The notes under the pieces are model-generated. The model made no database searches and was not told the DNA's origin. It was given only the letters and a program-made list of their open reading frames with translations. Positions 1-62,600 of a DNA stretch of 62,600 nt are shown here, one piece after another; the stretch's first letter is position 1; the number at the start of each line of letters is the position of its first letter. The stretch lies in the NCBI RefSeq assembly GCF_001904725.1, contig NZ_MRCE01000040.1:1-62600 (forward strand), given 5' to 3'. Source of the DNA: Phormidium ambiguum IAM M-71 (GTDB lineage: Bacteria; Cyanobacteriota; Cyanobacteriia; Cyanobacteriales; Aerosakkonemataceae). A program made the translations under genes and the position numbers.

Positions 1-127
1 CAAGCCTGCGCTCAAAAAGAAGGTTGTAGTGCAACCTCCAACTTAAGGAATTGGTGCGAGCGATCGCACAATGGATTTGTCTTGTACCTGGTTAACTGGT
101 GGGAATGGCGATCGCACTACGCGACAG

Positions 128-358
128 CTAGGTTAAATTATTTGCTTTCTTAACTACTTCCTTTAGCTCTTCAAAGGTGATACTACCGTCTTGATCTCCA
201 TGCGTAGCTAGCAATTCTTGGGGACTACTCATACCTGTTTCAGCCGAGATGATTGCACTTAAACCAGGGCTTAAAAAAAGCTCATGAATGGAGACTTTGC
301 CGTTTTGATCTCCATCTAAGGTATTAAAAAGAGATTGAAGTTCTTGCTCAGTTGCCAT
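128..358 (-). CDS. Two-EF-hand calcium-binding protein (CSE-like)
   Basis: This 76-residue acidic protein has two EF-hand loops. The first, DGDQNGKVSIHE at about residues 15-26, is canonical, with Asp, Asp and Asn at loop positions 1, 3 and 5, Gly at 6 and Glu at 12. The second, HGDQDGSITFEE at about residues 53-64, keeps positions 3, 5, 6, 8 and 12 but has His at position 1, so its calcium affinity may be lower. Size and architecture match the small calcium sensor CSE described in filamentous cyanobacteria. It is a stand-alone minus-strand gene starting at ATG 358. It is probably a soluble cytosolic calcium sensor or buffer; its partner cannot be inferred from the neighbours. Confidence 0.8.
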   Translation of the reverse strand: MATEQELQSLFNTLDGDQNGKVSIHELFLSPGLSAIISAETGMSSPQELLATHGDQDGSITFEELKEVVKKANNLT

Positions 359-791
359 AAGTTTTTATCTGAATTAATTATTTAATTTACGATCTCTTCA
401 TTAAATAAACTTATATCCAAAGACGTAGAAAGGGGTATGACCTCTAACAACTATCGTGTGAGAAATGCGGGTATTTGTAGCGACCTGCAATACTAATCGC
501 TCAGACCTGCAATCATCGTGGTTTTCAGCATTATTACTTATCACGGATTTTCGCGAATATTATATTTTTGCCGCAAAGCTTTAATTAACTAGGTCAGAGA
601 TTGCTGGCTTTACACTCGATCTCGTGCGCGAATATCTGCGGATTTTCGCGGATTTCCGCACAGCCTGATTTGGCTGTTTCAAAATGTGTACTCATTACGC
701 ATTTTGGTCGATTGGATTGGTACAATCGCACTTAGGCAGCCATTTATGTTCATTTCATTCTTCAATTATCTCCTCAAGTGCCTCTGAAAAT
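359..791. other. Gene-free stretch with direct repeats beside the telomere resolvase gene
   Basis: No convincing gene is seen here. The stretch holds paired direct repeats: GACCTGCAAT at 482-491 and 504-513, CGCGAATAT at 552-560 and 627-635, and CGGATTTTCGCG at 544-555 and 639-650. These could be protein-binding sites. It lies between the start of the EF-hand gene and the 3' end of the resolvase gene. Confidence 0.5.
544..650. repeat. Pair of CGGATTTTCGCG direct repeats
   Basis: Two exact 12-bp copies lie at 544-555 and 639-650, 95 bp apart. The sequence CGCGAATAT partly overlaps the first copy and lies just upstream of the second. The function is unknown. Binding sites for a plasmid-encoded protein are one possibility. 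Confidence 0.6.
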
Positions 792-1859
792 TTACAGTTT
801 GGTAATACTACCTTGTGCAATTTCAAACCGTTGGTATGCCTTAATTGTCGCTTCATCATTATCACCAAGTATTGCTCGCGCATAGTCCAAATAATCGAAT
901 GGATCAACGCCTGAGTTAGCAATTGAAGCCTTCAGGTATGCTCCCCTAAACTTGTGATAGGTCATATCTTCAATAATTGCCCAGTCCTTAGCCCGTTCAT
1001 TTAACACCTTTGACCAACGTCTATTAACTCTCTCTGGGTCTTCTGTTGGGTCAAACCGCTTATCATGTTTCTCTAGAAACTCCATACCAGCTAAGACCAA
1101 ATCAGCTGATAGTAGGGTAGGAATAGCAAACTCAAAATCTCTCAACTTCTGCCCATCAAGTTTCCTGCTTTTCCCTTTTAGTTGACCTTTGAAACCTAAC
1201 TCGTAATCTCGAATTTTTCTCAACTTGGCTGATAAGTGAACTTCTGCCATTCTCCGTCCAGTTGCTAGAGCGATCGCACAAGAAACATCGCGCCATTCTA
1301 CATCAAACAAGGTGGCACCATTAGCTACTTCTGTAAGCACTTCCTTAGCTTTAATTAGGTAAGGTGACAAGTTAAGAGGTATTCTATTTTCTACTTTTGA
1401 ACGATTTTTAACACTTTCCCGATAGCGAAGATTTTGCTTTTCCTTGTAAGGGCTAAATAGGAAACTTAGGGCATTCCCAAAGTGAGTGATAATCGTGCAA
1501 ACTGGATTGTAGTTAGCTTTATCTAGCAGTTCAGTTTTAGCAGCTTTTTTAAGTTCTTTTTTCAATATTGTAATTTGACGTAAGCAAGTACCGTATTCTT
1601 TTTGGTCTTCTGGTCGATCGTCTGGGTAATTTGCTTTTAATAGCGCTGCTTCCTTAGTAGCTAAATCCTTCCAACCTGTTAACCCTTCAGACTTTACGCC
1701 TTTCTCTCTTTGAGTACGACTATATGGCGCTAGAGCTTCAAATTTGGCTAGCAGTTCAGATACTCGCCACTCGATAAACTCGTTGGTCAATTCTTCAGGA
1801 TGCTTTAGCTGCCTACTCATCTTCCTTACTCTCTGTTGTCCTGCTCTTACAGTAACCAA
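792..1859 (-). CDS. Telomere resolvase (protelomerase, TelA/ResT-like)
   Basis: The 355-residue protein has the signature order of the telomere-resolvase catalytic domain, a relative of the tyrosine recombinases. It shows IALATGRRMAEV at about residue 200 (catalytic Arg), then a Lys-rich FKGQLKGKSRK stretch (candidate Lys), FAIPTLLSADLV, TEDPERVNRR, MTYHKFRGAYL (His and Arg), and a C-terminal ILGDNDEATIKAYQRFEI that supplies the nucleophilic Tyr. The spacing and the words ATGRRMAEV and IPTL resemble Agrobacterium TelA rather than XerC or phage integrases. Such enzymes cut a palindromic replicated telomere and rejoin it as two hairpin ends, so they imply a linear replicon with hairpin telomeres. 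The gene is divergent from the next one across a 152-bp region with two dyads. I could not find an obvious telomere palindrome in the window. The family call is fairly secure; activity is inferred. Confidence 0.8.
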   Translation of the reverse strand: MVTVRAGQQRVRKMSRQLKHPEELTNEFIEWRVSELLAKFEALAPYSRTQREKGVKSEGLTGWKDLATKEAALLKANYPDDRPEDQKEYGTCLRQITILKKELKKAAKTELLDKANYNPVCTIITHFGNALSFLFSPYKEKQNLRYRESVKNRSKVENRIPLNLSPYLIKAKEVLTEVANGATLFDVEWRDVSCAIALATGRRMAEVHLSAKLRKIRDYELGFKGQLKGKSRKLDGQKLRDFEFAIPTLLSADLVLAGMEFLEKHDKRFDPTEDPERVNRRWSKVLNERAKDWAIIEDMTYHKFRGAYLKASIANSGVDPFDYLDYARAILGDNDEATIKAYQRFEIAQGSITKL

Positions 1860-1938
1860 GGAATAAGTTAAATGTCCATAATTTATAGCTTCTAATCACT
1901 TCTTGGAATATATTAATCACCATTCATAAATTCTTTTT

Positions 1939-1991
1939 ATCTATAGATGAGTAGCATTGACGAAATATTTTATAACCACTAATCTATAGAT
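1939..1991. promoter_or_regulatory. Two ATCTATAGAT dyads in a divergent promoter region
   Basis: Two perfect 10-bp palindromes, ATCTATAGAT, lie at 1939-1948 and 1982-1991. Their centres are 43 bp apart, close to four helical turns. They sit between the divergent resolvase gene and the 323-residue gene, so they are good candidates for operator sites serving both. Confidence 0.5.
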
Positions 1992-2011
1992 ATACCAAGA
2001 AATTAACTGAT

Positions 2012-2983
2012 ATGGCTACTCAACCGAAAAATGATTGGCCCAAATTGGGTGAGAAATTAACTCAAAAGCTTGATGGCATTGCTGATGAAGCCCGGATTAA
2101 GAAACTGGTAATTAATGCCGTCAACCAAATTATTGATGCTGGAGTTACTCTGAAACGTCCGTTAGGTATTATTCGCAAACAAATAGAAGCTAAATTTCCG
2201 AAACTGCCAGCGACACAAGTCAAGCCTGATGGGTATTATTTTACTAAAACAGGACTTGGTAGAGTAGAACGCTTTGAACATTTAGCTTTGTGGTATTTAA
2301 CTGAAAATACCTCGCGCTGGAGTGTCACAGGCGATGACGCTAGAAGGGAATACTGGCAAAGCTTGCCAAAGTTTGGCGAACACGAACCATCAACAGAATC
2401 GAGAAACACAGAAATCAAGGAAATATCCAACCAGCCTACCCTAACTACTGAAATGTTGGAATCAGCTGTGATTGATGCTTTGGGATTTGACGAGGAAACT
2501 AGGGAAATTTTAGGGTTGGCGATCGCACATTCTGGCTTAGATTTGGCTGAATTTACCCAGAAGGCTATCAAAACCTACGCTAACACCATCACTGGGAAAA
2601 TTAGGCGATTATCAGAGGAAAGTTTGGAGGATATCTCAACAGAGGAATTGCTTAACAACCCCAAGTATTCTACCTATCCTGGGAGGGCAGAAGAGATGGT
2701 AAGAAGAGCGATTAATGCTATCAAAATCTACAATTCGGAAGTAGCAACCGAGCCTAAGCAACGATGGATTATTACTCAGAGTTTGCTTTCAGAATTAACT
2801 GGCTCAAGAGGTTCTGTTGTCCAATCTGCTATGCAAAAGCATCGAGATGATATCGACTCGCATCATCAGAAATACCCGGAATTTTTCAATGATGATGGCA
2901 CTCTCAAACAATACTTTAACCGCAAGCGTGGCATTGACATTAGAAACGAAATAGATTTAGTTAAGCTAGTCCCCAATGGATAG
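2012..2983 (+). CDS. Unrecognised protein divergent from the telomere resolvase
   Basis: I do not recognise this 323-residue soluble protein. It has no signal peptide or membrane segment. The N-terminal 75 residues are basic and helical (LGEKLTQKLDGIADEARIKKLV). A linker at about 125-145 precedes a helical middle with IRRLSEESLEDISTEELLNNPKYSTYPGRAEEMVRRAINAI in two runs. The region WIITQSLLSELTGSRGSVVQSAMQKH at about 245-275 looks like a helix-turn-helix, similar to the DNA-binding part of plasmid telomere or replication accessory proteins. It is divergent from the resolvase gene and may share its operators. A DNA-binding role at the telomere or the shared promoter is inference only. Confidence 0.6.
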   Translation: MATQPKNDWPKLGEKLTQKLDGIADEARIKKLVINAVNQIIDAGVTLKRPLGIIRKQIEAKFPKLPATQVKPDGYYFTKTGLGRVERFEHLALWYLTENTSRWSVTGDDARREYWQSLPKFGEHEPSTESRNTEIKEISNQPTLTTEMLESAVIDALGFDEETREILGLAIAHSGLDLAEFTQKAIKTYANTITGKIRRLSEESLEDISTEELLNNPKYSTYPGRAEEMVRRAINAIKIYNSEVATEPKQRWIITQSLLSELTGSRGSVVQSAMQKHRDDIDSHHQKYPEFFNDDGTLKQYFNRKRGIDIRNEIDLVKLVPNG

Positions 2984-3033
2984 CGACTAAAACTAAAAAC
3001 CTTTGATGGATAATTTGTGGGTCTAATCTATGC

Positions 3034-5013
3034 TTAAACCAGCTTAATATCTAGCGGTAATTGCTTAACTGGTTGCAGATTTTTTGGCAGATTACCATCT
3101 TTAATCTGTGGGTAATCATGGTGAGTTGGATGTTTTAACAGTCTATCATCTATTGCACCAGTAGCTAAAGCTATATAGCGGTTTGACATTAATTCTAGCC
3201 AGTGCCAAAACTGCTCCTTCTTCCCTTCAGGTAAATGTTTAGTCGTTGTATTAATGTAATGCCGACAAGCATCATTTAGGAGTATTGAAACAAAGCAGTT
3301 GCGATAATATCCATCAATTCCCAATGCTTTGACGTTGTAACTGTGGTTCATGCCGATAAAATTGATGTACTTCTTCCGCCCACCAGTACCAAAACTTCTG
3401 TACAGGTTTTGAATATAAGAAACTGCATCACTTCCAGCTTTTTTAGTACCTTCTTTTTCGGCAACTGCTACTTCTATTCTGTCCAAAGTTTCTGCCATTT
3501 CATCAAAGAAAATTATCAGTCTGTTAGTTTTATTTCCGGGCTTTCTCTTGTCATATTCAGTTTGTAGGTACTTGAATTGCTGATAAATATCGAGTGGATT
3601 ATCTATTACCTTAATTCCTGCATCATCCCATGAGGTACTGTGATGAATATCAAAAGCCAAAAGCATCGCTGAATCTGGTTCGATTAAGTCATCAATTCCC
3701 TTCTGGCTTAACTCCTGATTGATGATGGCATTAGCAATATACAAAGCTCCAGTACTTTTCGCACTTCCCGGTTCGCCTATTACTAAAAAACCTAAATTTT
3801 TTTGTACGCAATCATCGATTGATATCAGTGATTTTTCCAATCTTTCCCGGTTAGCGAGTGCTTTCTCTTTGTCACTACGTTTATCTATCCGCACCTCTAG
3901 CCTACCGTTAGATACCACAATTGTAGGCTTACGAGTGAGATTTAAAAACCCTGGAAGTTGGTCACAAACTGTCTTTAACTTGTTTTCATTGAATGCACTG
4001 ATAGGACGTAAGTAAATTACAGTAACTTTGCCATCCTGCTTTTCTTCCATTGTGAGAAACTCGGTGTTAATATCTGCTTCTAACAATAATTTTTGCACCA
4101 TTTTAACTGAGTAATTATCATCACATTTTTCTTTGAACAGCATTATATGATACTCAGCGACTTGTTCAGCTAACTGCTGTTTTTCAACTTCTAAAACTTC
4201 GATGATATTTTTTAGCCTCTCATTCTGTATCAATCCATCATCAATTTTCTTCTGAAGTAATGCCCTTTCATTGGTTAACTCGACGTGAATCCGTCTCTCT
4301 TCTAAACTCAATTCTCTTCTAGCTAATTCTTGTTGTTCAGCTTGGTAACGTAATTGTTGTTTAATCTCATTGTTTTCTTCCGTCAGTTTTTGCGCCGCTA
4401 AGATTTTATTATCAGCATCTTCTTTGATTTGTTCGGTAACACTAATTGCCTGTTCAAGCTGTTGGGATAACTCAGTTACTACTCCAGAATATTCAACTTG
4501 CAACTGCTCTATTTCTGCCTTATGTGCTGTTTCAATGTTGGCAATCATGGCAGAATATTCAGTTTTTAGCTTGGTAGTCTCCCGGTTTAATTGTTGTTTC
4601 AACTGTTCTATCTGTGCATCTCTATCCTGTAATAACTCTTTGTAGTAAGCAGCTTTTTGGTTGTTTTCACTTAAGAGTTTTTGCTCTAATTCCAATTTCT
4701 CACCTATCAACTTTTGCTCTAGTTCCTGCTTTTCTTTGATTAACTTTTCAACTTGATTAGAATTTAGATTTTCATTCCAAGACTTCTCATCAAGTAACTT
4801 AGTTAACTGTGATTCAAGCTCATAAATCCGTTGAGCTTTACTGTCTTCTAACTGCTTTCTACTTGGGACTTTAGCAACAAGGTAACTAGATAAAGGTAAG
4901 CCAGTGGCAATGGATATCCATACAATAGGGGTGTTGTTGATGCTATGCCCAAACAGAAATAATCCAAATGCTGCTACATCTGCCAAATAAACTGTCCTTA
5001 ATTTTCTATCCAT
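3034..5013 (-). CDS. Membrane-anchored coiled-coil P-loop ATPase
   Basis: From the preferred ATG at 5013 the protein has 659 residues; an open frame extends upstream to 5106, but its extra 31 residues overlap the previous gene and look untranslated. Two hydrophobic segments at about residues 6-45 would anchor it. A Glu/Gln/Lys-rich coiled coil follows, at about 60-310. The C-terminal half is a P-loop domain with Walker A GEPGSAKST near residue 413 and a Walker B-like LIIFFDEMAE near 503. It is the last gene of a compact operon with other membrane and coiled-coil proteins. The design recalls large membrane-linked AAA or FtsK/zot-like motors, but I cannot place it in a named family. A membrane complex with its operon partners is inferred. 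Confidence 0.75.
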   Translation of the reverse strand: MDRKLRTVYLADVAAFGLFLFGHSINNTPIVWISIATGLPLSSYLVAKVPSRKQLEDSKAQRIYELESQLTKLLDEKSWNENLNSNQVEKLIKEKQELEQKLIGEKLELEQKLLSENNQKAAYYKELLQDRDAQIEQLKQQLNRETTKLKTEYSAMIANIETAHKAEIEQLQVEYSGVVTELSQQLEQAISVTEQIKEDADNKILAAQKLTEENNEIKQQLRYQAEQQELARRELSLEERRIHVELTNERALLQKKIDDGLIQNERLKNIIEVLEVEKQQLAEQVAEYHIMLFKEKCDDNYSVKMVQKLLLEADINTEFLTMEEKQDGKVTVIYLRPISAFNENKLKTVCDQLPGFLNLTRKPTIVVSNGRLEVRIDKRSDKEKALANRERLEKSLISIDDCVQKNLGFLVIGEPGSAKSTGALYIANAIINQELSQKGIDDLIEPDSAMLLAFDIHHSTSWDDAGIKVIDNPLDIYQQFKYLQTEYDKRKPGNKTNRLIIFFDEMAETLDRIEVAVAEKEGTKKAGSDAVSYIQNLYRSFGTGGRKKYINFIGMNHSYNVKALGIDGYYRNCFVSILLNDACRHYINTTTKHLPEGKKEQFWHWLELMSNRYIALATGAIDDRLLKHPTHHDYPQIKDGNLPKNLQPVKQLPLDIKLV

Positions 5014-5240
5014 AGCCCCAGCAATGACCCGATAACAACTGATGAAAGTTCGCCTACGTCTGACTGACGTTTTAGGTAATAAATTGAGGTAACAACTATT
5101 CCACAAATAGCCAAGCGGATAAACAAAAAAGCTAAGTAACTTAGCTGACTCGTTTTATAAAAAAAGCGTGTTAACTGACAGCCTAAAGCCACCACAAAAC
5201 ACGCTAAAACTGACTCAACTACTGAGCGATTAATGTCCAT
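4998..5240 (-). CDS. Small multi-pass membrane protein
   Basis: This 80-residue hydrophobic protein has about three membrane segments: VLACFVVALGCQLTRFF near residue 13, LAFLFIRLAICGIVVTSIYYL near residue 38, and VVIGSLLGLWI at the end. It starts inside the last codons of the preceding coiled-coil gene (11-nt overlap) and its end overlaps the start of the ATPase gene by 16 nt. Translation of all three is therefore probably coupled. No family is recognised. The size and layout recall small holin-like proteins, but there is no lysin beside it, so a structural role in the ATPase complex is equally possible. Confidence 0.65.
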   Translation of the reverse strand: MDINRSVVESVLACFVVALGCQLTRFFYKTSQLSYLAFLFIRLAICGIVVTSIYYLKRQSDVGELSSVVIGSLLGLWIEN

Positions 5241-5736
5241 ATTTTAAGGCTAATATTTGTTTCTTTTGGTCTAGTTGTTTCTGCATTACTGCCAAATCGA
5301 CTTCCCACTCTTGCGCCCCCGCTAAGTACTTCTGACTCTGGTACTCGCTACGCAGCTTCTCAAATTCAAAGTCAGAAGCAGCTTGTAATGCTTTCTGATT
5401 TTCCACGCCTGCAAGTGCATTAAGTCTTTCAATCAGCGATTGTGTTTTCTCACGTTCAAAGTTTAGCTGTTGGCTAGTCTGCTGTACTTTCTCGGTGTTA
5501 ATCTGTTGTTGTAAGTTGAACTTTTCACTATCAGATTGGGTTTTTGATTGTTCGTAATTCAGCCTAACTTGTTCCTGATTGGTGCGTTCTTTCTCAATGG
5601 CTGTTTTGGTTTTTAGCCTGACATTCTCTTGCTTCATCCTCGTAAGCCGTTCCAAGGCATTATTAACAGCCTGTTGCTGTTGGGCGTTACAGATTTCTTT
5701 GGGAATTACAATTTCACATTTGCAAGTACCACACAT
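5230..5736 (-). CDS. Coiled-coil protein with N-terminal cysteine motif
   Basis: This 168-residue protein starts MCGTCKCEIV, where CxxCxC could bind a metal or form disulfides. The rest is almost entirely heptad-like helix rich in Gln, Glu, Lys and Arg. It ends in QLDQKKQILALKYGH, which resembles the end of the preceding gene product (KIDFEKNNKLFQLKYRN), so the two may be distant paralogues. It lies 2 nt after that gene and overlaps the next by 11 nt. It is probably soluble and assembles with the other coiled-coil products of the operon. No enzymatic motif is visible. Confidence 0.65.
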   Translation of the reverse strand: MCGTCKCEIVIPKEICNAQQQQAVNNALERLTRMKQENVRLKTKTAIEKERTNQEQVRLNYEQSKTQSDSEKFNLQQQINTEKVQQTSQQLNFEREKTQSLIERLNALAGVENQKALQAASDFEFEKLRSEYQSQKYLAGAQEWEVDLAVMQKQLDQKKQILALKYGH

Positions 5737-5738
5737 AA

Positions 5739-6167
5739 TTATCTACCTCCACTTAAACCTAAAGAATTGAATTCAATTTGGGGAACGTTCCGGTACTTAA
5801 GCTGGAATAGCTTGTTATTTTTTTCAAAATCAATCTTTGCCTGTTGGAGTTTGAGTACAGCATCTTTACCCTGTACCATTAGACTCTCACGATTAATCAG
5901 AGTCATCGCTTTCTCGAAACTTAAGTTATCGGTCGTTTGAATAACTTTTTGTTCCAGAATATCGTTGTCTAGTTTGGCTTTATCTAGTTGCAGTTGTGAA
6001 CGTCTAATTAGTTCTTTGCTTGCTTCTACATCAATCTTTTTAGCGGTTAGCTTGTTGGTTTCTATTTGTTCATCGCACAATGTTTGCTCATACTTCAAAC
6101 CTCTGATACGTTGCTCGACTACTTCGGTTTGATATTCAAATTCAAATGCTGTCATTGATTGCGGCAT
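5739..6167 (-). CDS. Coiled-coil protein of the ATPase operon
   Basis: This 142-residue protein is predicted from its composition to be one long helix from about residue 10 to 128, with a short tail NSLGLSGGR. There is no signal peptide, membrane segment or catalytic motif. Its start codon shares one base with the stop of the upstream gene (TAATG), which suggests translational coupling. The pattern NLSFEKAMTLINRESLMVQG resembles the matching part of the next gene product, supporting an ancient duplication. The function is unknown. A structural or adaptor role for the downstream ATPase is inferred from the operon. Confidence 0.65.
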   Translation of the reverse strand: MPQSMTAFEFEYQTEVVEQRIRGLKYEQTLCDEQIETNKLTAKKIDVEASKELIRRSQLQLDKAKLDNDILEQKVIQTTDNLSFEKAMTLINRESLMVQGKDAVLKLQQAKIDFEKNNKLFQLKYRNVPQIEFNSLGLSGGR

Positions 6168-6415
6168 TATTTACCATCCTTTTGAAAGTATTGGTCACAA
6201 AACCTACGCGCCAAAGTATCTTTTCTTATGATAAATTGCTTGTGGTTTTCGATTATTTGGTTGGCTTTGGCTACTTCTGATTGTTGGGCTTTGAGTTCAG
6301 AATTCAGTCGTGATATTTCGATGTTCTGTTGACCATTTACCCAGAGACAGCCTGCAAAAAAGCCAATGATTGATGCAGCGAAAAACCCGACTGATTGAAG
6401 GCTTAACACTTCCAT
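6167..6415 (-). CDS. Small membrane protein with a short coiled coil
   Basis: This 82-residue protein has one N-terminal membrane segment, SVGFFAASIIGFFAGCLWV at about residues 8-26. A helical stretch rich in Glu, Gln and Asn follows, and the tail is basic. The start is supported by a strong ribosome-binding sequence, AGGAGG, a few bases upstream on the minus strand. The overall design resembles a phage Rz-like or LapA-like anchor, but no family is recognised. It is coupled by a TAATG overlap to the following coiled-coil gene. Confidence 0.6.
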   Translation of the reverse strand: MEVLSLQSVGFFAASIIGFFAGCLWVNGQQNIEISRLNSELKAQQSEVAKANQIIENHKQFIIRKDTLARRFCDQYFQKDGK

Positions 6416-6450
6416 GATTCCTCCTTTGTCGGAGTTAAAAATTCAATAAT

Positions 6451-6646
6451 TCATTTTTTTTGAGTAATTTGCGGCCTAATTGTGCGGATTAATTCAGGGG
6501 TAAATCTGATAATTACCATTGTTAAATTGCACAGAACTAGCGCCGCTATTACTACTAAGATTGGACTAATACTTCGGCTTTTGATGTCTCTTCTGAACTT
6601 GAGAGCAACAAGGCATTTGATAAGCCATTTGTAGGCAGCGATAAAA
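6451..6646 (-). other. Open -1 frame encoding a membrane tail after the slippery heptamer
   Basis: Reading on from T TTT TTA in the -1 frame gives an uninterrupted frame of about 61 codons to a TGA at 6451-6453. It has a basic stretch (LVALKFRRDIKSRS) and then a hydrophobic segment (ILVVIAALVLCNLTMVIIRF). There is no ATG, GTG or TTG at a sensible place. It is therefore either a programmed frameshift extension or the displaced 3' end of a frameshifted gene. It fills most of the otherwise empty gap before the next gene. Confidence 0.5.
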
Positions 6647-7061
6647 AATTTTCTTCTACTATCTCGAACTCAACATCTAATGCCTGTTTTAAGTTCTCCA
6701 GTTTGGTTTTAGAACTGCTGTTGATTGTCCAGTCTCCTGAGTTGATGCGATTTACTGCTTTATCCACTGCTTTGCTGATTACGCCCTCTGCGATTCTGTC
6801 TCCCAAAATATCCGACAATGCTGCTAAAGAGTCTTGCAACTTGTCTCCATTGGCGCTGTTGGCTGTTTGGCGAGCGCATTTTTCTGATTCAACTTGTGGG
6901 TTAACAGTTGTGGCATACCTGCGAGTGGCACTGGCAACTGTGGCACGTTGGTCTGATTTAAGAATGGACAAAACTGCGTTAACGGCTTTATCAGTGGCAG
7001 TAATGCCATGCTTGGCTAATTGCGCTTCTATTTGCTGGCGACGGTTCTGTGATATAGACAT
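6555..7061 (-). CDS. Unrecognised helical protein with candidate -1 frameshift site
   Basis: The zero-frame product has 168 residues, beginning MSISQNRRQQIEAQLAKHG and including DSLAALSDILGDRIAEGVISKAVDKAVNRI near residues 76-106. It has no membrane segment or known motif. Near codon 140 the minus strand reads A AAT TTT TTA, so the heptamer T TTT TTA lies exactly in the X XXY YYZ register of a classical slippery site. A -1 shift there would replace the last 28 residues with about 61 others that contain a membrane segment, ending at 6451. The gene lies 11 nt after the HTH gene and is the second of the operon. The function is unknown. Confidence 0.6.
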   Translation of the reverse strand: MSISQNRRQQIEAQLAKHGITATDKAVNAVLSILKSDQRATVASATRRYATTVNPQVESEKCARQTANSANGDKLQDSLAALSDILGDRIAEGVISKAVDKAVNRINSGDWTINSSSKTKLENLKQALDVEFEIVEENFLSLPTNGLSNALLLSSSEETSKAEVLVQS

Positions 7062-7072
7062 TGGCTTGACTC

Positions 7073-7321
7073 CTAAAATCCATTAACTCTGAGATATTCG
7101 GCGCAACGTTCAATTGGCATTTTGCATTTACGCAGTTCGCAAAATTTCTTTAGGGCAGCAATAGCATCGGGTGTATAGCCTGGTTCTCCTTTTTTGCGAT
7201 CAAACTCTCTGCCTAATTTCTTCTGGAGAATTGCAGCGTATCGCCTGAGTGTTCGCTCAGAGACTCCTAGCATCTCTGCCACTTTCTCTATTGAGTAGTA
7301 ATCAATCTCTGTACACACCAT
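7073..7321 (-). CDS. MerR-like helix-turn-helix protein
   Basis: This 82-residue protein is read from ATG 7321; an in-frame TTG at 7330 is the alternative. YSIEKVAEMLGVSERTLRRYAAIL at about residues 9-32 is a winged helix-turn-helix of the MerR/excisionase type. A basic turn follows, then YTPDAIAALKKFCELRKCKMPIERCAEYLR, the usual second half of such domains. It is the first gene of the minus-strand operon and divergent from an RHH gene, so it most likely regulates both through the 253-bp intergenic region. Confidence 0.75.
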   Translation of the reverse strand: MVCTEIDYYSIEKVAEMLGVSERTLRRYAAILQKKLGREFDRKKGEPGYTPDAIAALKKFCELRKCKMPIERCAEYLRVNGF

Positions 7322-7583
7322 ATCTAGCAAGGGTTTTTGAGGTTTGTATGTTGACCGTGTATTGGCAAAATATAGACAACGTACAGGTAAGCCAGATGTA
7401 ACGGTCAGTCAGGCGGACTGTCCGTGTTATCTAGCCAAAGTCTAGATGGAAGTCAAATGGAAGCTAGACGGTCAATTAAATGCTAGGATAACATGGTGTC
7501 ACCTCTTTGTCACCCTAAACATATCTCTGACATCACTCTACAAAGGTAGGATAACTGTGTAGTGTTATAGGTGGAGTAAATCT
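7322..7583. promoter_or_regulatory. Divergent promoter region with repeats
   Basis: The stretch between the HTH gene and the RHH gene carries an inverted repeat, GTCTAG at 7440-7445 with CTAGAC at 7464-7469, enclosing two copies of ATGGAAG. It also has two copies of TAGGATAAC at 7484-7492 and 7547-7555. These are plausible operators for the two flanking DNA-binding proteins. No clear -10/-35 pair was assigned. Confidence 0.45.
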
Positions 7584-7751
7584 ATGGATTCTGTGGCGAG
7601 TAAATTACCAAGGATGATCGTTTACATAGAGCCAGAATTGCTTGAAAAAACACGGCTACTGGCTAAGAAGCAAAGGCGCTCAACATCTGCCTTGGTTTGT
7701 TATCTACTGGAGCAGGCTATCAAGGAAGATGAGCGTAAAAGCGATGACTAA
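7584..7751 (+). CDS. Ribbon-helix-helix protein (CopG-like)
   Basis: This 55-residue protein contains a short strand MIVYIEPELLEKTRLLAKKQ followed by RRSTSALVCYLLEQAIKED. That is the beta-alpha-alpha layout of a ribbon-helix-helix DNA-binding domain. The start ATG 7584 follows GGTGGA about 10 nt upstream. Its stop overlaps the start of the next gene, so they form a pair. It could be a copy-number or transcriptional regulator or an antitoxin; no recognised toxin adjoins. Confidence 0.7.
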   Translation: MDSVASKLPRMIVYIEPELLEKTRLLAKKQRRSTSALVCYLLEQAIKEDERKSDD

Positions 7752-8061
7752 TTTAAACGGAAGTTCTATTGAGCAACGATTGACTGAGATTGAAAACCAG
7801 ATAACCTTCATTAGAACCCAAATGGAGACAAATGGGAGATATATCCTTAGTCTCCCAAGGGTAAGCTCGCAATTGCTCGCAATTGCGAGCTTACACCAAC
7901 AAGCTTTAAGGGTTTCTCAACTAAATGCCGAAGCCCATCGAGCACAAATGCGAGAAATGCAAGCTGAAATCAGAGGAATCCAGACCGAAAATCAACGGAT
8001 TTTAAATTATTTGTTTGGTCAACAAAAATTAACATTCTCACCGAGCAAAACTCATGCCTAG
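7744..8061 (+). CDS. Short coiled-coil protein
   Basis: From ATG 7744, overlapping the end of the RHH gene, the product has 105 residues. It shows heptad-like helices: SIEQRLTEIENQITFIRTQM near residue 7 and LNAEAHRAQMREMQAEIRGI near 60. The open frame extends upstream to 7642, but the longer version reads through the RHH gene in another frame and lacks coding character. It has no membrane segment or catalytic motif. This is a common small cyanobacterial plasmid type, seemingly co-translated with the RHH protein. Function unknown. Confidence 0.55.
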   Translation: MTNLNGSSIEQRLTEIENQITFIRTQMETNGRYILSLPRVSSQLLAIASLHQQALRVSQLNAEAHRAQMREMQAEIRGIQTENQRILNYLFGQQKLTFSPSKTHA

Positions 8062-8125
8062 AAAGATAATTACCGTATTTTTTGACCCCGAATTAGACAG
8101 GCAGGGCAGGGGAAACGCGATCTAA
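8054..8125 (+). pseudogene. Possible remnant of a second RHH-like protein
   Basis: A 23-codon frame begins MPRKIITVFFDPELDRQGRG at an ATG overlapping the previous stop. Its start resembles the first strand of the RHH protein encoded at 7584. It stops before any helix could form, so it is either a very short peptide or a truncated gene. From here to 8315 I see nothing else beyond A-rich sequence and two near-repeats, GCAGCTACCA and GCAACTACCA. Confidence 0.3.
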
Positions 8126-8315
8126 TCTGGACATTACTACGCACTAACTACGGTTTCCCAAAAAAAAAGGCAGCTACCACAAATAGGGCAACTACCAAAG
8201 CTTTTAAAAGTCACCTTTGATCGTAGTTGTTTTGTCAACCTAAGTGTTAACGTCCTAAAAAATCTGTGGGCTGCCACCGTACTACTCCTAAAAACTACAA
8301 ACGTGGCACAGTCCT

Positions 8316-8582
8316 ATGACTAATTATAGTACTTATCTAGAGACAAGTAGTAAAAATACAAATAAATTTCTATCTGAAAACCGTAGATTAAGTAATTTTG
8401 ATTTTTGGGTAGCAAGACCGATCGCCCCATTGTTAACACACTTAATTGATGAAGTACCCAAACAAGAAACTAGAACTTGTCGCTATTGTTCGCAACCAGC
8501 AATTGTTCTAGTTGATGAGCATGATTATCAATGCCCTACTTGTGGCGATCGACTAGTGCGATTTGATATTAATTCCGAATAA
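8316..8582 (+). CDS. Zinc-ribbon protein upstream of the primase-helicase
   Basis: This 88-residue protein has a C-terminal zinc ribbon: CRYC near residue 53 and CPTC near residue 74, 17 residues apart. The N-terminal half is low-complexity and polar. It lies 81 nt before the primase-helicase gene on the same strand, so a role with nucleic acid during replication is plausible. No specific family is recognised. Confidence 0.6.
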   Translation: MTNYSTYLETSSKNTNKFLSENRRLSNFDFWVARPIAPLLTHLIDEVPKQETRTCRYCSQPAIVLVDEHDYQCPTCGDRLVRFDINSE

Positions 8583-8663
8583 AAAAACCTCTTAAATTTA
8601 GAGTCCCGCAACCCAGAAATAAGCAAATCAAAGAATCACAGGAAGATTTAAGAGGATAATACA

Positions 8664-11477
8664 ATGTTAGAACATTTTGAAAAAAAAGTAAATAATGGCA
8701 AAGGTTCCGAAGTTTCCCAGCACAATCCTTGCCCACTTTGCGCTAAAGAAGATTGGTGTTACATTTACCCAGATGGTAATGTTTGTTGTGGACGTACCGA
8801 TATTGCTCCCTCTGGTTGGAAGATTATCGGTAAAGGTAAGGACGATCGCAATATTTTCGCACTAATCCAAGACAAAGGTATCCAGATCGCGGATAGATTC
8901 AAAAAAGTACTACCATCAGTCACACGGAGAAGAAAGGCATCTAAAGCCGCTCCATTGCCGGATAAAATAGTTTTGGCTAAGGGCAGTATATCCAAGAGTG
9001 AGAAGAAGTTACACCACGATTCCAGGTTTGGCGAGTGCTACTTGACCATTTATAATTATTCCGAAGGCCGATCGGTCTACCGCTACGAATCGGTTGATGG
9101 TTCCAACTTACCAGGGAAGAAATCTCATAAAATCTGTCTACCATTTAGCAACGGCAAATTTGAAAAAGGCGATGAGATCTGGGAAGCTTATAGATTATAT
9201 GAGACATTAAAAGCACTGGACGAATGCCCAGGAAGTAACGCTGTGATTGCGGGTGAAGGCGAGAAAGTAGCTGATTGCTTCTGGGATGACTTGGAACTAG
9301 CAGCGATTACTTGGCAAGGTTCGGCTTGGACAGAGGATAGCATTAAACCAGCGATCGAACTATTAAAAGTCAGGAATGCTGCTTTAGTTTACCTACCAGA
9401 CAACGACCCACCCGGACTCAAAAAAGCTGAAAAACTGGCGAGAATTTGCGCTAATGTAGGTTTACCTTATATTCAAATCAATCAGCAAGACATCAACCCA
9501 GAGTGTAAAGATAGAGATGATATCGTTGACGCTTTCATGAGTATGGGAAAAGAAGGAACCTTAGCCCGAATAGAAGCCCAAATTAATCGAGTATTGGCAG
9601 ATTATCAAAACAAAATTGATAATGTTGCTAACGATGAAGGTAAGAAACAGAAATTACCACCAGCCGATATTATTGCCAAAGAAATCTGTGAAGATTACCG
9701 AGATAAACTCGCCTTTAATGACAAAACTAGCACTTGGATGCGTTACGGCGCAGACTTCACAGGTGTATGGAGTCCAGAAAGCGATCAGTTTATCGAGTCA
9801 ATTATTAGTAAGATATTGGATTCTAAAGGTATTACTGGGTATGGCAGCAATAGCTATGTTGTGAACGTAGTTAAAAAACTGCGACATGACTTAATAGAAA
9901 GGAACTGGACAGAGTTACCTACTAGTGAGTATCTGCCCTTTATCAATGGCGTTTTAAATCTCCAGACTGGGGAATTATTACCACATTCACCCGGATACAA
10001 ACTTACTTGGAGATTAGCCAGAGAGTACAACCAAACTGCTACCGATTGGTCAAAAATTAACGAATTTCTGACTCATTTAACTGGTGGTAATGAAAAACTA
10101 AAACATCTAATTATTTGCTACTGTGCCGCAGTTATTAAAGGGAGAAGTGACTTACAAAAATTTGTTCACTTAATCGGATTAGGCGGTACTGGCAAGGGTA
10201 CTATGGCGCGATTGATTACGGCATTAATTGGGCAAGAAAATGTATTAACAACTACAATGGAAGATTGGTGTGGTAACAGATTTGAAGGTGCTAATGCCCA
10301 CAATAAGCGGTTGGTAATTTTCCCAGATGAAGACAAGCAAACTGGTAAGCTAGGCAAGTTTTTATCACTGACTGGTGAAGATTTAATCAGAGCAGAAGAA
10401 AAGGGTAAAAAAGCCTTTTCTTTCAAATATACAGGCATGGTTTTAGTATGTTCAAATCTCCCAATATTTGTAGGAGATGCAGCATCTAGAGTTAAGCGAC
10501 GCTGCATTACAATACCTTGTAACAATGCGGTATTACCAAGTCAGAGAAGAAATTTAGAACAGGATTTTGAGCCAGAGTTAGCGGCATTCACTAACTACTT
10601 GCTATCTATTCCAGATGAAGAAGTTAAGCGCGTTTTACTGGGTTTAGAAGATATTCCAGAAGTGGGTTTAGAATTCTGGAAAAATCGGATCAGAGTAGAT
10701 TCTATTGCGGCTTGGTTGAACGATCGTGTAATCCCAGATCCCTTGGCTAAAACTGCGATTGGTTGTGATAAGAACGAAGGTGAAAGAGGTACTCCTACCA
10801 CATTATTTGGTAGTTATAGCTGGCATTGTAAAGGTACTGGTGATAATCCCAAATCTCACAAGAATTTCTCGCCTGATTTAATCGAATTGTGCCAATCAGT
10901 TTTAGGTTGGAAAGTCGAGAAAGAGGTAACTAAAACTGGTAAATTTATTAAGGGTATTAGACTTCGTGAAACTGGACGCGATGACAGCATTCCCACTCAC
11001 GAATATGAGTTAATGCAAGCCCTTAACTCAGTAGTAGAAGAACCAGAAGCGATCGCCACTACACCCGAACCCGAACCAATATCAACACCTCAACCCGAAC
11101 CTCAACCAATTACTGAGAATGCCACACAAACCGAGCAATTGATAGTTAATTTAGAGCAGTGTCAGTGGGAAGATAGTGCGGTAATTGTAGCGGCGGGTGA
11201 AAATGGAATTGATTTGGTGCTCGATGCGATCGCCTTTGCTCCCATTGAAAAACGAGGTAAATTGAGCCAACTGCTACAAAATTTTAATTACAACTGTCAG
11301 GAAGTGGTAGCTACTATCAGAAATGCTTTCAGTGCTGATTTGAGTGATGATGAAGTCAACTTTATTAAGGTAGGGTTACAGGATTTTGTCAGGGGTTACG
11401 GCGACGCAGGACGTAAAATCATCTGGCAGAAACTTAAAGTAGACGAGAAAAATTGGCTCAAGCAACTGCTTAAGTAA
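8664..11477 (+). CDS. D5-type primase-helicase, likely plasmid replication protein
   Basis: This 937-residue protein has the domain order of phage or plasmid primase-helicases. An N-terminal zinc motif, CPLC then CC at about residues 20-40, is followed by a TOPRIM-like region with the acidic YLPDNDPPG near residue 250. The D5_N-like segment FINGVLNLQTGELLPHSPGY lies near 430, and the SF3 helicase domain has Walker A GLGGTGKGT near 508 and FPDED near 555. Then comes SNLPIFVGDAASRVKRRCI, a sensor/arginine-finger region. The tail has a Pro/Glu/Thr-rich linker (PEPEPISTPQPEPQP). The ribosome-binding region AAGAGG precedes ATG 8664. It would unwind the origin and prime replication of this replicon. 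Confidence 0.8.
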   Translation: MLEHFEKKVNNGKGSEVSQHNPCPLCAKEDWCYIYPDGNVCCGRTDIAPSGWKIIGKGKDDRNIFALIQDKGIQIADRFKKVLPSVTRRRKASKAAPLPDKIVLAKGSISKSEKKLHHDSRFGECYLTIYNYSEGRSVYRYESVDGSNLPGKKSHKICLPFSNGKFEKGDEIWEAYRLYETLKALDECPGSNAVIAGEGEKVADCFWDDLELAAITWQGSAWTEDSIKPAIELLKVRNAALVYLPDNDPPGLKKAEKLARICANVGLPYIQINQQDINPECKDRDDIVDAFMSMGKEGTLARIEAQINRVLADYQNKIDNVANDEGKKQKLPPADIIAKEICEDYRDKLAFNDKTSTWMRYGADFTGVWSPESDQFIESIISKILDSKGITGYGSNSYVVNVVKKLRHDLIERNWTELPTSEYLPFINGVLNLQTGELLPHSPGYKLTWRLAREYNQTATDWSKINEFLTHLTGGNEKLKHLIICYCAAVIKGRSDLQKFVHLIGLGGTGKGTMARLITALIGQENVLTTTMEDWCGNRFEGANAHNKRLVIFPDEDKQTGKLGKFLSLTGEDLIRAEEKGKKAFSFKYTGMVLVCSNLPIFVGDAASRVKRRCITIPCNNAVLPSQRRNLEQDFEPELAAFTNYLLSIPDEEVKRVLLGLEDIPEVGLEFWKNRIRVDSIAAWLNDRVIPDPLAKTAIGCDKNEGERGTPTTLFGSYSWHCKGTGDNPKSHKNFSPDLIELCQSVLGWKVEKEVTKTGKFIKGIRLRETGRDDSIPTHEYELMQALNSVVEEPEAIATTPEPEPISTPQPEPQPITENATQTEQLIVNLEQCQWEDSAVIVAAGENGIDLVLDAIAFAPIEKRGKLSQLLQNFNYNCQEVVATIRNAFSADLSDDEVNFIKVGLQDFVRGYGDAGRKIIWQKLKVDEKNWLKQLLK

Positions 11478-11604
11478 CTAGCACTAGATGGTAGCTGCGA
11501 CTAAGTTAACTGACCATAATCTATAGGCAAAAACAATATTGCCTCAATTTCCCATCGAACTGTGGGAATCAAGTTAGAAGCGCTATCTATACTAAGTAAG
11601 CACT

Positions 11605-12864
11605 TTACAGATTCCTATAGATTTCCTGGTTAACTTCCTTGAGAAAATCAGTTAAGACATTTTTATAATTATTGTCCTTGATTGAACTTGTTTTAACGTT
11701 GATAAAGTCAAGTGTTATCATGGCAATTCTCAGGTATTTAAGGACAGTCTGATAATCTTCCTTCCCAATCAAGGCATCAGCAGCTAAAGTGGAGGCATTA
11801 TACAAATCACTGTAATAATTACGAATTTTTAATCCTCTGGCGATAAGTTCATCAAACTCAGCCCATGTCAAGGGAGCAATAGATTTTTTTGTACCGAGAG
11901 CTTGGTCTTTATTTTTATGAGCAATAATATTCCCTCTGAGTTGAATTAACTTATTAACCAAAGGGTCTTTTTTACTGACAATTTTTAAATCCTTTCCTAG
12001 CTGTTCTGGGGTTGGGATTCTGTTTCTTTGAGATAGCCTTTCAACGTAAGAATTATCTTTGAGACGTTCTCGAAACTTTGAAGTTTCAAAGATGCTTAGA
12101 TTATCCTGGATAAATTTTATTAAAGTCTCAAGGTGTATTCCTCGATTATCTTGGTCGTAAACTCTAGATAAAGCCAGAATACTTGATTCTTGGAGAGCAT
12201 CAAGTGTAATTTGCCAAAATGCTACAGATTGGTTCATCTCTCTGGAATATTCTGGAACTAAGTTATGCAGGTTTCTGTATAATTCCGACTGATATTTAGC
12301 ATCAGCCAAGTCATTAGTTACTTCCGCCAATAATTTTTCAAATTTTTGTGTTGCTTCTGTCATAATTGAATCCTTAAGTTTAGCTAGATTAATGACAATA
12401 TTGCTCACCCTATAGTTAACATCATTGATATCTTGTCGAGAAAATTCTTCTGGAAACGGTTGATGAATAATTCTTGCGTCATAGCTATCGTCAGGCTTTA
12501 ATTGTTTGCGAATTCCGAAATACAAAGAGCCTCTGTGGTCGTAAATATCCAGCAAATAATCAAATTTCTGTTCTGCTTTACTGACTTCTAGGAAAAATGG
12601 GAAAGAAAAAGACCCTTTCCAATCATCAAAAAATTTGCCACTTGACCCGCATAATTTCTCCAACGTCACATAAACTTGAGCCAGATTTAAGCTTGAGCTT
12701 CTGTCTCTTAAATAGAGATATAAGCTTAGATAAAAACCATAATCATCAGCGATCGCCAGACTGTTTTTCCAAAGTTCATAATACTGACTATCATCGAGTC
12801 GAGAAAGTCTGTAATGCTTTCCATTGAATTCGATATTAATAACATTATCTTGGCTTTGGTTCAT
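11605..12864 (-). CDS. AbiU2/HEPN-like protein
   Basis: The 419-residue protein has an N-terminal alpha/beta half that I do not recognise. A helical C-terminal half, from about residue 175, contains QKFEKLLAEVTNDLADAKYQ and SVAFWQITLDALQESSILALSRVYD, then KLIQLRGNIIAHKNKDQA near 315. The last segment, an Arg-x5-His motif, fits the HEPN superfamily, and the helical layout resembles AbiU2-type proteins. Members are often RNases linked to abortive infection, but many are uncharacterised. It stands alone on the minus strand between the replication gene and the PIN-like pair. A defence role is inference. Confidence 0.55.
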   Translation of the reverse strand: MNQSQDNVINIEFNGKHYRLSRLDDSQYYELWKNSLAIADDYGFYLSLYLYLRDRSSSLNLAQVYVTLEKLCGSSGKFFDDWKGSFSFPFFLEVSKAEQKFDYLLDIYDHRGSLYFGIRKQLKPDDSYDARIIHQPFPEEFSRQDINDVNYRVSNIVINLAKLKDSIMTEATQKFEKLLAEVTNDLADAKYQSELYRNLHNLVPEYSREMNQSVAFWQITLDALQESSILALSRVYDQDNRGIHLETLIKFIQDNLSIFETSKFRERLKDNSYVERLSQRNRIPTPEQLGKDLKIVSKKDPLVNKLIQLRGNIIAHKNKDQALGTKKSIAPLTWAEFDELIARGLKIRNYYSDLYNASTLAADALIGKEDYQTVLKYLRIAMITLDFINVKTSSIKDNNYKNVLTDFLKEVNQEIYRNL

Positions 12865-13098
12865 CAGGAGTTTATGCGCGATAATTCAGGAGATGCAATT
12901 AAACCTAACAGTTTTATTGCTATCCTAATGGTAGCAAGAAGAAAACTGCAACCATTTGATTAACGCTCCGCGTGAGACTGTGGCTCGAATTACCCTAGAA
13001 GTACCGTCCTCACGAAGTTGACCAACTGGCAATCCTGTGCTTATTGCTCCTAAATTGCCATTAAATATGTAAAACTACTTCTTTTAGGTAAATAAACA

Positions 13099-13509
13099 AT
13101 GAGTATTGAACAGAACGTACTAGAAATTTCCGGCTTAATTTTCACCAAAACTATCTTAGGAGATTTGCAAAAACTCCAGCAATATTCGAGAGAACCAATG
13201 GCAGCTATTTATGCAGATAACCTCCTGCGAACTATGCGAACTATGCGAGATAAATTACCTTTTGATCCTTACACAGAAGTAGTAATGGCTCTCCATGATG
13301 CTATAGCTTTTCAAAACCAATGGATTGACTACAATGCCAATCAGTACCAGGGAGTTTATGAGCTACTGACATCCTTAGTCGAACGAGAAAAACTCAACAA
13401 CGATGAAGTCTCTTCAGCAATTTTAACCTTAGAAAACTTAGGCTTCGATACCCTACCCTTTGGAGGAGAACTTGACTTCACTACCGCTCAGGATGAAAAC
13501 GAAGAATAA
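13099..13509 (+). CDS. Small acidic protein, partner of the PIN-like gene
   Basis: This 136-residue helical protein has no recognised domain. Notable stretches are ILGDLQKLQQYSREPMAAIY near residue 22 and LVEREKLNNDEVSSAILTLE near 95. It has an acidic C-terminus. It lies 6 nt before the PIN-like gene on the same strand, which suggests co-translation, as for an antitoxin or subunit of that protein. That role is inferred only from position and size. Confidence 0.5.
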   Translation: MSIEQNVLEISGLIFTKTILGDLQKLQQYSREPMAAIYADNLLRTMRTMRDKLPFDPYTEVVMALHDAIAFQNQWIDYNANQYQGVYELLTSLVEREKLNNDEVSSAILTLENLGFDTLPFGGELDFTTAQDENEE

Positions 13510-13515
13510 CAAAAC

Positions 13516-14385
13516 ATGGAAGATAAATCTATTCCGCAACACTTTTTAGACACTTCAGTTGCACGTTCCCTGCTTTTAGGTACACAAGCCTATAAGCAGT
13601 ATTTTCAGTCCCAATTTGGCGACCAATCGCCAAACATTTCCAACTACGTCCAAATGGAAATGAAGCGAAGTTATTTAATCAATCTAATTTCCTTCTACTT
13701 TGTACTGCGCCTAGAAACTATCAATAGTATTGGAGATGCCATTGTTCTATGGAGCAATAGATTTAAAACAAGCGAACTTAAGGCAATATTACAGCTGATT
13801 CCCCAACTTTTTAGCACTCATCAACTAGACTTTACCAGTTCGTCGGATAAAGAAAAAGCACTGTCTATTTTGGGAATTTATATCAAACGATTTGAACTTA
13901 TACTCAGGAAAAAGTTTACCAACACTAACCAAGATTCAACCGCCTGTACCCGTGCTCAAGTTCCTCTCAGAGTTGAGTTAAGGAATATGGCTGACGGGTT
14001 AAAGCAGTTTGCCGATGAATTTGGAGATGTAGAAACTTGTCGGAATCAATGTCAAATAGATGAGTTTCTTTTATCACGCTATTCTACAGAAATTGAAGCC
14101 TATATTCAACAAGCATCTCAACTTCCGAACAACAAAAATACCAGGGGATTTATCAAAATTGCCAACAATTTAAAAGAAATAAGAGAGCAAGGTGCGAGTG
14201 CTTGTGACTGTAAACGCTGCGAAAAGATTGGAGATGTTGTCATTGCCTTAGATGCACCCCGCACGATGCAATTGGAACATACTGATAATTCTTTTGATTA
14301 TTTATGTCCGCCGATTAACCAACCTCATTGTAAACATCCTTCAGAAACTCAAATAGTGATCAATAAATCAGGTGATAATTTCTAA
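13516..14385 (+). CDS. PIN-like nuclease domain protein
   Basis: The 289-residue protein starts HFLDTSVARSLLLGT, the first strand and Asp of a PIN domain. It closes with GDVVIALDAPRTMQLEHTDN followed by SFDYLC, matching the final Asp-bearing strands of that fold. The middle is helical, with a Cys-rich patch ACDCKRCEKIG near 237. PIN domains are metal-dependent RNases, commonly toxins or defence effectors. The preceding small gene and the following interrupted gene probably form one operon with it. The PIN call rests on the ends of the protein only; the central acidic residues were not mapped. Confidence 0.5.
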   Translation: MEDKSIPQHFLDTSVARSLLLGTQAYKQYFQSQFGDQSPNISNYVQMEMKRSYLINLISFYFVLRLETINSIGDAIVLWSNRFKTSELKAILQLIPQLFSTHQLDFTSSSDKEKALSILGIYIKRFELILRKKFTNTNQDSTACTRAQVPLRVELRNMADGLKQFADEFGDVETCRNQCQIDEFLLSRYSTEIEAYIQQASQLPNNKNTRGFIKIANNLKEIREQGASACDCKRCEKIGDVVIALDAPRTMQLEHTDNSFDYLCPPINQPHCKHPSETQIVINKSGDNF

Positions 14386-14397
14386 GAGTAACCGTGA

Positions 14398-14466
14398 ATG
14401 CCAAAATCCCAAAAACTTGAACAAATCCAACAAACACTCAATCAACTACGAGACAACCCTCAGTAA
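14398..14466 (+). pseudogene. 5' fragment of a gene split by the TnpB element
   Basis: A 22-codon frame, MPKSQKLEQIQQTLNQLRDN then PQ, begins 12 nt after the PIN-like gene and stops inside the left-end hairpin of the TnpB element. Its reading frame can be joined to the open frame after the element at QEQWTLG, so it is probably the N-terminus of the 179-codon frame at 15656. Confidence 0.5.
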
Positions 14467-15651
14467 GGGCTATATAATGATACCATTAATATTATGAAAA
14501 CCCTAAAGTTTAAGCTATACCAACACAAAAGAAATCGATACCTCAAAAAAGCGATTAACGCTGCGGGAGCGATCTATAACCATTGCATCGCACTCCATAA
14601 ACGTTATTACCAAATGTGGGGTAAACATTTGAATTGTGCTAAACTTCAGGCTCATATTGCCAAACTGCGAAAACGTAAACCATTCTGGCAATTAGTGGGT
14701 TCTCAAGCAGTGCAAGATATCTGCCAACGAATTGAGAAAGCGTACCAATTGTTCTTTAAACACAACAAAAAAGGAGTTATACCACCGGGATTCAAGAAGG
14801 TCAAGAAGTATAAATCGTTCACTCTCAAACAAGCCGGATATAAGTTTTTAGGTGGCAATCGAGTTAGGATTGGAGAACGAGTCTATCAATACTGGAATAA
14901 GAGAGAAATTGAGGGAAAAGTTAAAACTCTGACCATTAAGAGAACTCCATTAGGAGAGCTATTTATGGTCGTAGTAGTTGACACTTCTGAACCAACAGTC
15001 AAGTTCGAGACAGGTAAAATTGCTGGATTTGATTTCGGTTTGAAGACATTCCTCACTTTATTTGATGGGGCAAAATTTGAGAAAATCGCCTCACCTGAAT
15101 TCTTTAAGTGTTCGCTAAAAGCAATAGCCAAAGCATCAAAAAATCATTCCAAAAAACAGAAGAATTCCGCGAATAGGGAACGAGCTAGAAAGCATTTAGT
15201 CCGTCAGTATGAGGCTGTGACTAATCGGAGACAAGACTGGTTCTGGAAATTAGCTCACAACCTAACTGATAAATTTGATGTCCTCTGTTTTGAAAGTCTC
15301 AACCTCAAGGGAATGCAACGACTCTGGGGACGAAAAATATCAGATTTAGCTTTCCGAGAATTTCTGCAAATATTGGAGTGGGTTGCCCAAAAGAAGGGTA
15401 AAAAAGTTATCTATATTGACCAGTGGTATCCCTCCAGTAAAACCTGTTCTCATTGCCAACATTTGTTAGACAGTATTGATTTGTCGGTTAGAGAGTGGCG
15501 TTGTCCGTCCTGTCAAACAATTAATGGACGTGATGAAAATGCGGCGCGAAACATTTATGCAGTTGGGGCATCAACTGTTGGGTTAGGTGATGTAAGTCGG
15601 GTACTACCTGCTATTACTGTTTGAGCCTAGAATCCGCCGAATTCAATTCGG
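14457..15651 (+). mobile_element. IS200/IS605-type element carrying only tnpB
   Basis: The left end has a hairpin, CCCT CAGTA AGGG, at 14457-14469. The right end has a hairpin, CCGAATT C AATTCGG, at 15637-15651. Between them is a single tnpB gene with no tnpA. Small subterminal hairpins and absence of inverted repeats fit this family. The exact ends were not determined. It interrupts a gene of the PIN-like operon. Confidence 0.65.
14494..15624 (+). CDS. tnpB: TnpB RNA-guided nuclease of an IS605-family element
   Basis: This 376-residue protein has the full TnpB layout. The N-terminal region begins MKTLKFKLYQHKRNRYLKKA. The RuvC-I strand IAGFDFGLKTFLTLF is near residue 175 (Asp), and RuvC-II FESLNLKGM near 268 (Glu). 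A four-Cys zinc finger, CSHC and CPSC, spans about 325-350, and RuvC-III GRDENAARNI (Asp) follows it. All three acidic residues are present, so it looks intact. TnpB cuts DNA guided by an RNA from the element's right end. That RNA would cover the 3' end of the gene and the hairpin at 15637-15651, with the guide in the flanking sequence from about 15652. Confidence 0.9.
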   Translation: MKTLKFKLYQHKRNRYLKKAINAAGAIYNHCIALHKRYYQMWGKHLNCAKLQAHIAKLRKRKPFWQLVGSQAVQDICQRIEKAYQLFFKHNKKGVIPPGFKKVKKYKSFTLKQAGYKFLGGNRVRIGERVYQYWNKREIEGKVKTLTIKRTPLGELFMVVVVDTSEPTVKFETGKIAGFDFGLKTFLTLFDGAKFEKIASPEFFKCSLKAIAKASKNHSKKQKNSANRERARKHLVRQYEAVTNRRQDWFWKLAHNLTDKFDVLCFESLNLKGMQRLWGRKISDLAFREFLQILEWVAQKKGKKVIYIDQWYPSSKTCSHCQHLLDSIDLSVREWRCPSCQTINGRDENAARNIYAVGASTVGLGDVSRVLPAITV

Positions 15652-15655
15652 GGGA

Positions 15656-16195
15656 GTGTGTCAAGAACAGTGGACTTTAGGAATGTCAATGCCCTCTAGT
15701 CCCCAGTTGTATGAAAAATTATCTAGTTTTCGTTGCAATGATGGCGAAGGCAGTGGCATCCAAGTCCAGTTGTTAGATGAGCAACGCCAAGGTTCATATT
15801 GGTTACTCTTAGAAATTACCGCCTATATCGACTATGAAATAGTAGAAAAAATTCAAGGATTGCGCCCTTTACCTTGGGAACGGGCAGCAGAAGATGAAGA
15901 GGAAGAAGACTATGAAGATGAGGGAGATTACGGTTATGGCAGAGGTGGTGTTTCCAATTTCGACGAAACGTTAGCACAATTAACTAACTGTATTCGAGAA
16001 GACGTGCAACGTGGAGATTATCGGGCTTTGTATTTGGCTTGGGACAGATTGCACCTACCAGATGATAATCCAAAAGATTATGCTAACCCAGAAGATGCTC
16101 CTGGCAATCCCGGTTCACCTCCAAAGGGAATGAATCGCTTGCCAACTTACTTGCTTTTATTTAAGCGAATGTTGCTGCCATCTGATGAGCGTTAA
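15656..16195 (+). pseudogene. 3' part of an acidic protein gene split by the TnpB element
   Basis: The open frame can start at GTG 15656 and gives 179 residues, but that start lies right at the element end, so it is probably the body of a gene whose N-terminus is at 14398. It has an acidic patch, EEEEDYEDEGDYGYGRGG near residue 80, and ends SPPKGMNRLPTYLLLFKRML. No enzymatic motif is seen. The position after the PIN-like gene suggests a third component of that system, now likely inactivated unless the short frame is translated or the element excises. Confidence 0.5.
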
Positions 16196-16315
16196 TGTTG
16201 AGTAACTTAAGCTTTTAATTGTGAAGAGCAAGTTGGCAATGGGCTACAAAAAGGCAAGGAAAGAATACAAAAGACTAACGGGAAAATAGCAAAGCTGGAT
16301 ACACGGCTGGCTTGG

Positions 16316-16603
16316 CTAATAAATTCCTAAAAAGTTTTTACCAAACCATCTAGGCAAGTAGCCAATTACAAGCCCAAGAGCAAATGTAGAAACTAAACAA
16401 CTTAGCATCATGTAAGGTAGCTCTTGAGTAGAAAGCGGTGAAAGTTGGGTTAATAAAACTAAAGGAATTGCAATAAATAAGGAAAAGTCCCGCCATTCAA
16501 ACCCAGTTTTAACAGCACTAATAAAAAGCACTATTAAGAATGGATAGAAGTAGGGCAGCAAGCTGACTAGAAAAATTTGCGTTGGATCGCCAAGAGCCGA
16601 CAT
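16316..16603 (-). CDS. Small three-segment membrane protein
   Basis: The 95-residue protein is largely hydrophobic, with segments at about residues 9-30 (IFLVSLLPYFYPFLIVLFIS), 40-55 (FSLFIAIPLVLLTQL) and 63-83 (YMMLSCLVSTFALGLVIGYL). It lies on the same strand after a NACHT fragment. No family is recognised. A membrane effector or accessory of the lost NACHT system is possible but unproven. Confidence 0.5.
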   Translation of the reverse strand: MSALGDPTQIFLVSLLPYFYPFLIVLFISAVKTGFEWRDFSLFIAIPLVLLTQLSPLSTQELPYMMLSCLVSTFALGLVIGYLPRWFGKNFLGIY

Positions 16604-16706
16604 AATTTACTGGTATGCTGATTGAGATACTACCGGAGTATCTGCAACAGGAATTTTTGAAGATGCAGGAAGCAACGTAACTTTAGCGTCGCCTACCATT
16701 CATCTT

Positions 16707-17366
16707 TTACATTTCTCGTTGCTCAATTTCTGCAAGGGGCAATAACAAAGTGTCTATGATTTCCGCTCGGACTTCGGGACTCATGTTGGCAATATTTATG
16801 CACTCCAACAGTAACCGATTGGCATTGTAATACTGGTTCAGAATTTCTTTTTGATGGTCGCTAAATCGAGGATAGTAGTCATTAATTCTGTGAGATTCAA
16901 ATATCAAATCTTTAACTTGCTCATCCCAAGCCCTCCCGTGTGTTTTATACCAATCCAGTAAGCTCTCCATGTCACCATTTAGGTTAGGCACTTGTGCCTT
17001 GAGTCTTTGTAGCGCTTCCTTCATTTCAGGCTTAAGCCAAGAGCCAAATTCCCGCACAAGGTCATCAATGGCAATGACCCGAACTATGGTAATAGCAATG
17101 GTAGGTTCAAGGGCATATTCGCGGACAAGACTTAAGTCAAATTTTCGAGCCAAATCAACAATTTCAGGTGTAATTTCGCACGCATTAAGAGCATGAGCCA
17201 AGAAACTAGCATAAGTTAACCTACAAGTATAATCGAAATCAATCAAATAAACAAGTTTATTGTCACGGTCAACATCTATATCAATATCAAGGTAAAAAGC
17301 TCGGATAGCTGTTTTGTTGCCGGAAATATCAACTCGAAGCGATTCCTGGTTTACCCACTTCAATAA
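16707..17366 (-). pseudogene. C-terminal remnant of a NACHT-type STAND NTPase
   Basis: The open frame runs to 17444, but its first 27 or so residues come from the inverted repeat of the neighbouring transposon, so only 16707-17366 is original sequence. It keeps the typical tail of cyanobacterial NACHT proteins: AIRAFYLDIDIDVDRDNKLV, a helical core, then FSDHQKEILNQYYNANRLLL and EIIDTLLLPLAEIEQREM. The NTPase and sensor parts are missing and were not found on the other side of the transposon. Intact relatives act as regulated signalling or conflict ATPases. Confidence 0.65.
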
Positions 17367-17417
17367 GGGGTAAAGCCGAGATACGCGCAAAATAGGACAC
17401 GACGTAAAGAAATGTAA
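17367..17417 (+). repeat. Left terminal inverted repeat of the Tn3-like element
   Basis: The 51-bp repeat starts GGGGTAAAGCCGAGATACGC and contains AATAGGACACGACG. It matches the complement of 20557-20607 with one difference. The GGGG start is usual for Tn3-family ends. Confidence 0.85.
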
Positions 17418-17440
17418 AGAAACTCCTCGCAGAGGTAGGA

Positions 17441-19033
17441 TCATGGGGCTGAAAACGTCAACACCATCTCCTCATCCAACGCCTGCGGCACCACGTCCAA
17501 ATCAATCAGGTAATCCCCAAAACGCTTGATTTGACTGGTCAGATAAGGACTCAAAGCTGCCACATCAGAACGCATCAGCAAATAACCCTCACGCTGAAGT
17601 TGGCGCAACACCTCAGTTAAATCAACCGTGTTGTGGAACACCACCGCATTTGCAATCAAATCGTTGTACTTGATAATCTTCTCCTGTTCTATAGCTGGCA
17701 ACCACTCCCCACGACGATGTGCATTTAAGAGTAAAAAATCCAAGGCTTTAATTAAAGTTTCATCTTGACTAGTAGCCGCAAACTTTAAAGCACTAATTAA
17801 CCGGAAGAATGCACTACGATGACTTTTATAGAATTTCCAGATTAGTGGCAGATAGTTATTACCACTGTAAGCATTAACCGCTTCACATTCATGCAGAAGT
17901 TGCTCGACTCCCCCAGCCGGGGTAAAAACGTTTTGTACCTGTGCTATCATTTCCGTATCGGTAGACTCATCTACAAATACTTGCAGCACATTTGTGAGAA
18001 CTCCTACTAACTTTTCTGTAGTTTCTAGATGTTTCTGTCGGAGTTTCTCTAACTCTTCTTTCGCTTTGTTATGAATTGTCCGCATTCGCTTCAGAAACAT
18101 GGAAACTAAATTGTCTCTCGCTTGCACCTGGGCTGAATAAATTAAACATAATAAAAGTGTAATTCGCTTGGGCTGCCCAATATCTTTCAGTTCGGCAGCA
18201 TCTAAAGCTTTGGCTTCGGCTGCAAAATGCTGAATTTTAGCACTGGTAATAGACTCTAAATAAGGTTTGACTTCCCCAAATGAATCTAACCAAATTAAAT
18301 GTGTTAGTAAATCATTGAGGTGATTGCGAGTAGGACGATTTGGTAATTGTTTGAGGTCATTATAAGGACTGCGAAGATGCACTGAATGACTCTTTAACAA
18401 GTTATTCAAACGCTCAATGTACTCCTGATTTAATCGGCTAATTACTAGCAAAAAAAGTTTTTGATTGACTAGATTTCTGACTCGACGTACTAAGCGGTCT
18501 AAGGTATTAAATCCTGGCAACTCATAGCGGTGATGAATTAATTCATCAATTGCTACATTAATTAAGTCAGCTGGGTTGTCCATGACACTGGCTGATTTAT
18601 AAACGGTTGTTACTGCTAAGTGTCGGGCTGACTGGTTAAATTGGGTGACTTTGAGATACTCGCGAATGGCTGTGCGATGTCGATACATCGTCCGAGATTG
18701 TTCATATCCCACAGAGATATCTGATGGTAAGTGCAGACTGTTACGAATATGATTAACAAGGCTTTTGGGAATATCTGCCAGTTTCGGAAAATAACCAAGC
18801 CTCTGAAAAGCTTTGAGTAAAACCATTAAGTTTAAAAAGTGAATTTGACCTTGTGTAGTGGATAGCCCAAAAGCAATTTCAGCCGGAGTAGGAGTATAAA
18901 CTTCAATTAGTTCTTTGGGGGTAAAATAGCGTTTAAATCTAGGGTAAGCGGTACGTTCTATAGAAGCCAATTTAATAATTTCTCCTACTTGATTACTTTC
19001 TTTTTTGGTTAGAAGCTTGATAAGAAGTTCCAC
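17441..19033 (-). CDS. Tn3-family TnpA derivative lacking the DDE domain
   Basis: The product has 530 residues against about 1000 for a full TnpA. The N-terminal half is present, from MELLIKLLTKKE, through the DUF4158-type DNA-binding region, to LPLIWKFYKSHRSAFFRLIS near residue 400. The typical C-terminus is also present: NDLIANAVVFHNTVDLTEVL followed by LRQLQREGYLL and LSPYLTSQIKRFGDYL. The catalytic DDE region, normally between these parts, is absent, and the junction after NAHRRGEWLP is in frame with no stop. It ends 24 nt inside the left inverted repeat. The protein can probably still bind the ends but not cut, and might act as a transposition inhibitor or be merely a deletion product. 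Confidence 0.75.
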   Translation of the reverse strand: MELLIKLLTKKESNQVGEIIKLASIERTAYPRFKRYFTPKELIEVYTPTPAEIAFGLSTTQGQIHFLNLMVLLKAFQRLGYFPKLADIPKSLVNHIRNSLHLPSDISVGYEQSRTMYRHRTAIREYLKVTQFNQSARHLAVTTVYKSASVMDNPADLINVAIDELIHHRYELPGFNTLDRLVRRVRNLVNQKLFLLVISRLNQEYIERLNNLLKSHSVHLRSPYNDLKQLPNRPTRNHLNDLLTHLIWLDSFGEVKPYLESITSAKIQHFAAEAKALDAAELKDIGQPKRITLLLCLIYSAQVQARDNLVSMFLKRMRTIHNKAKEELEKLRQKHLETTEKLVGVLTNVLQVFVDESTDTEMIAQVQNVFTPAGGVEQLLHECEAVNAYSGNNYLPLIWKFYKSHRSAFFRLISALKFAATSQDETLIKALDFLLLNAHRRGEWLPAIEQEKIIKYNDLIANAVVFHNTVDLTEVLRQLQREGYLLMRSDVAALSPYLTSQIKRFGDYLIDLDVVPQALDEEMVLTFSAP

Positions 19034-19463
19034 AATTGGGACAGAATTTATGTTTGAAAGAATTCAGTGGTTCCCCACAGCTAGTGCAATGGGTGCGTAA
19101 CTGAGTTCCGCACAGCAGACAGTACTTAGCCCGGTACAGCGTCCAAACTGAATCTGGGTCAGTTCCGGGTTTCCAACATTGCGGACAAAACTTTCGGGTT
19201 TCTACCTCCGATACGGGTTGACCAGAACAAATGGCCTCTAAATACTCGATAGGAATGGAGAGGGCGGCGGCTAATCCGGTTTTGGTTTTTTGATTGAGCT
19301 TGGTCGTCTTACCTCGTTCCAGTTTGCCCAAGCTTTGCAGATGAATCCCAGCAGCGGTTGCTAACTGCTGTTGGCTGATGTGAGCTTCCTTTCGCCGTCT
19401 TCTGATGTAGTTTGAGAGCGTTTCATCAGGTTGAGGTGCTTTCTTAGGGTCAAGAGTGTACAT
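18993..19463 (-). CDS. XRE-type HTH protein with a double zinc ribbon
   Basis: This 156-residue protein has a Cro/C1-type helix-turn-helix, LSNYIRRRRKEAHISQQQLA near residue 16 continuing to LGKLERGKTTKLNQK. A C-terminal cysteine-rich part carries four CxxC-like pairs: CPQC, CLLC, CTSC and CPNC. It begins near the outer edge of the divergent recombinase gene and overlaps the transposase derivative by 41 nt, so the two are co-transcribed. It is probably the regulator of transposition or of the recombinase. Confidence 0.75.
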   Translation of the reverse strand: MYTLDPKKAPQPDETLSNYIRRRRKEAHISQQQLATAAGIHLQSLGKLERGKTTKLNQKTKTGLAAALSIPIEYLEAICSGQPVSEVETRKFCPQCWKPGTDPDSVWTLYRAKYCLLCGTQLRTHCTSCGEPLNSFKHKFCPNCGTSYQASNQKRK

Positions 19464-19543
19464 AAAAATCTGTTTTTTTCCCGGATATTTAGTTTACATC
19501 TGGCAGAACTACAAATATCAAAATCTTTTAGCAAATAACTCAA

Positions 19544-20449
19544 TTGACGATTACTTTAGCGAGATTAGCTACACAGTTTTTAGAGCGCCGAGGGCTGTCT
19601 CAAAGTACCCAGCGTTCCTACGAGTTGACCTTGATGCCGCTGTTGGCCCAGTATGGTGGATGGGCGATAGAAATTATTAGTCGTCAGATGTTGTCTGAGT
19701 ATTTGGAAAGCTTGGCACATCTGTCAATTACAACTCATCACCGTCATCAAGCTATTATCCAAGCTCTGTTTAATTTTGCGGTAGAGCAAGGCTATTTAAT
19801 GGTGAACCCAATTGCGGGACTCAAGCGGCGTAAGCCTGACCCACGTAAAGAAGAGCATGATACAGACCAAGTGGTTCGCTACTTGAGTGAGGAGCAACTG
19901 TCGGTGTTGTATGAGGTCGTGGCAAATGATACTCGTATGCACGCTATTGTTCGGTTGCTGCACCGCACGGGGGCTAGAATTGGTGAACTGTTGGCGTTAG
20001 ATTTGGAACAGGTAGATAAGGTAGCTCGTAAGTTTCAGGTGGTGGGTAAGGGTAACAAGCGTCGCTGGTGCTTTTATAGTGAGGATGCGGCGCTTGTAAT
20101 GTCAGAATATATCAAATACGAACGAGCGATTGGCGTACCTGCATTGTTTACAGCGCAACACTCGTTGACTGGGGAAGTGTCACGTTTGTCCTATCGCCAA
20201 GCTCATCATTGTTTTCATAAGTTAATTGCTCAACGCCACATTCTTAAAGGCATTCGCCTCCACGACTTGCGACATACTTTTGCGACTGAAAGGGTGGGAT
20301 TGATGGCACTTGAGGAGTTACGCGCTTTAATGGGTCATGAGAATATTCAGACTACTTTGCGGTATCAAAAGGTAACTTCTCTTCGGGCTGAAGAAGTTGC
20401 ACATAAGGCTTTAAATATTTTGACTAATTCTGAAAATAAATCGCTCTAA
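19544..20449 (+). CDS. Tyrosine recombinase of the Tn3-like element (TnpI-like)
   Basis: The 301-residue protein is read from TTG 19544. It has a SAM-like N-terminal core-binding domain (LARLATQFLERRGLSQSTQR) and a complete catalytic set: Arg in LLHRTGARIGELLALDL near residue 142, Lys in GKGNKRRW, His-x-x-Arg in LHDLRHTFAT, His in LMGHENIQTT and the Tyr in LRYQKV. It is divergent from the XRE gene across an 80-bp gap that may hold the resolution site. The likely role is cointegrate resolution for the transposon. Confidence 0.8.
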   Translation: MTITLARLATQFLERRGLSQSTQRSYELTLMPLLAQYGGWAIEIISRQMLSEYLESLAHLSITTHHRHQAIIQALFNFAVEQGYLMVNPIAGLKRRKPDPRKEEHDTDQVVRYLSEEQLSVLYEVVANDTRMHAIVRLLHRTGARIGELLALDLEQVDKVARKFQVVGKGNKRRWCFYSEDAALVMSEYIKYERAIGVPALFTAQHSLTGEVSRLSYRQAHHCFHKLIAQRHILKGIRLHDLRHTFATERVGLMALEELRALMGHENIQTTLRYQKVTSLRAEEVAHKALNILTNSENKSL

Positions 20450-20556
20450 TGACAATATACAAAGAAATATACTTTTTCGTTGAATTTTTGATGGGTAAGT
20501 AGAGTAGTAGTACTACTCTGCTTTCGGTGACTGAGTATTCGTGCCAGCCGCGATTG

Positions 20557-20607
20557 TTACATTTCTTTACATCGTGTCCTATTTTGCGCGTATCTCGGCT
20601 TTACCCC
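20557..20607 (-). repeat. Right terminal inverted repeat of the Tn3-like element
   Basis: The 51-bp sequence ends TATCTCGGCTTTACCCC and mirrors 17367-17417 with a single G/A difference in the TTTACATCG part. Confidence 0.85.
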
Positions 20608-20647
20608 AAACTGGATTGGCTTCTCGAAGCTGAGTCAAGAGTCGTCC

Positions 20648-20818
20648 GTGCAAACGATTCGCTGCGACAACTGCGGGAGCCATGCCGAACGTCACTATCT
20701 TTTAAACAGCGAGTTTATCCAAACTGATTGCCCGAAATGCGATCACCGGAGAACTATCTGCTCTCGCACGGGCAAAGTTTTAGAAGATAATGCCATTGGC
20801 ATTTATGCACATCGATAA
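20648..20818 (+). CDS. Small zinc-ribbon protein of cyanobacterial type
   Basis: A 56-residue frame from GTG 20648 reads MQTIRCDNCGSHAERHYLLN and continues to a second pair, CPKC near residue 32, and CSRTGKVLEDNAIG. The CDNCGS / CPKC / TGKV layout is a recurring small cyanobacterial zinc-ribbon protein. AAGAG lies about 10 nt upstream of the start. It lies just outside the right end of the transposon, so its original promoter may have been replaced. Function unknown. Confidence 0.55.
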   Translation: MQTIRCDNCGSHAERHYLLNSEFIQTDCPKCDHRRTICSRTGKVLEDNAIGIYAHR

Positions 20819-21004
20819 CCATCGCTAAAATAAACTTTGCCTTGTTCAAATCATGCTTTCATTTAGTTCTGATTGCCAGTCTGTGCATCTGGTAAAAGTT
20901 GATTTTGGCCAAATTTAGAAATTAAAATCTGCTTCTTATCGCCATGTATTCTATCAACATTGCTGTGGCTAAAAGCAGATAAAAACTACATAGGAGATGA
21001 TTGA

Positions 21005-21754
21005 ATGATTACTGCACAGAAATCTAGCCTAAGCCTACAGCAACAAATACTTGAGCGGACAATAGATATTGAGGAAGCTAGGCTTACAAAACTTCTTCAT
21101 CAAAGCCATTCAGGAAGCAGAATATTGTTAGTGCGTCATGGTGAGACAGATTGGAATCGCCAGAAGCGTTTTCAGGGATGGAGGGATGTGCCTTTAAATC
21201 AAACAGGGCGACAACAAGCACGGTTCGCGGCAGAACTTCTCAAACAAGTGCGGATTGACCGGGCATTCAGTAGCCCGATGAGCCGCGCCAGGGAAACGGC
21301 TAAAATCATCTTAGACTATCATCCCCATGTCTCTTTGGAGTTGGGACACGATTTAAAGGAAATCAGCCACGGCAGTTGGGATGGAAAATTGGAATCAGAA
21401 GTAAAGCTGATGTATCCCGATCGATTCTGGCAGTGGAAAGAAGCACCCGCAACAGCACAACTGCCAGAAGGAGAAAACCTACAACAGGTGTGGGAACGAG
21501 CGATACCAGCTTGGCAAAGCATTGTAAAATCTACTTTTGAAGCAGCCGCCAGTTCCAAGACCGTTTTGGTTGTTGCCCACAGTACCGTTAACAAAGTAAT
21601 TCTCTGCCACGTTTCTGGTAAGGGACTCCAACACTTCTGGAATTTTAAGCAGGACAATTGCGCCATTAACATCATCGATTATCCCGAAGATTATGACGCT
21701 CCTGCTGAAGTCCGGGCAATGAACATCAGCACGCACATAGCAGACATAAAGTAG
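21005..21754 (+). CDS. Histidine phosphatase family protein
   Basis: The 249-residue protein has the phosphoglycerate-mutase-like RHG motif, LLVRHGETDWNRQKRFQGW near residue 40. It also shows the usual PLNQTGRQQARFAAELL and AFSSPMSRARETAKII, a Glu-bearing LKEISHGSWDG, and the second catalytic His in VVAHSTVNKVI near 197. The start ATG follows AGGAGA. It therefore looks like an active phosphomonoesterase with a 35-residue extension before the domain. The substrate cannot be told from the sequence. It is not obviously linked to its neighbours. Confidence 0.85.
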   Translation: MITAQKSSLSLQQQILERTIDIEEARLTKLLHQSHSGSRILLVRHGETDWNRQKRFQGWRDVPLNQTGRQQARFAAELLKQVRIDRAFSSPMSRARETAKIILDYHPHVSLELGHDLKEISHGSWDGKLESEVKLMYPDRFWQWKEAPATAQLPEGENLQQVWERAIPAWQSIVKSTFEAAASSKTVLVVAHSTVNKVILCHVSGKGLQHFWNFKQDNCAINIIDYPEDYDAPAEVRAMNISTHIADIK

Positions 21755-21904
21755 CGACAGTAAATTTTGACTACTTGCTGTGGAGTCGGGGCGACTAGAT
21801 TGAGTCGTCAAGAGGAGAAACCTCGCGCATTGCAAAGTGGCTGGCGAGCTGCTTCTCTACATCTAGGTTAGGCATTTGTGGATTAGGAGAAGCGATCGCG
21901 ATCG

Positions 21905-22954
21905 ATGACCAAGAAAATTTGGCTTGAAAGCGGTGCAGGAGGGAAAATAGGGAGTAATATTGAGAATGCTAGTTCTGATAAATGTATGCCCCGGCTCGTT
22001 TCTTGGGACACAACTGATTTGGTATTAACTGAGCCACTACCGCTCACGCTTCACCCAGCGGCTCTGTATCTGTCTCTTTTGTCTCCCGGTTCGCGACCAA
22101 CGATGCGTCAGTCCCTTGATACGATCGCTTCTCTACTCTCTAACGGGCAATGTGACGCGATGACGCTCAATTGGGCGGCACTACGCTATCAGCACACGGC
22201 GGCGGTGCAGGGGGCTTTACTGGCTAAACGAGAGCCTGCAACAGTTAGAAAGATGATGTGTGCTTTGCGGCGAGTGCTAAAAGAGGCGGTGCGATTGGAT
22301 TTGATGGATGCAACGGCTTATGCTAAGGCGATCGATCTACCGCAGATTCGTAGCAATCCAGAGTTGAGAGGGCGTGCTTTAAGTGAGGATGAAATTGCTG
22401 CTTTGGTATCGGCGTGCCATGATGACCCTACACCTGCTGGCATTAGAGATGCGGCTTTGATTGCGATTCTCCGGGTAGGCTTGCGTCGGGCGGAGGTGGT
22501 GAAGTTAGAGTTAAAGGATTTTAAGGCGAGTGTGGGGGAACTGAAAGTACGGGGGGGAAAAGGTGGAAAAAACCGCACGGTGTACCTTCCTGGGGATGCG
22601 ATTAGTTTGGTAGAAGATTGGTTGAAGGTGCGGGGACGTTCTCCGGGAGCGTTGCTGTGTCCCAGTTGGAAACGGGGTCGAATTCATATTAGACCTCTGA
22701 CTCCCCAAGCGGTGCTGATGATTCTTCGCAAACGGGCTGTGGAAGCCCAGGTTGATCCGTTTTCGCCACACGATTTTAGACGGACGTTTTGCTCGGATTT
22801 GTTGGATGCGGGAGTTGATATTGTGACGGTGGCTGCTTTGGCGGGACACTCGTCGCCGGAGGTGGTGGCTAAATACGATCGTCGGGGAGAGGAAACTAAA
22901 CGAAAAGCTGTGGAAAAGTTATCGATTCCTTCTTTACATCGAAGTACCAAATAG
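21905..22954 (+). CDS. Tyrosine recombinase (XerC/D-like integrase)
   Basis: The 349-residue protein has a complete tyrosine-recombinase catalytic set: Arg in AILRVGLRRAEVVKLEL near residue 187, Lys in GGKGGKNRTVY, His-x-x-Arg in PHDFRRTFCSDLL near 293, His in LAGHSSPEV and the nucleophile in AKYDRRG. The N-terminal part has a core-binding SAM-like domain preceded by about 50 residues without known features. The codons are more GC-rich than those of neighbouring genes. It could resolve plasmid multimers or integrate a cassette; no att site was seen. Confidence 0.85.
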   Translation: MTKKIWLESGAGGKIGSNIENASSDKCMPRLVSWDTTDLVLTEPLPLTLHPAALYLSLLSPGSRPTMRQSLDTIASLLSNGQCDAMTLNWAALRYQHTAAVQGALLAKREPATVRKMMCALRRVLKEAVRLDLMDATAYAKAIDLPQIRSNPELRGRALSEDEIAALVSACHDDPTPAGIRDAALIAILRVGLRRAEVVKLELKDFKASVGELKVRGGKGGKNRTVYLPGDAISLVEDWLKVRGRSPGALLCPSWKRGRIHIRPLTPQAVLMILRKRAVEAQVDPFSPHDFRRTFCSDLLDAGVDIVTVAALAGHSSPEVVAKYDRRGEETKRKAVEKLSIPSLHRSTK

Positions 22955-22995
22955 CTTGAAAAATCCAAAAGCTAAAGGGAATTTTTCTGGCTTAT

Positions 22996-23262
22996 TTATG
23001 ATTGTTCTTCATTTGTATCGGGATGAGAAAAGGGGGAATAACTAACAGTAATACACTCATTTTCAAAGGAAATAGGCATCCCTAATTGATAGGGTTTTCC
23101 ATCAACTTTAATATCTTCTGGTTTGACTCCTAGATTAAGAAAGTAAAGCACCATAGCTTGCATTTTGTTGAGGCGTGAATTATGCAAGCACTCTGTTAAA
23201 TTAGGGCATTTATAAGTAACGCCACTCATAGTTTTACAGTCAAGTTCCTGTGGGCAAAACAT
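22996..23262 (-). CDS. Small cysteine-containing hypothetical protein
   Basis: From ATG 23262, with AGGA upstream, the product has 88 residues; a GTG at 23298 would add 12. It contains four cysteines in FCPQELDCKTM and YKCPNLTECLHN, followed by a helix and a short strand-rich tail that ends HPDTNEEQS. It might bind a metal. No family is recognised and the neighbours give no clue. Confidence 0.45.
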   Translation of the reverse strand: MFCPQELDCKTMSGVTYKCPNLTECLHNSRLNKMQAMVLYFLNLGVKPEDIKVDGKPYQLGMPISFENECITVSYSPFSHPDTNEEQS

Positions 23263-23298
23263 AACGGAGAAATCCTGCTTAAACAGAAACGCGAGCAC

Positions 23299-23606
23299 AA
23301 TTGAGTGTGATGACGGCTGCTCGACGGTAGCACCGAGGGTGGAACACCCCCACTATACACAACCGATGCTATTGGACATGATATGAGTCCGAATCAATAT
23401 GCCACCAGTAGCATTGAAAAGCACACTTTTTGGCTTAATGAATTTTTCCTATTGATGCTACTTTAGCATTCTATGAGTCTTGGCTGAAAACTGGCAATGT
23501 ATGCTGGGGTAATTTTTGTATTTCTACTTTAGGAGAAAATAAAAAAATCGAACCAAAAGAATTAAACGAGCAAGAAGAAAACAAGATTACAGAAAGTTAC
23601 AGAGAA
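23299..23606. other. Region before the protease gene, possible frameshifted N-terminus
   Basis: An open frame continuous with the protease runs back to about 23443 and encodes plausible protein (DATLAFYESWLKTGNVCWGN), but no start codon was found. A TGA lies just before a run of five T. A one-base shift there would join an upstream frame reading FWLNEF. The rest of the stretch shows nothing I can name. Confidence 0.4.
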
Positions 23607-26600
23607 TTGTTATCTTCTGTTAAAAAAGTTCCGCTCAATGTAGTAATTGATTTACCAGATTTTTTGCCAAGCTCCTTTCTCCAAGCTGGAGTACAGCCAA
23701 GTAATGCCGTATGCCGAATAGCTGTATACTTATCTCATAAAAATTTCGAGGAAATTCTTCAATTACTTAAGGAAAAATATAAAGAAATTGAAAACATTAT
23801 TCAAGATCTGGATAGTCGAAATGAAATCAATGCAATTTTTTCTATCCCTGATTCTATATCCTATGAAATTTTTAATACTCAATCTAAATTAAACTTTCTG
23901 GAGGCGATAAAAATACTAGAAAAACCTGAGAATATTGAGAAACTTGTCAGGTTAAATCCTATACCCATAGGAACTGGATTTTTAGTAGGAGCAACTCATA
24001 TACTTACTAATAATCATGTCATTTATAGTGCAGACATGGCTGTTCGTTGCGTAGCAGTTTTTAATTATGTTGAAGATGCTTTAAGAAATGATTTAACAAT
24101 AGAATATGAGTTCGATGCACCCTCTTTAATTCCTGAATACGATTTAGATTATACACTTATAAAATTAAAACATACAAATTTTAAAAAACCAGCTGGATAT
24201 GAGTTTGGTTGGATTAATTTGATTGAAAATGATGAAAATATTCTTCCAGGGTTAGAATCTGAGCGAGTTAGAAAACTCAGAGAAGAGTTTCCCGAGCAAA
24301 AATTAAAATACTTCATTGATGAAAAAGGAGATATACCAGGAGATAGAGTTGTAATTGTTCAGTATCCAAGGGGAAAGGCAAAAACAATTGTACTTAGTGA
24401 CAATAGAGTTACCAAGTTATTTCATAACGTTTTACAGTACAGAGCAGATACTGACTATGGTTCCTCTGGAAGCCCTGTATTTAATACAAAGTGGGAATTG
24501 GTAGCACTTGCTAACCAAATAGTTTCAAAAGATGATACCAGCAACCTATCAAGTCAAAAAAATAATACTCAACATAAGCAAAAAAACTTTCACCAAAGTG
24601 GAAGCATAAGCTTTCCTATTGAAGCTCGTGCTGGACAAGGGATAAGAATCTGCCGGATTATTGAGGATTTGAAGAAAAAAAGCTTTAATAACCCCAAACT
24701 TCGGAGTTTCATTGAAGACTTTGTTGTTACTGCTGAACAGATAAATAATCCACCCTTACCATGTGGGCTTGAGTTTGATGGGGTGAGCGATTATGTAGCT
24801 TTGGATGGAGAAATTGCTTTGGCATCCTGTGCTACTGACCCATTTTATCCTGATGCAAACGGTACTATTAAACTTTGGAATCGAAGTGGTGTAGAGATTA
24901 AAACCTTCCCTCATGATAAAGTGGAAAACTTAAAATTCAGCCATGACGGTAAAGTTTTAGCATCTTTTGGTTTAACAACGGATAGCCTAAAACTTTGGAA
25001 AGTAGAAGATGGTACTCTGCTTAAGACTCTGTTAGAGTTCGAGCCAGAGGGAATTACGAGCGTTAGCTTCAGTCCCGACAGCCAAATCTTGGTATCCTCC
25101 ACTTTCCTTGGCACTATCAAGTTCTGGAGTGTAGAGGATGGCACTCTACTCAAAACTATAGAAATGGAAGACTACAGCACAGTTAGCTTCATCTATGATA
25201 GTAAAACTTTAGCATCTGCTAATAGAAATGGCATTATTAAACTTTGGAAATTAGATGAGAGTAGCTTAATAAACACACTAACTGGAAATAGTAGTGAGAT
25301 TAAAAGTATTATATTAAGTCCCGATGGAAAAATTTTGGCATCTGCTAACCAAGATGGTACTATAAAACTCTGGACTATAGATGCTCCAACCCCGTTTAAT
25401 ACCATAACAGGTCATAGCGGTAGTGTTTTAAGTATCAAATTCAGTCCTGATGGCGAAACATTGATATCTGCTGGTGAAGATTACATTGTAAATATATGGA
25501 GTCTTGATGGGCGGTTAATTAGTACTGTAAAACTAAATGATTTTGGAAATAAAAAGTTTTTTATTAAAAGTGTTTACTTCAGCCCTAGTGGTAAAACTCT
25601 AGCATCGATTAATGACGGTGGTATTGTCAAGCTTTGGCGGATAAAGGATGGTACTATACTTAGAAGTTTCAGGCACACTGTTCCATCTGTTAATAAGGAT
25701 AGTATATTATATTCCTATTTTGCTGATGTGAGCTTTAATCCAAAATTCAATCAAGATTTGAATATTGATGACGAGGAAAATTTTGGTGGATCTAAAGCTA
25801 TCACGATAGAAGCTTGGATTAATCCTCTCGATGGAGGTGGCACAATTGTTAGCAGTGTACCAGGTATCTCTCAGAGAGAATCTCAGAGTTTTAGCTTAAG
25901 CGTTAAGACTCGCGGTAGAAATTTAGAAAAAGGAAAAGGAACTATAAATTTTCAAGTCCCTCTTTCTAACGGGGAAACCGCTTGGAGTGTTTATGTAGAC
26001 ATTAATAAATTTATTCATGTTGCTGCTGTTTATGACGGCTCTGCTATCGATGGCAAACAAAAGATAGCGATTTACATTGATGGTCAAAAGCAGGAAATTT
26101 ATGAAAGACAGTCAAGTACTTCTACTTCAACCAATCACAATCCTGTCTTTCCTCTCATTGCCCTAGTTGGTGCCTCCCCGGAAAAATATGACCTTGAGCA
26201 AAGTTTTAATAATTTCTTCAAAGGTTTCATTGCTGAAGTGCGCCAGTGGAAAGTACCTCGTACTGAAGCTCAGATTAAGGAAAATATGCGTCGGCGCTTG
26301 AGGGGTGATGAAGAAGGGCTAGTTGGTTACTGGCGGCTTGAGGAAGGAGAAAGTGATAGAGTGTACAATCTTGCATCCAATGGCACAGCATTGAACAATC
26401 GCTACGGTATAATTTGTGGTACGAAGAAATGGTTTAGAGCATCACAGCCTCCATCATTAGACTTGCCATTCGGAACGAAATTTAATGAAGAGAACGATTA
26501 TATAGATTGTGGCAAGAGCAACCTGGATACTCCTGATGCTATTACGGTTGAAGCATGGGTCAAGCATAAGTTTGGTAATTGCTTGATTGTTAGTCGTTAT

Positions 26601-27146
26601 AGCCAAGAGGAGGGTGGTTATTTTCTGTCCTGGCATAATGGTAAAATTCGGGTCAAGTTACAAGGTAAAAGTATTTCTGAATCAACAGAAATTGTTACTA
26701 AAGATAATGCTCCTACCGATTATGTATGGCATCACGTTGCATTTACTTGGGATAAAAATTCACAAGAAGTTTCAATATACATCGATGGAAGGCAGCAGAA
26801 TACTGTGATGATTGAAGGTAGGTATAAGACCATATTTTTTGAGCAACAATATAAAAATATAGGTCTTTTTACAGGTTCTCTAGATGGTTTAACTTCTAAC
26901 CTCTATATTGGTCGTAGGGAAACTCTAGAAACTTATGCTAATATTGCGATCGCTCAAGTCCGCCTTTGGAATCAAGCTCGTAGTCAAGACCAAATTAAGG
27001 CAGATATGAACCGACGCATAGAGTATCGATTGCTCAATGGCGACAACCAAGGATTAGAAGGACTTATAGGTTATTGGCGACTGGATGACGGAAGTCAAGA
27101 ACAAAAAGTCTCTAGCTTGAACTGCAAAACTTCACAGAGTAATTGA
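23607..27146 (+). CDS. Trypsin-like protease with WD40 and two LamG domains
   Basis: The 1179-residue protein joins three modules. A trypsin-fold protease spans about 120-330, with GTGFLVGATHILTNNHVI (His near 136), DLDYTLIKL (Asp near 180) and YGSSGSPVFN (Ser near 285). About seven WD40 repeats follow at 390-690, for example SPDGKILASANQDGTIKLW. Two LamG/concanavalin-like domains lie at about 725-900 and 955-1150, each with AITIEAW or AITVEAW and ending in QVRLWN-type motifs. It is read from TTG 23607; the frame is open upstream to a TGA near 23440 without an ATG, so the N-terminus is uncertain. No signal peptide is seen. It is likely a signalling or conflict protease beside the trypsin/TCOD1 operon. 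Confidence 0.75.
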   Translation: MLSSVKKVPLNVVIDLPDFLPSSFLQAGVQPSNAVCRIAVYLSHKNFEEILQLLKEKYKEIENIIQDLDSRNEINAIFSIPDSISYEIFNTQSKLNFLEAIKILEKPENIEKLVRLNPIPIGTGFLVGATHILTNNHVIYSADMAVRCVAVFNYVEDALRNDLTIEYEFDAPSLIPEYDLDYTLIKLKHTNFKKPAGYEFGWINLIENDENILPGLESERVRKLREEFPEQKLKYFIDEKGDIPGDRVVIVQYPRGKAKTIVLSDNRVTKLFHNVLQYRADTDYGSSGSPVFNTKWELVALANQIVSKDDTSNLSSQKNNTQHKQKNFHQSGSISFPIEARAGQGIRICRIIEDLKKKSFNNPKLRSFIEDFVVTAEQINNPPLPCGLEFDGVSDYVALDGEIALASCATDPFYPDANGTIKLWNRSGVEIKTFPHDKVENLKFSHDGKVLASFGLTTDSLKLWKVEDGTLLKTLLEFEPEGITSVSFSPDSQILVSSTFLGTIKFWSVEDGTLLKTIEMEDYSTVSFIYDSKTLASANRNGIIKLWKLDESSLINTLTGNSSEIKSIILSPDGKILASANQDGTIKLWTIDAPTPFNTITGHSGSVLSIKFSPDGETLISAGEDYIVNIWSLDGRLISTVKLNDFGNKKFFIKSVYFSPSGKTLASINDGGIVKLWRIKDGTILRSFRHTVPSVNKDSILYSYFADVSFNPKFNQDLNIDDEENFGGSKAITIEAWINPLDGGGTIVSSVPGISQRESQSFSLSVKTRGRNLEKGKGTINFQVPLSNGETAWSVYVDINKFIHVAAVYDGSAIDGKQKIAIYIDGQKQEIYERQSSTSTSTNHNPVFPLIALVGASPEKYDLEQSFNNFFKGFIAEVRQWKVPRTEAQIKENMRRRLRGDEEGLVGYWRLEEGESDRVYNLASNGTALNNRYGIICGTKKWFRASQPPSLDLPFGTKFNEENDYIDCGKSNLDTPDAITVEAWVKHKFGNCLIVSRYSQEEGGYFLSWHNGKIRVKLQGKSISESTEIVTKDNAPTDYVWHHVAFTWDKNSQEVSIYIDGRQQNTVMIEGRYKTIFFEQQYKNIGLFTGSLDGLTSNLYIGRRETLETYANIAIAQVRLWNQARSQDQIKADMNRRIEYRLLNGDNQGLEGLIGYWRLDDGSQEQKVSSLNCKTSQSN

Positions 27147-27185
27147 TATTGTTCAGTAGTTATTATACATTTTTTAGAGTATGTT

Positions 27186-28160
27186 TTAGCCTCCTAATTT
27201 TTTTATTTCTCGCTCATATTTCTCAATTTGCTGTCGCAGTAATTCCTGTTCAACCTGTCCATTTCTGCGAGTTTTAGGGTCAGTGGTTAGTCTCTCTTGT
27301 TGTTCGTATTCATCAAGAAGCTCAAGAGCTTCTGCTAGACTTTTCTTTAGCTTTTGAACTCGCTTCGGGTCGCTTGGCTGAGATGAATGTATTGCTTCTA
27401 CAGATGGAACATCAATTTTAAGATCGCGAACAAAATTGGGAGCTTCATTATAGTTAACTTGTCCAAACGGCACAAAGTTAGTAACAGTCGTATTCGGTAA
27501 AATGTAGACAGAGGAAGCCGCACAGTTTCCCTGCTTTGAAGATAAAAACTTACTAATTAGATAATCTGGCATTTCCCGCCAAATCTTACCAATAGCTTCT
27601 ATAGAAATTGCTAAACCCTTTTCGCCCTTCCCAATTAGATGAGTAGCTACACCTAAAACACAACCATTTGTTTGATTCACCACTGGAGAACCACTATAAC
27701 CAGGTTGTAAATAATATTCTCCCTCAATCTTCAAATCCCAGGCGTTAACTCGCTCGCGACCATCACTAGATGCTAAACTGATTTGCTCCCCTAAACTTCC
27801 TCTAATCTTTCTTAAAGCAGGGGGACTTTTTGGGTCAAACTGATAAAAACCAGCGATAATGAAAGCCGTTTCTTCTTCGCTAACTGCACATAAAGTTAAT
27901 CGAGGTTTATCCCATAACCCCTCAACTTGCAAAACCGCTAAATCGAAACCTTCCTTTTCACCAGAAGCTATCACTGTTGCCGGAAGTCCACCTGCCATTA
28001 CCTTTTCGGCTCCCCCAACATCCCTGACGACATGGGCGCAGGTTAATAAGTAAACAGCCTGTTCATCCCGATGGATAATAAATCCCGTACCAAAGTCTCT
28101 ACTTCGATTCGGTTCGCTGCTAGTAATCAAAACAATAGAGTCCGAGACATTTGAACTCAT
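27186..28160 (-). CDS. Trypsin-like serine protease, partner of TCOD1
   Basis: This 324-residue protein has a trypsin-fold domain with YLLTCAHVV (His near 42), GFDLAVLQV (Asp near 72) and QPGYSGSPVV (Ser near 155). A C-terminal coiled coil spans about 260-324 (VQKLKKSLAEALELLDEYEQ). There is no signal peptide, so it is probably intracellular. It follows the TCOD1 gene by 7 nt. The trypsin/TCOD1 pair is a known module of NTP-dependent conflict and signalling systems, where the protease is thought to act as an effector or processor. Confidence 0.8.
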   Translation of the reverse strand: MSSNVSDSIVLITSSEPNRSRDFGTGFIIHRDEQAVYLLTCAHVVRDVGGAEKVMAGGLPATVIASGEKEGFDLAVLQVEGLWDKPRLTLCAVSEEETAFIIAGFYQFDPKSPPALRKIRGSLGEQISLASSDGRERVNAWDLKIEGEYYLQPGYSGSPVVNQTNGCVLGVATHLIGKGEKGLAISIEAIGKIWREMPDYLISKFLSSKQGNCAASSVYILPNTTVTNFVPFGQVNYNEAPNFVRDLKIDVPSVEAIHSSQPSDPKRVQKLKKSLAEALELLDEYEQQERLTTDPKTRRNGQVEQELLRQQIEKYEREIKKLGG

Positions 28161-28167
28161 TTAAGCT

Positions 28168-28479
28168 TTAACTCTTGGGTATAAGTATCATTTTTACTAT
28201 TAGGTTAGCCCCGGCTTTAGATTTGGTTACGTAGAGGTTTCCCTCGCCTTCAAAACTAAAGCCAATTTGAACTTCTGCCTTTTCAATCTGCATCTCCTGA
28301 TTAATTTCCTTCCAAGCGGTAGCAATTGGACGACAGGTTTTCACCAGAACGGGACGGATTTTATCAAAGGTTGAATCAACGCGATCGGCGAGACTACCAG
28401 AAATCTGCTTGGCTTGGTCTTCTGGTACTTCGACTTCTACCAATATGCCATCTTCTAATTCAATCAGCTTAGTAGCCAT
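28168..28479 (-). CDS. Trypsin co-occurring domain protein (TCOD1 / CU044_2847 type)
   Basis: This 103-residue protein shows the strand-rich start LIELEDGILVEVEVPEDQAK, a middle helix with TFDKIRPVLVKTCRPIATAW, and the tail VQIGFSFEGEGNLYVTKSKA then ANLIVKMIL. This is the usual layout of trypsin co-occurring domain 1. It sits directly before the trypsin gene, as expected. Its biochemical role is not established in general; a regulator or recruitment partner of the protease is the common proposal. Confidence 0.75.
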   Translation of the reverse strand: MATKLIELEDGILVEVEVPEDQAKQISGSLADRVDSTFDKIRPVLVKTCRPIATAWKEINQEMQIEKAEVQIGFSFEGEGNLYVTKSKAGANLIVKMILIPKS

Positions 28480-28649
28480 TATAATTTTTTAATTAATTGA
28501 CACTAAGATTTAATTTAACCACAGCTTGGGATAGATATCTTTAATTTAGCAGTGCTTTCCCTGCCTGCTAACGGCTCATGGGGATAGCGTCACGGGAGCA
28601 GTCTTGTTACTCAACATTTCAGCAATTCTCGACCTCTGGACAGGCTCAC

Positions 28650-31472
28650 TTATAATCCGTTACCAATGAGAATAAAAGGTGCCCAGTAATGGGGATGGCT
28701 TAGAGCATTAGCTACTGCTGATGGTAAATTACTGCGTGTGCGTTGTTGAACAGTTTGATATTGAGATTTATTTAGTGATATGTCTTTACCTGTAATAAGT
28801 GCTACTTGTGCTTTCTGTAAAGCTAGAGCCAGTGAATTATTTTCTGACTGCAATGCTGCATAAAAAGCTGTCATCAAAGCTTGGGTACCACCATCATTGA
28901 CTTTCCATAAAGAAGCGATCGCTGCTTTGGCTCCAGTTTGTTGCATTTGATAACCAAAACCTAAAATTTCTTCCCCATTTCCTAATTTTCCACCGATTCC
29001 AGTTTGACAAGCACTTAGTACTACTAACTCAACATTAGGAAGTGATAACCGTTGAATATCTCGGATAGTAAATAAATTGCCATCTCCTAATACAATAAAT
29101 GAATCTTCTGGTTTTCCCGTGACAAACATAGCATGAGTTGCTAAATGCACAATTGAGAAGTCATTTAAACGGGGAATAGTAGCTTCTCTACTAAATTCAC
29201 GGTCTAAAAGTTTTATGGTTCCTGGCATTATAGCAGCTATATTTTCTACTTCTACTCCAGCAAATTTCAACCCATCAAAAGCCAAGGGAGTACCTTCCAT
29301 TTTAAAGTTATAACGACCAGTCGCAAAAGCACCAGCCAAAACTTGAGGTTGTGATGTACGTTGTCTGATGAATTTAGTCAGACTCATAGCAGTAATATTA
29401 TTAGTAACAAAGCGTTGCACCAGCCATTGTTCGCCATCGTATAAAGCAGCTAAAGGAATGTAACGCAATTGTCCATCTGGAGCATAAATAATGCTTTTAG
29501 CTTCTGCTTGTTTTAAATCTTTTTCAATTGGTTTAATTAACCAATTATACAACTTTAATGCTGGAGCTTTAGCATCAGAGTTGGGATTTTCCAATGCCAT
29601 TCTAAATTCTACAATAGCTCTATTTAGGTCGGCTTTTTTGACATTGACACTGCGATGAATCGGCGGAGCATCAGGAGTAACTAAGACTAATTCTAAGCGA
29701 TTTTCTAAAATTAACGGATATAGTAATACAGCTTTTGGTTGTAATTGTCTTAAAATATCCGCTCGTAGTGTATTAAGTTGATTTAAACTAATATTTTGTT
29801 CTCTATTGCTAGGACTAAGTTGTTGGACAATAGTTATAATTTCAGGTGAATTAATAAATTGAATAAATTTACCATTAATTTCTTGTTGAATTTGATTAAG
29901 TTGGGCAATTCGCTGTTGTTGTTCGGGTGTGCGATCGGCTGAAGGAATTTTTTGCAATTCAGCTAATTCTCTACCTAGCTGAATCTCTTGATTCAAAATC
30001 TGATTGTAGTTATCATTAATTTGTCGCTCTTGGGGATTTAAAGGAATTCCTTGAGCTGTTTGTTGAGTTCCCCGCACATTTTGTAAATAATCTTCTAATT
30101 CTTGGACTTTGAGCAGGTCAAGGACTTGTTGTGCTTCTAAAACTCGGTCTTGTTGGAGCAATAAATCAGCAAGACGACGATAGCTATCAGCGACAGTAGT
30201 AGTGTAAGAGCGTTGTTGGGAAATAGGGAGAGAGCGCAACTCTTGACGAATTGATTCTGTAACATTAACGGATAGTTTATAAAAGATGATCGCCATTTCT
30301 GGCTGATTTTCTTTCACTAGCACTTCACCAATGTTACTAAGGATAAGACGTTCAATTCGGCGATCGCCAACCTCTCTAATAATGACTAAAGCTTTTTGGT
30401 AAGAATCTAACGCTTGGGGAAATTGATTTAAACCTTTATAAGCACTACCAATAGTCTCAAGTGTGTTACCTATCCATCCCTTTTCTCCTAGTTCCTGTAA
30501 AATTACTAATGCTTGATTTAATACTTCTAAAGCTTGGATATATTGCTCCTGTTTTTGGTAAACAGTTCCTATATTATTTAAAGTCCGTGCAGTACTAGCA
30601 CGGTTGCCAATTCTTCGAGAAATAGCTAATGCTTGTTGATAAAATTCTAGAGCTTTGGAATAGTTACTTAACTGCTCATAAGCCCACCCGATATTATGAA
30701 GGGTTTTTGCTTCACCCATTAAATCTTTAGTTTCCCGGCGAAATACCAAAGCTCTCTGATAAAAGTCAAGTGCTTTAACGCTCTCACCTATAGCAGTGTA
30801 AAGCATCCCAATATTATTTAAAGTGCGTCCCACGAGTACTTTGTCGCCAATTTCTTGACCAATGGCAAGGCTCTGCTGATAAAATTTTAGCGCTTGGGGA
30901 TAGTTGCTTAGACCTTGGTAGGCTAAACCAATTGTGTTTAGAGTATACCCAATAGCTACTTTATCGCCAATCTCTTGATCAACAGCTAAGGCTTGTTGAA
31001 GAAACTCTAAAGCTGAGGAATATTGCCCTTGGTAATAATAAGCCATTCCCATTTCTATGAGAATTTTTCCAACACCTACTCTGTTACCTATGTCCTTACT
31101 AATTTTTAGGGAATGCTCGAAGAACTGGATTGCTTGGGTATACTCATTTAATCGAAGATATACTAGTCCAATTTGATAACTAGTATCCCCAATGCCTTTG
31201 CGATCGCCAAGTTTTTCACAAATAGCTAAAACTTGTTGATAGCTTTCTAAAGCTTCATGATACCGATTATTTTGGAAAAGTTGAGCGCTTTGCTGAAGTA
31301 ACTGCTCTGCTTCTGTTTTACACTCCTTGGTGCTTGGACTCTGTTTGTGTTCTGAATGTTGTGAAGTTATTCCTAATAATTCAGAGTTTGTGCGTATGTC
31401 TAAAACTGGTGCGTTTAGCGAAAGAGTTAAAATTGCTGTTAAAAGGCTTAGGTAAGTAAAGTTAAAAAACAT
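28650..31472 (-). CDS. CHAT protease with N-terminal TPR repeats
   Basis: The 940-residue protein begins with a hydrophobic segment (FFNFTYLSLLTAILTLSLNA), likely a signal peptide or anchor. About nine 40-residue TPR repeats of the kinesin-light-chain type follow, roughly residues 60-400 (for example GRTLNNIGMLYTAIGESVKA). After a coiled linker comes a C-terminal CHAT caspase-like domain with the catalytic His in IVHLATHAMF near 770 and Cys in VVLSACQTGIGG near 817. CHAT domains are cysteine proteases common in cyanobacteria and linked to signalling or conflict. It shares the strand with TCOD1/trypsin and kinase/NB-ARC, so it is probably one of their effectors. Confidence 0.85.
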   Translation of the reverse strand: MFFNFTYLSLLTAILTLSLNAPVLDIRTNSELLGITSQHSEHKQSPSTKECKTEAEQLLQQSAQLFQNNRYHEALESYQQVLAICEKLGDRKGIGDTSYQIGLVYLRLNEYTQAIQFFEHSLKISKDIGNRVGVGKILIEMGMAYYYQGQYSSALEFLQQALAVDQEIGDKVAIGYTLNTIGLAYQGLSNYPQALKFYQQSLAIGQEIGDKVLVGRTLNNIGMLYTAIGESVKALDFYQRALVFRRETKDLMGEAKTLHNIGWAYEQLSNYSKALEFYQQALAISRRIGNRASTARTLNNIGTVYQKQEQYIQALEVLNQALVILQELGEKGWIGNTLETIGSAYKGLNQFPQALDSYQKALVIIREVGDRRIERLILSNIGEVLVKENQPEMAIIFYKLSVNVTESIRQELRSLPISQQRSYTTTVADSYRRLADLLLQQDRVLEAQQVLDLLKVQELEDYLQNVRGTQQTAQGIPLNPQERQINDNYNQILNQEIQLGRELAELQKIPSADRTPEQQQRIAQLNQIQQEINGKFIQFINSPEIITIVQQLSPSNREQNISLNQLNTLRADILRQLQPKAVLLYPLILENRLELVLVTPDAPPIHRSVNVKKADLNRAIVEFRMALENPNSDAKAPALKLYNWLIKPIEKDLKQAEAKSIIYAPDGQLRYIPLAALYDGEQWLVQRFVTNNITAMSLTKFIRQRTSQPQVLAGAFATGRYNFKMEGTPLAFDGLKFAGVEVENIAAIMPGTIKLLDREFSREATIPRLNDFSIVHLATHAMFVTGKPEDSFIVLGDGNLFTIRDIQRLSLPNVELVVLSACQTGIGGKLGNGEEILGFGYQMQQTGAKAAIASLWKVNDGGTQALMTAFYAALQSENNSLALALQKAQVALITGKDISLNKSQYQTVQQRTRSNLPSAVANALSHPHYWAPFILIGNGL

Positions 31473-31575
31473 AGAAAAAGCCCTCTCTAAAAGAGCTTTA
31501 AATAAATAACTGCTTCAATTTTTCAACGGTTGGAAGTTTCTTTTTGCGATCGAGCTTATTTTAAATTGTCCTCTC

Positions 31576-32091
31576 TTAGGAACCACCACCATCTCCTTGA
31601 CCATCACTACCGTCTTGAGCGCCACTACTTGATGGACGACGACCACCATCTCCTTGACCATCACTACTGAACCGACGGCGAGCGCCTGACTCGATAATTG
31701 TTATACTTCGCTTGAAAAAGAAAGATGGGTTTGGAGATGTACGAGGTATAGGTTTTAATTCAATAACGTTTCCCTTATCTGAGGCATACCATGCTAGTGA
31801 AGAATTTAAGGAAGAAATGCGGGTTTGTTCGCTCTCTTCACTAATCTGAATATTATTTTCTTTGAACTCTGATAGAGCTTGTTCATAAAATTCTACTGCT
31901 TGCTTTCTGTATATATTGCCAATATTGGTCAAGGTGCATCCAATTCCTACCTGATCTTCTATTCCTTCATAAATAGCAAATGCAGCTTGGCAAAGTTGTA
32001 ATGCAACATTATAGTTTTTTGCTTCAAACTCGTTGTAAGCTTCTTGTAGCAACTCATAAGCTACTTGACTGGCAGATTTTTCTGTACTCAT
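31576..32091 (-). CDS. Short TPR protein with repeated Gly/Asp tail
   Basis: This 171-residue protein has one or two TPR-like helical pairs: YELLQEAYNEFEAKNYNVAL and VGIGCTLTNIGNIYRKQAVE. The C-terminal tail is low-complexity, with SSDGQGDGGRRPSSSG repeated nearly as GSDGQGDGGGS. At DNA level a 25-bp stretch is duplicated at 31586-31610 and 31643-31667. The tail recalls small unstructured signalling or processing tails. It sits between a CHAT-TPR and another TPR protein and may be a substrate or adaptor in the same system. Confidence 0.55.
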   Translation of the reverse strand: MSTEKSASQVAYELLQEAYNEFEAKNYNVALQLCQAAFAIYEGIEDQVGIGCTLTNIGNIYRKQAVEFYEQALSEFKENNIQISEESEQTRISSLNSSLAWYASDKGNVIELKPIPRTSPNPSFFFKRSITIIESGARRRFSSDGQGDGGRRPSSSGAQDGSDGQGDGGGS

Positions 32092-32203
32092 TTTAGTTCT
32101 TGCCTCTCACTTCACTAACTAAAATATCCACTAGAGAAAACTGTTTTTCCAGAAAATTTTTATAAATTTAATTTCTCCATACTTGGGAAAAGCGTCGGAG
32201 TCT

Positions 32204-33154
32204 CTACAAACTCACCTTGAATTTAGCAATTTGTGTTTCCAGTTCCTTAACTCGTTGCATATTTCCCAAAGATTTGTAACTATTCATAGCTAAACTTAAC
32301 CAACGAGCCGCTTCGGATTGATTATTAATCGCAATATACATTTCCCCTAACGCTGTTTGTACTTGCGCTTGCTCTCCTAAATCAGTTGCTCTTTTAACTG
32401 CCTCTAAATAGTTACTTTCAGCCCACAAAGTTAATCCTGACTGCCAATATAATTCACCAAGGCGACGGTAAATAGTAGCTTCTTGTGTACCAGCATTTAC
32501 TAAGGCTTCTAATGCGTCTATTGCTTCAGACTTTAACTCAGTACCAATATAAAGGTAAGCACGTAGTAAAGCTTTGGTTTTGTCTGTGGTTGGTTGTTTA
32601 TTTAGTTGAGAGATGGCATTTTGTACCATTTCAGCTTCAGCTTTTGGTAACAATTTAAACTCTCTATTACTTAATTTCTCCTCTTTAGATGACTTACCAT
32701 TCTCAGCTTTAACAACTACTGAATAGTCAACTCCTGATTCTAGCTTGGGTTCTCCAGGGTACACTACCTCATTTCCATTAACTGTTGTTTCCCAAATAGG
32801 GCGATCGCCTTTGACCAAACTAACAGTATAATTATTAACGCCAGGAACCTTATTCCACCGTAACTTTGGCTGATTATTTAGTATAAAAGTACGGCGCGGA
32901 CTGATAATATAAGGAATTAGCGGATCGGTAGGAGCGCGAACTTCACCAGTTTCAGCATCTCTACAATCTTGAGCTATTAGTATCTCGCCTCGAAATTGAC
33001 GTAAAGAACTATGAGTTAATCTTTGATAATTAGGGTGAATGGCAATTGCTGATCCTGCTACCAATAAAGGTAACAGCAATATCAAAAATGCCCCATATCT
33101 TAAGAATTTTCTACTTCTTATTGTTAACCTTTTGTGCAACTTATTGTACTTCAT
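32204..33154 (-). CDS. Exported TPR protein with N-terminal anchor
   Basis: The 316-residue protein has a hydrophobic segment, FLILLLPLLVAGSAIAI near residue 22, preceded by basic residues, which acts as a signal anchor. A strand-rich region at about 85-160 (LRWNKVPGVNNYTVSLVKGD) resembles a fibronectin-III-like or DUF928-like module common in cyanobacterial envelope proteins. The C-terminal half, from about 185, has two to three TPR units. It follows the kinase gene by 3 nt. It probably acts outside or at the membrane as an adaptor; no enzymatic motif is present. Confidence 0.6.
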   Translation of the reverse strand: MKYNKLHKRLTIRSRKFLRYGAFLILLLPLLVAGSAIAIHPNYQRLTHSSLRQFRGEILIAQDCRDAETGEVRAPTDPLIPYIISPRRTFILNNQPKLRWNKVPGVNNYTVSLVKGDRPIWETTVNGNEVVYPGEPKLESGVDYSVVVKAENGKSSKEEKLSNREFKLLPKAEAEMVQNAISQLNKQPTTDKTKALLRAYLYIGTELKSEAIDALEALVNAGTQEATIYRRLGELYWQSGLTLWAESNYLEAVKRATDLGEQAQVQTALGEMYIAINNQSEAARWLSLAMNSYKSLGNMQRVKELETQIAKFKVSL

Positions 33155-33157
33155 AAT

Positions 33158-34741
33158 TTATCTCTTTTCAGTTTTCAGAGTAGATGGTGCCATAGATATC
33201 CACATCTTTTCATCTGGGTTTTTTGTATTGGCGTACTTGAGGCAGTTCCGCCAAGCTAAGAAAGCTGCTTGTTTATTGTTTTGGCGTTCCATCACCTGAG
33301 CTTTCAGGCAATAAGCCGGAGCGCGATCGCTCTCTAACTGAATTGCTGTTTGTAAATAATTTAAAGCCTCTTGATATCGCCCCAACTTTAATTTTGCCAA
33401 ACCCATATTTTTGAGCATCGCGTATTTTACATCCTCATTTTTAGCCAGAGGTAAACCTTTTTGGAGTAGCTCTACTGCTGTAGTATATTCTTGATTTAAA
33501 TTATACAATCTTGCCAAATTACTGTAAGATGCACTTAGACCATATCGGATAGCATTTTTATAAACAGACCGCGCTTTATCAAGTTGTCCTGTATCTTCAT
33601 AAATTAATCCCATGTTATGATAAGTTTGGGCAATCTTTGCATCAAATATTAAAGCCAATTGGTAGTAAAACATAGCGATTTCAAAATTACCATTTCGCGA
33701 AAGAGCTAATCCCCGATCGTTGAAATAATTCGCTAGTTTAGGTGAAAAAAGCCCCCAACTGGTACTGCCTATTAACAGCGATATAATGGCGAATAAACCT
33801 AATAATGAAGTATGCTTTACATTAACTTTTTCCGAAATTTTTAGAAATTTATCGCGTAGTAAATCAACCTTGGTTTTAGATGAACCAGGCTTAAATTTTG
33901 CTAAACGCTGTAATATTTCCTGGCAACTTTGTGGTCTTTGACCAGGAAAGGGAGCCATCAACCAGTCAATTAAATCTGCTATTTCAGGAGAAACTTGAAC
34001 TGCTTGCTCACGCCAAATCAACTCACCAGTTTCTGGATTTCTGGGTAAATTTATCAGAGATTGACCAGTTAACAAATAAACAAAAGTACGTCCTAAAGCA
34101 AAAAAATCAGATTGAAGTACAGCCCGCCCTTCTGCTTGTTCTGGAGGAGTATAGCCAGCAGAAATAATTACTGTACCTGTTACATTTTCCTGCTGTTGTT
34201 GCAGATAAGTTCTGGTTACTTCTCGAACAGCACCAAAATCAATCAACACCAACTGTCCATCGGGTTTTAACATAATATTAGATGGTTTAATATCCCGATG
34301 AAAATAATGGTATTGATGCAGCAACGAAAGAATTTCTATTAGCTGAATCAACCATTGATAAGCTTCTGCTGTTGTAATAGGTTGATTCCCTTTCCCTGAG
34401 AGCCATTCTTGTAAATTAGACCCAGGAATTTTTTCCATTACTAAACAGTGTAATGGCTCGCTACCACCTTCAGGCCAAGTAAAATATCCCTCTAACGCAA
34501 CATGAGGAATTCCCGGATGTTGCAATTTGCTCAAAATTTCCGCTTCTCTTTGAAACAGAATTTGAGCTTTCCTTTTAACTTCTGGCTGTTTAAAATGTTG
34601 TGGGTTCAAAACTTTTAAAACTTTCGGAACTTGTCCATCATTTATTTCAAAAATTTTCCCAAAACCTCCACCGCCAAGGAGACGGATAACTTGATAACGA
34701 TTTTGTAGCAATAACCCTGGCTCGATCATTGTATCTGCCAT
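33158..34741 (-). CDS. Membrane Ser/Thr kinase with TPR repeats
   Basis: The 527-residue protein has a complete Hanks-type kinase domain at about 12-280. It shows the Gly-rich loop LLGGGGFGKIFE, the VLKVL Lys, the catalytic loop HRDIKPSNIML near 146 and DFGAVRE near 167. A PQ-rich end is followed by one membrane segment (LLGLFAIISLLIGSTSWGLF) near 315. TPR repeats at about 340-505 would lie on the other side. The gene shares one base with the end of the NB-ARC gene and is followed after 3 nt by the exported TPR gene. A membrane receptor-like kinase of the cluster is inferred. Confidence 0.85.
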   Translation of the reverse strand: MADTMIEPGLLLQNRYQVIRLLGGGGFGKIFEINDGQVPKVLKVLNPQHFKQPEVKRKAQILFQREAEILSKLQHPGIPHVALEGYFTWPEGGSEPLHCLVMEKIPGSNLQEWLSGKGNQPITTAEAYQWLIQLIEILSLLHQYHYFHRDIKPSNIMLKPDGQLVLIDFGAVREVTRTYLQQQQENVTGTVIISAGYTPPEQAEGRAVLQSDFFALGRTFVYLLTGQSLINLPRNPETGELIWREQAVQVSPEIADLIDWLMAPFPGQRPQSCQEILQRLAKFKPGSSKTKVDLLRDKFLKISEKVNVKHTSLLGLFAIISLLIGSTSWGLFSPKLANYFNDRGLALSRNGNFEIAMFYYQLALIFDAKIAQTYHNMGLIYEDTGQLDKARSVYKNAIRYGLSASYSNLARLYNLNQEYTTAVELLQKGLPLAKNEDVKYAMLKNMGLAKLKLGRYQEALNYLQTAIQLESDRAPAYCLKAQVMERQNNKQAAFLAWRNCLKYANTKNPDEKMWISMAPSTLKTEKR

Positions 34742-36351
34742 TAATTGTTAGCTTCTCCTAATAGCAGTAATATATTTTGTTCGGCGTATCCTTTAAATTG
34801 AAATTCATATTGTTGCAACTGTAAAAGTAAGTTTTTAAGTGGGATTTCTATTTGTTTACCTTGCCAACGTTCCTGAAGCCTTTTTAAAATGGTTTCATTT
34901 ACGTTTTGTTCGTCAATTAAAGCATGGCTTCGCAGTAGCTCTAATTCATTAATATCGTGAGTTTTCATTACTGCGGCGATATCTTGATACATAGATTCAA
35001 TAAATTGTTTAACTGTGTATTTCATGATTACAGGTTGCAAAGTAAACGAAGCTTCATTCGTATTGGCGTTAGTTTCTTTTTCTATTAGCGATCGCCTAAC
35101 CAAAGATTCCAGCACCGTTAGTAAATCCGAACTAGAAACACTAGGCCAGAGTTTTGATTTTAAATAAGAAAAAGTCACAGACTTACCTGCAATAGCTAAC
35201 CAGTACATCACAGTTTTCCCTAAACTTGATAACCTATCAAAATGTTGGTCAATTAGGTTAGCAAAAATATCTCCTATAACTAAAGAACTTTGACCAATAA
35301 ACTGCGAAATATCACCATTAAATATCTCTTGTATAGTTGTAGCCACAACTTTCAGAGCAGCCGGATGCCCTCTATATAATTGAATCAACTCATCTAAGCC
35401 ATTTTCCCAACCAGAAAAGCCTTTTGTCGATAACAACTTTTTCGCATCTCCTGCTTTTAACCCTTTTACTTGTAAAGCCCGAACAGGTAAAGTTTCACCA
35501 GCTAAAGAAGCCACATCTACAGATTTTTCTCGCGACATCAGTAATAGGCAGCTTTGGTGACGTTCTTCTGCCACTCGCTTGAGCAATTGACCATACCCTT
35601 CATAGCCAGAGCGATAGTACCCAGCTATATCGCCATCTCGCAATACCATCTCCCAATCGTCAAGAATTATCAAACAACGATGAACTCGTAAGCTATTGAG
35701 CAAACAAGAAATTTGACTTTCTATTGTTCCTGGTTTTTCTATTTTTACATCTTGGGCAAGAAATGCGTTCAAATCTGACAATATGCCGCTCAATGGAGGT
35801 GCATAACGGACGCTTCGCCAAATCAGATACTCAAACTGATTTTGAATTTGTTCTGTTAGTTTCCCTGCTAAAGCAGTTTTGCCAATTCCACCCATACCCA
35901 GTAACGCTACCAAGCGACAGCGGTCTTCAGTAATCCATCGCTGTAGTTTAGATAATTCTTCAGTGCGACCGTAGAAAACTGAGACATCAGGCGCTTCTCC
36001 CCAGTCTTGGTGATAATTGGTAGCTATTTTTGGTAGATGAATTTCTGCCTGAGCATCAGACACATCAGTTAGTGATGACCAGCGTCTCAGAACTGTCTTA
36101 AAGTTGCGTTTGGTTACGTCCTCTCGGAAAGCTTGACTGAGTAATTGCCATAACTCAGCACCAATATTCTTAATGTACTCAGCATTGTAGCCCATGCCTT
36201 CTGCGATTTCTGAATAGCCCTGTCCTTCCCAAGATTGCCGAAATACTTGTTCTTGAACATCGTTTAACTTGGTTGGCTTTAGAGCCACATCGATAATGCG
36301 TAGCGCTTCTTCAACAGTCATTTTTCCCGCCGCCTGATAACGCTGCTCCAA
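34741..36351 (-). CDS. NB-ARC NTPase with vMAP-type N-terminal HTH
   Basis: The 536-residue protein starts with a helical domain, VEEALRIIDVALKPTKLNDV and QVFRQSWEGQGYSEIAEGMG, that resembles the HTH-like domain found on vWA-MoxR-associated proteins. The NB-ARC core follows, with VFYGRTEELSKLQ, Walker A LLGMGGIGKTALAGKL near 152, LIILDDWEMVLRDGD near 225 and SREK near 265. A winged-helix segment is followed by a helical end with no further sensor or effector repeats. It is the first gene of the operon. ATG 36321 is an alternative start. It is likely a regulatory switch for the following kinase. Confidence 0.8.
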   Translation of the reverse strand: MEQRYQAAGKMTVEEALRIIDVALKPTKLNDVQEQVFRQSWEGQGYSEIAEGMGYNAEYIKNIGAELWQLLSQAFREDVTKRNFKTVLRRWSSLTDVSDAQAEIHLPKIATNYHQDWGEAPDVSVFYGRTEELSKLQRWITEDRCRLVALLGMGGIGKTALAGKLTEQIQNQFEYLIWRSVRYAPPLSGILSDLNAFLAQDVKIEKPGTIESQISCLLNSLRVHRCLIILDDWEMVLRDGDIAGYYRSGYEGYGQLLKRVAEERHQSCLLLMSREKSVDVASLAGETLPVRALQVKGLKAGDAKKLLSTKGFSGWENGLDELIQLYRGHPAALKVVATTIQEIFNGDISQFIGQSSLVIGDIFANLIDQHFDRLSSLGKTVMYWLAIAGKSVTFSYLKSKLWPSVSSSDLLTVLESLVRRSLIEKETNANTNEASFTLQPVIMKYTVKQFIESMYQDIAAVMKTHDINELELLRSHALIDEQNVNETILKRLQERWQGKQIEIPLKNLLLQLQQYEFQFKGYAEQNILLLLGEANN

Positions 36352-36511
36352 TGTAACATGACTTTTTCTTACCTTTCCTCACTATTTTGTGGGTTGTGCA
36401 TTGTGTTTTTGGTTAAAAAACAGATGATTTTTCCTCACTTATTATCAACTTCATTTACTAAAAGTTGCGGTTAGATTTAATTCAACAGTTAAGGCAGTGA
36501 ACTAAATCATT

Positions 36512-36799
36512 ATGGATAGTACACAGCAATCAAATTTACCTAAAAAAGCTGCTAAAAGCATCTTCCAAAGCAAAACCTTTTGGGGTGCTACTTTAACCGC
36601 AGTAGCTGCCATTGCTCCGATTATTGGAGAAGCAGTAGAAGCTAAAAAATTCACGGTTAACGACACAGTAAAAATTGTCGTACTTCTGGCTACAACTGGA
36701 GCAACTGTAGTTGGTCGAGTTCAGGCAGAAACCGAAGTTTACACTCCTAATTGGGCACCTGGCCCCAATGAATCAGATTTTGAATCAACCAATTCCTAA
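36512..36799 (+). CDS. Holin-like small membrane protein
   Basis: This 95-residue protein has two hydrophobic segments, WGATLTAVAAIAPIIGEAV at about 24-42 and TVKIVVLLATTGATVVGRVQ at about 53-72. A charged N-terminus and a polar tail frame them. Its size and position before two cell-wall hydrolase genes fit a holin or a membrane partner of the lysins. It is divergent from the NB-ARC gene across 160 bp. Confidence 0.6.
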   Translation: MDSTQQSNLPKKAAKSIFQSKTFWGATLTAVAAIAPIIGEAVEAKKFTVNDTVKIVVLLATTGATVVGRVQAETEVYTPNWAPGPNESDFESTNS

Positions 36800-36837
36800 A
36801 ACTTACTACTTGATACTTAACATCTCAGGAGATTTTT

Positions 36838-37722
36838 ATGCAAGCTACAGAAGTAACACCCATTGTCGAATCTGTTTCTTTGGAAAGTTTAGCCCGGAAT
36901 ACTCAATTAGCCAAAGAAGTACAAACTAACTTAATTCGTTTAGGTTTACTTGACCCACCAGCGGACGGAAAATTTGGACGTTTTTCCTTGCAAGCACTCA
37001 AAGAATTCCAATCTTTGCGGCAAATATCTGAATCAGAATTAGGCCCGGAAACTATCCAAGCTTTGAAAGAAGTTAAAGAAGTAGTTCCTCTGAAATTAAG
37101 CAATGACCTGGCTAGCCGCATTGTCAAATATATGCAGTCTAAAAACTACTTCGTTGCTGTTGGGGAAAAACGTTACAACATTGTCTATATAGAAGGAGCG
37201 GATGCTGATGGTACACCCAATGAAGATACTTTCAATCAATGGAATGACCGTCGAATAGTGATTGAAATAGCTTCTGGAATTCCCAAAATTGTAGGTAACT
37301 GGTTAGCAACAACTGAACCGGGACGTTTCTACACTTTTAATCCAATGAATCCGAAAGGAGCAGCCAGAATTGCTTTTGGACAATATCGCTCTTGGCAAGT
37401 AGGAAATCATGGAAATTCCGAACCTCATGAAGCTTTAATTCAATGTTTGGCTGTGAAAGTGTATCGGGATGCTGACAAAAATGGCATTCGTAACGGAGAT
37501 GCTATTGATGAAGGTTTATTTGGTATTAATCAACATTGGGGCTATGACTTGAGAGAAGTTGGTGCTGCTAGTGCTGGTTGTTTGGTAGGTCAATCTCGGA
37601 ATAGTCACAAGGATTTTATGCGGTTGATTAAGCAAGACCGTCGCTATCAGTTAAATAACAGGTATGTGTTCTTCTCAACTATTATTCCTGGTGACGATTT
37701 AGCTAAAACTTTATCTGCTTAA
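36838..37722 (+). CDS. Peptidoglycan-binding protein with putative transpeptidase/peptidase domain
   Basis: This 294-residue protein has an N-terminal peptidoglycan-binding domain at about 20-85 (VQTNLIRLGLLDPPADGKFG and FSLQALKEFQ). A C-terminal domain contains FGINQHWGYDLREVG and ASAGCLVGQSRNSHKDFMRL near 240-270. The His and SAGC pattern recalls L,D-transpeptidase or related cysteine enzymes, but I am not certain of the family. It has no signal peptide, as is usual for phage endolysins exported through a holin. It lies 38 nt after the holin-like gene. Confidence 0.6.
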   Translation: MQATEVTPIVESVSLESLARNTQLAKEVQTNLIRLGLLDPPADGKFGRFSLQALKEFQSLRQISESELGPETIQALKEVKEVVPLKLSNDLASRIVKYMQSKNYFVAVGEKRYNIVYIEGADADGTPNEDTFNQWNDRRIVIEIASGIPKIVGNWLATTEPGRFYTFNPMNPKGAARIAFGQYRSWQVGNHGNSEPHEALIQCLAVKVYRDADKNGIRNGDAIDEGLFGINQHWGYDLREVGAASAGCLVGQSRNSHKDFMRLIKQDRRYQLNNRYVFFSTIIPGDDLAKTLSA

Positions 37723-37824
37723 TCACCAATTTTTTTTCTGACTTTCAGAGGAAATGATGAATCAACCCCTCATCATTTCCTTTACTCAAGTTACCAAGTT
37801 ATCACGCAATCAAGGACGAAATTT

Positions 37825-38745
37825 ATGTTGACCGATTTACAAAAAAAAGCAGTTAAAGCAATTGTCAATATCTTTGAAACAGGCAAAGTCTTAGGTGATT
37901 ACTCCAATGTAACCTCTCATCCGCAAGATCCTGGTGGGTTAACTTATGGACGTTCCCAAACAACTATAAATAGTGGGAATCTTTACCTGCTAATCAAAGA
38001 TTATTGTAATGCTGTAAATGCCCAATTTGCTGTACAATTAAATGCTTATCTACCAAGACTGAAGAATAAAGATCGGGGGCTAAATAATGACCAAAACCTT
38101 CACAATATATTACGGCAGGCAGGTAAAGATCCTGTGATGCAAAGTGTTCAGGATACTTTTTTCGATCGCATATACTGGAACCCTAGTGTAAACTCTGCCA
38201 ATAATCAAGGAATTAAAACTGCTCTCGGTGTGGCTGTGGTGTATGATAGCGTGATTCATGGTTCTTGGACAAAAATGCGCGATCGTACTAGCGAAAAGTT
38301 TGGTACAGTCGCTAATATTGGTGAACAAACTTGGATTAAGCATTACATAAGTGTGCGGCGCGACTGGTTAGCAAGTTCTAACAATTCTTTGTTACGAAAA
38401 ACTGTTTATCGTATGGATGCTTTGCAAGAGATAATTAATTCTCAAAACTGGGATTTGGCTTTGCCTTTAACTGTTCGGGGTTTAATTATTAACGATAAAT
38501 CTTTGAATGAGCAGTTTTCTTTTACTCCAAGGTCGCTACGTTTGCAACAACCATTCATGCAAGGTGAAGATGTAGTCGAACTTCAAAAAGCTTTAGTTAA
38601 GGTAGGTTTCCAAATGGCGGTTGATGGTATTTTTGGCCCTGCTACAGATAAAGCTGTTAAGCAATTCCAAAAAGATAAGGATTTAATTGTAGATGGCATT
38701 GTTGGAACCCAAACTCGTGAATTATTGGGCTTAATAACACATTAG
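37825..38745 (+). CDS. GH46-like chitosanase fused to a peptidoglycan-binding domain
   Basis: The 306-residue protein has a catalytic domain similar to chitosanase family GH46. IFETGKVLGDYSNVTSHPQD near residue 16 supplies the general-acid Glu, and PGGLTYGRSQTT follows as in that family. A C-terminal peptidoglycan-binding domain (QGEDVVELQKALVKVGFQM near 235 to the end) is present. It has no signal peptide. It follows the previous hydrolase by 102 nt and ends in front of a strong hairpin. It may be used to cut cell-wall or exopolysaccharide glycans in a lysis-like cassette. Confidence 0.75.
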   Translation: MLTDLQKKAVKAIVNIFETGKVLGDYSNVTSHPQDPGGLTYGRSQTTINSGNLYLLIKDYCNAVNAQFAVQLNAYLPRLKNKDRGLNNDQNLHNILRQAGKDPVMQSVQDTFFDRIYWNPSVNSANNQGIKTALGVAVVYDSVIHGSWTKMRDRTSEKFGTVANIGEQTWIKHYISVRRDWLASSNNSLLRKTVYRMDALQEIINSQNWDLALPLTVRGLIINDKSLNEQFSFTPRSLRLQQPFMQGEDVVELQKALVKVGFQMAVDGIFGPATDKAVKQFQKDKDLIVDGIVGTQTRELLGLITH

Positions 38746-38796
38746 TAATATTTGTAACTAAAATTACTATGTGATGCTAAGTCCTTAACAGTAAAA

Positions 38797-38837
38797 ATGG
38801 TGTCATGGCTAAAATTTTATTTTAACCATGACATCAT
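38797..38837. terminator. Bidirectional hairpin terminator between convergent genes
   Basis: ATGGTGTCATGG with a T/A-rich loop pairs with CCATGACATCAT. The stem has about 17 pairs with one mismatch and one G-T pair. It lies between the chitosanase-like gene on the plus strand and the helicase gene on the minus strand, with T-rich sequence on both sides. Confidence 0.75.
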
Positions 38838-38871
38838 CTTTTGTACTGCTAAAGAACTGTAAAAACTCACT

Positions 38872-41800
38872 TCATTGTCGTGACAAAATCAGATTGAGAA
38901 GATTCAGAGAGCGAGAGTTAAGAAAGTAATTAGCTTTGAACAAACTACGACGAATTTGTGCCAAGTCATAACTTTTAAAAATTACCCAAGGAAAATCAAC
39001 GAAGCCATCCCCAATGGGAAGAAAATCATTAGCTGGATACAAAGCCGTGATGTAGCGCTCTAGCAACAGGCGAAAGTCGTGACTCACCGGAGAATTTTCA
39101 TTGTCTGCGAACGATCGCTTAAGAGTTGCATCAGCAACCAAGAAATGCAGAGGAACAGCAAAATACTGATCGCTGAAATTACTAGAGTCGTTGAGTTGTT
39201 GCGTGTTTCCCTCATTTTGGATTAAGTGAGCTATGAAATCGATCGCTAAGGAAATTTCATTTTTGAGATCCTCTGGATAATTTTCTTGGCTAATAGTTTC
39301 CAGAGCATTTATGAAGTTGGGCGTTGCGTGTTGGCGGATTTGGGAATAAGGATCGATACTGTAATTAGATGTAACAGTATTATTATTCATAGGAACAATC
39401 AACAGTGAACCGTCCATATAAACCCTTGGACTAATATCTATTTCTAACAGGTCAGCCATACAGGAACATTGGTCAAATAAGAAATCAACTCCTGACTCTA
39501 ATAAGGACAGTAAGCTAATTTTCTTCCTCATCTGTTCCTGGAGAACAGGAGAATTGGATGAACGAGGAGAATTCCGAACTAGGAAGCGTGCCGACTCAAA
39601 AAAACGAGGTAGATTTTCCAGGACAAGTTTAATATACTGGTCATCTGGATGTAGGCGCTGGTGACTCCGCAATAGCTGCATTAGAGACTTAATACGGGTG
39701 CTGAAAGTCTCGCCGCCTGAATACATTGCCTTACTGCCGATGGGAATCATTGCCATGTCGCGTCCGCCCAAATACCCAGCGCCCGTAATTCGCGTCATTA
39801 TTGCCGTCCGCAAAACTAGTAGGGAACCTATGAGATTAGCTGCACGGGTAATTTTGGTAATTTTATCTTGTTGATTATTAGGCGTATTTGTAAATACTTT
39901 TTCAACAATATACACCGTCACTTTTTTAATTTCACGGTCATTATTTTGTCCCTCACCAAACTCACCCCTACCTCGATAAATAACTTGAATTATCTCCATC
40001 AAATTATTTTCTATTTGGAACCTGGGTAGCTCGACAATGATGTGTTTCGCATGGGGAAACGAAATACCGCGAGCCGCTGATGATGTCATAAATACCACTC
40101 TTAGCTGTACCCGGTCTTTATATTTGAGGAGCATTTCCTTATCATCAGGCACCTGGGAATGTATCTCCAGATAAGTCTTATATTTATCGAACCCAGAAAC
40201 TCTCTTTTTGACCAAAGAAATTATTTGTCTCAGACGTTGTTTGTCTTGGATGTAAACAAGTAATTGTCCTAAATCTGGATTTTTGACATGGTGGATTATT
40301 TCGGTGACTAAGGACTCGTCTCGTGCACTCTTACCTAGTTTATTTTTAATAGAACCATCGTCGTTAATTTTGCTAACCTCGAAGAAAACTTGGTAAGTTA
40401 GTTCAAGCAGTCCTGCTGGATATGAGTTCACATTAATAATGACGGAATCATCAATGCCTCGCAGCATAGATTCATCCGTAAATGACTGAAAGCTAACTGA
40501 GAGTGGATCTCGCTTGTTATCAACAGAAGAACAGTAAATCTTAGCTGGCTCTGCTTCTTTTTTACCCAGGTGTGGTTTAACAACATCAATACCTGTAAGG
40601 GAAGCATCAGCGATAATTAATTTGGTGTTGAAACCATGTGAGGGGTCAAACAATTCAAGTTTTGTTCCTAGCCATTTCTTCATGGAGTGAAGCCACTCAA
40701 CTCCAGTGCTGTCGCCTGTCACTTCGTCAATCATAATAATGATGTTTCTCAGGCGCTTTGATAACTTCTTCATTTCCTCCGAAATCGGTTGACCGTTATT
40801 TGTGACGGAACGAAATAGCCTCTCGAAGTTATTTAATGAGTCACCTCCTTTATTCAATTTGCGGAGGGATTGAGTGGAGCAGGTGATGACGATTTTATTT
40901 ACTCCCTCTTTGATAAGAGCGTGACCAGCATCGCATAGACTTCTAATAACTCCTGTTCCAGATTGTTTATCGTATCCGAGTAAATTTCCAGACAGACGAC
41001 TTATTTTATTTCTCCATTTTGACTGGCGATTTGCATCGTTTCCCGCGCTAATAAAAGTTACGCCAGAACGCTCAAATGTTTTCTGATTGCAGTTAGAATA
41101 ATATCTGACTGTGCGTTGGTCATTATTGCCAACAATAATCGCATGGCTGGTGTAAATACAATATAAGTCATCAGCAAATAAACTCTCTGGCTTATCTTTG
41201 AGTCTGAATTTATTAATTGTGTCTTCGTTAACAGAGAGACGGGGACTGACGTAAAAAAGTAAGAAACCTTCACCTTCTTTATCAGCTTGAGTGCGGAGGA
41301 AATCCACTACCGCTGTTGTTTTTCCGATGCCCGGATTTCCTGTAAGAAATAAATAGGAATAATTGCCAGCTAATTGTTCGTGAATTATTTGGGCGTGGGC
41401 TTTATTTAGCCTAGTTTGCTGAGGTAGATTGTATTTTGAGGCAATGGAATTATCTAGAAAGTCGGACGGATTGTTAAAGTTACTTATGGTTTCACTGAAA
41501 GTTACAGTCTTGTCCGTAGTAATATTAACAATGCACAAGGATTCAACAAATTCTTTAACTTTTTGTTGATGGGAATTGTTTTCTGGGGGAATTTTTACTT
41601 CCGATCGCTCAAGAGAGTCGATCGCCCTTCTCTTAATCAACTCCAGCATCTTAAAAAGTGTCTGTTCATAAGTGTCGATGGAATCTTCTCTGCCGGACTT
41701 TTGCTGTCTCTTCATCGACTTATATGCGTCGGCGCAATGGTCGAGAATATCGAAATCTTCCCGATCGACATTTATGGTGCTAATTCCTCGCGTGGTGTAA

Positions 41801-42738
41801 CCGATCGCTGTCACCTGCACAGTTGCATCCTTGGGTATTCTGTTTTCTGATTCCAGAAACTTGAGAAAACTGGCAGAATACGATGCCGCCTGCACCAACT
41901 TAACAAAGTCTTTATCGTAATAAGAAAAAGCCATCAGGTAATCCTTAATATATTGACCAATTATCAAGTCCTGATTAGCAATATTTTTTGAATCAATTTT
42001 TAATTTATGATAAACACTCTTGGAGTTTAAATAACGCAGTTCTGTTTTCAGAAACTCAAGGATTGACGAAGCGCTAGATAAGTTCCACAAGTCAAATTGT
42101 TCTTGTTCATCAGTTGACTTGTTATTATCTAGGTCATTAAATTGACTATTTTTATAACTTTCCACAGTGAAGGCAGATAAATCAATACAGACGATGTGGT
42201 ATTCCTTTTTTATCCCTCCATCTTTCGACATCAACATTAATGTATCCGCCTTTAAGAATTCTCCTGTATCGGCGTACTTATTTATGTATGGTGTAACCTT
42301 ATCTGCTGTAATACCTAGCTGCGAGAGAAACTGAGAATACTGTTCATGTTCGCTTTTTTCCAACGTCCTCATGCTAGTTACATCCGAGAGGTAGCACTGC
42401 ATATACAGCATTTCCCAATTTCTGCGGGAAACAGGCGAATACCCAAACGTATCCATCAATTCGTTCCATAAACCCAACCCGCCAAGATGACCGCGCAGAA
42501 GTAACAATTTGCCCCACGCTGCCCATATTCGCTGACTCTCCGCATCAATGAATCCCTCTTTCAGTTTCATTTCTACAAGTTTATTGACCACTGTTCTATG
42601 ATTAATTCGTTTTAGGTCATCAATAAATAAGCCAATATGGTCGTATTTCATCTCAGATTGATGAATCGCCGTCAATATTCCTGCGTTGAACGCCAACTCG
42701 AAAAGATGTCCTTGAGCTTCTCTAATTTTCATTGACAT
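38872..42738 (-). CDS. Large SF2-type helicase/NTPase, defence candidate
   Basis: This 1288-residue protein has an unrecognised N-terminal 450 residues. Helicase-like motifs follow: Walker A FLTGNPGIGKTTAVVDFL near 470, NIIIMIDEVTGD near 670, FMTSSAARGISFPHAKHIIV near 886 and the motif VI-like EIIQVIYRGRGEFGEG near 922. These are spread wider than in most SF2 helicases. The last 300 residues are helical. The gene is 17 nt after the 1177-residue gene and surely co-transcribed. A nucleic-acid translocase in an uncharacterised two-gene defence or mobile system is likely. I do not recognise it as DISARM, Zorya, BREX or another named system. Confidence 0.7.
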   Translation of the reverse strand: MSMKIREAQGHLFELAFNAGILTAIHQSEMKYDHIGLFIDDLKRINHRTVVNKLVEMKLKEGFIDAESQRIWAAWGKLLLLRGHLGGLGLWNELMDTFGYSPVSRRNWEMLYMQCYLSDVTSMRTLEKSEHEQYSQFLSQLGITADKVTPYINKYADTGEFLKADTLMLMSKDGGIKKEYHIVCIDLSAFTVESYKNSQFNDLDNNKSTDEQEQFDLWNLSSASSILEFLKTELRYLNSKSVYHKLKIDSKNIANQDLIIGQYIKDYLMAFSYYDKDFVKLVQAASYSASFLKFLESENRIPKDATVQVTAIGYTTRGISTINVDREDFDILDHCADAYKSMKRQQKSGREDSIDTYEQTLFKMLELIKRRAIDSLERSEVKIPPENNSHQQKVKEFVESLCIVNITTDKTVTFSETISNFNNPSDFLDNSIASKYNLPQQTRLNKAHAQIIHEQLAGNYSYLFLTGNPGIGKTTAVVDFLRTQADKEGEGFLLFYVSPRLSVNEDTINKFRLKDKPESLFADDLYCIYTSHAIIVGNNDQRTVRYYSNCNQKTFERSGVTFISAGNDANRQSKWRNKISRLSGNLLGYDKQSGTGVIRSLCDAGHALIKEGVNKIVITCSTQSLRKLNKGGDSLNNFERLFRSVTNNGQPISEEMKKLSKRLRNIIIMIDEVTGDSTGVEWLHSMKKWLGTKLELFDPSHGFNTKLIIADASLTGIDVVKPHLGKKEAEPAKIYCSSVDNKRDPLSVSFQSFTDESMLRGIDDSVIINVNSYPAGLLELTYQVFFEVSKINDDGSIKNKLGKSARDESLVTEIIHHVKNPDLGQLLVYIQDKQRLRQIISLVKKRVSGFDKYKTYLEIHSQVPDDKEMLLKYKDRVQLRVVFMTSSAARGISFPHAKHIIVELPRFQIENNLMEIIQVIYRGRGEFGEGQNNDREIKKVTVYIVEKVFTNTPNNQQDKITKITRAANLIGSLLVLRTAIMTRITGAGYLGGRDMAMIPIGSKAMYSGGETFSTRIKSLMQLLRSHQRLHPDDQYIKLVLENLPRFFESARFLVRNSPRSSNSPVLQEQMRKKISLLSLLESGVDFLFDQCSCMADLLEIDISPRVYMDGSLLIVPMNNNTVTSNYSIDPYSQIRQHATPNFINALETISQENYPEDLKNEISLAIDFIAHLIQNEGNTQQLNDSSNFSDQYFAVPLHFLVADATLKRSFADNENSPVSHDFRLLLERYITALYPANDFLPIGDGFVDFPWVIFKSYDLAQIRRSLFKANYFLNSRSLNLLNLILSRQ

Positions 42739-42755
42739 ATTCTCGCCTTTCTCAA

Positions 42756-45700
42756 TTAAAATGGGACATCAACTAACCCGTCTACAATCTCCCACTCATA
42801 TTTTTTAAGTATTGAGTTAACTCGCTGTTTTAGCGATGGGTTGTTGTATGATGCAACCAAAAAGTCATTGTAATTTTTGGGCAATTCATTTGGTGGATCG
42901 CTAACTTCGTTGTTAGCCAAGTAATTCTCAATTTCCTCGAAAAATGAGAGGAAATTTTCAGATGGATTGGTGACGTTATTAATGGCATTTTCACCGGAAA
43001 TTGGGGATAGCAATCCATTATATACTTCGGTGAGAAAGGCGAGATAATTTATTTGCGTTGAAGGGATACAGTGCCGCCCCTTTGCCGATGCTCTGCCAAT
43101 AGCGTTGTCGCCAATTATATCATCGAGAGGGTCGAGTTTTAGAAAAGATTGTTCCTTATTATTAGGTGATTTTTTCTGACTCTGAAACTTTTGGTACCTT
43201 GAATAATGCAGGAGCGTCAGATAAAACATAATGTCATCTTTTAATTGACCATCTTTTATCAGACCATCCATAATTTTATTCATGTCAAGTACATCACCAG
43301 GATGAGCGTTTAATAAAGTAGAGTAAGTGGTTACGGTGTTATAGAAAGTTCTTTCTGGTTCTATAGTCTTTCCGGTGAACAAATTAAAAAATACTACCTG
43401 GGAGCGATTAGGGTCATTAAATACATTACTTAATTGACGCACGTCCTGAACATATAACGTTTCCTCCTTGATTTCACTATCAATCCGTAGGGCGCTATAA
43501 CTATCATACAGAACCGGATATATTACTAGGTCATCAGCAATTTCTTGGATAAATTTGATTATTTCGGGTGACATGAAGAACAATTCATTTTGCTGATCGG
43601 TCACTCGTAAATGTTCCGAAAATGGAGTTTGGGCAATGTACAAAATATCGCGAAAACCCTGTTTATGGTACATATAACTAATAGCATTTCGCAGCCCTTT
43701 TGGAGAGCGATGTAGCTCATCTCCCCAGCAATTGTAAGCCAAAGTTTTTGCTCGACTTACCTTGATAGCTGTATTCGTTCTTTCCACCGCTACTATTTCA
43801 CCTGTCAAATTTGCAATGTAATTCTCTCCCCAACGCGACGAACGAGCATCACATTTATTGCTTGACACCATAACTATTAATAATTTGTCTAAGACTCTTT
43901 TTTCAGAATTATTACTACAGTATTCCTGTGGCAATACGGAATAAAGAGAATTTTTAGCATTGGTAATTTTATAATTATTAAGTTTTGGCATGACTATTCC
44001 TTGAGTATTCATTAATAGGTAGTCACTCAATATATGACTCCATTCCTCTGTTATGTTATGAATCAGGGTTTCCTGTTGGGTTGTTTGATTTTCCGCAGTT
44101 TCGTGAAGTATCCACTGTGCTACAAACCAATTTTTAAAATCATTATTTCTTTTAGCCTTAGCAGTCAGAATTTCTATTATTATCAAGCCAATCGTTCGCC
44201 AAGTAAGCTCGTATATGAAACGCTCTGAGTCAGTTTCATTCTCTAAAGCAATCTCCCCTACCTCAAACTCTATCACTGAGCCGGAAAATACAAGACGACT
44301 CATATATTCCGATGCTTCCGAGGCGTTTTTAGGAATAGTTTTTCCTGTTTTTCTTAATAATGAGTTTAGCTGTTGGACGTTTCTTTTATCGCGATTAAAC
44401 TGCTTTTCAGTATCCTGAATCACAAACTTATAAAACACAGGAAGCATTTGTATATTACCTGTTTGATACCTTCTGTTGAACTCCCACTTTTGGCCTGTGC
44501 GATAGAAGTTATCCGTCTCGAATTGTAGTTTGACAGGAAACTGGATAATAGCGTCTTTACTCGCCCCTTGCGGTGAAATAAAGACATACTTGAGGCATTC
44601 CTTCAGATTTTCTGAATATAGATCATCTGTAAAAAATCTACTCGTGTTACTTATTTCACTCAATTCTTGAAGTAGTAATTTCTGTGACAATCCTATATTT
44701 ACTTCTCTTTCCTCAGACAATAGTAATTTTCCTTGTTTTAAGTATTTTTTAAGAATCAATACTATCGATTCAATTTTGTGCGACACTAAATATTTACTCA
44801 TTCCCCTAAAAAACCCTCTCATCAAACTTTTTTTATCCGCGTCGCTCTCAGGGCTTTGCTTGCTCAATGGCTGCAAGACTTTCTCTGTGAATTGTTTAAC
44901 TACGTCAAAATCGAGAACTTGCTCGTAATGATAATTTTCTGCATAAGGATCAGAACACGCGAAGGCGAAGTAATAAAGAACAAAAAATTTAATTATTTTT
45001 TCAGCGTGTCTCTTCCTTTCTTCTGGAGTTGTTTCAGTCAGCCCTTTATTATGCAACTCTGAATCTGGATTAATTATGTCAAGTCCGTAAGCGAATGAAG
45101 AAGGGTAAGGCTCTGGATTATTGACGCGCCCGTTTAATTTGAATTTCAATCCTAAAGTTATCGATGTCAAACTCCGAATAGGGTCGTCTGTTTCCCCCAT
45201 ACAGCCGTCAATTTTACCAACCAGAGGTAACTCGGAAAAAGCATCTCGCTTGGAAAACAATTCTTTGAGATTCACGGTCACGCCCTGGTATGTAACGTCA
45301 AAATCATCAGGCTTATTTGAGATGAAATTTTCCAGCAACTTGAATCGCCGACTATAATCTCTCAAATAAAATGACGCTTCGTGCAGTGATATTTCCCGTG
45401 CTTTTTCTTCACCTTCACGGGAATAGTGATATATTACTTCTTTCTGAATTGACTCACCTGCTTCATCACAGTCGTCACCAATTATCTTTGCCCAATATTC
45501 TAAATAATTTATTTCCGCTTCTCTTTTGAGCCGTCCTATTGTTTCCTGATTAATTAATTTTTCAAGGCGCAATAATTCGTCGGAGCCATTAATTCTCATT
45601 GATTCAAGCGTTGTTCTCACGTTCTTAATTACATAATCCGCCTCTCCTAAGTCAGATTTACCCTGCAAGAAACGTATGTAACCATCCAACGCGGTCAGAA

Positions 45701-46289
45701 TAAATTCGCGAAATTGAGTGGCGTTACTTATCTCAATTGTTACTTTGTGACTCCTGATTGTAGGTGTACTCGAATCAAAATCCAATGTTAACTCTTGCGA
45801 ACTCAACCCAGATATCTGAGGAAATTGCCAACTGAACAAGGATGCTTGTTCAGGAATTGCTGTTAAGGGAACGAGCATTAATTCAATTAATCTATCAATG
45901 ATTTCCTGGTAGTTTTCTTTTTCTTCTTTAGGTGAGACTTCGAGCGTTTCTCTTATCACCTTGCTTAATCTTTTTAATAAAACTGTTTTGATTTCCTGAA
46001 TTTTTTCTCCGAATACTTCACGACATCCATCCGTCAAATTGATTGTCGCCCGATACGTTCTCTCGCCTTTTTCTAGGGGCAGCTTTATTTCTTTGATTTT
46101 CGCTATATGAGTAGCGAAAGAATGAACATCAACGATTAACCTTAATCTTCCGTCCTTGTCTTTTTTAAGTGTGAATGTTTTTGCACCTGCTTCTCCGTTT
46201 AGTTCGTTAATTGTTTTCGAGAGCCAGTCTCTATAATCTAGGTGAGCCAGTTCATTTCTTTCTTCTCTTAACTCATTTTTATTTTCCAC
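42756..46289 (-). CDS. Unrecognised 1177-residue partner of the helicase
   Basis: I do not recognise this large soluble protein. It begins MENKNELREERNELAHLDYR. It has a region near 80-200 rich in strands and charged residues, a helical middle with many Glu/Lys, and a conserved-looking stretch KLLIVMVSSNKCDARSSRWG near 805. That stretch is followed by GEIVAVERTNTAIKV and DILYIAQTPFSEHLRV near 860-890. The strand-helix-strand order there loosely suggests an RNase H or PIWI-like fold, but the catalytic residues could not be assigned, so this is weak. It is always read with the helicase as the first gene of a two-gene unit. No signal peptide or membrane segment is seen. Confidence 0.6.
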   Translation of the reverse strand: MENKNELREERNELAHLDYRDWLSKTINELNGEAGAKTFTLKKDKDGRLRLIVDVHSFATHIAKIKEIKLPLEKGERTYRATINLTDGCREVFGEKIQEIKTVLLKRLSKVIRETLEVSPKEEKENYQEIIDRLIELMLVPLTAIPEQASLFSWQFPQISGLSSQELTLDFDSSTPTIRSHKVTIEISNATQFREFILTALDGYIRFLQGKSDLGEADYVIKNVRTTLESMRINGSDELLRLEKLINQETIGRLKREAEINYLEYWAKIIGDDCDEAGESIQKEVIYHYSREGEEKAREISLHEASFYLRDYSRRFKLLENFISNKPDDFDVTYQGVTVNLKELFSKRDAFSELPLVGKIDGCMGETDDPIRSLTSITLGLKFKLNGRVNNPEPYPSSFAYGLDIINPDSELHNKGLTETTPEERKRHAEKIIKFFVLYYFAFACSDPYAENYHYEQVLDFDVVKQFTEKVLQPLSKQSPESDADKKSLMRGFFRGMSKYLVSHKIESIVLILKKYLKQGKLLLSEEREVNIGLSQKLLLQELSEISNTSRFFTDDLYSENLKECLKYVFISPQGASKDAIIQFPVKLQFETDNFYRTGQKWEFNRRYQTGNIQMLPVFYKFVIQDTEKQFNRDKRNVQQLNSLLRKTGKTIPKNASEASEYMSRLVFSGSVIEFEVGEIALENETDSERFIYELTWRTIGLIIIEILTAKAKRNNDFKNWFVAQWILHETAENQTTQQETLIHNITEEWSHILSDYLLMNTQGIVMPKLNNYKITNAKNSLYSVLPQEYCSNNSEKRVLDKLLIVMVSSNKCDARSSRWGENYIANLTGEIVAVERTNTAIKVSRAKTLAYNCWGDELHRSPKGLRNAISYMYHKQGFRDILYIAQTPFSEHLRVTDQQNELFFMSPEIIKFIQEIADDLVIYPVLYDSYSALRIDSEIKEETLYVQDVRQLSNVFNDPNRSQVVFFNLFTGKTIEPERTFYNTVTTYSTLLNAHPGDVLDMNKIMDGLIKDGQLKDDIMFYLTLLHYSRYQKFQSQKKSPNNKEQSFLKLDPLDDIIGDNAIGRASAKGRHCIPSTQINYLAFLTEVYNGLLSPISGENAINNVTNPSENFLSFFEEIENYLANNEVSDPPNELPKNYNDFLVASYNNPSLKQRVNSILKKYEWEIVDGLVDVPF

Positions 46290-46383
46290 TGTCCGTTCCT
46301 CCTCATTTGATTAAAGTAAAAATGCTAGGAAATTGTATATTTGGGTTAGAAAAAAAGTAAATTTATTGAGTTTTTTCACCTCT

Positions 46384-46920
46384 CTATTGCTTAATCCAAC
46401 CCACAATTTCAAAAACAAGGTCTTCTATTTTTCGAGTGCCGTCCACAGTTAAATCAGCCATTGTTAGCAACACTGTCTGCACTTGTGCTTCTGTAGAGTG
46501 CGCTTCAAACTGCTGCCATTGTTGGCGATCGCTTAACCCTCTCTCAACCAACCGAGCTTCGCGTATTGACTCGTTTACCCCTACGAAAACTAAGCGAAAA
46601 TCCAAAGGGGTAACTATCTGGCGCAGTACTGGGATGATTTCAGCATGACGGATGCCATCTACAACCAATGGTTGTCCAAGCTGCCAGTTAACCTGCGCTA
46701 GAACTGCTTTACAGAACTGTTCCATCCCCTGGTTAATCAGAGAAGCACCGACAGCCTGCAACACTTCTCTTGAGTCACCCAGCCCTTGACTTTGCGCTAC
46801 AGTCCGAACGTAGTCCCCAAAACTGACTCGTTGCCATTCCAGAGATGAAGCTACCTCAATTGAAAGTGTTGACTTACCACTGGCGATACTGCCAGCGAAA
46901 CCGACAACAATTGGTTTCAT
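46384..46920 (-). CDS. P-loop (deoxy)nucleoside/nucleotide kinase-like protein
   Basis: The 178-residue protein has Walker A, VVGFAGSIASGKSTLSIEVA, at the start. It continues with RVSFGDYVRTVAQSQGLGDS and LVVDGIRHAEIIPVL, where VDG follows the usual Walker B or substrate Asp of nucleoside monophosphate kinases. A lid-like ESIREARLVERGLSDRQQWQ is near 125. Size and order are those of adenylate kinase or dephospho-CoA kinase relatives. The substrate could be a nucleotide or a modified base in nucleic acid. It overlaps the ASCH gene by 4 nt and is the last gene of the operon. Confidence 0.75.
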   Translation of the reverse strand: MKPIVVGFAGSIASGKSTLSIEVASSLEWQRVSFGDYVRTVAQSQGLGDSREVLQAVGASLINQGMEQFCKAVLAQVNWQLGQPLVVDGIRHAEIIPVLRQIVTPLDFRLVFVGVNESIREARLVERGLSDRQQWQQFEAHSTEAQVQTVLLTMADLTVDGTRKIEDLVFEIVGWIKQ

Positions 46921-47501
46921 AAATTCCCAAGATCTAGTTGTAATTGACCAGAACTTTCATGCAGAACTACCCAACCTCGGCGATCTCGTTTAGTGAATTT
47001 AATTGGGGAAATAGACTTGACATTTTCAATTCGCATTAGAGTTGCAAATGATGCAGTCTCACGTTGCTTCCAAAAGTCTGGATCTTGGGCGCATATAGCA
47101 GCCGCAAAATTTTTCTTGATAGTTAGCCATGATTCTGGCTCTAAGTGATAAAACCAAGCTTGGGCAACTTGACATACTCCTACGATTGGCCCACTGGATT
47201 GCTTTAATAACACAACGTCACCTTTATCTACACGGTTGTAGGGGGCAAAGCGACGGCTAGAAAACCGGGATTCAACTGTTTTCTTGCCTTCCAAAATAAA
47301 TTGGAGATAGGGTTCTACCAAAATGGCTAAGTGAAGTGTAAAAGTTGCTTCGTAGGGCGTTTTCAACTGCTTTAAATAACTCTCCCAAAAAGGATCGCCC
47401 TGCACAGCTAACAACAGTTCATCAACCAGCGGCAAGAGAGAGTTTTGTATTGTTCCGCTGTTCTTCAAAGAGTAAATTCTCCTTTTGTTCTGTACTGACA
47501 A
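46917..47501 (-). CDS. ASCH-domain protein
   Basis: This 194-residue protein has the ASCH (PUA-like) fold motif in LVEPYLQFILEGKKTVESRF followed by SSRRFAPYNRVDKGDVVLLK and SGPIVGVCQVAQAWFY. The Gly-Lys-Lys-Thr-x-Glu-x-Arg pattern is the diagnostic loop. The first 50 residues overlap the methyltransferase gene by 80 nt, so the true start might be later. ASCH domains bind RNA or modified bases, and some are nucleases or amidohydrolases of modified cytosine. Here it lies between a methyltransferase and a P-loop kinase, which suggests nucleic acid or base recognition. Confidence 0.75.
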   Translation of the reverse strand: MSVQNKRRIYSLKNSGTIQNSLLPLVDELLLAVQGDPFWESYLKQLKTPYEATFTLHLAILVEPYLQFILEGKKTVESRFSSRRFAPYNRVDKGDVVLLKQSSGPIVGVCQVAQAWFYHLEPESWLTIKKNFAAAICAQDPDFWKQRETASFATLMRIENVKSISPIKFTKRDRRGWVVLHESSGQLQLDLGNL

Positions 47502-48723
47502 TGTTTACGAGCTGATGGGTGGCGTGGGACACAAGTTCGGCTTCCTTTTGGTTTAGCGGGCGCTTTAGAGCTAAAGCCACTGCTTCGTAAGGCGATCGCC
47601 CAACTGCCATAGCCCGCAGAATCTGCCGCAGTACACCCCGCCCCTGACAAGCAAAGATCCGGTTCCCAGAAGTCCACACATCAGCCAACTGACGACGCGG
47701 ATCTCTCCGGCTCACTGATTGAAGCACATCTCCGGGTACAACGGATATCAGAGATGGGTCGGCAAAGCCCGATAAATCAGGCTGGCGAACACGCACTCTC
47801 ACCCCAAGCAGCACTTCTTCAATCCAAGAGTCCTCTTGTGGCAGAAGTGTTGGACGCGGGACTTGAGTCTGATGGCTGCGGCAGAACACTGCTAGATCGC
47901 CGCGTCGCCATTCCCTGGAAACTGCGTGCAGCCCTTCTGCCCTGAGTCCGTTGAGTTCAAACGGTGGTGTTATGTAGGACAAAGCTGCTGCTTCCAGCTT
48001 GACGAGGGTCAAACCAATCTGTTGCGCCCACTCCAAGGTGTTTGCCCATTCCCGCTTCATGCCAGGGCGAGTGCCAATAGGTGGCATACTGATTAAAATG
48101 TGTCCGCCAATTTTGCACAGTTGGCAAGCTGTCCAAAGAAAGGATTGAATATGCTCTGGATACCAGGGCGGATCTAGGACAACAGCTGCTGCCGTGAGAT
48201 TAGGTAGCGGATCTTCGATCGCATTGCACCGGATTACCTGGGTTTTTGGTACTGAAGAAGCAAAGCTGTCGGTTGTAGTACGACTTGCCTCAAGCAATAC
48301 TAATTGGCGTGGGTAGGATTGTTCAATTCCCATCCGCAGCAAACTAGGGGTTCCAAGTAGTACAATTGTATCACTGGAGCGGGTTAGCTTCGCGCATTGA
48401 TTTAATAAGTGTTTGACTGCTACATCACTAAATCGCCAATCGTAGTCCAGAGGATGGGGAACGGGTAAGGAAATCTGGTGGTATGAGTAAGTTGGTAGTT
48501 CTAGCTTTTGTTTAGCAGGTTTGAGTAGCTCTGCCAGAAGTTCGGTAGAAATTATCTTGGTGGAGGCAAGGCGTTGGAGGGAGTTGAGGGCAACCGATGG
48601 GTAGACTCCAGGCAGTGATGCTATTAATTGGTCAAATGTGTGTACTCCATAGGCGATTGCCTCAAGCACCCAGCCGTCAACAGCATCTTCAAACATCTGC
48701 GTTTCAGTTTGATTGATTGTCAT
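47422..48723 (-). CDS. DPPW-type amino-methyltransferase with N-terminal winged helix
   Basis: This 433-residue protein has an N-terminal winged-helix region (FDQLIASLPGVYPSVALNSL near residue 27). A Rossmann methyltransferase core follows, with IVLLGTPSLLRMGIEQSYPR near 118, LVLLEAS, and the motif IV AAAVVLDPPWYPEHIQSFLW near 183. DPPW is typical of amino-methylating enzymes of the MT-A70 group. The wHTH plus DPPx layout also recalls branched polyamine synthase BpsA, so the substrate is open. About 150 C-terminal residues are not assigned. It follows the radical SAM gene by 2 nt. Confidence 0.7.
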   Translation of the reverse strand: MTINQTETQMFEDAVDGWVLEAIAYGVHTFDQLIASLPGVYPSVALNSLQRLASTKIISTELLAELLKPAKQKLELPTYSYHQISLPVPHPLDYDWRFSDVAVKHLLNQCAKLTRSSDTIVLLGTPSLLRMGIEQSYPRQLVLLEASRTTTDSFASSVPKTQVIRCNAIEDPLPNLTAAAVVLDPPWYPEHIQSFLWTACQLCKIGGHILISMPPIGTRPGMKREWANTLEWAQQIGLTLVKLEAAALSYITPPFELNGLRAEGLHAVSREWRRGDLAVFCRSHQTQVPRPTLLPQEDSWIEEVLLGVRVRVRQPDLSGFADPSLISVVPGDVLQSVSRRDPRRQLADVWTSGNRIFACQGRGVLRQILRAMAVGRSPYEAVALALKRPLNQKEAELVSHATHQLVNIVSTEQKENLLFEEQRNNTKLSLAAG

Positions 48724-48725
48724 TT

Positions 48726-49733
48726 TTATTTGCCTCCACGAAGCGACACATCAGCGATGTTGCAAGCTCTTTCTTCACTGGAATATCGGGTTTCTAACTC
48801 GACAAGCCAAGCTTCAATTGCAATTTGTTGATTCTGCAATGCTTCAAAGGTGGTATGGTTCAGACGTTCCTTGACTGGGGTGAATTTCTGAATCTGGAGT
48901 GGAACTGTCCGCAGTGGTAAATTTCGATCGAGCATTTGAAGGCGGTCAACAAAGCGACGCATATCTTCTGCTATGCTGCTCCCCGATGGGGAAGTAAATG
49001 TGGGGTAGGCATATAAATCGATGCCCAGTGTCAATAGCCGTCTCATCAGTTCAAATTGCTGGTCAAACAGAGCAGGTTCCGCACGGGTGTTAAACGCAAA
49101 TGACTCAGCGTTGAAGCCCTTGAAGCAGCAAACACGACCGTAGTTGGGGTATGTAGCTATCAGTTCGATGTCTGTATCTTTGAGAAATTGCCAGAAGTAG
49201 TCGTTACTGAGGTTGTCGTCAGACCAAAGGTAAACCTGGCGTTCAAGCCCACGATTTTTGAGTTCAGCCATCATCCAAGGTACCCATTCGGGAACCATAT
49301 CCGGTTGTCCGCCTGTTAAGTCGATGATGGGAGGTGGATCTGGTTGAGCGAGGTAGCGATCGATCAAAGTAGTAGGACTCAACCAATCCGAGTAATCGGG
49401 GTTGGCGGATAGCAGTTCAAAGGGGACATAGCAATACCAACAACGCCAGTTGCAAGCAGCGTATTGGAAAACCTGCGCCCGAATCATATCGGTTGATGGT
49501 AGACTCAGCGCCTTGCAAGCTGGATCGATCGGTAAGGGGTTGAGTGGCCAACCGGAATTACCAAGAGTGCGTCGGAAGTGTCGGATACGTCCAACACCAC
49601 CACAGTTAGGAGGTTCAGTCAGATCCTTCTCCTGCTCGGTGTTAAGGAAATTTGTGATTAGGAGACGCTTACCAGGTAGATCGACTGATGCAGAGCGATA
49701 GCGTGCTGACAATGCTTCTGTGTTAATTGCCAT
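48726..49733 (-). CDS. Radical SAM enzyme
   Basis: This 335-residue protein has the cluster motif CNWRCWYC near residue 93 (Cys-x3-Cys-x2-Cys), preceded by RAQVFQYAA and followed by YVPFELLSANPDYSDW. The SAM-binding GGQPDMVPEW near 140 replaces the usual GGEP. C-terminal strands and VSLRGGK close the chain. It therefore generates a 5'-deoxyadenosyl radical, but the substrate is not visible. It overlaps the DUF4186-like gene by 11 nt and sits before the methyltransferase. It lacks the extended motifs expected of viperins. A role in nucleotide or nucleic acid modification is suggested by its neighbours. Confidence 0.85.
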   Translation of the reverse strand: MAINTEALSARYRSASVDLPGKRLLITNFLNTEQEKDLTEPPNCGGVGRIRHFRRTLGNSGWPLNPLPIDPACKALSLPSTDMIRAQVFQYAACNWRCWYCYVPFELLSANPDYSDWLSPTTLIDRYLAQPDPPPIIDLTGGQPDMVPEWVPWMMAELKNRGLERQVYLWSDDNLSNDYFWQFLKDTDIELIATYPNYGRVCCFKGFNAESFAFNTRAEPALFDQQFELMRRLLTLGIDLYAYPTFTSPSGSSIAEDMRRFVDRLQMLDRNLPLRTVPLQIQKFTPVKERLNHTTFEALQNQQIAIEAWLVELETRYSSEERACNIADVSLRGGK

Positions 49734-50400
49734 CGAAACTTTTACCTCCCTTGTCCTCTGTAGAAGAACTTTTTGGGGATTGACGGCTCTTCCGTGGAAC
49801 CTTCTGTGCTTGGTCTGTCAAATTGGGCAACTTCTCTTCGATGTACAACATGACCAAATCAGTTAGGTACGCGATTTCATCGTTAGTTAAATCTCTACCT
49901 TGAGGAATGTTATGCCAATATTCAATACACTTACGGCAGCAACAAGCTGTAGCGTGTTGGGCATAGAAGATACTGTTACCGGAATAAGGAGTTTGCTGAC
50001 CATCTCGATATGGACGCTTTTTGCCGTCCGGCATCTCATGCACTTCGCCAACATACTTTCTAATTCTGTGAGTAGCAGCTTTACGCAGTTCAATTTGACC
50101 CTTTCTGAGTGCATGATCTAGAGCATTTTGGTCAATCTCTCTATGCCAATAATCGTGTCGAAACTTTTCATGCTTTAGGGCTTCAAAAGTATGTTTAGCA
50201 TCATTAATATCACGTTTGTGAACTCGTTCCCAGTCAACCAGTTCTGCCCCGCACTGACGGCAATTACCAAATTGGTTAACTGGTTTCATTTTTCGGGTTT
50301 GTTTTTGCAAAAAGCAATGTAAGTCATTCTTACAATCTGTACTAGTGCATTTAAGCTTGAGAGGCTTGAGTTCCTCTTCTGCATTCCAATCTGTTGACAT
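49723..50400 (-). CDS. DUF4186-like protein with N-terminal zinc ribbon
   Basis: This 225-residue protein has an N-terminal CxxxxC...C...CxxC ribbon (CTSTDCKNDLHC and CRQCGAEL). Its C-terminal half matches the DUF4186 pattern: DGQQTPYSGNSIFYAQHATA and CCCRKCIEYWHNIPQGRDLT near 140-180. The QTP, QHATA-CCR and KWH/YWH elements are the family hallmark. The function of DUF4186 is unknown. It begins 40 nt after the protease gene and overlaps the radical SAM gene, so it is the first dedicated gene of the modification-like operon. The end is a basic, Ser-rich tail. Confidence 0.7.
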   Translation of the reverse strand: MSTDWNAEEELKPLKLKCTSTDCKNDLHCFLQKQTRKMKPVNQFGNCRQCGAELVDWERVHKRDINDAKHTFEALKHEKFRHDYWHREIDQNALDHALRKGQIELRKAATHRIRKYVGEVHEMPDGKKRPYRDGQQTPYSGNSIFYAQHATACCCRKCIEYWHNIPQGRDLTNDEIAYLTDLVMLYIEEKLPNLTDQAQKVPRKSRQSPKSSSTEDKGGKSFDGN

Positions 50401-50439
50401 ATATTTCAGATTTCATAAATCATCAATTTTTGGAACCGA

Positions 50440-51906
50440 TCAACTATCAGAAAGGGCTCGCAACAAAAGATCTCGATCGACTTTATTGAGTCGCCCAAAG
50501 TTCACTTGTTCTAAGAGAAGATCACGCGCAGCCTGCCAAGGATCTGTATAGTCTGTATCCTGTGCTTGCAGGTTAGTTGCTGTTCCCCACCAGTTTTCGC
50601 CCTGCAATGACAAACGAAAAGCCATATAGTTGGCGAGTGCCGCCACTGATACATTTTCTCTAGCTGCGACTAGGGGAACGACCCTTTTCAACCGCTCAAT
50701 ACTTTCTCCGGCTTCCTCCTCACACAACTTGACTAACTCTTCGGCACGACCAGCGAGTACGATATATCCGGCAAATCGAGTTGCTGTTTTCTCCTCTGGG
50801 GACTCCCGTCGCTCCTGCGCTGTTTCGCTCTCTTCAATTACCGTGCGTTCATCTAATTCTGGTTCTTGAGCTGCGTGCCAAAGTTCGTGGAGAAGATCGG
50901 AGAGCCAACGTGCTGCCGACTTTGTTTGCTGCTTGAGAACTATGACGTTACGACCTCCTACACGCCAGAAAGCACCGTGAAATGCACCAGAATCATTCAG
51001 GGGCAAGACTGGCACTCCTAAACTCCAGACATAGTGCAGTGCATTTTTAAAGGTTAGAGAGCCGTAAGTGGACAGAATCGCTTCTCGAACTTCATTCGGA
51101 TTTGTAGGAATTTGTTTCTTTGGTAGGTCTGATGTGGCATCAAGTACAAGAAGTGCCAAATAGTGTGCGTAGAGAGTGTATGCGCTCAAGCGACGCTCAT
51201 CAGTTCGCTTATTCATTTTGAAGCGAACTGTTCCCATTGCTGCTGTATTTAGCTGTAGTGGACTGGAGCTAAAGATGGCAGTAGGTGTTAAGCCGAATAC
51301 TCGATTCAAAAGTGCTGCTGCTCGCAGAGCTAGGCTACCAGCTTGGTCTTCAGCTACATTATCTATTTGGAGATTTCCTCCAGCAGATTGGGGAAGAAGT
51401 CTTTTAATAATGAATTCGCGATCGATTCCCACTTCCCGTAGGCGACCAAACAAAGTGGTTAATGAAACTTGAGCATTGGGTAAGAAGACATCTTCTCTTA
51501 TGTTGATTCCAAGAGCCTGACTTACCTCTACTAATCGCGCAAAGCTTGCAGAGGCGTATTCGGTGTCTTCGTAGCGCTGGATCTGCTGTTCTTTAAGTCC
51601 AAGTCGTTGAGCAAGTTCCTTCTGACTTAAGCCAGCAGCAATACGAGCTTTGATAAGAGCCAGTGGTAGTTCCTCTAATGATTCAAGTTCTAGTACTGCA
51701 CACTTACCAGATTTTAGTGCTTCGTACTCCTCAAGCTCCTCCCGCAGATCGCTAAGTTGACTCTGTAAGGCATCTCGCTGGGCCTTCCACAGCAATGGAT
51801 GGACTTCCTCTCTTTTGTTTGAATTTTGGTCAAACTGTGTTAATGCTTGCTCAAACTTTTTTGCTTGAGTTTGCGTTACGCGGTACTGTCGTTCATTCTT
51901 AATCAT
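50440..51906 (-). CDS. XRE regulator fused to an ImmA/IrrE-type metalloprotease
   Basis: The 488-residue protein opens with a coiled coil (about 1-75). A Cro/C1 helix-turn-helix, AGLSQKELAQRLGLKEQQIQ, follows near 95, then a long middle part. An ImmA/IrrE protease domain carries WLSDLLHELWHAAQEPELDE near 330 (HExxH zinc motif). Such proteins cleave or relieve repressors and often belong to toxin-antitoxin or SOS-like circuits of mobile elements. It overlaps the nucleotidyltransferase-like gene by 4 nt, so the pair is coupled. It may bind the double-dyad operator upstream. Confidence 0.8.
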   Translation of the reverse strand: MIKNERQYRVTQTQAKKFEQALTQFDQNSNKREEVHPLLWKAQRDALQSQLSDLREELEEYEALKSGKCAVLELESLEELPLALIKARIAAGLSQKELAQRLGLKEQQIQRYEDTEYASASFARLVEVSQALGINIREDVFLPNAQVSLTTLFGRLREVGIDREFIIKRLLPQSAGGNLQIDNVAEDQAGSLALRAAALLNRVFGLTPTAIFSSSPLQLNTAAMGTVRFKMNKRTDERRLSAYTLYAHYLALLVLDATSDLPKKQIPTNPNEVREAILSTYGSLTFKNALHYVWSLGVPVLPLNDSGAFHGAFWRVGGRNVIVLKQQTKSAARWLSDLLHELWHAAQEPELDERTVIEESETAQERRESPEEKTATRFAGYIVLAGRAEELVKLCEEEAGESIERLKRVVPLVAARENVSVAALANYMAFRLSLQGENWWGTATNLQAQDTDYTDPWQAARDLLLEQVNFGRLNKVDRDLLLRALSDS

Positions 51907-52343
51907 GGCTGCGATCCTCGCAAATCTATAGCAACAATACCTTTGGGATTCCCGTTTCTATCAGTTTGGAAAAACTCTAAAAACGTTTTTCCTGCTTTGT
52001 CTGCTGGGTCTTGTGCCAGAAAAAACTCTCCTAGATACTTGGCTTTTTGAGCCGCACGCTTATTGTGAAAGTTGAGCAGGATGGGATCGAGAAGGTTTGG
52101 ATCAACACCTGTGGTATCCCAGCAGCCGTCGAAGTCATTAGGATTTTCCTTTTCGGTTACAAAACTGCCATCGATATAAACGACCTGGCAGCCTGCTTTT
52201 GACAGTGAATCTAAGGCGGACTTCAGTCCCTTAAGAAGTCGCTGTCGATGTGGTGTTGTTCCAAAGCGAGCGGCGAATTCTTGCCAGGTAGCCCAATGCA
52301 CTCCTGGAGGTAGGTTTCCGTCAGAGTTAAACGCTGGTATCAT
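51903..52343 (-). CDS. DUF6932/nucleotidyltransferase-like protein
   Basis: This 146-residue protein has a short motif, QVVYIDGSFVTEKENPNDFD near residue 55, that matches the GSx-to-DxD start of nucleotidyltransferase folds. DGCWDTTGVDPNLLD follows. The rest, with FLAQDPADKAGKTFLEFFQT, fits the small family usually placed beside XRE-ImmA genes. The start ATG 52343 lies 3 nt from a large dyad. It is probably the partner in an autoregulated toxin-antitoxin-like pair, with which component is toxic not decided. Confidence 0.65.
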   Translation of the reverse strand: MIPAFNSDGNLPPGVHWATWQEFAARFGTTPHRQRLLKGLKSALDSLSKAGCQVVYIDGSFVTEKENPNDFDGCWDTTGVDPNLLDPILLNFHNKRAAQKAKYLGEFFLAQDPADKAGKTFLEFFQTDRNGNPKGIVAIDLRGSQP

Positions 52344-52345
52344 TT

Positions 52346-52393
52346 CACAACTTTATTGTTGTGTTTTAACTATAACACAACAATAAAGTTGTG
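52346..52393. promoter_or_regulatory. Double CACAAC-N6-GTTGTG operator covering the ribosome-binding region
   Basis: Two 18-bp dyads, CACAACTTTATTGTTGTG at 52346-52363 and CACAACAATAAAGTTGTG at 52376-52393, are themselves mirror images. The whole forms a 48-bp inverted repeat with 20-bp perfect arms and an 8-nt spacer. It sits 2 nt upstream of the start of the nucleotidyltransferase-like gene. It can act as operator DNA for the XRE protein, or as an RNA hairpin hiding the translation start. Confidence 0.75.
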
Positions 52394-52480
52394 TGGATAG
52401 TTTGTTAAACATTTCTTCTTCCAAACCTGGCTAAAATCTTCTTCAAGTCACAAATTTTGAGCTAACCCGAAATCAAGCTT

Positions 52481-52531
52481 AAATAGGTACTAAATAGCTG
52501 CTCAGTACCTATTTAATAGGTATAGTACCTA
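52481..52531. terminator. Inverted repeats after the Fic gene
   Basis: AAATAGGTACT at 52481-52491 pairs with AGTACCTATTT at 52504-52514 (11-bp stem, 12-nt loop). TAGGTATAGTACCTA at 52517-52531 overlaps the Fic stop codon. The arms share the sequence TAGGTA. It could be a terminator or the promoter/operator of the next operon, as it lacks a clear T run. Confidence 0.4.
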
Positions 52532-53575
52532 TATCTTCCGCCAACGAGCATCCGGGCCACGACCCAGACATTCCAGCTGTCCCGCATCTCGCTCTTGCCG
52601 CAGAATGCGACGAATCAGGTCAATTCCCACAGTGGGACATCGTTCCTGTAAATCCCTGACAGAGAATTCAACAGGCAAATTGCTAATGGCATCCACCACC
52701 ATCGCGGTTTTAGCACCCTTGACCGAAGTTACTAACCCAACCCGCTGCTCGAACTCCCGATAGGCAGACAACACCACTACCCCCAGAAAATACTCCCACC
52801 AGGGCAACAAACTATGCTGTCCTTGGTGCCAACCCTGCGAGGATTGGTAAAGGGTATCGTAGTAACTTTCCTTGGTGCGTTCGACAATTCGTTCCAAACT
52901 GATAAAACGCCCCACCTCGTAACCAGCTTTGTATAACAGCAGCAAGGTGAGAAGGCGAGCCATTCGCCCATTACCATCTAGAAAAGGGTGGATGCACAGA
53001 AAATCTAAGACATAAGAAGGAATAAGCAACAACGGCTCGATTTCACCGGACTGCCAGAAGCTATTGAATCGTTCGTGCAAGCGTTCCATTGCCTCCGGTG
53101 TGGCATAAGCCGAAACTGGCTTAAACCTCACAACCTTTGTGCCGTCGGGATGAGTTTCGCTGATTTGATTGTCCACTGACTTCCAGCGTCCCCCTTCTCC
53201 AACAGAAAACTGGTAGAGGTCGCGGTGCAGCTGTAGTACCACCCCAGGTGTGAAGGGGATGTGGGCATAGCTGGTGTGAATCGTGTTTAGCACATCGCGG
53301 TAGCCAGCGATTTCTTGTTCGGAGCGATCTCGCGGTATAGTTTTTTCAGCAACCAGTTCCTTGATGCGTTCCAAAGGTGCGGTGATACCTTCAATGCGGT
53401 TGGAGGATTCGGTACTCTGAATAATGGCTACTTGGCGCAGGGTTTCCAGTGCTTGAGGTGCCTGTTCTTTGAACAACTCCTGTTTACCCTTGTATTCTCC
53501 AATCAAGCGGATGGTTTGCAGGAGTCCTTGGGTAATCAACTGTTCCTCAATGAAGCCTGTTTCAAAGGATTGCAT
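52529..53575 (-). CDS. Fic family AMP-transferase-like protein
   Basis: The 348-residue protein has the Fic core motif, IHPFLDGNGRMARLLTLLLL near 200, preceded by the usual flap region. An N-terminal Fic_N-like domain includes the inhibitory motif in STESSNRIEGIT near 55 (S-x3-E-G). A C-terminal winged-helix (FSVRDLQERCPTVGIDLIRR) is present. This is the common self-inhibited class II type, which modifies proteins, usually by AMP transfer. It stands between the mobilization genes and the defence-like island, and both could use it. Target unknown. Confidence 0.85.
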   Translation of the reverse strand: MQSFETGFIEEQLITQGLLQTIRLIGEYKGKQELFKEQAPQALETLRQVAIIQSTESSNRIEGITAPLERIKELVAEKTIPRDRSEQEIAGYRDVLNTIHTSYAHIPFTPGVVLQLHRDLYQFSVGEGGRWKSVDNQISETHPDGTKVVRFKPVSAYATPEAMERLHERFNSFWQSGEIEPLLLIPSYVLDFLCIHPFLDGNGRMARLLTLLLLYKAGYEVGRFISLERIVERTKESYYDTLYQSSQGWHQGQHSLLPWWEYFLGVVVLSAYREFEQRVGLVTSVKGAKTAMVVDAISNLPVEFSVRDLQERCPTVGIDLIRRILRQERDAGQLECLGRGPDARWRKI

Positions 53576-53628
53576 TGGCAGTTCCTATCAACCAAACTCC
53601 ACCTTGTTTTGACGACAGATAACCCACG

Positions 53629-55161
53629 TTACAACTCCAACTCATGATCTTTGCTTTTTTGGTGTCGATCGCTCGCTTCACGTTCCCGCTTTTGTTGCAT
53701 CGCCTGTCGGATAAACGGTAAAACCTTTTCCTGAAAATAGTTGGTGGTTTCTTGAGTCAAGCTAGAACCGCTCTCAACCCAGCATCGACTCTCATCATCC
53801 CACTCAGCTTTCATAATTGGCTTTTTACTACCAGTTTCCCACAGAGTCAAGCACTCCTCATCCCACTCGGCAGTATAGTGTTTGCCAACCGAGAGATTTG
53901 TCTGCTCCAAATTCAGAATAGCCGCAACAATCGGTGCAACAATATCCACCCGCCGTTGCTGTTCCCAGTACTGACTCTCTAATTCCTTAATCAAATTTTC
54001 TGTAAGCGCAATCATAGCGTGAACCTCCCAGGTAGTCATTTCACTTTCTGTAGGTAGCGCCTCCCATGCGTCGCCATTGCGTCTAGCACGCAGAATTTCA
54101 GATTGATTTGGCGTGCGCCGCAAGGAAATTTCATCTGGGGAAATTCGCAATGCAGTAAACTCAGTATCAACATAGCGATCTGTCTGCAACAACAAAAGTT
54201 CGTCAATATCAGATGCAAACATTTCCGTGCATTCAATCTGATTAGCACTGATAGACACTAACTCTTGAGAGTCCTCCTCTTCTGGAAGCATCTGCACCTT
54301 TTCACCAGCTGCTACTGTTCGTAAAACTGGTAAATCGCAGGTCTTATCGTAAGAAATTCCCCGTACTTCTTGCAGTTTCCTCCAACTACAATTTTTCAAG
54401 CTAGACCCCCGACACCGGAATCCTTCATATTCAAACGCCAACCCCTTCATTTCATTCCCAATGATAGTGGGGTACACATCAACCCCCTGGTCTTGAAGTC
54501 TAGCAACAAAGGTAATAATAGAAGGGTTGTCCCTGGTTGCTGCAACCACTAACCGTTCCAGTTTCAACTTAGTGGGTTCTTCTGGTGGTTGATCTCGCAG
54601 TCCGGTTTCAAAATCCTGCTGTTCTCGCATCATCCGGCGCTTTTGTCCGGTAGTAGGTGCAGAGTATTCCGCCTCACTGCTAGGAGTAACTTGGTAAAGA
54701 TTCCACTGCTGTTCGATTTCTCGCGTCAGTTTTTCAGCTTTTGTTTTATCTTGCCAATCATTAATGCGAGTAAAGTTTTCGCACTCAAAGGTATGAATCA
54801 TGATATGGATGTGAGGTGGTGCACCTGGATTATTTAATAACTGGCTCTCTGTGGGTTTATGCTTAATTATCAGCCACAGATTATTGGTGTATCCCAACCC
54901 ATTGACCATCAATTCTCCGATGTCTAGCCAGTCGTCTGGAGTTAGGCGATCGCCAAAATGCGGACTCATGGTAACGTGCTTAGTATCCTTATCTGTGCGA
55001 GAATTCTGCTGACTGATAGCCCTCCACTCTGCCATAATCTGTCCGTAAGTTTGTCCCGCTATATTGCCCCCATACAACTCAAATTCCTTCTGTTCATCCA
55101 TGAGATAGCGCAACAAGCCACCGGGGTTATTACCAGTAGGGACAACTTTCGTCAGCATCAA
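53629..55161 (-). CDS. Relaxase/mobilization nuclease
   Basis: This 510-residue protein starts MMLTKVVPTGNNPGGLLRYL, as in PF03432-type relaxases. It has KHVTMSPHFGDRLTPDDWLD, then the metal-binding PPHIHIMIHTFE near 115 (HIH). It continues with FETGLRDQPPEEPTKLKLER, and a C-terminal half of about 200 residues with no assigned domain. It would nick the plasmid oriT and pilot DNA transfer, using a conjugation machine supplied by another element, since none is seen here. It overlaps the MobC-like gene by 4 nt. Confidence 0.8.
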   Translation of the reverse strand: MMLTKVVPTGNNPGGLLRYLMDEQKEFELYGGNIAGQTYGQIMAEWRAISQQNSRTDKDTKHVTMSPHFGDRLTPDDWLDIGELMVNGLGYTNNLWLIIKHKPTESQLLNNPGAPPHIHIMIHTFECENFTRINDWQDKTKAEKLTREIEQQWNLYQVTPSSEAEYSAPTTGQKRRMMREQQDFETGLRDQPPEEPTKLKLERLVVAATRDNPSIITFVARLQDQGVDVYPTIIGNEMKGLAFEYEGFRCRGSSLKNCSWRKLQEVRGISYDKTCDLPVLRTVAAGEKVQMLPEEEDSQELVSISANQIECTEMFASDIDELLLLQTDRYVDTEFTALRISPDEISLRRTPNQSEILRARRNGDAWEALPTESEMTTWEVHAMIALTENLIKELESQYWEQQRRVDIVAPIVAAILNLEQTNLSVGKHYTAEWDEECLTLWETGSKKPIMKAEWDDESRCWVESGSSLTQETTNYFQEKVLPFIRQAMQQKREREASDRHQKSKDHELEL

Positions 55162-55613
55162 TCCCAGTCCTCCCCATCAAAGTCGGACTCCGTTGAGATT
55201 TCTTCACTTTCAGAGCTTTCATCGACACCGGATAATTGTAGTCTTACTTCCCGTAACTCTTGGCGCACTTCCATGAGCAAATTATGGACATCAGCTATTT
55301 TTTCCATCAATTGTTGGTGGGTTGTTGCTGAGATAGATTTTTGTGCTTTAGTAGAAGCGATCGCTGTTTGTAAATCTTTCTCTAATCCTCTGAGTTTCAA
55401 GTTAAATTGTCCCAATTGTACGCTCGTTCTGGCATTAATCGCTGGTACTTTTGGCGGGCTAACCGGACGACCTTCCACTCGCCGTCTGATAAACTCAGCT
55501 AAGGGTAAAGCATAGAACGATGTCATCTTATGCCACCTGTCTTTTTCAGCAGGAGTCAGGCGTAGCAAATAAGAAGAACTCTTCTCCTTTTTCCGTTGTG
55601 GTTGTGACGGCAT
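55158..55613 (-). CDS. MobC-like relaxosome protein
   Basis: From ATG 55613 the protein has 151 residues; the frame continues upstream to 55760, overlapping the helicase stop by 17 nt without a good start. The N-terminal stretch SSSYLLRLTPAEKDRWHKMT then ALPLAEFIRRRVEGRP is the strand-helix of a mobilization RHH protein. A coiled-coil tail (LRGLEKDLQTAIASTKAQKS) and an acidic end follow. MobC-type proteins assist relaxase at oriT by local melting of DNA. It is coupled to the relaxase gene by a 4-nt overlap. Confidence 0.65.
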   Translation of the reverse strand: MPSQPQRKKEKSSSYLLRLTPAEKDRWHKMTSFYALPLAEFIRRRVEGRPVSPPKVPAINARTSVQLGQFNLKLRGLEKDLQTAIASTKAQKSISATTHQQLMEKIADVHNLLMEVRQELREVRLQLSGVDESSESEEISTESDFDGEDWD

Positions 55614-55743
55614 ATCGCTGCAAAGTGTATATATGCAATCCCTGCTTGTTTTTCCTAAGCTCAAGGATTTGGCAAGTTCTTCTAGGTTAATTGCGTGGCA
55701 GTGAGAACAATTCAGCCAAGAGAATGATTTTGAGTTAACTATA

Positions 55744-58614
55744 TTATCTAACCTCACCAAATTGCTCGATATACTCGACTAATTGTTTGGTATAGCCTTC
55801 TTTTTTCAATCGTTCCAAATTACCCACCAAAATAAACAATTCTCTAGCTCTGCTAACAGCAACGTTGAGTAAATTAGGTTGACGATTAATAAACCAAAGG
55901 CTATCAGTTGAATGGCATTGGCGAGTCGATAAAATTATCGCTGCTTTTTGTCCACCTTGGAAAGTGTGAACCGTACCAATGCTATCTGAAGGAAAGTTAT
56001 TCCACCTCGACTGCAATGTTAATTGTAAGGCGTTGGCTTGACTACGATAAGGTGAAATAACTCCAATTGTGTTTAAAGAGTCAGGGGAATTAAGACTATA
56101 ACCTGCTGCTAACAACTCTTGGATTAAAGCTGCAACTTTCTCAATTTCTAGGGTGTTAACGTGGTTGGAGTAATCGCCTTCAACGTGGATAGCAAGCAAG
56201 TTAGTCCCCAGTCGAGAAGGTTTTTCTTGGGTGTCGATCTCCATGCCATAATTACAAAGACGGTCTGAAAAAGTGATGATGGATGGCACACAACGGTAAT
56301 GTTGTTTGAGAATAATACCATTACCAATTTCCCCAGATTGCCCTGAAGCTCCCGCAGCCCTGTGATAAGCCGTACAAGCACTCGGACTATACAAATCATA
56401 GTTTTCTTCTGTTAATCCACTTTCCAAAAAAGCTGTTTGGCGATATTCCTCTTTTTTCTGGTTGCTCAACTGAACAACTGGTTCTAATTGCCACGGATCT
56501 CCTACAATTAAAGCTTGATGACAGCGTACCAAAGCTGGAAATACTTGATGTACAGGAATTTGACCCGCTTCATCGACAATTACGCGAGCGATACAGCCAG
56601 TATCAGGATAGGGGAACAAACGGCGGATAGAATGCAAAGTGCTGAGAAAGACTGGAAACAACAAGCTGATATCACGATAAATACTTTGCCAGTTCAGCGC
56701 TAACTGACGGTACGCTTCCCATTCATTATTTAAAATCGCAATATAAGTTTTAATAGAAGCTATCACTTCGTCTTTTCGTCGCAAGGCTTCAAGTTGCTGG
56801 AATTGCCAAGACAACTCAAATAATTGTACTTGTAGCGAATGATAGTCAGTGTAGAAACGACTGTAAAAATCTTTAGTAGGATAGCTGGTGAGTCGGTTTT
56901 GGACTTGAGAACGGCGAGTAATCAAGTCAGTAAGTTGGCGTTGTAAAGACTCTGACTGCTGTTGTCTCTTGCTAGGACGATTTTGTTGTTGCCAATCAAA
57001 AGCTACAGAAAGGAGTTGGGAAACACTTTGGCGGGCTGCGGCTAATGATTCAGTCGTCAGTGGAATTTGAAAAGGAAAGGGAGTAGCCAGCGTTGCCAAC
57101 ACGGGCATTTCTACTTGTTTATGCAAGCGCTTAAGAACATAGCGAGGACTGCTTTTGGTTATTTCTTGCCAAAATATTTGAATCCTGTGCCAAAGTCGAA
57201 TCAACCAGTTGCCACCCTTACCGGAAAGCTGCGAATAATCTACAGGCGGTAAGGAATGCCAAGCGTTATCGAGATGTTGCTGAATCTGCTGGTACGCTTC
57301 TAGTGGAAATTCAGAGTAGTCTCTTGTAGGTTTCTGTTCTGACTGATGCTGGAAATCAGAGGTGGAAGTCTTTATCGCTTGCTCTAGTACCTCGATATCT
57401 CCATTAATCTGTTCTAACAGTTGTTCATCAACACCTCGTTGTTGTTGGTAATATGCGTCTTGCTTGAGATGGGATTGTAATTGCTGAACACCAGCCAACA
57501 ATTGTTGTTTAGTTGATTCCCAAACAACCGAGTCAAACGTTTCTGCTGCCAACATTTCAAGAGCAGTTTGCAATTTAGGCAGAACTTGAGTGTCCACTAA
57601 CTCTTTGGAACCTCCCGATAGGTAAAATTGTTCGCTGGGGAAGTTGATGGTTAAGAGTTCTTCTACATTATTGACAGCACGATTGTTAGTGCTAGTGACA
57701 AGAGTTAGGTTACTTTCATCTTCACCATAAGTGGCTAATTGTACGGCTCGTTTAACCACTTGTTGAGCTATCTGGTGCAACAGCAATGTGGTTTTGCCAT
57801 TTCCTGGTGGTCCGATTACAGCCGTTAGCGGGTTAGATTGAGAGTGTTTGAGTGCTGAGGTTTGATAGTCATCAGGGGGTGAGATGGGGAAAGCCCCTAA
57901 AAATAACACCTCATGCTGAGGCATCTGGGGTTGTCCGTGCAAGTATTCGTAAGCTGGATGTTCCGGGACTGCCCAATCCCAGCGGGGAGCCGAGTTGATT
58001 TTCTGCAAATCTTTTTTCAGATTATGGTTGAAGGGAACGTAACCGAAGTTCAGCAAGTAGGGGAGCAGTTTTGACCGCACGGGAGAAGGTGGTAATTCAA
58101 TCAGTCCGATAAAGTCTTGTAGTGTCTTAAAGGGTCGATTGAACGTGGTTTCTAGAAATACTTTCAATCCTTCTAGAGTAACCAAACTCTCGGCTGCTTC
58201 TTCGTCTAATCCGTACCATTCCATCAGGTTAGGGATAATCGGCTGGAACTCGAAAGCGGTCAAATCCCATCCACTTTTCCGGTAGTTCCCTGCAAAGATG
58301 GGGGAAATGTCGATCGTGAATAAAGGGCGGAATTGACGGCCACCTTCTTCGATGACGTACAGCTGAGGGAATGCTACAGCGATTAGCAGTTCTTTTGCCT
58401 TGCTGTTGGTCTTGCTGTCTTTCAATTGTTGCTTGAATTCTTTGAACAGGGTTTCTTCCAGCAGCAATTTGTCTCCCAGGAGTGTCACGCCTTTATCCCA
58501 GATGCGAGGGCTAGAGTCCTCCCTAGCATCTACTTTGGCATTACACAAATTTTCGATGTGGATGTAAGAAAGCCACGCTTGCAACAATTCTGGAATCTGT
58601 AACTTTGAAGCCAT
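55744..58614 (-). CDS. SF1 DNA/RNA helicase (UPF1/Dna2-like AAA_11/AAA_12)
   Basis: The 956-residue protein has SF1 helicase motifs: Walker A TAVIGPPGNGKTTLLLHQIA near 268, an insertion of about 300 residues with coiled-coil parts, and ARVIVDEAGQIPVHQVF near 670. QALIVGDPWQLEPVV follows near 700, with IGTVHTFQGGQKAAIILSTR and FINRQPNLLNVAVSRARELF near the end. The N-terminal 250 residues are unassigned. It resembles helicases next to mobilization genes on cyanobacterial plasmids. It may help in conjugative DNA handling or be part of a defence set. The next gene downstream is the MobC-like one. Confidence 0.8.
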   Translation of the reverse strand: MASKLQIPELLQAWLSYIHIENLCNAKVDAREDSSPRIWDKGVTLLGDKLLLEETLFKEFKQQLKDSKTNSKAKELLIAVAFPQLYVIEEGGRQFRPLFTIDISPIFAGNYRKSGWDLTAFEFQPIIPNLMEWYGLDEEAAESLVTLEGLKVFLETTFNRPFKTLQDFIGLIELPPSPVRSKLLPYLLNFGYVPFNHNLKKDLQKINSAPRWDWAVPEHPAYEYLHGQPQMPQHEVLFLGAFPISPPDDYQTSALKHSQSNPLTAVIGPPGNGKTTLLLHQIAQQVVKRAVQLATYGEDESNLTLVTSTNNRAVNNVEELLTINFPSEQFYLSGGSKELVDTQVLPKLQTALEMLAAETFDSVVWESTKQQLLAGVQQLQSHLKQDAYYQQQRGVDEQLLEQINGDIEVLEQAIKTSTSDFQHQSEQKPTRDYSEFPLEAYQQIQQHLDNAWHSLPPVDYSQLSGKGGNWLIRLWHRIQIFWQEITKSSPRYVLKRLHKQVEMPVLATLATPFPFQIPLTTESLAAARQSVSQLLSVAFDWQQQNRPSKRQQQSESLQRQLTDLITRRSQVQNRLTSYPTKDFYSRFYTDYHSLQVQLFELSWQFQQLEALRRKDEVIASIKTYIAILNNEWEAYRQLALNWQSIYRDISLLFPVFLSTLHSIRRLFPYPDTGCIARVIVDEAGQIPVHQVFPALVRCHQALIVGDPWQLEPVVQLSNQKKEEYRQTAFLESGLTEENYDLYSPSACTAYHRAAGASGQSGEIGNGIILKQHYRCVPSIITFSDRLCNYGMEIDTQEKPSRLGTNLLAIHVEGDYSNHVNTLEIEKVAALIQELLAAGYSLNSPDSLNTIGVISPYRSQANALQLTLQSRWNNFPSDSIGTVHTFQGGQKAAIILSTRQCHSTDSLWFINRQPNLLNVAVSRARELFILVGNLERLKKEGYTKQLVEYIEQFGEVR

Positions 58615-58723
58615 CGATTTGAAATAAAGGTTTGCCCATTCAATTCGTTTGCTCCACGATTCTCAATCCAGTTACCGTGTTGTTACCTCTCCCGATAGTG
58701 ATAATCTACCTCATCTTTTAGAT

Positions 58724-59896
58724 TTAATTTTCATTCAGTAAGGCTTCCAGTTGACCTAAAAGAGTTTCCAACTGATTTTGTTTTTCCGGGTTTTCCCAAA
58801 GGCGACGTTTCCTGATTTGCTGGGTTATATCTTTGAGGCGCTCTGGCACTCTGGTTGATGTAACAGAAGATGGAGTAGAACTAGCTTCCGTGCGGGCTTT
58901 GATTTGTTCTTTGATTTCGCTCAAAGACCAGTTGTTAGCAACTGTCTCCGATAGCAATTGTTTTCGGAGTTCATTATCTTTCACTCGTGCTAAAGCTTGG
59001 GCTTTGGTATATTCCAGCTTGCCCTCTCTCAGGTCGGCTAGAATTTCTTTTGGCAGATTGAGCAAGGGAAGGCGCTTAGTGGTGAAGGAAAGCCAATTCA
59101 TCAGTCCCAGGCCATCAAACACCTCTTGTACAGTTTTTAATGTCTCCTCATCTAGGTTAGGAGAAACGTTTCTCCTAGATTCTTTTTGGGCAGAAACAGA
59201 GCTTACATCTTGCTGCTCATTGGATGACTCAGAAGCATCCGAGTTAGGAGAAACGTTTCTCCTAAATTGTTCTGGGTCGGTTTCTGAATTAGGAGAAACA
59301 TTTCTCCTAGATTCATCTGTTACCTCTCCCACTTCAGTTGTTGCCAAAGAAGTTTCTGGTTTAGGAGAAACGTTTCTCCTAGAATCTTCCCCTTTGCTAT
59401 TGGCGTTTTTCATCCGGTAGAGCAAGGATTTGACAGCTTCCATATTGGACTCTAGCCTGATAGCCAATAGGTGCAAAATGCCTTCAGTTTCTTCAACCGG
59501 GTTGAGGTCTTCGCGTTGCAAGTTTTCAATTAAAGCCAACTGAAACGCCTGTTGGTCGGATAGCTCCCGCACTACTACTGGCACTTCTTCAAGTCCGGCT
59601 GCTTGTGCTGCTCGCCAACGGCGTTCTCCAGCAACCAGTTCATAACCTCCTGAACTAAGAGGACGCACTAGTAAAGGTTGGAGGATACCGTGTTGTTTGA
59701 CTGACGAGACTAATTCTTTTAAAGCTTCCGGGTCAAAATACCGTCTAGGCTGCTCTTGGGGGAGGTGAATGTCTGTGAGCTTAACATTGCTTTCAGTGGC
59801 AGCTTGAGGAGTATCAGCTTCAAGTGGAGATAGCCAAGAAGGAGGGGGAGTTGTAATTTGACCTCCATAGGGTTTAGCAGTGCGTTTGCGGTTCAT
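58724..59896 (-). CDS. parB: ParB-type partition protein with repeated RRNVSP insert
   Basis: The 390-residue protein shows the ParB N-terminal domain: IHLPQEQPRRYFDPEALKEL near 45, the CTP-binding box VAGERRWRAAQAAGL near 90 and ALIENLQREDLNPVEETEGI near 120. Between this part and the following helical region is an insert at about 165-250 with the peptide RRNVSP repeated four times. Each copy is encoded by a 20-bp palindrome (see repeat entries). The C-terminal third has a helical region and a Glu/Lys-rich end for dimerization. It follows parA with a 4-nt overlap. It should load onto centromere DNA and act with ParA. Confidence 0.85.
   Translation of the reverse strand: MNRKRTAKPYGGQITTPPPSWLSPLEADTPQAATESNVKLTDIHLPQEQPRRYFDPEALKELVSSVKQHGILQPLLVRPLSSGGYELVAGERRWRAAQAAGLEEVPVVVRELSDQQAFQLALIENLQREDLNPVEETEGILHLLAIRLESNMEAVKSLLYRMKNANSKGEDSRRNVSPKPETSLATTEVGEVTDESRRNVSPNSETDPEQFRRNVSPNSDASESSNEQQDVSSVSAQKESRRNVSPNLDEETLKTVQEVFDGLGLMNWLSFTTKRLPLLNLPKEILADLREGKLEYTKAQALARVKDNELRKQLLSETVANNWSLSEIKEQIKARTEASSTPSSVTSTRVPERLKDITQQIRKRRLWENPEKQNQLETLLGQLEALLNEN
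59158..59177. repeat. Candidate parS-like palindrome 1 within parB
   Basis: Perfect 20-bp palindrome TAGGAGAAACGTTTCTCCTA. On the parB strand it encodes RRNVSP. It is the copy nearest the 3' end of the gene. Confidence 0.7.
59245..59264. repeat. Candidate parS-like palindrome 2 within parB
   Basis: Perfect 20-bp palindrome TAGGAGAAACGTTTCTCCTA, extended to 22 bp by one more matching pair. It starts 87 bp after copy 1 and is in the same reading frame. Confidence 0.7.
59290..59309. repeat. Candidate parS-like palindrome 3 within parB
   Basis: TAGGAGAAACATTTCTCCTA, one central change from the other copies (CA in place of CG). It starts 45 bp after copy 2, in frame. Confidence 0.7.
59362..59381. 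repeat. Candidate parS-like palindrome 4 within parB
   Basis: Perfect 20-bp palindrome TAGGAGAAACGTTTCTCCTA. It starts 72 bp after copy 3, in frame. It encodes the first RRNVSP of the protein. Confidence 0.7.
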
Positions 59897-60666
59897 GATA
59901 GGGATTCTAGAGATTGGGCAATTTCTTCGAGGATAGCGACGGCAGGATGTTTAGCGTCAAATACAGCTAGGGGCGCACGCTCTTCTGTGGAATCGACAAA
60001 CGCCGTAGCTCTGGGAATAGGTGGAAAGATTTGACCCCAAGACGAAAGTTGTTCTTGAATAGCTCCTAATGCCCTCTTATCAGCTGAGTTCTGCTGGGCA
60101 TATCGAGTGGGAACAAATCCAGCTACCTGTAATTTCCGGTTGGCTTTGTTTTTAACCAGCGTCAAAGTTTGTAACAGTTCATCAGTCCCTTCAAAAGCTT
60201 TGAGATGGGTTTCGATGGGGACGAGGACGTGGGTAGCAGCAACTAAAGAAATATAAGAGAGCAATCCCAAGCTGGGAGGACAATCTACCAAGATGAAGTC
60301 GTAAGACTCAACAACAGGTTCGAGTGCTTCTTTGAGGCGCAAATCGCGCATCGGAGCACTGACTAGCTGCATTTCTGCTCCGCTTAAAAGTCGGTTAGCA
60401 GGAGCTAAATCCATGCCATGAATGCCAGAGTGGATGGGTAAAGGCTGTTCGTCGATAATGGCATGGGCAACCGTTTTTTGTAACTGCGATGGTGCTAACC
60501 CCATGAATTTAGTTAGAGAGGCTTGGGGGTCGATGTCGATGAGCAAGACGCGATGAGAGCGCTGTGCTAGGTGGTATCCCAGGTTTTGGGTAAGGGTGGA
60601 TTTCGCGACCCCCCCGGCCTGGTTAAAGAGGGCAATAATGCGGCATGGGTTGGAAGAAGTTGACAC
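59893..60666 (-). CDS. parA: ParA-type partition ATPase
   Basis: This 257-residue protein has the deviant Walker A, ALFNQAGGVAKSTLTQNLGY near 13. Ala replaces the usual signature Lys of KGG, a variation common in cyanobacterial plasmid ParA proteins. It also has LLIDIDPQASLTKFMG, DFILVDCPPSLGLLSYISLV near 125 and FVPTRYAQQNSADKRALGAI. It is a short ParA without an N-terminal HTH, so it does not look self-regulating by that route. It would move the plasmid together with ParB. parA precedes and overlaps parB by 4 nt. Confidence 0.85.
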   Translation of the reverse strand: MSTSSNPCRIIALFNQAGGVAKSTLTQNLGYHLAQRSHRVLLIDIDPQASLTKFMGLAPSQLQKTVAHAIIDEQPLPIHSGIHGMDLAPANRLLSGAEMQLVSAPMRDLRLKEALEPVVESYDFILVDCPPSLGLLSYISLVAATHVLVPIETHLKAFEGTDELLQTLTLVKNKANRKLQVAGFVPTRYAQQNSADKRALGAIQEQLSSWGQIFPPIPRATAFVDSTEERAPLAVFDAKHPAVAILEEIAQSLESLS

Positions 60667-61164
60667 GGGTAATAGTTCCTAAACGATACCATGACTTCTG
60701 TGGTCGAGGCGTGCTACGCACACGCTAGGCGAACGGCTGATTTCTCCTTTCTAGTTTATGGGAGTTTTTGAACGCCACAGCCCATCAAAAGCAGGAATTT
60801 ATGAGCCGAGTCTGTACCAGTTGACCAGTGAGGAATTATCAATATATGTTGGTTTTACCTTCATAAATTAATCTCCTGTTTCCCAAAGTTGTTCTTACCA
60901 ATCAGGAGAAGACAACAGATTTTTCTACGTCTTATTCTGTAATTTGAATTGAAAACTGAAAAAACGCGCTTTGGCGGTTATGCTACTGTATTAATATCCC
61001 ATTCTCTGCTAAATGAAGCTTTCCGCGCCTAATCATCGCTCAGAAAAGTCCTAAAGTATGGTTTGGCTTTCCAAATCGGTAGAGCAAGCAGGGATAAAGT
61101 ATATCTGTATTTATCGATTTTACTTCAGAAAAGACCCGTCAATTTGTAATGGCAACGCCTGATT
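60667..61164. other. Gene-free region upstream of parA
   Basis: No supported gene. It holds a repeat-like string CGTGCTACGCACACGCTAGG at about 60708, of a kind common in cyanobacterial intergenic DNA. A short inverted repeat, TCTCCTG with CAGGAGA, lies near 60873-60908. The parAB promoter must lie here. The canonical parS sequence was not seen. Confidence 0.5.
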
Positions 61165-61320
61165 TTACGGAGGTGTAGGAGCACTTTTCGGATGTGTTTC
61201 GGCGTAGTAAACCAGCACTTTTCGGTTCTCTTCATCAGGCACATAAAACACTCGCTCCGAGCTTGTTACTTCATATTCCCACGCTCCTTTATTGGGATCT
61301 GTTGGTGATGAATGAGTCAT
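61165..61320 (-). CDS. Small partner of the Phd-type antitoxin
   Basis: A 51-residue frame from ATG 61320 overlaps the stop of the antitoxin gene by 3 nt (ATGA). It reads MTHSSPTDPNKGAWEYEVTS then SERVFYVPDEENRKVLVYYA and a Pro-rich end. The central strand pattern RVFY-V-RKVLVYY resembles the last strands of RelE/ParE-type toxins, but at about half the normal size. It could be a compact toxin, a truncated one, or an accessory. The operon overlap supports translation. Confidence 0.5.
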   Translation of the reverse strand: MTHSSPTDPNKGAWEYEVTSSERVFYVPDEENRKVLVYYAETHPKSAPTPP

Positions 61321-61811
61321 ACCTCAGCTGATTCAGAAGAGCTTTCCGTGATTGGCCGAGTTAGTAACACCTCATCAAGTTCATCATTAAAAGCTGCCCC
61401 CAGTTCTTTGCTATTAATTGCTATAGCACTTTCGTGCCACTCATGAATCAGCGCATCGAGATGATCCCATGCTTGAGGGTCTGAACCCACAAGGCGGTAG
61501 GCACTCTCTACCTCTGCGATTAGTTCGCACAGTTCTTCATGATCAAAGACCTTCAGCCATCCGAATGGATGCTCGGAACCGATTTGTTCACCCAAACGCA
61601 ATCGGTAGGCAACATCGATTAGCTCAATTACAACTTGGCTGATCTTAGCCGCCTTCACCATGTAGGTCATGCGCTCACGACGCAGCAAGGCAAAGTGTTG
61701 CTCGTTGCGAGTGATGGTGACAGGACGTTCCCAAGCTGTATCGAGAACTCGTCCCGGTTGCCGATTCAATTCAGTCGCGGTGATTAATTCATCACCGTAA
61801 ACACTCGGCAT
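61317..61811 (-). CDS. Phd/YefM-like antitoxin with long C-terminal part
   Basis: From ATG 61811 the protein has 164 residues; an ATG at 61826 would add five. The N-terminal part, VYGDELITATELNRQPGRVL with DTAWERPVTITRNEQHFALL, is the Phd/YefM fold that binds DNA. The remaining 100 residues are helical and acidic (HEELCELIAEVESAYRLVGS) and longer than usual antitoxin tails. It is coupled to a 51-residue frame. The likely role is plasmid stabilization as the antitoxin and repressor of a toxin-antitoxin pair. Confidence 0.65.
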   Translation of the reverse strand: MPSVYGDELITATELNRQPGRVLDTAWERPVTITRNEQHFALLRRERMTYMVKAAKISQVVIELIDVAYRLRLGEQIGSEHPFGWLKVFDHEELCELIAEVESAYRLVGSDPQAWDHLDALIHEWHESAIAINSKELGAAFNDELDEVLLTRPITESSSESAEV

Positions 61812-61961
61812 AGCTCCAATAAGCATAGTCCGACTGTGAAAACATTTTTCTATGGATATACGTATTATTATACGTAGTCATCAGACTGATAAATTCCTGA
61901 TCCTTTGGATAAAGTACAACTGGCCCAGAACCGATGCAACTTTGATGTGGAATGGGTGAGG

Positions 61962-61994
61962 GGTGACGGTAAAGGTGACGGTTGAGGTGACGGT
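61962..61994 (+). repeat. Three GGTGACGGT direct repeats at 12-bp period
   Basis: Exact 9-bp copies start at 61962, 61974 and 61986. A degenerate fourth, AGTGACGGA, is at 62028. The exact 12-bp spacing places the units nearly one helical turn apart and marks protein-binding iterons. Confidence 0.7.
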
Positions 61995-62177
61995 TCACAA
62001 TCCATACCTGCCAAGCATTACAGGCAAAGTGACGGATACTGATACACTTGGCGTGAAAATGCCGAAAAAATGTTTCTTCTTTTGGGAAGCAAGTCAGAGA
62101 AGTTTTTTTGATTTTTGTGGCGATAGGGGAAGTTTTGGGTCACAACTCCTGAAAGCCTCATGAAATATAGGAATTCA

Positions 62178-62210
62178 ACCGTCACCTCTCCCGTCACCCG
62201 CAGCGTCACC
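62178..62210 (-). repeat. Opposed array of ACCGTCACC units at 12-bp period
   Basis: ACCGTCACC at 62178, CCCGTCACC at 62190 and AGCGTCACC at 62202 are the reverse complement of the plus-oriented array, also at an exact 12-bp period. About 180 bp of AT-richer DNA separates the two arrays. Confidence 0.7.
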
Positions 62211-62365
62211 AGCAGGGGAAGCGATACAGCTTTTCTTGAATGCCCGACAGGGCTATACGCCACGCTGCGCGAACGAGAAAGGCTTTCTTGAAAGAACTAA
62301 GGACACCAAAGAAAGCAAGAGAGCAGGCATAAATATTTGAATTATTCCCCTGATAGTTAAAACTT

Positions 62366-62455
62366 GGTGGACGGCTGTGATACTTACCCTATAAGGGTTA
62401 GATGCTGTCCACCTGCGACGATTTATCGAGGGTGAAAACTACGTAAGGTGGACAG
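62366..62455. repeat. Cluster of inverted repeats around GGTGGAC
   Basis: GGTGGAC is at 62366-62372 and 62447-62453 and its complement GTCCACC at 62407-62413. A 10-bp pair, CTGTCCACCT and AGGTGGACAG, encloses 62405-62455. Between the first two lies a small dyad ACCCT ATA AGGGT at 62386-62398. It could be an origin, operator or folded RNA. Confidence 0.5.
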
Positions 62456-62600
62456 AAGAAAGCCAGCTTGCCTCAACAATTGGAATTAGATTAGTCAGTT
62501 AGATGCTTGATGCCGATCCGCTCTTCTTAGCACGCTGGCGCTTATATCAAAGGGAAAAAGTTGTAGTAAGATTAAAAGCAAGAGCAAGCGTCCGGCTCAA

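Follow-up and report, generated by a model that had tools for sequence, protein, structure and literature searches.

The gene at positions 792 to 1859 of the window very probably codes for an enzyme that closes the ends of its own linear plasmid into hairpins. The window is the whole stretch of DNA that was analysed, namely the entire 62,600-bp contig C40 of Phormidium ambiguum IAM M-71, whose genome comprises 90 contigs and 7.41 Mb. We consider it highly likely that the gene specifies the telomere resolvase (protelomerase) of the replicon on which it resides, and that this replicon is a linear, mobilizable plasmid whose ends form covalently closed hairpins and whose inverted terminal repeats span several kilobases. 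In the proposed mechanism, the enzyme would bind a palindromic junction with the arms TTCCTTGTTCT and AGAACAAGGAA, both strands would be cut through Tyr329, and each end would then be refolded and resealed as a hairpin. The product of the gene at 2012-2983 would probably take part as a separate subunit with the C-terminal domain of long resolvases. The relevant features of the window are given below, where 'own' contigs are those of strain IAM M-71 and G394 is Phormidium sp. LEGE 05292.

1 to 76: dispersed repeat at the left contig end, with copies inside own contigs C50 and C38.
792 to 1820, minus strand: telomere resolvase catalytic subunit, 342 aa from the ATG (PF16684; alignment of 20 homologues; fold nearest to TelK, TelA and ResT).
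2012 to 2983, plus strand: conserved partner, 323 aa, divergent from the resolvase gene, with a match between its C-terminal part and the domain at the C-terminus of long resolvases.
3034 to 5106, minus strand: 690-aa protein with a P-loop (by eye), found by tblastn also in own contigs C70, C74 and C86 and in G394:C31 and G394:C81.
8664 to 11477, plus strand: primase-helicase (D5_N and DUF5906 in Pfam; PHROG 'DNA primase'), a probable replication protein.
53629 to 55161, minus strand: MobA/VirD2-type relaxase (PF03432, E 2.4e-20), the DNA being 97% identical on G394:C31.
55744 to 58614, minus strand: AAA-type helicase (PF13087/PF13086).
58724 to 59896, minus strand: ParB partition protein (PF02195, E 2.1e-35).
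59893 to 60666, minus strand: ParA partition ATPase (PF13614, E 2.4e-47).
62034 to 62600: first part of the right inverted terminal repeat, 91% identical to the terminal repeat of G394:C31 (boundary 4928 / 80398).
62548 to 62600: 53-bp repeat, present twice in the terminal repeat of G394:C31 (813-865 and 4387-4439), with a further copy at the right end of own contig C77.

The resolvase ORF lies on the minus strand, and the plus strand across 792-1859 contains many stops. A version started at TTG reaches position 1859, but translation most likely begins at the ATG at 1820, since the alignment of the closest homologues begins at residue 14. The earlier note had assigned the gene to the telomere resolvases rather than to the XerC-type enzymes, citing the motifs ATGRRMAEV, IPTLLSAD, TYHKFRGAYL and ILGDNDEATIKAYQRF, and all four were indeed found in the ORF. 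The family assignment itself was upheld by a Pfam profile, a profile search of the PDB and the predicted fold. Specifically, the ORF matched PF16684, the ResT/TelK catalytic domain, over profile positions 1-181 of 181 with 140.9 bits (E 4.3e-41; the curated cut-off is 27), and this was the sole Pfam family to match down to E 10. The Phage_integrase family PF00589 did not match the resolvase at E <= 10, and was matched by two other ORFs of the window. When a profile built from 20 members of the clade was compared with the PDB, the single match at E <= 1 was TelK (2v6e; E 4e-11), and in this match the Arg, Lys, Arg and Tyr of the active site line up. Furthermore, an AlphaFold model built from 17 sequences (pLDDT 82.8, pTM 0.58) was compared with the PDB by Foldseek, and the top seven entries were TelK, TelA (five entries) and ResT, with Cre next in the list (E 3e-3). 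A search of IMG/VR with the resolvase protein returned no relative.

Across the alignment of 20 clade sequences, Arg189, Lys215, His289, Arg292, Asp320 and Tyr329 were invariant. The catalytic residues of TelA are given as R255, K286, Y363, R366, H394 and Y405, and its hairpin-refolding residues as Y201 and R205 (PMC3558466). The enzymes of the window clade therefore differ from TelA at two positions, with His289 in place of Tyr363 and Asp320 in place of His394. Since LGH occupies the place equivalent to His394 in certain other cyanobacterial subclades, the Asp is a trait of the window clade and not of the whole family. The window enzyme resembles TelA of Agrobacterium (PDB 4e0p, 4dwp, 4f41 and others) in its fold (Foldseek E 5e-7 to 2e-6), its similar size and its palindromic target, and TCATGA, described as the centre of the TelA target (PMC3558466), is also the centre of several tips of the window class. 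TelK (2v6e) was the best match both by profile and by fold. This protein of phage phiKO2 is one long chain of 558 residues in 2v6e, as compared with the 342 aa of the window enzyme, and it has Lys and His at the two catalytic positions that are occupied by His and Asp in the window enzyme. Also, TelK comes from a phage whereas the window enzyme comes from a plasmid. Phage structural or packaging genes were absent from the 40 window ORFs scanned by Pfam (E limits 10, 0.01 and 0.05; 47 ORFs of at least 120 aa are listed), so that the window did not qualify as an N15-type phage-plasmid.

Strong support for a linear replicon came from the same genus, where the 85,325-bp contig G394:C31 proved to be a counterpart of the window. 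Bases 1-4928 of this contig are the reverse complement of bases 80398-85325 at 100%, giving inverted terminal repeats of 4,928 bp, and each tip carries a 68-bp palindrome. The comparison with the window covered 786-7124 and 52600-62600, on either side of the middle (about 7-52 kb), and the matched segments were in the same order: window 786-7124 corresponds to 10493-16851 of G394:C31 at 90.1% identity, 52600-61292 to 70668-79367 at 97%, and 61287-62600 to 79663-80939 at 94%. The genes for ParA, ParB, the helicase and the relaxase lie in the block 52600-61292, and all of them are therefore present on the palindrome-tipped G394:C31. The terminal-repeat boundary is reached at window position 62034, after which 567 bp of the repeat follow before the contig stops at the 53-bp repeat. 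This collinearity into the terminal repeat indicates that the window most plausibly represents the main part of a linear plasmid, with both telomeres lying beyond the contig.

The two contig breaks are likely to be explained by repeats, the right one by the 53-bp repeat and the left one by the dispersed repeat at 1-76. The window ends were checked for a terminal overlap, a terminal repeat and a palindrome, and none was found; the telomere core described below was likewise absent from the window. The best palindromes in the window are internal and lack this core (48 bp at 52346-52393 and 34 bp at 7861-7894). We also considered that the telomeres of the window could be hidden in other own contigs, but exact matching of the half-site throughout the genome returned only the two tips of C70. 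As the smallest own contig measures 2.2 kb, short pieces were possibly dropped from the assembly. The partition, primase and mobilization genes to which the earlier note refers were identified: the window carries ParA, ParB, the D5_N/DUF5906 primase-helicase and the MobA/VirD2 relaxase. A long palindrome, which the earlier note had proposed to look for at the ends, was missing from the window ends but present at both tips of G394:C31. As to its suggestion of a linear mobilizable plasmid, the tips of G394:C31, the long inverted terminal repeats and the ParA, ParB and relaxase genes speak in its favour, while hairpin closure and mobility are what we infer from these features for IAM M-71.

Tips of the same kind were found on other contigs with related enzymes. 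Own contig C70 (16,002 bp) encodes a resolvase 83% identical to that of the window and has the same 54-bp perfect palindrome at both ends, within identical inverted terminal repeats of 681 bp. A contig of Richelia sinica FACHB-800 (G078:C59, an exact match to L058 over 8 kb) carries terminal repeats of 924 bp at 99%, and a palindrome of 38 bp marks each tip. A 126-bp palindrome opens a second contig of Phormidium sp. LEGE 05292 (G394:C81, an exact match to L057 over 8 kb), whose resolvase gene terminates at base 463. The palindromes of 54 and 126 bp may have been left by an assembler, with word lengths of 55 or 127, on its way through a hairpin. The core common to these tips is TTCCTTGTTCT-NNNN-AGAACAAGGAA, where the middle is CATG, CTAG or TATA and the flanks diverge. 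Contig 52 of Anabaena lutea FACHB-196 (L056; 11,376 bp) begins with the same telomere core. The first 8 kb of this contig contain no resolvase among the ORFs of at least 150 aa, so the resolvase may be supplied in trans or be encoded further along the contig.

The core is tied to the clade of the window enzyme. The core or half-core was present in 10 of the 22 contigs of the window clade, seven of them with the full core, as compared with none of 88 other resolvase contigs (1.38 Mb), which include some plasmids twice and left-end pieces with the resolvase elsewhere (e.g. L153, the left end of pNsp_f), and none of 38 controls, consisting of 20 neighbouring contigs and 18 own contigs. The other 12 clade contigs, some of which may be fragments, had no core; among those without it, G127:C6 has terminal repeats of 263 bp and UHCC0870_p11 has neither. 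In a tree of 39 rows, which was built quickly, gave long-branch warnings and is relied upon for the window clade only, the 10 rows labelled with the core formed one side of a branch with an SH-aLRT of 98. The label required one change on this tree versus a mean of 8.4 in shuffled sets, and none of 500 shuffles was as low. Other resolvase subclades were accompanied by other telomere sequences, namely GTCYGTTAATTTAAATTAACRGAC and its variants, TATTATCNGATAATA and others, and these were less clean in the tree. In broader terms, a terminal palindrome or terminal repeat was seen in 23 of 80 contigs with a PF16684 match (51 viewed whole and 29 for the left 20 kb only), versus none of 20 neighbouring contigs and one of 17 own contigs, two masked contigs being left out of the latter. 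The one positive own control, C69, has a 55-mer at both ends that is common to many contig ends and is probably an insertion sequence. Among the 23 positives, L156 and L209 may be artefacts, their repeats of 127 and 55 bp being usual assembler word lengths; this leaves 21 of 80.

At the level of contigs, a hairpin looks the same as a large inverted junction, for example in a dimer. Conceivably, the enzyme could serve a circular plasmid as a site-specific recombinase or dimer resolvase, with the palindromes as its crossover site and the contig tips as assembly artefacts. This would suit the plasmids UHCC0870_p11, Cal7716_p8 and UHCC0926_pn6, which are labelled circular and carry the gene family with no palindrome or terminal repeat; UHCC0926_pn6 even has homologues of the window's ParA (74% identity), ParB, helicase and relaxase. 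Moreover, a telomere resolvase is reported to be convertible into a Cre-like recombinase (PMC12270096). However, a circle with one short palindrome leaves unexplained why inverted repeats of 0.26 to 4.9 kb lie exactly at both tips of C70, G078:C59, G127:C6 and G394:C31. The enzyme of UHCC0926_pn6 has neither a fused domain nor a partner gene, and it may be degenerate or represent a different case. In addition, read-based studies describe such plasmids as linear, in one study with hairpins (PMC5987646, PMC7118181). For 16 complete plasmid records that carry such a gene, the ends were examined for terminal or near-terminal inverted repeats, terminal palindromes and an internal telomere junction. 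Such telomere signs were present in 11 of them, while the five without any are the three circular-labelled plasmids named above and the linear-labelled pC052_G and p057_I, for which the view was confined to the terminal 6 kb on either side. Six of the 11 positive records are labelled circular (AP018306, AP018305, AP018302, AP018215, NC_019775 and NZ_CP026691; L011, L095, L097, L093, L008 and L086, respectively), and yet these plasmids with the gene family show palindromes at their ends or inverted repeats at or near them. One of them, pNPM9 (NZ_CP026691), is described as linear in PMC5987646. Several public plasmid records labelled circular are probably linear, and we regard the circular alternative as very unlikely.

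Even less credence is due to the idea that the window is a segment of a formerly linear plasmid that was fused into a circular or chromosomal replicon, with the resolvase as a passenger: no tip is present in the window itself, both of its ends stop at repeats and the genome holds several related plasmid contigs, but partition genes are present and the right end is collinear with G394:C31 through the terminal-repeat boundary, as expected of an intact linear plasmid.

The preferred reading of a hairpin-ended linear plasmid is also in line with published replicons. The Nostoc sp. N6 plasmids pNPM8, pNPM9 and pNPM10 are linear cyanobacterial plasmids with terminal repeats, and their hairpins were inferred from library behaviour (PMC5987646). 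We found a protelomerase-family gene in all three. They differ from the window in their tip sequence, AAATTAACRGAC, and in having a longer resolvase with a fused partner domain. For Nostoc ATCC 53789, two linear plasmids among 12 are reported (PMC7118181), and both carry a resolvase gene. One of them, pNsp_f, which was reported as linear from Nanopore and Illumina reads in the same study, shares with the window a window-clade enzyme (56% identity), an adjacent partner gene and the same half-site, located at its right tip; it differs in that its annotated genes name no relaxase. No circular plasmid of Nostoc N6 or ATCC 53789 came up among six records, nor among the best 15 of 22 listed. Outside the cyanobacteria, the linear plasmids of Rhizobiaceae resemble the window in their hairpin ends, protelomerase, partition genes and size of about 80 kb (PMC13293297). 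Their authors reported in 2025 that they could identify no relaxase or oriT, whereas a relaxase is encoded both in the window and on its counterpart.

Next to the resolvase gene lies the divergent gene for the conserved partner. No Pfam family scored above its cut-off with this protein. Of 40 short resolvase ORFs (up to 460 aa), 30 have a relative of the partner at a distance of no more than 1 kb. The arrangement is divergent, downstream or upstream; the tally of arrangements includes two mirrored G027 ORFs that are not partners, and some loci are truncated or present twice. Eight of the 40 short resolvases, including the enzymes of G394:C81 and UHCC0926_pn6, have no partner or fusion. A stretch matching the partner lies inside 55 of 74 long resolvases, while 18 have neither such a stretch nor a partner. 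With the exception of L141, this stretch covers the C-terminal part of the partner and lies at or near the C-terminus of the resolvase. When the window partner alone was used as the query, 11 of its 36 matches at E <= 1e-10 were resolvase ORFs, and a profile built solely from stand-alone partners matched 57 of 112 resolvase ORFs. A broader partner profile matched 33 ORFs other than resolvases, 31 of which lie within 1 kb of a resolvase; the other two are the window's own gene, beside its resolvase, and one lone fragment. In a control with reversed ORFs, this profile matched none of 1,547.

Since the partner matches the C-terminal domain of long one-chain resolvases, these data suggest a split, two-subunit resolvase, in which the partner probably supplies as a separate subunit the domain that is fused in most long enzymes. 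The partner may have a role in telomere binding. The structure model of the partner was of low confidence (pTM 0.39), and a search of the PDB with this model gave nothing at E <= 0.001; a profile search of the PDB gave one unconvincing match (E 0.065). Weak PHROG matches (E 1.5e-6 and 4e-5) suggest phage relatives of the partner. Unlike TelA, the cyanobacterial enzymes come with a partner or a fused C-terminal domain, which has no convincing match in solved structures. We know of no two-subunit form of TelA, TelK or ResT.

With respect to the spread of the family, a PF16684 match was present in 71 of 388 genomes searched within the order and in 15 of 386 genomes drawn from the phylum, both lists including the window's own genome. 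That genome alone has seven such places. Two of these, the right end of C74 and the left end of C62 (L033 and L034), are apparent halves of one resolvase gene interrupted by an insertion sequence, the end of which is common to many contig ends. Among 14 control genomes, only that of Synechococcus elongatus gave a PF16684 match, which was weak (30.9 bits), chromosomal and located at 2077179-2077658 of a 2.7-Mb contig (G036:C1; L024). The Pseudomonas plasmids CP075795 and NZ_AP022474 encode distant resolvase relatives with 27% identity.

To our knowledge, hairpin telomere resolvases are known from few systems. Linear replicons are called rare in cyanobacteria in PMC5987646, and PMC3558466 cites cyanobacteria, with no detail, among bacteria with hairpin-ended linear chromosomes. 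The Nostoc hairpin plasmids were published in 2018, and their enzyme was left unnamed: 'telomer-' and 'resolvase' are absent from the main text of PMC5987646. Plasmid records already annotate such genes as 'protelomerase family protein'. No paper naming a cyanobacterial telomere resolvase together with its telomere was among the matches listed, which consisted of titles and abstract starts, with most subscription papers outside the search. Apparently new are therefore the pairing of enzyme and telomere, the spread within the order and the partner that matches the C-terminal domain of long resolvases. One family that is tied by clade to defined telomere sequences provides ready enzyme-substrate pairs, and the conserved partner together with its fused form points to a two-subunit resolvase. 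The relaxase on a hairpin-ended plasmid raises the question of how covalently closed linear DNA is conjugated. A review points out that relaxase-bearing plasmids of cyanobacteria have no known transfer channels (PMC4379921). A wider and more tentative idea, which may well prove wrong, is that cyanobacteria keep a large and diverse set of hairpin-ended linear replicons by means of two-part resolvases, some of these replicons being mobilizable. In that case, a relaxase nick in the closed dumbbell would let both strands pass to the recipient as one self-complementary strand. Such a resolvase would consist of a short catalytic subunit and a separate telomere-recognition or regulatory subunit (2012-2983 in the window), which is fused in most long enzymes, and in at least one species, G027, the main chromosome may be linear with a like telomere.

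In the single-contig genome of G027 (4,681,111 bp), we observed a near-perfect palindrome of 6.2 kb at 2110086-2116294 (G027:C1; L045). Its centre, TATTATCAGATAATA, matches another telomere class, each arm encodes one resolvase of 876 aa, and the flanking genes look chromosomal by eye. This palindrome possibly represents the two hairpin telomeres of a linear chromosome that were joined by the assembly. Similarly, in the record of plasmid pC052_H (L092) the sequence around position 38103 is duplicated in inverted orientation, so that two resolvase genes mirror each other across a telomere core; reads running through a hairpin tip would be expected to leave such a structure.

Several further genes of the window deserve mention. 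The 690-aa protein at 3034-5106 had no match in Pfam. A TnpB/OrfB-type gene with a Cas12f1-like TNB domain is located at 14494-15624, and a Tn3-type transposase ORF at 17441-19033 covers only part of the DDE profile. Positions 28650-36351 hold a cluster of TPR-CHAT, protein kinase-TPR and NB-ARC/NACHT genes that resembles a signalling or defence island, and a Fic/DOC-family gene at 52529-53575 adjoins the relaxase gene.
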